Virus record (IMG/VR): IMGVR_UViG_3300020472_000187 | Coordinates: 1 to 22,482 of that record | Source of the DNA: a virus | Length of the DNA stretch: 22,482 nt | Direction: 5' to 3' (one strand) | Part shown: positions 1 through 22,482 of the stretch, piece by piece | How the letters are laid out: the number at the start of each line of letters is the position of its first letter | How positions within the stretch are numbered: position 1 is the stretch's first letter | Notes under the pieces: model-generated | Database searches by the model: none | Told to the model about the DNA's origin: nothing | Seen by the model: only the letters and a program-made list of their open reading frames with translations | Made by a program: the position numbers and the translations under genes

Positions 1-1487
1 ACGTGGCCGTCAACTTTTCGTTGGTACTTCGCCCCTAGCCTTGCGTAGGTCTCCCCAACAAGGCTCTTTGCACTGTCGATTTGCTTGCCTAGGTCAGCCG
101 CCGTGTATTGAGCTGCGCCCTCTCCCGCTTCGATCAAAGCAGCCTGGTCTACAGACATTTTAGAGAATTCTTGAGAGACCTTCTCTGCGGCCTTTGCTTG
201 GTTTGCCCTTAACGTGCTGTCACCATGACGAGTAAGGACCCCGCCTGCCCCCCTCACGACGCCCCTAGCACCTTCAAACAAGTACTTAGAACGAGTGACT
301 ACGTCGAGTGCAACGTCTGGGCTTATCGTAAAGACGAGGCTTGGAAGAAAGGAGCCTTGGTAGGGGTCCGCGTCAGGGTCGCCGCGCCAAACTTTCTTTG
401 CCTCTTCCGTAGAGCGAGCAAAAGCTTCCCCGACCCCTTCCTCAATAAAAGGATTTAATCCAGCAAAGGCTGTCTCAAATGGAACTTCCGCAAACTCTGC
501 AGCGCCACGCACCTTGCGCGATATAGATGCAGCAATCTCGTCTTGGTTTCGGATAATTGTTTCGTCTATGCCTTTAAGGCCAGGAACCATCTCTAGAGCT
601 TTGAAGACAATCGGAGCTACGCCTGGGGCCATGCCAGCCCCAGTAAGCGTTCTGCCCATTAAACCGCGAGTAAGGATGTCCGTTGTAGTTGCGGTCGGCC
701 CGCCGACTACAACCCCTGTTTCGTCAATCTCTTGCCATGTTCGTGGTAGCTGATCAACTCCAGACTGCATCCCGTACTGGTCTAGGCTTGGCAATGCGTA
801 AAGGCCAGCAAGGGCTGCCACGTTTGCCTTAAGCATTGAATCTTCAGCAAAAGAAGCCCCCCTTTCTCGAGCGGCAAGCCCCTCAGAGATATTCCAAAGC
901 AATTCTTTCCTAGGGTCTTTCGGGTGAACCTTGTTTACCCACTTGAGCCGCTCATCCATTGTTTTGCCGGCTAAGCCCAGCATGTCTGCGTTTGCGCTCA
1001 TTGAGCCAAACAGTGGCCCAGTTACCGGAGAAACAAGAGTCCCCGCCGTAGAGAAGAACTTGTCTCCTTTGACCAGCACACCAGGGGCACCTAGTTGCGG
1101 AGGCTCGCCCGTGTCTAGGAGAGACGTGATGTCTTCCTGAGGAACTCCAGGGGAAGCCCTGTCCTCAAGGTACAAGCTTTTAGCAGTAGCCCTTACCTCT
1201 GAAGGGAACATCCCTGTGGCTTCAGCCTCTTTCCCAGCCCTAGCTACTCTTGACCGAAGGAGGGCGGCGTCTTCTTCGCGCCTTAAGATGCCCTCTTCTT
1301 CGCGGGCCTGCTCGTCGTCTACAAAGTAGTTGCCAAAGGCCTCTTCAGCAGACATCTCCCTAGGGGCTTCGTCTGCGAAGTAGCCCCCAAAGGCCTCTTC
1401 AGCAGACATCTCTTTGGGGGGCTCCTCCGCAGAGTAGTCCCCAAAGGCCTCTTCGATAGACATCTCCCTAGGGGATTCGTCAGACAT
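1..1487 (-). CDS. Large putative internal virion (ejection) protein, N-terminal part only
   Basis: The frame is open from an ATG at 1487 to the window edge, giving at least 495 residues with the C-terminus missing. The start is supported by a GAGGG Shine-Dalgarno about 9 nt upstream. Residues 1-53 are three tandem 18-residue copies of an acidic unit built around EMSxEEAFGxY. A charged helical stretch rich in Glu and Arg follows. The middle is Ala/Gly-rich with mildly hydrophobic stretches around residues 200-220 and 240-280, and the last part seen is helical again. It is the last of four genes after the tail genes, the slot held by the largest ejection protein in T7 (gp16) and P22 (gp16). That role is inferred from position, size and composition. 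No lytic transglycosylase motif is visible in the part present. Confidence 0.75.
   Translation of the reverse strand, partial: MSDESPREMSIEEAFGDYSAEEPPKEMSAEEAFGGYFADEAPREMSAEEAFGNYFVDDEQAREEEGILRREEDAALLRSRVARAGKEAEATGMFPSEVRATAKSLYLEDRASPGVPQEDITSLLDTGEPPQLGAPGVLVKGDKFFSTAGTLVSPVTGPLFGSMSANADMLGLAGKTMDERLKWVNKVHPKDPRKELLWNISEGLAARERGASFAEDSMLKANVAALAGLYALPSLDQYGMQSGVDQLPRTWQEIDETGVVVGGPTATTTDILTRGLMGRTLTGAGMAPGVAPIVFKALEMVPGLKGIDETIIRNQDEIAASISRKVRGAAEFAEVPFETAFAGLNPFIEEGVGEAFARSTEEAKKVWRGDPDADPYQGSFLPSLVFTISPDVALDVVTRSKYLFEGARGVVRGAGGVLTRHGDSTLRANQAKAAEKVSQEFSKMSVDQAALIEAGEGAAQYTAADLGKQIDSAKSLVGETYARLGAKYQRKVDGH
1333..1487 (-). repeat. Three tandem 54-bp in-frame repeats
   Basis: The sequence CCAAAGGCCTCTTC recurs at 1333, 1387 and 1441, exactly 54 bp apart. 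The copies encode three 18-residue units with the shared core EMSxEEAFGxY and acidic ends. They form the extreme N-terminus of the protein read leftwards from 1487. Flanking bases differ between copies, so the array is older or more diverged than the 57-bp array in the neighbouring gene. Confidence 0.9.
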
Positions 1488-1517
1488 GCTCTGCCCTCAT
1501 TAACTAGTAGCTACGTT

Positions 1518-4166
1518 TTAAGGGAAAATAGCAGGGACTGTGGCGCTGGGACTGTCGTTGTTGCGCCAGTAGTACTTGCTTCCGACCTTGATTCGCTGAA
1601 ACCCTGGGCCAGGGCTCTCTCTTTGCGAAGGCTTTTTGTCGGCGTCAGCCATTGCTGCATCCAACTCGTCTTGCTTTCCGCTCGGCTTTTGTGACCTACT
1701 GAAATTTCGGTTCTGTTTAGTTCGCTCCCGGTCCCGCAAGCCCCCCATAGTGCTTTCGCCGGCAGCCCCCTGGCGCCCACGCCTTTCTGCCCGCTGAGAC
1801 AAAAACATAGATCTAGCCAAGTCAAACTGAGAACTCGCGGGCAGGCTTACTACGAACGTTTGTGCAGACTGAGGATTGTTGAACATGCCAACCTCAGCCA
1901 TTTGAACTGAAAGCGCATTTATCTGGCCATCGTTAAGCGGCTCTGCCTGCTCTTTAACGGCTCCCGACACGTTCCTAGCTTGGATCCCAAAGCCGATGCT
2001 CTTCTGCTTTTCGTACTCTTCTCCACCTTCACTGAAGAGGACAAGTTTGTCGCTGATTTTTCGTGCTTCATTAAGGTCAAATCCAAATGCCCTTGAGACT
2101 TCTTCCGGGCCAAACCTTTCGATTGCGTCCACAACCTCAGAAAAGTCCCTAGCTTTGGCGTTCTTACTCTTTAAGTACCGGTCTTTAAAAAGGGACAGTT
2201 CCTCCGAAAGCTTTTCAGGGGCACGAATCTCTGCGTAAGCTCTTGCGCCGTCCTCGCGCAATTTTTGGTCAAGCCTAATACGAGCAAACGCAGATGCCTG
2301 ACGGGTAAGAGCAAGCCGTCGAGCCTTCTCCTCTCCAAAAACAGACTCTGCAAACTTCCGCACGCCTTCGTTCGGAGACGACAATGCCTCGGCTAGTTCA
2401 AGTTGTTGAGCAGGCTTCAACTTCCTCAGCGATGGCGAAACTTTAATTAGCTGAAGCGCAGAGTCTCGGAAGTCTGACCGAACTCTTTCCTCGTACTCCG
2501 TCTGAGTCTTGATTGCTTCCTTGTACCGCTCTCCACCAATCTTGCGAGCCTCTTCACTAAGGCTATCCACAAACTTCATTTGGTCTCGGATGCGCTCAGC
2601 GGTTGGCTTGCCAAGTCTAGTGTTCTTAGCTCGGCCAAGAAGAGTGCTCATGACATCGGAACTCTCAAGGGCGACAGCCTCATCCATTGTTTCAACGTCT
2701 AGACCAAACTGGGCGTATGGCCCTAGGTCCGCTCTTTTGCTTTCAACCGCCTGGATGGCTGACTCCACATCAGTGTTGAGCTGCCTTAGGGTTTGGTCTT
2801 CTTTGCTGAGTAGAGGGTTAAGGCCTTCTTTTGGGACTTCCGGGGAAAGAACAGCCATCACTGGGTCTTGCTGTTCTTTTGGCGTCTCTTGCTTGCGCTT
2901 GCGCCTGCTCTTTTTGGCAGAAGCCTTGGGCGTGCTGTCGTCCTGAAAGTCTGGGACAAACATTTGGTTTAAAAGATCGTATTGAGGTTTAGGGGCAACG
3001 GTTTCATCTGCCCTTCCCATCCTGTTCTGAAGATCGTATTGCTGGTCAGTAGCGGCATTTTCATCCGCCCTTCCCATTCTGTTTTGAAGATCATACCGCT
3101 GGTCAGCGGAAAGACTTTCATCCGCAGCAAGCATCTGATTCTGAAGATCGTATTGCTGTCTACGGGCAGCACTTTCATCCGCAGCAAGCATCTGATTCTG
3201 AAGATCGTATTGCTGTCTACGGGCAGCACTTTCATCCGCAGCAAGCATCTGATTCTGAAGATCGTATTGCTGCGCGGAACCCGAGACTGAAGCCTCTGGC
3301 CTGCCTAGTGTGTTTTGCAAGTCGTATTCTTGGCTAACAACATCGGGCCGGACAGTTGGTGCAGGAGGAGCAGCCATTGAGTTTAGTAGGTCGTACCCAG
3401 ACTGCTGCGGCTGAGTGCTTGCAGCGGCAGGTTCGCTTTGAACTCCGTAGTTAAGCGCTTGACTCCTGCGCTGTCGGGCCTGCCTTAACCCCTCAGCGCC
3501 CGCTGGCCCTAATAGTCTTTCAAGCTGCCTGTCCTCCTCTGTTGACTCTCTCTCTTGAAACAGCCCGCGAGAGCCTGCGTCTAAATCTGGGGCCACATCA
3601 AAGGCTTCGTTTAGGTCTGGTGACTGGTTTGCCAGAGCGCCGAGGTACCCCATGCGGGCCCTGCTTCCCGGCTCAACAGAAAGACCTAGGTTTTCAAGCT
3701 CTTGCTGAGCCTGTCGCTGGCTAGTAAAGCGGTTCCTTGCTGCCAGCTCTTCTTCTCGACGCCTTGCCGCCTCAAGCTCAGCAGACCGAGCGTCAACTTG
3801 TTTGTTCTGTTGGACCCGCCCACGGTAAACATCCTGAGCACCTGGAGTGAACCCCTTTGGAGAAAGGCTCCCGACAACGCGAGAGTATCCAGTAGCTGGG
3901 TCAACCTCTACTCGAGACGCACCCATCGTGCCGGCTGAACCCCTCTTTCCTCCACGGGACTGTGAGGCTTGCTGTCCAGACTGGCTTCTTAGGAACTTGT
4001 CGAGCTCTTCTTTCTCTCGCTTGTCCTGAGCCTCAAAGTACCTAGCTTCTTGCAGGGCTTGCCTGCGAGCAAGTTGGTTTGCCCCGATGATCGAGTCTAC
4101 AAACCCTAAAGCACCGCTAGCAATGCTACCTACGTCTTGCTGACCGTATCCGCCTCTTTTTGCCAC
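1518..4166 (-). CDS. Repeat-containing putative internal virion protein (882 aa)
   Basis: The start is GTG with an AGGGG Shine-Dalgarno 6 nt upstream, 12 nt after the previous stop. Residues 1-60 contain a Gly/Ala stretch (about 12-30) and a charged helix. Residues 110-240 are rich in Arg, Glu and Gln and look coiled-coil. Residues 258-407 form eight degenerate repeats starting YDLxN, about 19 residues each. A Lys/Arg patch follows (about 412-425), then a long charged helical region to about 780 and a polar tail. I recognise no enzyme motif. Position between a small Gly/Ala-rich protein and a very large protein, together with size, suggests the counterpart of T7 gp15 (747 aa), a long helical ejection protein. 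This rests on context, not a domain match. Confidence 0.75.
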   Translation of the reverse strand: MAKRGGYGQQDVGSIASGALGFVDSIIGANQLARRQALQEARYFEAQDKREKEELDKFLRSQSGQQASQSRGGKRGSAGTMGASRVEVDPATGYSRVVGSLSPKGFTPGAQDVYRGRVQQNKQVDARSAELEAARRREEELAARNRFTSQRQAQQELENLGLSVEPGSRARMGYLGALANQSPDLNEAFDVAPDLDAGSRGLFQERESTEEDRQLERLLGPAGAEGLRQARQRRSQALNYGVQSEPAAASTQPQQSGYDLLNSMAAPPAPTVRPDVVSQEYDLQNTLGRPEASVSGSAQQYDLQNQMLAADESAARRQQYDLQNQMLAADESAARRQQYDLQNQMLAADESLSADQRYDLQNRMGRADENAATDQQYDLQNRMGRADETVAPKPQYDLLNQMFVPDFQDDSTPKASAKKSRRKRKQETPKEQQDPVMAVLSPEVPKEGLNPLLSKEDQTLRQLNTDVESAIQAVESKRADLGPYAQFGLDVETMDEAVALESSDVMSTLLGRAKNTRLGKPTAERIRDQMKFVDSLSEEARKIGGERYKEAIKTQTEYEERVRSDFRDSALQLIKVSPSLRKLKPAQQLELAEALSSPNEGVRKFAESVFGEEKARRLALTRQASAFARIRLDQKLREDGARAYAEIRAPEKLSEELSLFKDRYLKSKNAKARDFSEVVDAIERFGPEEVSRAFGFDLNEARKISDKLVLFSEGGEEYEKQKSIGFGIQARNVSGAVKEQAEPLNDGQINALSVQMAEVGMFNNPQSAQTFVVSLPASSQFDLARSMFLSQRAERRGRQGAAGESTMGGLRDRERTKQNRNFSRSQKPSGKQDELDAAMADADKKPSQRESPGPGFQRIKVGSKYYWRNNDSPSATVPAIFP
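2946..3395 (-). repeat. Degenerate tandem array of eight YDLxN units (57-bp period)
   Basis: The array encodes eight units starting YDLLN or YDLQN within the 882-aa protein. The central part (3114-3272) repeats with a 57-bp period without a mismatch that I can see. GATCGTATTGCTG starts at 3146, 3203 and 3260, and ACTTTCATCC at 3114, 3171 and 3228. Outer units are diverged: two carry NRMGRADE instead of NQMLAADE, and the end units are shorter or altered. Identical central copies beside diverged outer copies suggest recent duplication or homogenisation by slippage or recombination. Confidence 0.95.
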
Positions 4167-4178
4167 AACAGACCCCTA

Positions 4179-4802
4179 TCAATAACCAAGGTTATATGGG
4201 TTTTGGCCGTACAGGCCCGTACCACCAAGAAGTCCCTGGTTTCCCGCTCTTGACTGGTCAGTTGCAGCCTGTCCGTACAAGCCGGAAAACGCCGGGAGAA
4301 GTGTCTTGCCTAGGGCAATCTTTCCAAACTCCTTTGTCCCGGTGTCGATGCTCCCCGTAAACGGCTGGGCAATCGTACCAGCTATACCAGCCGCCGCAGA
4401 AATTGCCTCTGCGCTTCGCTTCTTCTGTCCAGCCTGGTCTCCAATCGCGCCCTGAGCAAGGGCCTGCTGGTTAGCCTTAATATTTAAATTGCTAGCCCTG
4501 CGTATAGCTCTTAACCTCTCAGGGCTGATCAGCCCAAAGTCACCGCCAAGTGATGGAAGGTACTGGCTCCGAGAAGCTATGGGTTTCTGCGCTCCAGCCA
4601 TTGCAACCCGTTGCATTTGATTGCCACGCCTAGCTGCGTCCTTGATAGATCCGCCCGCTGCATAGTCAATGTACTGCTGTTGCGAAAGACGGTTTGCGGC
4701 CTTCTTGCCCTCGACCCCTGAAGCTATCCCGGCAGCAGCCCCTTGTGCAGCAAGGCCTACGCCAGTAGCTATTAGGCCTCCCACGATTGCAGGTATTGGC
4801 AT
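4179..4802 (-). CDS. Gly/Ala-rich putative internal virion protein (207 aa)
   Basis: The ATG start has AGGAG 6 nt upstream. Residues 1-28 are a hydrophobic Gly/Ala/Val/Ile segment with glycine-zipper spacing, without the basic N-terminus of a signal peptide. A Gln/Arg/Ala-rich helical region follows. A second Ala/Gly-rich segment lies around 128-150, and a Gly/Tyr/Asn-rich tail closes the protein. Small virion proteins that enter the host envelope during ejection, such as T7 gp14 (196 aa), have this size and character. The gene is also the second of four between the fibre-like genes and the very large protein. The ejection role is inferred from these features. I recognise no specific family. 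Confidence 0.7.
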   Translation of the reverse strand: MPIPAIVGGLIATGVGLAAQGAAAGIASGVEGKKAANRLSQQQYIDYAAGGSIKDAARRGNQMQRVAMAGAQKPIASRSQYLPSLGGDFGLISPERLRAIRRASNLNIKANQQALAQGAIGDQAGQKKRSAEAISAAAGIAGTIAQPFTGSIDTGTKEFGKIALGKTLLPAFSGLYGQAATDQSRAGNQGLLGGTGLYGQNPYNLGY

Positions 4803-4811
4803 GACTTACTC

Positions 4812-5324
4812 CTAGTACAGCGAATTTGTTGCGTCAGCTAGTCGTTGGCTAAAGCCAAACCCAAGCTTAGGAGGGCCAGGGGCCCGTGCAGTTGGTTGCT
4901 CAACCTTAACCTTGTCGGTGTCTCCGGAAGATTCAAGCGGGTTGTAAATGCTCCTAAATACGTCGTCGTCAGACTGCAGCCGGTTTCGGTGAAATATACG
5001 CATTCCCTCTTGATAAAAGGGCGTGATCGCTCGTCCAGCAAGAGCAAGTCTTGCGGCCTCTTGAAGGTTGCGATTTCTATTCTCTGCAGCCCTCATTGTA
5101 ATTTGATTTTGAATGCGGTTTGATTGCATCCCCTGCTCTGCCCGCAAGGCGTCTTCAGCTCGAGCTGCAGACATGTCTGCAAAAGACTTCATGCCAGCGC
5201 CCCCAAGTCGCCCGTACGAGACAGGAGCCCTTTGAATTTGATTGGCCTGCATCCGGCTCCTCCTCATGTCCTGGAGGAAGCGCATGTCGCTTGGGCCAAT
5301 AAGCGGATCTTCGTAAAGTGCCAT
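4812..5324 (-). CDS. Hypothetical virion-module protein (170 aa)
   Basis: The ATG start has an AGAGG Shine-Dalgarno 7 nt upstream and lies 22 nt after the preceding stop. Residues 10-110 are rich in Arg, Gln, Met and Asn and look helical. The C-terminal third is polar and Pro/Gly-rich. I see no Cys pairs, membrane segment or enzyme motif. It opens the group of four genes that I read as internal virion proteins, and the next gene starts within 10 nt of its stop. A small ejection or tail-assembly protein is the best guess from context alone. Confidence 0.6.
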   Translation of the reverse strand: MALYEDPLIGPSDMRFLQDMRRSRMQANQIQRAPVSYGRLGGAGMKSFADMSAARAEDALRAEQGMQSNRIQNQITMRAAENRNRNLQEAARLALAGRAITPFYQEGMRIFHRNRLQSDDDVFRSIYNPLESSGDTDKVKVEQPTARAPGPPKLGFGFSQRLADATNSLY

Positions 5325-5346
5325 TGGTAAACCTCTTTAGCCCACT

Positions 5347-6198
5347 CTAACCGAAGTCTTTGCGGAGGTCCCTATCAATAGGGGCGTCCTTCAACTGAGC
5401 CCCGCGAACAGGTCCGTAGTCAGCAATAATAATTAACTCAGTGTCACTAAAGATTACTGGCGGGTCGTCTCTTCTGCCGCCACCTAAAGCAACGACATCT
5501 TCTCTGAGATTTAGCGTGTGCCTAACGTTATGCCACCCAGCCATCAACAGACCAGGCTCTGGCGTGTTGAGTAGAGGGTTTGCTGAGTCACTGTGCATCC
5601 GAAGGCCAGTTAAGTCTTTGTTGTTTAACCCGTCAAACGGGCGGATAACCCAAGGCATAAGGATGCTTCTAGAGATGTTTGGCCTGTCTTGAATGCTACA
5701 GGCGCTAATCAATGACTGAGCTTGGAGGTACTCGTCTCCCGGCTCTTCTCGCTCACCTTCCCAGTGCCCGCGAACATCTACCCTAAACTTAAGATCTTGA
5801 ACAACTGGGTTTCGGTCTGTGTCGCCGTTGCCCAAGCAGTGGTCCGTTAGCGTTACATCCCTGCTGTTACTTCTTAAGATCTTTGCTGAGAAGTAAACAG
5901 CAACTTTAGCTGGAGCTCTAAGCCGAAAGCGCAAGGCCCCGCCGGGGATGTCCGCAAAGTCTGTGTTTTTTGTAGGCCAACAAACCCAAGGAGAGCCTGT
6001 GGATTTTCTGTGGAAAACCTCTGTTAGCCCGTTCCTGCGAAAAGACGAGCCCCGGATTGATCCGTCCCCAAAGTTTTCCCCATGAACGCCAGACTGGAAA
6101 ACGCCTTCGATTGAGTCTACGGCGTCAGACCACTGGTCTGCTCGCATTTTACCGTCGTTAACAAAGTCACTTGGGTGGGTGATGTTGAGTATGCTCAT
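5347..6198 (-). CDS. Putative fibre or tail-decoration protein (283 aa), third of a trio
   Basis: The ATG overlaps the upstream stop by 4 nt (ATGA). I see no Shine-Dalgarno, so translation is probably coupled. The N-terminus is a short helix followed by ENFGDGSIRG at residues 41-50, the same kind of motif found at the same depth in the two preceding proteins. The remainder looks beta-rich, with alternating polar and hydrophobic strands and a late hydrophobic strand ELIIIADYG near the C-terminus. A short N-terminal helix, a turn motif, then a beta domain is common in small phage fibre and head- or tail-decoration subunits. No receptor-binding or depolymerase signature is visible. The role is inferred from layout and position after the nozzle gene. 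Confidence 0.6.
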   Translation of the reverse strand: MSILNITHPSDFVNDGKMRADQWSDAVDSIEGVFQSGVHGENFGDGSIRGSSFRRNGLTEVFHRKSTGSPWVCWPTKNTDFADIPGGALRFRLRAPAKVAVYFSAKILRSNSRDVTLTDHCLGNGDTDRNPVVQDLKFRVDVRGHWEGEREEPGDEYLQAQSLISACSIQDRPNISRSILMPWVIRPFDGLNNKDLTGLRMHSDSANPLLNTPEPGLLMAGWHNVRHTLNLREDVVALGGGRRDDPPVIFSDTELIIIADYGPVRGAQLKDAPIDRDLRKDFG

Positions 6199-6782
6199 CG
6201 TTTAATCACAAACGCAGTTAGGTTTACATAGCCAACGTTGCTCGGAGAGATCGACTCTCCACTGTGCCTTGATATGTGCATAAGTACGGTGTTAGTGCCA
6301 GAGTCTTTTGGCTGGTATCCCCATACAATCTTAAGGCCTCCGTTTGAATCTACAGCGTAACCTTTAGATAAATTCCAACTTCCAATTTGATTCCCGGTGT
6401 TGTCGTCTCGAGCAGACAGCCTAATCTCGTAGCGGGATCTGTCTGCGTTTCTAGCGCTTGTAAGTGGCGTCGTATCCATAGATACCGTGCCGACAAGATA
6501 GACTCCGCAGTCTTTGTCTACTTGAAACGACAAAGAGCCTACGTTTGAAAATTGAGGGAAACTTCCTCCAAAGTTAGTTTTATTACTGTACCTGCCCTCA
6601 ATTTCCTTAAAGGGCTCTCCCGGCTTTGCGTGGTACTGGTCTAAAGATCCGCGCTCTACGTTGTCCCAGGACAGGTCATTAATTTCGTCCTGAATAGACT
6701 CAATGTTTTTCTTTGTATTAGAGGCGCTTGAGACCTTTCCCTCTAAGTCTCGGTAGTCTTTTTCGTAGGTGTAGATAGCCAT
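6195..6782 (-). CDS. Putative fibre or tail-decoration protein (195 aa), second of a trio
   Basis: The ATG shares one base with the upstream stop (TAATG) and has no clear Shine-Dalgarno, suggesting coupled translation. Residues 1-38 are a charged helical segment containing heptad-like IESIQDEI. The motif DNVERGSLD follows at 40-48, matching NNVDKDTIG and ENFGDGSIRG in the neighbours. From about residue 65 the chain is beta-rich with many Ser, Thr, Asn and Gly, ending in a hydrophobic strand NLTAFVIKR. The closing strand resembles that of the 251-aa neighbour (NIFAFGLYR). I infer that it is an oligomeric beta-sandwich virion protein. No known domain is recognised with confidence. Confidence 0.6.
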   Translation of the reverse strand: MAIYTYEKDYRDLEGKVSSASNTKKNIESIQDEINDLSWDNVERGSLDQYHAKPGEPFKEIEGRYSNKTNFGGSFPQFSNVGSLSFQVDKDCGVYLVGTVSMDTTPLTSARNADRSRYEIRLSARDDNTGNQIGSWNLSKGYAVDSNGGLKIVWGYQPKDSGTNTVLMHISRHSGESISPSNVGYVNLTAFVIKR

Positions 6783-7537
6783 TATCGGTACAGCCCAAAC
6801 GCAAAAATGTTCGCTTCAACGATCTTAATCCGCCAGTCTGTTTCGTTAAGCAAAGACCGAAACATTGCGCTCGGAGAAAACTCAACCGGCCCACCGCGAA
6901 CATCAAAGCAAGCAACCGTCGCAATAGAGCAACCCCACTGATAGGAGTTAAACGAACCGACTGCCTCTGCTGCAGACAAGCCTCCTTGGCTGCATCGCGC
7001 CTTAAGGGACAACGTTCCGCGCTGCTCTTCGTCTCGCCGCTCACCAAGGTTTACTCGCTCAAAGTTAAAAAAGCCCCTAGCTCCTGCTGAGATTAAATCA
7101 GACTCAGTAAACTCAGCGTCTAGGTGGGCAGACCTAGTATCAGTCTTAACCCGGTCGATGTCAGAGATAACTGCTGAAAGCGACACGCCAACAATCCACT
7201 TAGCGTCACCTCGAGACACGGCCTTTAGCCGCAATCCTTTGCGACCTAAGTCGTACCAGTGCCCATCGTGCTTGTTTCTAAGCTCCTTGATTGGGTCGGA
7301 GGAAGCCTTCTTTTTTTCTTCGTACAGAAACGTGTGGTCTGCGCCGACAATGTCGCTAATGCCGTTGTGATCCGTTGAGTTGGGAGCAACGATTAGGCTC
7401 TTCCCAATCGTGTCTTTATCTACGTTGTTCTGGTCGACTTCAGCTAAGTGGGTCCTGATGCGTTGCATCTCCTGCCACAAGGCACTTGGGTCGTCAGCCT
7501 GCTGGTCCTTTGGGTAACTTACCTTGCGAAAGTACAT
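6782..7537 (-). CDS. Putative fibre or tail-decoration protein (251 aa), first of a trio
   Basis: The ATG at 7537 has a GAGGT Shine-Dalgarno and follows the previous stop by 3 nt. Residues 17-36 form a helix (LWQEMQRIRTHL), followed by NNVDKDTIG at 37-45, the motif shared with the next two proteins. A mixed, strand-rich region with four Cys (about residues 184-211) comes next, then a closing strand NIFAFGLYR. Its first 45 residues may be a trimerisation or attachment segment and the rest a beta domain exposed on the virion. This is inference from the shared layout and from position directly after the nozzle gene and a 67-aa protein. Confidence 0.6.
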   Translation of the reverse strand: MYFRKVSYPKDQQADDPSALWQEMQRIRTHLAEVDQNNVDKDTIGKSLIVAPNSTDHNGISDIVGADHTFLYEEKKKASSDPIKELRNKHDGHWYDLGRKGLRLKAVSRGDAKWIVGVSLSAVISDIDRVKTDTRSAHLDAEFTESDLISAGARGFFNFERVNLGERRDEEQRGTLSLKARCSQGGLSAAEAVGSFNSYQWGCSIATVACFDVRGGPVEFSPSAMFRSLLNETDWRIKIVEANIFAFGLYR

Positions 7538-7540
7538 AAG

Positions 7541-7744
7541 CTACCTCAACTTGTTTTCAATGGTTCTGACGACCTGGCTCAGCTTACTAGCATCAGAAAG
7601 ATCTGGCTTTGACGGAAGTCCAAGCGAAGACATAACCCGAGAAGCCTTCTCTGCCAAAGGCAAAGATTTAGGCACACCCAAACCAGCCTTAGTAATTGCG
7701 CGAGAAAGACGGCGCGAAAGCTTGTCCTGGCTTTCAACCGACAT
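7541..7744 (-). CDS. Small helical protein of unknown function (67 aa)
   Basis: The ATG shares one base with the stop of the nozzle-like gene (TAATG) and has AGAGAGG about 8 nt upstream. The product is rich in Ser, Lys, Arg and Leu, looks mostly helical, and has no Cys, membrane segment or recognisable motif. Tight coupling between the nozzle gene and the fibre-like genes suggests a small tail accessory or assembly factor. Nothing in the sequence shows the function. Confidence 0.55.
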   Translation of the reverse strand: MSVESQDKLSRRLSRAITKAGLGVPKSLPLAEKASRVMSSLGLPSKPDLSDASKLSQVVRTIENKLR

Positions 7745-10161
7745 TACCGCTGCCTCTCTGCGCCCTTAGATGTTCGCCAAAGAACAAAGCTGTCGATTGA
7801 AAACGGCTCGTCGTTTGTCCCGTTTTCAAATTCAATCTCAATCTCGCGACAAACTACTGAGTTCGGAAAAACAAGACGTTGCATGAGCTGGGGTCGACCG
7901 TTCCACGTGGAGCTCCCCCACGTTTTTGTCGAATCACCCCAGCCAATCTTGCTCTCAAGGTCCGTGTTTTCTTCCTTGTTTGCCAGCGTGCCAAACTTGT
8001 TTAAGGCAAACGACATCTGGCCCTCAGCAACAGGGTTTCTGTTTTTGTACCACTTGACTGTAACCGAGTGCTCCCCGGTGTAAGGGAAGAATACGTCAAT
8101 CCCGCTGACTTCCATCTCTTCGCCAGAAGACCACCCAGTTTGGGTTTGACCGTAAGGCCCAAACTTAATGCGCCCAGAGCAAGACCCTGCAGACACAGTA
8201 GGAAGCTTCCCTTGGTCAGCAGTCCCAGGGCGAAACTTGTAATCAAAAGAGTCGCCAAGCCCCCACAAAATTAAGTCTGAATTCTGAATTGAATCAACCG
8301 CGCTCTTTGCCTTCTTAGTCTTCCCTTTAGTTGTCGGGATCCTAGGTGAGTCACGGACAGACACTTCCTTGTGCGAGCGTTCGTCGTGGCGAATGCCAAG
8401 CACCGACTCGCCTTTGTAATGAGCAGCGGCAGTAACCTTTTGTCCTTTGATTACCGTTACGGCGTCTAACTGGTAGTGGTAGCAAAGGACGGTGTCGTTT
8501 TCGTTTCCGGGTCCACTTGGCAAAGCAATAAACAACCGGCGCTCTTTTTCATCAAGCCAAGAAACCGCGTTCCTAAGGCCCCTAGTTGAAACGTTTTTCC
8601 ACCATTTGTTTAGGTTTGCAGACAGTGGCTTAATCGATCCACCGTTGTATTGGTACACGCCATCTCGGCCAACAAACACAATCCGCTCGTAAGCTAAAAT
8701 TGAAGCCCTAGGGGCAACGCACCCAACAGACTCGTTAACCGGAGTAAGCACAGGAGTCCCATCAGAGGAGCCTGTGACCTGGTAGATAGAGTCTTCCTTA
8801 AAGATGATTAGCGAATCTTCCATCGCCACCATCCCCGTGATGTCTGAGTTGTCTCTACTGTTTACGTCAAGAAACTGGTTTGGGTCTGAGACTTGCTCTG
8901 GAAGATCTTGATCACTGTAGAAAACAAAAGACGGGCTTGAGTCTGTAACGTAATAACCGCGCCCCTTGAAGAAGGCGATGTACTTACTTGTCGGAGGCGG
9001 GGTCAGCCTTTCAGCTAAAGGAGATCCTAAGGCTGCAGAGTCAACAGCATCTTCATGGTCGTAAACCACTCGCTGGTTAACGCAAATTTGTCGCCAAAAG
9101 TAATACTCCCCGTCCTTCGCTCGTTTGTAGATGTTTCTCCAAACAATGTCTGACTGCGAGGGTCGGTCAAACCCTGTGATTTTAATTAGCGCCCTGTGCG
9201 GGTTTCTAGAAAGGGGAGTCCCCCCTGAGCCGTCTAAGGGGGGCTCAGGCTCTTCAATCCAGCAATTTTCTCCACCCCCGGTCCCGATAACATCTTTGCG
9301 AGTGTCGTGAAAGCTAGCGTTCTTGTAGATCTCTCCGACCTTAACGGTATTGCCTGGCTCGCTAGGCGATCCCTCTGCCCCGCTCTCGCTAACAAAAGTA
9401 GCTCGGTACTGCATTGTTTGGACAGAGCTCAAGTCATTGCCCCGATCACCCTCGCCAATCCCAACAAACTCATCATTGATAGAAAAGTCTGGGTCTAGTG
9501 CAAGTTGCCCGTCTGGGTCAGGAGAGACCTTTGCTGCGCTAGGTGGTGACGGAATTTCATGAACGCCAATTCTTGATGCGTAGTCTCCGTTCCACTTTAA
9601 ATTTGCATCTACCCCGTTTGAGATAAACAAGTAACCGCCCCAAGTTGAGAAGTAGTCTCCCTCAAAGGGGTCCGTCCCTTCCGTTCGACGCGCAGCAATA
9701 AACTGGTTACCTTCAGGACTTGAAGAGTACTGCTCTTCCCACGGGCTTCCTTCTCCAATGTGCGGCAAGCCAGCCTTTTCCAGACTGTTCCCCCTAACTA
9801 CTAGAATCCGACCAGCCTTGTACTTGTCTGCGCTTAAAGGTCCGATAGTGTTTGCTAGGCTTGTGTAGTGCGGCTCAGCCTTAGAGCTATCTCCTGAGAT
9901 AGAAACAACCAGCTCGGTCGGCCCCCCTGGAACGGTGTACGAGGTAATTGCATTAACCCTCGTATTGAGCAGATGCGGGGTTAACCACTCCCAGTCAACT
10001 AATCCCCGGATGCCCTTAACCTTTTCTACTCGACCAACAACTTGGAAATAGCAGCCATCAACCTCTCGAGCCTCTCCGTTAGCCACGTAGACGCGGTCGG
10101 AAAGGCCTGAGGTAAGAATAGGGATGGCTCGGATGCCACGGCCCTGTGCGATTCTAGCCAT
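7744..10161 (-). CDS. Tail nozzle-like protein (805 aa; tail tubular B / stabilisation type)
   Basis: The start is ATG, 9 nt after the adaptor stop, with AGGGG upstream. The N-terminus is of the kind found in phage stabilisation/nozzle proteins: a polar lead, then an early GLVDWEWLTP stretch. Residues 170-200 carry a beta-propeller-like YLFISNGVDANLKW motif. Residues 248-380 resemble a fibronectin-III-type module (YRATFVSESGAEGSPSEPG, then RNIYKRAKDGEYYFW). Later repeats such as ITGMVAMEDSLIIFKEDSIY and RIVFVGRDGVYQYNGG (about 441-507) are propeller-blade-like. Length is close to T7 gp12 (794 aa), and the slot right after the adaptor matches T7 gp11-gp12 and P22 gp4-gp10. It probably forms the tube below the portal-adaptor ring. 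The class is fairly secure; the exact family is not. Confidence 0.8.
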   Translation of the reverse strand: MARIAQGRGIRAIPILTSGLSDRVYVANGEAREVDGCYFQVVGRVEKVKGIRGLVDWEWLTPHLLNTRVNAITSYTVPGGPTELVVSISGDSSKAEPHYTSLANTIGPLSADKYKAGRILVVRGNSLEKAGLPHIGEGSPWEEQYSSSPEGNQFIAARRTEGTDPFEGDYFSTWGGYLFISNGVDANLKWNGDYASRIGVHEIPSPPSAAKVSPDPDGQLALDPDFSINDEFVGIGEGDRGNDLSSVQTMQYRATFVSESGAEGSPSEPGNTVKVGEIYKNASFHDTRKDVIGTGGGENCWIEEPEPPLDGSGGTPLSRNPHRALIKITGFDRPSQSDIVWRNIYKRAKDGEYYFWRQICVNQRVVYDHEDAVDSAALGSPLAERLTPPPTSKYIAFFKGRGYYVTDSSPSFVFYSDQDLPEQVSDPNQFLDVNSRDNSDITGMVAMEDSLIIFKEDSIYQVTGSSDGTPVLTPVNESVGCVAPRASILAYERIVFVGRDGVYQYNGGSIKPLSANLNKWWKNVSTRGLRNAVSWLDEKERRLFIALPSGPGNENDTVLCYHYQLDAVTVIKGQKVTAAAHYKGESVLGIRHDERSHKEVSVRDSPRIPTTKGKTKKAKSAVDSIQNSDLILWGLGDSFDYKFRPGTADQGKLPTVSAGSCSGRIKFGPYGQTQTGWSSGEEMEVSGIDVFFPYTGEHSVTVKWYKNRNPVAEGQMSFALNKFGTLANKEENTDLESKIGWGDSTKTWGSSTWNGRPQLMQRLVFPNSVVCREIEIEFENGTNDEPFSIDSFVLWRTSKGAERQR

Positions 10162-10170
10162 CGCTTGCCC

Positions 10171-11499
10171 CTAGGTGTCTACTGTGCGAGGCCAACTGCC
10201 ATCGCTAAATTGCTTGTCGTAAGCCCCGGGCTCTCCGTAGCCAATGCTAATGACTGTCCCTGGATCGGACTCTTCGTCGCGCTCCATTCGCTCAATCATC
10301 TCCATAGCTACGCTTCTCTTAAAGGACGATGCGGAGTAATTTTCCCCCTCGCTTAGAGCATAGCTTTCGGCTAGGTCGAGAATGACTTGGTGGAACTGGA
10401 CAGGGATGTGCGGGACATCCGTGTCTAGAACCAATTCCTTAGGTGCGACAAAGTAAGTGATGTCAATCACATACTCGCCATCCGGGGGAGGCCAGGTCCT
10501 GATGTGGTCTGAGCCGTTAAGCTCAACCGCCATTGGTGATACCGAGCCAATGTTTGTGCCCATCGTTGCACCGGTAATGTCTAAGTCAAAGTGCTTAAAC
10601 CCAATCGTGCTGTCTGTGTACAGGTCCTGCAAGGTGCTCGTAATGTAGTCGCTTGTTGGGGCGTTTCTGTGATGGAAAAACTCTGACCCACCAACCTTGG
10701 TCCGGTAAATAGAAACGCCGAAGTCAGACTGTCGAACGTAAGCCAAATCAACCCCGTTATTTGGGGCGCTTATCGTTACAGAAACCTCAGGAGAAAAAGG
10801 CCCAAGCTCCTGTGTCTTAGTATTGAAATAGCAGTACTTGTACTTGTACGTGCCTGGCACCATGCTGCCGCTACCATTTGTAATAGCGGTAGCTGTAGGT
10901 GCAGTACCGGGAACTGGAATCTGTGTGTGTCGCTCTATTGAGTAGTACTGCGGGTAAGATTCGTAATCCTTAACCGTCATCTTTTTCATGTGCTGTGGGA
11001 GAAGACTTTCTTTCTTCATGTGGCTAGTGAAGCCATTGCCCGTGCAAATAATAGACTCAACGCCCGCTGTGTTCGCAGGAAGCGGGTACTCGTCCCAGTA
11101 GATCTTCCAAGCGTCACGGTTTGTTGCGGTAGTGGTGGAGCCCCCGTAGTTGGCCTCGATGTACGCATTGGTCGTTGCGTCGTGGCTAGCGATTCGATGA
11201 ACCGTGCCATCTGGACAAGACAATCGAGCTCCAGACCTAGTGGCCTTACCTGCGATTGTCGTCATGTTTGAGATAACGCGACTTCCAGCCGTAAAGGTCG
11301 CCCCTGGCGAAGCTACCGTTCCAGCAGCCGTTTCGGGGGCGTAAGTGCTGAACTGGTGGGTTCTCCGCAACCAGCTCCACGTCTGACGCCGACCACAGAT
11401 GGTCATGTATGCGTCGTTGACGAAGTCTCCTAGGCGAGACTCATTTCCATCGAATCCGCGCCTACGTCCTAGGCGCTGCTTAAGTGTAGCAAAGTTCAC
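10171..11499 (-). CDS. Head-to-tail adaptor protein (442 aa) with an inserted module
   Basis: The start is GTG with a GGAGG Shine-Dalgarno 5 nt upstream. Residues 1-46 read as the start of a podovirus adaptor: a helix, RRRGFDGNESRLGDFVNDAY, then a Trp-rich WSWLRR. Residues 365-412 are a helical C-terminus (QFHQVILDLAESYAL and a charged helix), as expected for a protein that docks on the portal. Residues about 55-345 are a long Thr/Gly-rich, beta-type insertion, including a fibronectin-III-like segment at 216-300. P22 gp4 (166 aa) and T7 gp11 (196 aa) are less than half this length, so the insertion is a notable elaboration. It lies between decoration genes and the nozzle gene, as expected. 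Adaptor assignment is fairly confident. Confidence 0.75.
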   Translation of the reverse strand: MNFATLKQRLGRRRGFDGNESRLGDFVNDAYMTICGRRQTWSWLRRTHQFSTYAPETAAGTVASPGATFTAGSRVISNMTTIAGKATRSGARLSCPDGTVHRIASHDATTNAYIEANYGGSTTTATNRDAWKIYWDEYPLPANTAGVESIICTGNGFTSHMKKESLLPQHMKKMTVKDYESYPQYYSIERHTQIPVPGTAPTATAITNGSGSMVPGTYKYKYCYFNTKTQELGPFSPEVSVTISAPNNGVDLAYVRQSDFGVSIYRTKVGGSEFFHHRNAPTSDYITSTLQDLYTDSTIGFKHFDLDITGATMGTNIGSVSPMAVELNGSDHIRTWPPPDGEYVIDITYFVAPKELVLDTDVPHIPVQFHQVILDLAESYALSEGENYSASSFKRSVAMEMIERMERDEESDPGTVISIGYGEPGAYDKQFSDGSWPRTVDT

Positions 11500-11520
11500 C
11501 TGAGCCTCCAGTTCGGGGAT

Positions 11521-11559
11521 CTAAGGGTGCAGGGCGGTCAGGTCGCCCCACACCCCTAG
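11521..11559 (-). ncRNA. Long RNA hairpin before the adaptor gene
   Basis: In the minus-strand transcript, 11559-11544 can pair with 11536-11521 over 16 consecutive positions, including three G-U wobbles, around a 7-nt loop (ACCUGAC). No U-run follows, so it is not a typical intrinsic terminator. It sits in the 73-nt gap between the 199-aa gene and the adaptor start. It could set mRNA ends or stability, or weakly attenuate transcription. Function is inferred. Confidence 0.6.
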
Positions 11560-11572
11560 AGGTTACCCGAGT

Positions 11573-12172
11573 CTAGCGACCGGGATGTGATCGTCTGAGA
11601 TAGACCGTGATGTCTAGCGGTCCCATCGCACTCGTGTCGTGTCCAGCTCCCGCGCGAAGAAAGCCAATGTAAAGGCAATCCTTAGGCGCGAGGAATACCT
11701 CTGCAGGAGAAGCATTTTCAGGCCCCTTAACCGTTGGCGTAATTGGGTCAGCGGCAGTGCTGATTGCGTGAGTAGCCGGGTTGGTGGTGTTGGTGTTGAG
11801 CCAGATGTTGCTAATGATCTTTCCGACCAACGCACCGTCAGGAATCCTAACGTTCACATTGTCTCGACCAGTAATAAACACCGACTGAGTACCATTAGAA
11901 GCGTGACTGCTACTAGTGATTGCTTTTTCGTTTTCAATAACGATTGACTCAATCTTCCAGTGCCCACCATCGGCTGACGAAGCGGGTGCCGTAAAGATGG
12001 GGTAAAGACATGAGTCCCCGTCAGTCGTAAGCAGTGGCCCTGAATTGGTCGTGTCGGGCAAAGCGATGCTCTTAGTGACCACCGCAAGGCCTGCTCCGTG
12101 AGTTTGATGCGCGCCTTTTACAGCGTTCCAAATTGCTCGCCCGAAACCTACGGGCGCTGTCTTAGTAGCCAT
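11573..12172 (-). CDS. Beta-rich hypothetical virion protein (199 aa)
   Basis: The ATG start has a GAGAG Shine-Dalgarno about 9 nt upstream. The product is rich in Ser, Thr, Ala, Asn and Gly. Alternating hydrophobic strands (for example HWKIESIVIEN and VFITGRDNVNVRIPDG) point to a beta-sandwich, ending in LDITVYLRRSHPGR. There is no Cys pair motif, membrane segment or enzyme signature. It lies between the cement-like protein and the adaptor, with a strong RNA hairpin in the gap on each side, which suggests an expression level different from its neighbours. A head decoration, head-fibre or connector-associated protein is plausible. I do not recognise its family. Confidence 0.6.
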   Translation of the reverse strand: MATKTAPVGFGRAIWNAVKGAHQTHGAGLAVVTKSIALPDTTNSGPLLTTDGDSCLYPIFTAPASSADGGHWKIESIVIENEKAITSSSHASNGTQSVFITGRDNVNVRIPDGALVGKIISNIWLNTNTTNPATHAISTAADPITPTVKGPENASPAEVFLAPKDCLYIGFLRAGAGHDTSAMGPLDITVYLRRSHPGR

Positions 12173-12201
12173 TCTAAATTCTCTCTTTCTCGACCTGTTT
12201 A

Positions 12202-12225
12202 GGTAGGGGGCCGAAGCCCCCTACC
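12202..12225 (-). terminator. Perfect 10-bp hairpin with UUCG loop after the capsid genes
   Basis: Read on the minus strand, GGTAGGGGGC, the loop TTCG, and GCCCCCTACC form a perfect 10-bp stem closed by the very stable C(UUCG)G tetraloop. It lies 49 nt downstream of the cement gene stop and 29 nt upstream of the next ATG. The following bases are UAAACAGG rather than a U-run. A partial (leaky) terminator or a 3'-end-protecting hairpin for abundant capsid and cement mRNA fits better than full termination. Confidence 0.65.
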
Positions 12226-12274
12226 CTCAGGTGTGTTGCCTGCCAACGGCCTAAGCGGCTGACAGACGAGTTTT

Positions 12275-12853
12275 CTACATGAAGGGACCAATAGGGTTGT
12301 TGTAAAGAACAATCTTTACGTTGCCCTGAGATCCATCAACAACAAGGTCAGCGCCATTGCTCAACGCCCCACCAAGCGGGTCGTTTGCGCGACCGCGAAG
12401 AGCCGTCAATACAGTCTCCAGCTCTGTTGCGCCCAACACGCCAGAAAGGACGGCGTTGGCCCCCCCGTTGTTGTTTGACGACAGCGCCGCGTTATTCGTA
12501 AGCGTGAACTTCACCGCGTTACCGATGTTGTCGTCCGCTACAAAAAGAGCAGCATTGCTGTCAATGTCAGCGCCGTCCGCATCGCAAAAAGCGAGAGTCT
12601 CGCCAGCAACACAGAAGGAACCAACATCACCAGCAGCCACAGACAGACTCTCGCAAACACCGATAGTCATAATGACCTGGTCAAGCTGAGTCGAGCCAGC
12701 AGCCGAACTCTTATCAACCGCGTAAGCCTCGGAGACTAGGTCCCCGTCTGCGTTTCGCGTGACAATCAACTGCACAACGTAACCCTGAATAAGAGCAACG
12801 GTCGACTTGTTGATTGCTTCAACAGTAATCTTTCTCGGAAGAGACAAAGCCAT
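12275..12853 (-). CDS. Putative capsid cement/decoration protein (192 aa)
   Basis: The ATG at 12853 is preceded by AGAAAGGAG with 7-nt spacing, a very strong Shine-Dalgarno. The frame is open further upstream but would overlap the coat gene with no comparable signal. The product is rich in Ala, Val, Gly and Asp and acidic overall. It starts with a short helix-free lead (ALSLPRKITVEAINKS) and contains VAAGDVGSFCVAGET, a turn pattern like that of small capsid cement proteins. Position directly after the coat gene (14-nt gap) and the strong ribosome site suggest an abundant shell-binding protein. The cement role is inferred from position, size and composition. Several Cys (about 85, 97 and 106) are unusual for such a protein. 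Confidence 0.7.
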   Translation of the reverse strand: MALSLPRKITVEAINKSTVALIQGYVVQLIVTRNADGDLVSEAYAVDKSSAAGSTQLDQVIMTIGVCESLSVAAGDVGSFCVAGETLAFCDADGADIDSNAALFVADDNIGNAVKFTLTNNAALSSNNNGGANAVLSGVLGATELETVLTALRGRANDPLGGALSNGADLVVDGSQGNVKIVLYNNPIGPFM

Positions 12854-12867
12854 TTTCGTACTCCTTT

Positions 12868-13950
12868 CTAGGCGCTGTACGCGCCGCCAGCAAAGTTGAA
12901 GCAACCGTGCTCGCGAAGGTTATTGATCGTAAGGATACTGTGGAACTTGGTCTTGGAAATCCAAGCCCACTGCTCCTGCGCCAAGCGCCAGTCATCCATG
13001 AAGAAGTGAGCGTTGGGGTTAATCCAAAGCTTCATGTTGCCTAGGTTGGTCTGACCCTGGCTCTTGCCCTTAACGGGATCGAGCATTCCAGGCTCAAAGT
13101 TGTACCCAACCGAGCCACTTGGAGTGCCACCGGTCAGGTTCAACATGAAGCCTTCACCACTGTTCTCAGTGATGTTGTAGTCAGGGATAACCAGAGCACC
13201 CTTGAATCGGAGGCTAGTGAAGCCAGCGCTTCCCATGTCCTCGTCAACCAGAGCTCGCTCAGGACCACACCACTCCTCGTAACCGTCGTAGACAGCTGGG
13301 TCGACCAGCATGACGTCGGGACGACGACCAAACTTAGCGCACTCTCGGTACAACTTAGTCCAGGTCGGGATACCCTGAGTCATGAAGCCACCAGCGATCT
13401 GCTGGAACTGGTTGTGGTGGTAGGTTGCGTTCTTCGCGACGTTAGCGACAGTCCCACTCTGCGCTGCAGGCGTGGCAAAGTCGATCATTCCGCGAAGACC
13501 ATCGATGTCACCATTCACACTCTTAGCTGTGTGAAGCTGCTCTTCGATGTAGTTACGCATCGTGATAGCGCACTGAGTCAACTCGGCGTCAAGAAGACGT
13601 CCGATCTGCTTCTTAGCGTTCTGGTTCAGGTCAACCTTGTCGCAAGCGACAACGGACTGGCAGGAAATCTGGCCCCACTCGTCCCAAATGAACGGCTTGG
13701 CAAACTCGCTGTCAGCGGTGTTGAGAACCTGCGTACCCTGGTAGGTCTGCACGTTCGGGTTTTCGGCGTGTGCGAAGGGGATTCGCGCAGATGGTGCAGC
13801 CTCGAGATGGATCGCACCCTTCTTGTACATAAGGTACAGAAGCGGCGATTGCTCGAGGATAAGCCATACAAGCTTTTCCCACGACGCACCCCACGTCAGC
13901 GTAAACGCCTTCGTGTAGTCGGTAAGTGTAGTTGAAAACGGAGCGCCCAT
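12868..13950 (-). CDS. Major capsid protein (360 aa)
   Basis: The ATG start has GAGGA 5 nt upstream. The gene lies directly after a scaffold-like gene and before the cement-like gene, the standard coat position. The sequence has the look of an HK97-fold coat: an N-terminal helical segment (about 1-45), a strand-rich E-loop-like section, a long helix around 115-145 (LDAELTQCAITMRNYIEEQL), and the typical P-domain phrase RRPDVMLVDPAVYDGYEEW near residue 210. The C-terminal part is strand-rich (MKLWINPNAHFFMDDWRLAQ). Length fits the 300-430 residue range of the fold. No fused protease or Ig-like domain is present. The function is confident; the exact coat family would need a profile search. Confidence 0.88.
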   Translation of the reverse strand: MGAPFSTTLTDYTKAFTLTWGASWEKLVWLILEQSPLLYLMYKKGAIHLEAAPSARIPFAHAENPNVQTYQGTQVLNTADSEFAKPFIWDEWGQISCQSVVACDKVDLNQNAKKQIGRLLDAELTQCAITMRNYIEEQLHTAKSVNGDIDGLRGMIDFATPAAQSGTVANVAKNATYHHNQFQQIAGGFMTQGIPTWTKLYRECAKFGRRPDVMLVDPAVYDGYEEWCGPERALVDEDMGSAGFTSLRFKGALVIPDYNITENSGEGFMLNLTGGTPSGSVGYNFEPGMLDPVKGKSQGQTNLGNMKLWINPNAHFFMDDWRLAQEQWAWISKTKFHSILTINNLREHGCFNFAGGAYSA

Positions 13951-13971
13951 TATTTCCTCACATAGTTAGGC

Positions 13972-14937
13972 CTAGCCCAACCGAGACCCTAAGTCTGAGT
14001 TCTGCCCCAAAACCGCATCTAGAATCTCATCCATCGACATTGTCGCGGTTGAGCCTACAGGCGATGAGGAAGTACCAGACTGAGAGCTTGCCGGCGGGGC
14101 TGCTTCGGCCCTTCTTTTGGCATTGTTGATAAGACGGCCCTCATTGACCGCCCTAATGGCTCGTTCCCCTGCCAAAGACAAAGCCGCGCGATACGAAGGC
14201 TCTGTCCCTGACGAGAGGAGACTGGTGATAGTTGGATCGTTTGAGTCAAGAATCTTTCGCATCTCACCACGAACCCGGTCGTCGCGAAACTCCCGGTATT
14301 GACTAGTCTTCATCTCTTCAAAGATGTTGTTAATTCGACTAGCCTCGCGATGCGGTGCAAAGGTTTCTGCAACTGAGTTAACCTGACCCTTAAGTGCCTC
14401 GATCTCCTGCATTAAAGCGAGTTCGCGCTCCGAAGAGCCCCCAGTCGCTTTAAGTCGAGCGTCCATTACTTCAAGTAGCGCCCCAAACCCGTCTCCGTTT
14501 TTTGCTTTTTCGGTGAATCGCTGACGCAAATCATCAACGCTTACTTCAGTCTCCTGAGGTGCGTTGTCGGCCCCATTTGGCCTTTGGCTTGCCTGCTGTG
14601 CCTGTAAGGCGAGGAAAGCCTGTTGGAGTTGGTTTTGTTGTTGCTGTAGTGCTGACCGGTCAGACTCAAGCTCACGCTTAAAATCAGCGAGATCTTGGGT
14701 CTTTTTAGTAAGACCGGATTGCATTTCTCGATAAATGGCGAGGTTCTCAGGGGCGAGGTCAAGTGGGTTACCTGACCAAAACGCTCCAGAACCGTCTTCA
14801 CCATCGCTCGAGCCATCGGTCTCTGTAGCTTCTACTTCACCTTCAGAGTCGATCCCATCGGCGGCCACCGATAGGTTGTCGAGTTCTCCAGGCTCCGAAG
14901 AAATTTCAGAGTTGTCGTTGCCAAGCTCTGGATTCAC
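13972..14937 (-). CDS. Scaffolding protein (321 aa)
   Basis: The start is GTG with GGAG 5 nt upstream. An earlier ATG is out of frame and stops after four codons. The N-terminal 50 residues are very acidic (Glu, Asp, Ser, Gly). Residues about 68-120 form a predicted coiled coil with a Gln-rich stretch, and 140-290 are charged helices. The C-terminus is Pro/Ser-rich, then MSMDEILDAVLG. An acidic, helical, low-complexity protein immediately before the coat gene is the usual phage scaffold, which binds the inside of the procapsid and leaves on maturation. There is no Ser-protease motif, so it is not an obvious fused protease-scaffold. The role is inferred from composition and position, both strong. 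Confidence 0.82.
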   Translation of the reverse strand: MNPELGNDNSEISSEPGELDNLSVAADGIDSEGEVEATETDGSSDGEDGSGAFWSGNPLDLAPENLAIYREMQSGLTKKTQDLADFKRELESDRSALQQQQNQLQQAFLALQAQQASQRPNGADNAPQETEVSVDDLRQRFTEKAKNGDGFGALLEVMDARLKATGGSSERELALMQEIEALKGQVNSVAETFAPHREASRINNIFEEMKTSQYREFRDDRVRGEMRKILDSNDPTITSLLSSGTEPSYRAALSLAGERAIRAVNEGRLINNAKRRAEAAPPASSQSGTSSSPVGSTATMSMDEILDAVLGQNSDLGSRLG

Positions 14938-14955
14938 GGAATCTCCATGCTGCAG

Positions 14956-15531
14956 TTAAAGTGAAAGGTGGTCCCGAACTAACTGCTCAAGTTCAGGCCT
15001 TTTAGTTGTGTTGGGAACTTTAAGCCCCAACGACTTAGCCTGGGCTTTAAGCCCAGTCCAAGTGTCTGCGACAATCGTATCCTTTTTACCGCCCTCAGTG
15101 TCAACGGCTACTTTGTCGTTTTCAGTAGAGTTATCGGCGGCTTCGGATTTATTTTTATCACGCTCAGCCCACCGACCCTTGATGTCATCCAAAGTATACC
15201 TACGAATGTGTGTCGTAGATTCACGCTTAGGAGCCTTGCCAGCCTCAACTAAACCGTGCTTCTTAAGGATTGCTTTTGCTTCTGACTTGGTGACTGTTTT
15301 ATTTACCAACTCTTCTTCTGGGGCGTTTTCCCCAAAAGTGTACTCATCGTTGTGAATAACTTGAGTACGAACGTCAGCCATAAAGTCGTGCCTAAGGGTT
15401 CCTTTTCTGCGGCACCTTGGGCAGCTAATAAACCGAAACTCTTGTTCGTTCTGAGCCAAAAACCCAGAGACGGTAAAGCCTTGTTCGTGTTGATGGGCGC
15501 ACCTAATGCACCGCATTGTATAGATTGGCAT
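14956..15531 (-). CDS. FmdB-like zinc-ribbon protein with C-terminal Rho-N/HeH-like segment
   Basis: The product (191 aa) starts MPIYTMRCIRC, like the FmdB family of putative regulatory zinc ribbons, with Cys pairs at 8/11 and 37/40 that can bind one zinc. The middle is Lys/Glu/Thr-rich and probably disordered. Residues about 156-190 (TWTGLKAQAKSLGL to LEQLVRDHL) resemble the small helix-extended-helix / Rho-N or SAP-like fold that binds nucleic acid. The gene lies between portal and scaffold. It could act as a nucleic-acid-binding late regulator or as a minor head or packaging factor. The zinc site is seen directly; the rest is inference. Upstream AAGGAAGG is close to the ATG, so the exact Shine-Dalgarno spacing is unclear. 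Confidence 0.72.
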   Translation of the reverse strand: MPIYTMRCIRCAHQHEQGFTVSGFLAQNEQEFRFISCPRCRRKGTLRHDFMADVRTQVIHNDEYTFGENAPEEELVNKTVTKSEAKAILKKHGLVEAGKAPKRESTTHIRRYTLDDIKGRWAERDKNKSEAADNSTENDKVAVDTEGGKKDTIVADTWTGLKAQAKSLGLKVPNTTKRPELEQLVRDHLSL

Positions 15532-15547
15532 CCTTCCTTAACTCCTT

Positions 15548-17482
15548 CTAAAAGGCAGGGACTCCAGGTGACGGGCTAAACGCCCCCTGACTCCCTGCCG
15601 GCATTGTAAGCGGCTCTCCTGTAGCCGGGTTAACTGCAGCTCCCGCTGCAATAGATTCTTCTGGGGCCATCTCCATGCCGCCACCCTGAGGCGCTGCAGC
15701 CATTGGTCCTGACGCCTGCGAAGCAGCCTGACCAAACAACTGTGCAAAGCTGTCTCGTAACTCAGGGCTGTCTTGCTCCCAAAGCGAAAGTGCCTTGTTG
15801 TAAAAAACAGCAACCGCTTCTGGGGGAACTTGAGCAACCGTCAAAGCTTGCGCTGCTGATGCAAGAGCGTTCATAAAGCCGATGTAAGCCTGCCGCTCAG
15901 CCTCTGGCCCTACTGGCTTCATGCTGCCTGCGTGGACGCCAACATCGAACTCGCCACGGATGTCATTTCTGTTGTAGGTCAGCGGCTCATCTTCGCCTGT
16001 AATTCTGACCCAACGGTTAGCGTCGTAAAATTGCTGCATTACCTGGAGAGTCTTTCGCGCAATCGTTTGAACAAACTTTTCAAAGATGCGGAGCTTAGAC
16101 TCAGAACGCCCTGCGTGCATTGCAGCCCGGTAAGATATTTCCGTTGCAGACTTAGCTGAGCTGCGGCCTCCGCGCATTGCTTCGTCGCCAGCCCCAACCT
16201 CGTTAAGCACCCCGCGAAGAATGTTGTACGTTCCCAAAAACTCTTGAGGAAACGCGGGCATTACTAGGTTGCGAACATCGGCAGATACGTTCTTACTTTT
16301 TGCAGCAACCATTTGAGGCATCTTCGATGCAAGAGCTGCCTTGGCTTGTTTGTCAAAGATGCCGTCCTTGTAGACCGTCTTGAGCGCCATGCTTGCTTCA
16401 AGGCCCTCTACTGCTCCGTCGAGAAGTCGCTGAAGCTTTTCTGCGACTGGAAGCATCTTGTGAACAAGCGAAATGCCATAGAACTGGTCGTTAACCTTTT
16501 CAAACCTGAGGTCAACAAACGGGTAGCCCTCCATGTCTAGGGGCGATAACGCATGCTTTAGAATTGTCGGGCCGGTGTGGTCTTTGTTTGGCTGCTGGCA
16601 GGTCCAGAGGACGCGCATCTCTTTGACGCGACGACGCTTTCTTTTTCCGTCAACGCGAACGATTCTGCTTGCCCAAGAGTGGTACCAAATTTCGTACACC
16701 TCAACGTGCTCGGCTTCTTCTTTGCGCCAAACGTTTCCGATTGAGTCTTCGTTGAGCTCGTCTAGGGACTTAACTTTGTCCGCAGTCAGATGTTTTGTTT
16801 TAGCAAAACGTGGGTCGTTCTTAATTTCATCAATGTGAATTAAGTGCCTAATAGCAACCCAGGGCATCTTGTGGATTTCGTCATACCCAGGAGGAAACAC
16901 AAAGTTAAACGGAGAAACCCGCACAAGCGTAGCGTGCGCTGCTGGCCTGTCTGCTGGAATCCCTAGGGCCTCGAGTCGGTCCCTAATGGTCTTCATGTCT
17001 TCGTCGGCGTCTGCGTACTCATCCTCATCGAGGTCTCTGTCGTAGTCTTCAACAGGGACAAAGACGCCGGCTGGTTGATAGGTAATGCGACCTACGCCTG
17101 CAGAAAGAATAAGCGCGTCATCGAGCACCTTTCGGCACTCGTTGTTAAAGCCACCCTCTTCCCACTCGTAAGCAAGCGCAGACTGGGCAAGCTTTGCCTT
17201 CATTTTGCTGTCGTCCATTTCGCTAGACTTTCGCGGCCTAGCGTAAAGAGACGGGTCGTTGTGGAAGATGTGTGGGCGTAGCGCATCTATCGATGAAGAG
17301 ATCAGCGCAAGGCCGCGCTCCCCAGAGTTCTTTTCAATGCCCATTCTGTAGGCGTCGGTTAGCTTGCGCCAATCGTCAAAGTGGGCTTTTCGTATAATTG
17401 ATTCTGCAGTGATGACCTTGTCTAAGATCTTCCCTGCATCCTCTGGTTTGATTGAAACGTTCGTTGGGTCAAACTTCGCCAT
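15548..17482 (-). CDS. Portal protein (644 aa)
   Basis: I place the start at the ATG at 17482, which shares one base with the terminase stop (TAATG) and has AGGTGG 5 nt upstream. An in-frame GTG at 17491 is less likely. The gene follows the large terminase directly and precedes scaffold and coat genes. The N-terminal half has portal-like helices (WRKLTDAYRMGIEKNSGERGLALISSSIDALRPHIF). The central part has the long helix and loop section seen in podovirus portals (KVNDQFYGISLVHKMLPVAEKLQRLLDGAVEGLEASMALK). The C-terminus is Ala/Gln/Gly/Met-rich and low complexity. Length lies between T7 gp8 (536) and P22 gp1 (725). It forms the dodecameric DNA channel at one capsid vertex. Function is confident from context and sequence type. 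Confidence 0.87.
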   Translation of the reverse strand: MAKFDPTNVSIKPEDAGKILDKVITAESIIRKAHFDDWRKLTDAYRMGIEKNSGERGLALISSSIDALRPHIFHNDPSLYARPRKSSEMDDSKMKAKLAQSALAYEWEEGGFNNECRKVLDDALILSAGVGRITYQPAGVFVPVEDYDRDLDEDEYADADEDMKTIRDRLEALGIPADRPAAHATLVRVSPFNFVFPPGYDEIHKMPWVAIRHLIHIDEIKNDPRFAKTKHLTADKVKSLDELNEDSIGNVWRKEEAEHVEVYEIWYHSWASRIVRVDGKRKRRRVKEMRVLWTCQQPNKDHTGPTILKHALSPLDMEGYPFVDLRFEKVNDQFYGISLVHKMLPVAEKLQRLLDGAVEGLEASMALKTVYKDGIFDKQAKAALASKMPQMVAAKSKNVSADVRNLVMPAFPQEFLGTYNILRGVLNEVGAGDEAMRGGRSSAKSATEISYRAAMHAGRSESKLRIFEKFVQTIARKTLQVMQQFYDANRWVRITGEDEPLTYNRNDIRGEFDVGVHAGSMKPVGPEAERQAYIGFMNALASAAQALTVAQVPPEAVAVFYNKALSLWEQDSPELRDSFAQLFGQAASQASGPMAAAPQGGGMEMAPEESIAAGAAVNPATGEPLTMPAGSQGAFSPSPGVPAF

Positions 17483-19455
17483 TAGAGCCACCTTGCGCCT
17501 ATCAAAGATCTTTTGTTTCTATTGAGATCTTCTTCTTCATCAAACCAAGCCATACCGTTGGAAGTGGGGAGTTCTTTTTTTCTTGGATCTGCCCTACTCA
17601 CCGAACCGTATTCAATATCGCACACTGCCTGCGCTTGAAGCCAAGACATAACTAAATCGTCATGCTCTCCGGGCGGCGCACCTACTTTTACCCGTTTGTG
17701 CATCTCATCCCCAGCAACAAGTGCAACTGAGCTCGTTGTTTTTCTTGTTAGCTCCATGAACATACGCATTTCACGCATAAGTCGCTCGCTTCGGATAACT
17801 GGCATCTTTGAGTTGATGATGTCAATTCCTACGTGAACCATCACAGGCTTAGTGGCAACACTTGTAGTCCAACCATAACGAGCATCAAAGTTTACAGCTT
17901 CAATATTTTCTCGCTGGTACAGGTTCCAGTACTCGGTTTGCATGATGCCAAGCGAGACTGCGTGGCCGACTCCGTTGATCTCCCACGACAAGAGAGCTTC
18001 GTTGTAGTGAATGCAAAGAAGGACGGCAATCTCCGAAGTCTGCAGCGCTTCCATCTTTGCCTGCACTTCAGCAACTTGGACTCGCGTATCAGCTCGTATT
18101 ACTTGAATTGCAGTGTAATCGCCTGAGGACCTTCCAGAGGCAGGGTCAACCGCAACGATGTACTTGACGCCCTCCTCCGGGTACTCCCAGATCCAGAGAG
18201 CCTCAGAAGCGCTTTGACCTTTTCCCGACAACTCAGGCTCCATATACCCAGCAAGGTTTACTCTTTTTTCTGGAGAAGCTTTGTCTGAGCTATCGACAAT
18301 CCAGCCGACAAATAGTGGCCTTGTGGTTCCTGCCTTTTCAACAGCAGCTAGTGCAGGCTCTTCAAAGACCCGACTAGCAGAGAAGGCAAACGCCTCTTCT
18401 GGCTTTCCTGGGTACTCTTGTTTGAATAAGTTCCAGTCACCCTGGCACTTGTCCATCCAAGTCTTGTGCGCCCAGTAGGCTTGCTCTGGAGATAAGTCGT
18501 ATTCTTGAATCATCCCCATCAATGACTCATCAAATCGCTCAAGTATGTCTGAGCTTGATACGCCCTCCGGAAGCTCTCTCTTGTAGTTTGGCATTGAATG
18601 CCACGGGTAAAAGATAGCCTCCCAGTCGCTTTCAATCTTGTTGCCTCGAGAGTCCTCCCCCTTCCAGGCTTTCCAGAACTCTCGGTGAAAGTAGCCACCC
18701 GTTCCGTTTGCAGTCGACTCAAGAACAACAAGTGTTTCTGGGTCATCTGAAATTGTCTGCATCAACCCAAGCATGAAGGTCTCTGGGTCGCTCCAGAAGC
18801 CAATCTCAGAACCGTGAAAGTAATGAATCTCAAAGCCGCGCGTAGAGTGGACGGCGTCTGCCACCGAAACCTCAAACCTTGAGTTTAAACCCGCAGTCTC
18901 ATCTAGCGGATGAGTCATCCAAAGTTCGTTGTCGTTATTTCTGCGTAGCTCTGGACGAAGGTCTTCTACCTGAGCCTTTTTATCTAGTGCCTCGAGCAGG
19001 TCGTCGGGGTCTTCATACTTTGTTGGCTTGCCCCCATCGGACCCCTTGCTTGGCAAGTTGTCGTACATCTTCTTAGCCATTAAGAAAACGTTGTTTGTTG
19101 TGATCCGATCTACAGCAGTAACAAAAGCCCTTCGGTCCCTGTTCGTAAGGCACTGATGAAACGCTAAAGCCTGAGTGACAGTGCTAAGCCCCATTCGCCT
19201 AGCCTTAAGAACAATAAAGCGACCAGGCTTACCTGCCTTGCGCGCAGCCATGAGCTTTTCGTAAAAATCCAGTTGAATTGGATTCAACTTTAAGGGGACC
19301 GTCTCGCCCACCTTCCCGTGCATAGAGGTCTCTGGACGGTTTAGTACCCTTAAGTAATTTTCACAGAACCACGGGAAGTCCTTAAACTTTTCGGTAGTAG
19401 TGAGGCGCTCCGCGATTTCTCGGGAGCGCTTTAGACTCATCGCCTTTCTAGGCAC
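17482..19455 (-). CDS. terL: Terminase large subunit (657 aa)
   Basis: This is the DNA-packaging ATPase-nuclease. An adenine-binding Q-motif (LNPIQLDFY) lies at 57-65 and a Walker A variant, KARRMGLST, at 84-92. A Walker B-like HYFHGSEIGFW lies near 211-221 and motif C, LESTANGTGGY, at 245-255. The phrase PEEAFAFSASRVF (352-364) precedes the nuclease domain. The RNase H-like nuclease shows DPASGRSSGDY (D437 first), WEINGVG (E492) and HDD at 598-600, so all expected acidic residues are present. I take the GTG at 19455, which shares one base with the upstream stop. An in-frame ATG at 19440 is an alternative, but its AAGG lies only 2 nt away. It works with the portal and the small subunit encoded just upstream. 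Confidence 0.95.
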   Translation of the reverse strand: MPRKAMSLKRSREIAERLTTTEKFKDFPWFCENYLRVLNRPETSMHGKVGETVPLKLNPIQLDFYEKLMAARKAGKPGRFIVLKARRMGLSTVTQALAFHQCLTNRDRRAFVTAVDRITTNNVFLMAKKMYDNLPSKGSDGGKPTKYEDPDDLLEALDKKAQVEDLRPELRRNNDNELWMTHPLDETAGLNSRFEVSVADAVHSTRGFEIHYFHGSEIGFWSDPETFMLGLMQTISDDPETLVVLESTANGTGGYFHREFWKAWKGEDSRGNKIESDWEAIFYPWHSMPNYKRELPEGVSSSDILERFDESLMGMIQEYDLSPEQAYWAHKTWMDKCQGDWNLFKQEYPGKPEEAFAFSASRVFEEPALAAVEKAGTTRPLFVGWIVDSSDKASPEKRVNLAGYMEPELSGKGQSASEALWIWEYPEEGVKYIVAVDPASGRSSGDYTAIQVIRADTRVQVAEVQAKMEALQTSEIAVLLCIHYNEALLSWEINGVGHAVSLGIMQTEYWNLYQRENIEAVNFDARYGWTTSVATKPVMVHVGIDIINSKMPVIRSERLMREMRMFMELTRKTTSSVALVAGDEMHKRVKVGAPPGEHDDLVMSWLQAQAVCDIEYGSVSRADPRKKELPTSNGMAWFDEEEDLNRNKRSLIGARWL

Positions 19456-20003
19456 TACGTTGAGCTGGTGACTTCAGCCAGCTCCTCCGCAGTAGGCCCC
19501 GTTCGCTTACTGGCTTTCTTTGCGTTGTCTTGCACTGCCTTAATCCGAGCAACAATTAAGTCGACTGCCTCTGGTCGACAGACGCCTTCGTCGTTTCGCT
19601 CCGATTGCTCAGCAACAAGAATCCTAGATAACTGCCCCAGGTCCTTGATCTTTCTTAGGTTTGCTCTAAGACCGACTAAGTCTGGAACGTACGCATCGAC
19701 CACGGTGCCCTTGACCGTGTCTGCCAAGATTCGTTTAAACCGCTTAACGTGGGCCTCGGTTGCATACTGTCGATAAAGACGAAGGCCGCGCATCTTTGCG
19801 CCGCAAAAAACGTCCATTAGCGCTTCTTCTAAAGCGTCTGTTTCCGACATTGCCCCTTCGTAACTGTCCCGGCCAGACTCAACGTATCTCTTAAACCTAG
19901 TTTGAACTTCTCGGTTTGAAAGGCAGTTGTCTAGTTGGTCAAGAGTCAGGGTTCGTTGGTTTCGGTACGTTTTTCCGTTTGTTGTCTGTGACATTTCGCT
20001 CAT
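19455..20003 (-). CDS. Putative terminase small subunit (182 aa)
   Basis: The ATG start has a modest AGGT Shine-Dalgarno, and the stop overlaps the start of the large terminase by one base. The product is charged and mostly helical. Residues 18-60 could form a DNA-binding helix pair (LTLDQLDNCLSNREVQTRFKRYV). Residues 75-135 are helical and Arg/Lys-rich, fitting an oligomerisation core, and the Lys/Thr/Glu tail could contact the large subunit. Position immediately before terL and the size match small terminases, which recognise the packaging site. These proteins diverge strongly, so the call rests on context rather than a seen family motif. Confidence 0.65.
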   Translation of the reverse strand: MSEMSQTTNGKTYRNQRTLTLDQLDNCLSNREVQTRFKRYVESGRDSYEGAMSETDALEEALMDVFCGAKMRGLRLYRQYATEAHVKRFKRILADTVKGTVVDAYVPDLVGLRANLRKIKDLGQLSRILVAEQSERNDEGVCRPEAVDLIVARIKAVQDNAKKASKRTGPTAEELAEVTSST

Positions 20004-20012
20004 GACAAAAAC

Positions 20013-20234
20013 CTAATCAACCGGAGAAACGGGAAGCGAAAGACTTGTTGTCTTGACGACTTTACCTGTCTCACGAAGCTCATCACGTCGTGCGGTAATC
20101 GCATCAAGAAGTGACTTTCGCCCTTTGCCGTCAAGCTCATCGTCGTACAGAGCGTCGAGCTCTTCGTCCGAAAGTCCCGGCAGTTCTTTAATGACAGCTT
20201 TTACTGTCATGCTGTTAATGTTTCCAATGCTCAT
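20013..20234 (-). CDS. Small acidic helical protein (73 aa)
   Basis: The ATG is preceded by AGAAGGAG, a strong Shine-Dalgarno 7 nt away. The first 50 residues read as compact helices (VKAVIKELPGLSDEELDALY, then a turn and KSLLDAITARRDEL), resembling small helix-extended-helix or three-helix proteins. The tail is Val/Ser/Pro-rich. It is the first gene after the 190-bp structured non-coding region and ends 9 nt before the putative small terminase. A packaging accessory or small DNA-binding protein is possible. Function is unknown. Confidence 0.6.
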   Translation of the reverse strand: MSIGNINSMTVKAVIKELPGLSDEELDALYDDELDGKGRKSLLDAITARRDELRETGKVVKTTSLSLPVSPVD

Positions 20235-20272
20235 AATAGTCTCCTTCTGTCTAGCTATTCGTTGCTAAGACA

Positions 20273-20300
20273 ATCGTAAGACTACACTAAGTGATGGCAA
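20273..20300 (-). promoter_or_regulatory. Sigma70-like promoter candidate before the terminase genes
   Basis: On the minus strand TTGCCA (20300-20295) and TACGAT (20278-20273) are separated by 16 nt. They match the -35 consensus at 5 of 6 and the -10 consensus at 4 of 6 positions. They lie in the only long non-coding gap, about 40 nt upstream of the 73-aa gene. This would allow separate transcription of the morphogenesis genes. The match is by eye, and the phage may use another polymerase. Confidence 0.35.
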
Positions 20301-20303
20301 GCT

Positions 20304-20424
20304 GTGTTGGCGACATCTAAGTTGAGTGATACCATCCGAGCGCATGCGCGCGCAGTCCAGGCTTGACTGGGCCGATGGGCCTCGGAGGATACCTCCTTCC
20401 TTCCTCTGGGGCCCTGGTCTGGGC
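20304..20424 (-). other. GC-rich non-coding region with clustered inverted repeats
   Basis: Together with the promoter candidate this is the longest gene-free stretch in the window (20235-20424). I see several short inverted repeats. GGAGG-TAT-CCTCC (about 20384-20396) is nested inside GGGCC/GGCCC arms. GGCC-CATC-GGCC, CAGTC/GACTG arms and the palindrome GCGCATGCGC (about 20339-20348) are also present. It could hold a terminator for upstream genes, a packaging-recognition site near the terminase genes, or a structured leader. None of these is proven by the sequence. Confidence 0.45.
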
Positions 20425-20916
20425 TTACCTTCGTAGGGCCCGCATCCGAGCCTCAAGCTCAGCGCGCTCCATTGCCATAGCAGCATCTCGCTCTTGCATC
20501 ATTCGAAGCCGTTCCTTTTGAGCTTCGACCATTTCAATGGTTCTAGCCGCTTGCTCAAGGCTCATAAATGGGCGAGCTCTTTCAGCAGCCTCAGCCTGTT
20601 GTCCGTAAACGACTCCCATTCCCGGAGCCATTGTCATTGGAATCTTTGCCGGCTGACTTCGAACAACCTCGCGAGCAGGCGCTGGCATTAACGGAGGAAC
20701 CGGCTCAGGCATTCGATCTGCCCTAGTCATGTTCATAGAAGGCTGGGCCATTGGAGGGCCACTTACCATCTCAAGTCCAGTAGGGTCAGCGTATCCTGCA
20801 AACAATTCGCCAACAGGCATGCCATCAAGCATCGGACCTTCTGGAGGAGCAGCCCTAAGCTGTTGTTGAATAGCTAAGCGTCTAGCCATGTCTGGGGTCA
20901 CGATTGCGTCTGCCAT
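20425..20916 (-). CDS. Pro/Met-rich protein with charged helical C-terminus (163 aa)
   Basis: I place the start at the ATG at 20916 with AAGGAG 6 nt upstream; an adjacent in-frame GTG at 20919 is possible. Residues 25-110 are low complexity and rich in Pro, Met, Gly and Ala, probably disordered. Residues 118-163 form a highly charged helix (LEQAARTIEMVEAQKERLRMMQE and onward) with coiled-coil character. It is the last gene before the structured non-coding region. No enzyme or binding motif is seen. Composition resembles assembly or scaffold-assisting proteins, but this is only a suggestion. Confidence 0.6.
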   Translation of the reverse strand: MADAIVTPDMARRLAIQQQLRAAPPEGPMLDGMPVGELFAGYADPTGLEMVSGPPMAQPSMNMTRADRMPEPVPPLMPAPAREVVRSQPAKIPMTMAPGMGVVYGQQAEAAERARPFMSLEQAARTIEMVEAQKERLRMMQERDAAMAMERAELEARMRALRR

Positions 20917-20926
20917 CACAAACTCC

Positions 20927-21367
20927 TTAAGCGCTTTTCTCTAGCACTCTAGTAAGAGAAGAGACCGAAGCCCGAAACGCATGCCGTTGCTTTGTCTCAG
21001 GGTCATAGTACCGATATTCGGCGTAGGGTTCAGCCTTCTTAATACTAAGGCATTTCTTAAATCTAGCCTGAATACTAGGCTCTAAATCTTTGTACCCGTC
21101 GATGTCTTCGACAGAAGAGAATCCTGTTGGAATCCAACCAGGGACCGACATAGCACCGTCGTGCGCCTCTAGACCTAGCTTGGCTTTGTTAAGAATTTTT
21201 TCGCACTCAACGTGGGTACTGAAGAACCCGTAAAACCTACGGCCCTGGTTATCCTCTACTGAGCCGTTCCTAGCCCAGTACTTCGTACCCTTAAGGATTG
21301 TGGTGCCACAGGCAGAGCAAACTCTTTGTTTGCGAGTTCGCTGCAGACGTCGGGAGTGAATAGCCAA
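20927..21367 (-). CDS. CxxC/HxxC zinc-binding protein (146 aa), TTG start
   Basis: The start appears to be TTG at 21367, preceded by AAAAGGA with 7-nt spacing. The next in-frame Met is at residue 73, beyond the metal site, so the TTG start is needed to keep it. Residues 1-15 are very basic (RRLQRTRKQR). Cys17/Cys20 and His52/Cys55 could bind one zinc, with a WARNGSVEDNQGRRFYGFF segment between the pairs. The C-terminal half is mixed, with many Tyr and Lys. The start lies 20 nt after the tRNA 3' end. A nucleic-acid-binding role (HNH-like or zinc-ribbon) is possible, but no catalytic HNH triad is visible. Function is unknown. Confidence 0.65.
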   Translation of the reverse strand: MAIHSRRLQRTRKQRVCSACGTTILKGTKYWARNGSVEDNQGRRFYGFFSTHVECEKILNKAKLGLEAHDGAMSVPGWIPTGFSSVEDIDGYKDLEPSIQARFKKCLSIKKAEPYAEYRYYDPETKQRHAFRASVSSLTRVLEKSA

Positions 21368-21387
21368 ACTAATATCCTTTTAACAGT

Positions 21388-21463
21388 TGGCTGCGGCGGC
21401 TGGGATCGAACCAACGACCAAGGGAGTAACAGTCCCCCGCTCTACCTGCTGAGCTACACCGCA
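21388..21463 (-). tRNA. tRNA-Asn (anticodon GUU), CCA encoded
   Basis: All arms fold. The acceptor TGCGGTG pairs with CGCCGCA with one G-U, the D stem is GCTC/GAGC, and the anticodon stem GGGGA/TCCCT holds loop CTGTTAC with anticodon GTT. The T stem GTTGG/CCAGC carries loop TTCGATC. Discriminator G73, as in bacterial tRNA-Asn, is followed by an encoded CCA, for 76 nt in all. It reads Asn codons AAC and AAU. The 5' end is one base after the stop codon of the basic-protein gene, and the 3' end is 20 nt before the next start. It therefore lies inside the gene string and must be cut out of the long transcript. Confidence 0.95.
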
Positions 21464-21464
21464 A

Positions 21465-21809
21465 TTACTTCTTCTTCGCCCTAGTCTTTCGCTTTACGAC
21501 TCGACGCTTAGTTGTTGTCTTTTTGGCCGTAGTCTTTTTTGCTACCGACTTCTTTTTAGTCGCAGTTTTAATGCGAGACGACTTAACTGCAGCAGCGGCC
21601 TTAGGCGTGTTCTTTACGAACTGTTTTCCCTTAGCTGTCCCCGCTCGTTTTTTGCGGGTAGTAGCTGCGTACTCGCTAGAAGAAAGTTTTTTAATTGCCT
21701 TCTTCGGCATGTAGCGCTCGCCAGTCTCAGAGCTCTTCTTTCCAGACTTCGTTTTCCACTTTTCCTTAGTCCAGTTTTTGAGACTTCGCTGCGACTTCTT
21801 GAGCGCCAT
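21465..21809 (-). CDS. Lysine-rich histone H1-like basic protein (114 aa)
   Basis: The ATG shares one base with the upstream stop (TAATG). The first 60 residues are a folded-looking unit (KKSQRSLKNWTKEKW, GERYMPKKAIKKLSSSEYAAT, KRAGTAKGKQFV), a type I recall from marine phages and algal viruses. The last 45 residues are an almost pure Lys/Thr/Ala/Arg tail, like histone H1 tails. This suggests binding to DNA or RNA, perhaps as a packaged or nucleoid-associated protein. The similarity is from memory and cannot be confirmed here; the tail charge is seen directly. The stop lies two bases before the tRNA. Confidence 0.75.
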   Translation of the reverse strand: MALKKSQRSLKNWTKEKWKTKSGKKSSETGERYMPKKAIKKLSSSEYAATTRKKRAGTAKGKQFVKNTPKAAAAVKSSRIKTATKKKSVAKKTTAKKTTTKRRVVKRKTRAKKK

Positions 21810-21994
21810 TATTTCTTTTTCCAGCTTTTCCGAGCGGTAGCCTGGGCAGTCTTTCCTAGGTCACCGTAGTGGTACAAGCGCTTGCTCGAGGACGTATGGT
21901 TGGCTCCGCTGTGGAGCTGGCCATTCTTCATCTTGTGCATCTTGCCTTTGTGCTCTTTGCCGCTCTTTAGGTAATGCTTAACTCCCATTGCCAT
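21809..21994 (-). CDS. Small basic protein (61 aa)
   Basis: I place the start at the ATG at 21994, with GGAGGG 8 nt upstream and one base shared with the preceding stop (TAATG). A longer frame without a ribosome site is unlikely. The product is rich in Lys, His, Ser and Gly (GVKHYLKSGKEHKGKMHKM, LHSGANHTSSSKRLYHYGDL) and ends SWKKK. I recall similar short proteins from marine phages, where their role is unknown. Charge and neighbours suggest nucleic-acid binding. Confidence 0.68.
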   Translation of the reverse strand: MAMGVKHYLKSGKEHKGKMHKMKNGQLHSGANHTSSSKRLYHYGDLGKTAQATARKSWKKK

Positions 21995-22206
21995 TATTTG
22001 TACCCTCCACCTTTCTTCTTGTATTGAGTTGCGAGTAGCTGCGCTTTCCGAGCAGACCACTGGCCGGACTTACCGCCCTTGGAACCAGCTTTAATCTGCT
22101 CAAACAACCGCTTTCGCATTGTTGGTTTTGTGTAGTTACCGGCTGCGTTGACAGTGCTCTTCTTCTTCGCAGCAGGCTTCCTAGTCGTCTTCTTCTTTAC
22201 CGGCAT
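21994..22206 (-). CDS. Small basic protein (70 aa)
   Basis: The ATG at 22206 is preceded by AGGAGG. An in-frame GTG five codons upstream includes that ribosome site and is unlikely. Residues 1-25 are a Lys/Thr/Ala tail, and residues 26-70 (NYTKPTMRKRLFEQIKAG, GQWSARKAQLLATQYKKKGGGY) look like a small folded basic domain of a type that I recall from marine phages and large algal viruses. Function is unknown; DNA binding is inferred from charge. It is coupled to the next gene by a one-base overlap. Confidence 0.7.
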   Translation of the reverse strand: MPVKKKTTRKPAAKKKSTVNAAGNYTKPTMRKRLFEQIKAGSKGGKSGQWSARKAQLLATQYKKKGGGYK

Positions 22207-22214
22207 GGGTCCTC

Positions 22215-22481
22215 CTACCACTTAACCTTGTCTGCCCAGTATGCAGCGGACATCTTCCCCTTGGCGATGTTCTTCGCGTGACGGGACTTAAAGCTCTTCC
22301 GCTTCGCCTTCATCCGAGCCCCCTCGCCAGCCTTGGCCTTCCCGGCAGTCTTTGCTCCCTGCTCGCCAAAGCGAATCGTCTTAACCTTGTTCCCCTCCTT
22401 AGCGACCACGACGTGACTCTTCGTCTTGTGGTTTGGAGTCCGCTTTGGCTTGTTGACGCCTTTAACGCCAGCAGCTTTCAC
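22215..22481 (-). CDS. Small basic protein, 5' end probably outside the window
   Basis: At least 88 residues are visible. The frame is open to the right edge. The GTG at 22481 could be a start, but no upstream sequence is available to judge, so the protein may be longer. It contains KPKRTPNHKTKSHVVVAKEG, KTIRFGEQGAKTAG and a C-terminal KSRHAKNIAKGKMSAAYWAD, very basic throughout. I recall proteins of this kind in marine phages. It precedes three other small basic proteins in the same operon. Role unknown. Confidence 0.7.
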   Translation of the reverse strand: MKAAGVKGVNKPKRTPNHKTKSHVVVAKEGNKVKTIRFGEQGAKTAGKAKAGEGARMKAKRKSFKSRHAKNIAKGKMSAAYWADKVKW

Positions 22482-22482
22482 A

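Follow-up and report, generated by a model that had tools for sequence, protein, structure and literature searches.

The 882-aa protein encoded at positions 1518 to 4166 (minus strand, GTG start) of a viral contig carries eight copies of the short motif YDLxN; the residues Y, D, L and N are under selection at the protein level, and the central part of the array was lengthened recently. The contig is the IMG/VR record of one uncultured virus, a metagenomic contig of 22,482 bp that was analysed as a whole and is called the window below, and the virus is probably a marine tailed phage. The eight-copy array is confirmed as real. On the minus strand, it spans positions 3404 to 2934 (residues 255-411) and runs from unit 1 (QSGYDLLNSMAAPPAPTVRPDVV, 3336-3404) through unit 2 (SQEYDLQNTLGRPEASVSGS, 3276-3335), unit 3 (AQQYDLQNQMLAADESAAR, 3219-3275), unit 4 (RQQYDLQNQMLAADESAAR, 3162-3218), unit 5 (RQQYDLQNQMLAADESLSA, 3105-3161), unit 6 (DQRYDLQNRMGRADENAAT, 3048-3104) and unit 7 (DQQYDLQNRMGRADETVAP, 2991-3047) to unit 8 (KPQYDLLNQMFVPDFQDDS, 2934-2990). 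The eight YDLxN motifs start at residues 258, 281, 301, 320, 339, 358, 377 and 396, so that the first two of the seven steps measure 23 and 20 residues and the other five 19 residues each. In the array the motif takes the extended form YDLxN[x][M/L], and the array peptide can be written as (YDLQNQMLAADES)n. As two YDLxN motifs were obtained in only 1 of 20,000 shuffles of the 882-aa protein, the array is not a product of chance; the best internal self-match of the protein scored 325, compared to a maximum of 53 in shuffled sequences.

Repeat detection with TRF, which the first-pass annotation of this DNA had proposed, found arrays with a period of 57 bp as it had described, at 3002-3125 (80% match) and at 3114-3272 (100% match, 2.8 copies). 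Together with the motif positions, these arrays show that the eight units had been placed correctly. The segment 3114-3272 on the minus strand is a perfect tandem repeat of 159 bp, as had been claimed for the central units, and the claim can now be refined: if the 57-nt register is set to begin two codons ahead of Y, units 3 and 4 do not differ at any of the 57 nt, unit 5 shares their first 45 bp (the first 15 codons from QQY), and the spacing of the motifs is not uniformly 19 residues. The longest exact self-repeat in the array is 102 bp. Between units 6 and 7, and between either of them and units 3-5, identity amounts to 61-75%, and the outer units show 40-56% identity to the remaining units. 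The central copies display no difference over the 102 bp self-overlap and the spacers of the outer units are near saturation, with a median JC distance of 1.65. The earlier view of a recently copied core flanked by diverged outer units is supported by TRF, by the unit identities, by the codon counts and by the divergence simulation described below. Likely, an array of about six units existed before its central unit was duplicated twice in frame, by 57 bp each time.

The residues Y, D, L and N are unchanged in the eight units and are encoded by 2, 2, 3 and 2 different codons, respectively. Pairwise comparison of the six non-redundant units revealed 27 synonymous and 0 non-synonymous differences in the motif columns, compared to 19 synonymous and 140 non-synonymous differences in the spacer columns; the pairs are not independent of one another, and invariance was the criterion by which the motif columns had been chosen, a bias that a neutral simulation corrects in part. 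Neutral divergence was simulated on the inferred unit tree, and runs were scored if at least 4 columns kept a single amino acid while differing in codon. Such runs were never obtained at the observed divergence (0 of 20,000), and they amounted to 0.02% of runs at a distance of 0.7 and to 0.16% at 0.5. Because the residues are invariant, the codons vary and the neutral simulation fails to reproduce this pattern, YDL-N is held at the protein level, which speaks against three alternatives: a DNA element, drift that is purely neutral, and a spacer that is kept for its length alone. The motif positions are thus selected above the spacer, as in docking arrays of short linear motifs. Combined, these results indicate that what has been preserved in the array is the set of peptide motifs, and neither its DNA sequence nor its length as such.

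The 882-aa protein is encoded in a minus-strand cassette that contains, in order, the terminase (17482-19455), the portal (15548-17491, matching Pfam SU10/P22 portal), a gene (13972-14937) that is scaffold-like by its position between portal and capsid, the capsid (12868-13950, phrog_9953), a tail gene (10171-11499, SU10_adaptor), a conserved 805-aa tail or virion protein (7744-10161, phrog_3287) that was used to find relatives, genes without assigned role (5347-7744), a 170-aa gene, a 207-aa gene just upstream of the 882-aa frame (4179-4802) that is gp14-like by position, the 882-aa frame, gp15-like by position and size, and a giant gene, gp16-like by position, that extends beyond the end of the window and is represented by its 5' portion (1-1487, 495 aa). 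The order terminase-portal-scaffold-capsid-tail-small-small-882 aa-giant mirrors genes 11-12-14-15-16 of T7, which follow 8-9-10 in that phage. The succession tail A, tail B, small gene, gp14, gp15 and gp16 was found with the same sizes, and with the extra genes at 5347-7744. Profile similarity to gp15 of T7 or of P-SSP7 was not detected (hhalign probability 0.05 and 0.09 per cent, respectively), nor was profile similarity to P22 gp20; the protein matched no Pfam or PHROG family, and tblastn gave no match in 50,697 phage records. The designation as an ejection-type protein, made in the first-pass annotation, therefore agrees with the T7-like gene order but not with any profile or sequence homology to known ejection proteins. 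Gene order and size suggest that the protein is of the ejection type, and likewise that it would be located in the virion and ejected.

Two further features of this neighborhood were recorded. The 207-aa protein and its counterparts in three related loci (L053, L055 and L061) share a conserved C-terminal tail, [DN]LYNL[ST]Y[GA], which reads YNLGY in the window. A likeness between YDLxN and the tail of these counterparts (LYDLYNLTYG and similar sequences) was considered and rejected, the tail in the window scoring no better than shuffled sequences (p=0.47; p=0.03 for L053). A tRNA-Asn (GTT) gene is present on the minus strand at 21388-21463, close to the end of the window, where small frames rich in lysine are located (21465-22481).

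The structure prediction that had also been proposed was carried out with AF2 on nine sequences and yielded a poor, nearly all-helical model (mean pLDDT 55, pTM 0.25). The array is predicted to be in part unstructured, at about residues 241-301 and 369-458 where pLDDT is below or nearly below 50, and in part a low-confidence helix, over residues 298-348 through the identical units and again over 354-382. Several copies of a short motif would thus lie in a flexible region, as in docking arrays, the flexibility being taken from this low-confidence model only. On an ideal helix, a step of 19 residues corresponds to a rotation of about 100 degrees, and the first two steps are longer (23 and 20 residues), so that the motifs do not line up along one face of a helix; this phase and the uneven spacing favour independent docking peptides over a continuous coiled coil. 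Foldseek matches of the model, including the comparison with the gp15 fold, were set aside as they are not interpretable at a pTM of 0.25.

To what extent the array occurs elsewhere was analyzed in related viruses and in larger collections. The terminase is shared with 33 IMG/VR loci (64-93% identity) and the 805-aa tail protein with 19 (54-72% identity), and synteny of the cassette extends to L037/L047-L049, L052, L053, L055, L057, L058, L061 and L062. Terminases with about 90% identity come from short contigs (L002-L004, L030, L032 and L033). The eight distinct syntenic counterparts of the 882-aa protein (601-916 aa, about 24-30% identical to it) contain no YDL and no internal repeats apart from glycine or low-complexity runs, and the region of the array corresponds to a hypervariable linker in their alignment. 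These nearest relatives are without the array, and no close relative in IMG/VR covers the gene. The peptide QYDLQNQM has no relative in IMG/VR, and when IMG/VR and 84,980 GTDB genomes were searched for two YDLxN motifs at 57-bp spacing, the 9 stretches from viruses and 40 from genomes that turned up contained no comparable array. When three YDLxN motifs at a spacing of 13-23 residues were required, only T4-like fibre-type repeats and unrelated chance or low-complexity repeats were found; tblastn with the array alone gave a single chance-level match in phage records (E=8). Motif arrays in ejection proteins were not described in the literature searched. The YDLxN array is private to this lineage and is known from this one phage only. 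Relatives without a repeat signal had been named in advance as an outcome that would speak against the array; such relatives exist, at about 24-30% identity in this protein, and they indicate a lineage-private array and not its absence here. Its absence from all eight syntenic relatives suggests that its function may be either private to the lineage or dispensable. Among the counterparts, two gp15-like proteins (L057:10012-12333 and L058:10785-12935) are identical over their first 47 residues and about 30% identical overall thereafter, whereas the preceding gene is highly similar in both, a pattern that points to intragenic recombination.

The explanation that we favour, and to which we give slightly less than an even chance, is that the array is a multivalent docking string of short linear motifs in a flexible linker, recently lengthened. 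A flexible linker with some helical content, located centrally in an internal virion protein of the ejection type, would display eight YDLxN[x][M/L] peptides that together hold a repeated or oligomeric partner, and the two extra central copies, probably produced by in-frame 57-bp duplication within an array of about six, would have provided a higher avidity. Each unit is expected to bind, and the partner would be a virion or assembly protein. A scaffold, a portal or a fellow ejection protein would be the likeliest class, because P22 ejection proteins are recruited into the procapsid by the scaffold, via N-terminal parts in gp7 and gp20 (PMC8402733), and because residues 157-228 of T7 gp16, a "molecular tape", cement gp15 after ejection (PMC8954989). 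The first-pass annotation had offered a flexible spacer, a docking array or a set of host-factor motifs; the docking array fits the selection pattern, and a mere flexible spacer is not supported, since Y, D, L and N are conserved. The motif resembles no known docking motif among those that could be tested. A beta-clamp motif of the QxxL type was rejected, as the residue preceding Y varies among units (G, E, Q, R) and the hydrophobic residue that such motifs require is absent. An array of selected, countable motifs provides a concrete peptide bait for work on two podovirus processes: the loading into the head of large ejection proteins with little sequence conservation, and their re-assembly in the cell envelope.

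The same observations were weighed against other explanations. The array could be a structural spacer, either a long helical rod or an extendable linker, in which length and not the motifs would count, for instance so that the ejected conduit can bridge the periplasm. Tape-measure proteins are a precedent for such length rulers, and the all-helical model, with predicted helices over 298-348 and 354-382, would suit a rod; we nevertheless regard a spacer as plausible but unlikely, given that YDL-N is kept while the spacers drift, that length is not constant among counterparts without the array (601-916 aa), and that the helix is of low confidence with the motif phase not kept. A homology-driven expansion, by slippage or unequal recombination without benefit from copy number, of a motif that was once useful and is now largely neutral appears rather unlikely as well. 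The identity of the central copies, the absence of the array in relatives and its position in a hypervariable linker would all be accounted for, but not the fact that four positions of the older units are under purifying selection.

Direct repeats of 57 bp could form an iteron or a recombination site that happens to be in frame, the period being divisible by three; the conserved residues vary in codon, however, the DNA between them diverges and no second copy is present elsewhere in the window, and such an element is thus extremely improbable. An assembly artefact would concern the number of copies and not the existence of the array. The sequence is a metagenomic contig from IMG/VR, and its perfect self-overlap of 102 bp comes near the k-mer limits of short-read assembly, but the largest k-mers of widely used assemblers exceed this length, the outer units are not identical and no break interrupts the reading frame, which makes a miscount very unlikely. 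Finally, the motifs may bind a host factor, an envelope or cytoplasmic protein, after ejection, instead of a phage protein. Ejection proteins of T7 do reach the periplasm and the cytoplasm (PMC8954989), and a private, fast-growing array fits host-specific pressure; as no known host motif was matched and ejection itself is deduced from gene order and size, we consider this improbable.

The gene that follows also starts with tandem motifs. Three 18-aa copies of EMSxEEAFGxY, predicted to be unstructured, occupy the N-terminus of the giant gp16-like protein (1315-1481, minus strand). Counting the window, eight of nine lineages have a short motif, repeated two or three times in tandem, at the start of this protein, and the motif differs in each (L037:16500, L052:17376, L053:17544, L055:18493, L057:12340, L058:12939 and L061:14302 in the relatives). 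In seven of the eight relatives the N-terminal blocks scored above all 40 shuffles, the motifs being SRFGG, DPFAGLG, RLSGLKPAEE, DRFGNPIDE, GYEW..QWxP, SAEDLLAEP and SDEEFDAYE; the counterpart in L062 has no tandem N-terminal motif. The giant proteins of L055 (18493-20892) and L057 (12340-14739) share 96.6% identity across the 700 residues that follow the junction DEPEEGLTDD, and the blocks that precede it, of 26 and 57 residues, consist of unrelated two-copy repeats, indicating a clean module swap. Two KPAFDxxxPFE units are likewise present at the start of a protein from a Bradyrhizobium phage. A match to N-terminal DPF repeats of phage mEp460 was attributed to chance, and a motif vocabulary common to the gp15-like proteins and the N-termini of the giant proteins was dropped (best z 2.7 among 81 comparisons).

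These blocks lead us to a speculative proposal, for the moment an unlikely one: ejection-type proteins of this podovirus group would carry exchangeable, lineage-specific tandem docking motifs (eight YDLxN in the gp15-like protein; EEAFG, SRFGG, DPFAGLG, RLSGLKPAEE, DRFGNPIDE, GYEW..QWxP, SAEDLLAEP or SDEEFDAYE in the giant protein) that set the partner or the assembly route and are swapped and amplified like address labels. If true, this would explain how sequence-unrelated ejection proteins are packaged and are swapped between phages. The broader pattern of N-terminal motif blocks is a more interesting lead than the YDLxN array.

Among known systems, gp15 of T7, the internal core or periplasmic tunnel protein, and gp15 of P-SSP7 share with the 882-aa protein a position after the tail genes, between a gene of about 200 aa and a giant gene, as well as a comparable size (747 and 837 aa, respectively) and a mostly helical structure, which in the 882-aa protein is that of the model. 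T7 gp15 differs in having no tandem repeat and no profile match, and P-SSP7 gp15 carries a two-copy C-terminal module of another kind. This module (L128:26558-29071) is a 35-residue GYxVxxxxEWxxSG unit, the two copies of which lie 60 residues apart. With the P22 ejection proteins gp7, gp20 and gp16, the protein shares a podovirus neighborhood, including the portal that matches Pfam SU10/P22 portal, but these proteins have no repeats and gp20 gave no profile match. Repeats are also absent from epsilon15 gp14-17. The first-pass annotation had known of no such repeats in T7 gp15 or in P22 ejection proteins, and none were found in T7 gp14, gp15 and gp16 or in P22 gp7, gp20 and gp16; tandem repeats of other kinds do occur, however, in P-SSP7 gp15 and in other podovirus virion proteins. 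One of these, of the HMO-2011 gp25 type, is a protein of about 700 aa from the virion region of marine podoviruses that likewise contains a helix-prone repeat array; its motif and its period of 22 aa are different, and, in contrast to the private YDLxN, it is conserved in many phages. In HMO-2011 gp25 (L123:22504-24624) the 22-residue repeats cover residues 306-530 approximately, and the protein is shared by 27 phage records, including phages of Roseobacter, Pelagibacter, Rhizobium, Vibrio and Aeromonas. Tandem units with YDLTN are present in proteins of about 2000 aa (L131-L138) that we take to be T4-like tail fibres, but these units are 21 residues long with an unrelated remainder, and the likeness is limited to five letters. 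The "molecular tape" of T7 gp16 (157-228) is, like the docking string that we favour, an extended segment of an ejection protein that holds another ejection protein, and it provides the model of a docking strand (PMC8954989). It is not a tandem array, it lies in gp16 and not in gp15, and no sequence relation to it is claimed. As neither the T7 nor the P22 precedent is described with tandem motifs, the YDLxN array may be said to work like these docking segments, not to be one of them.
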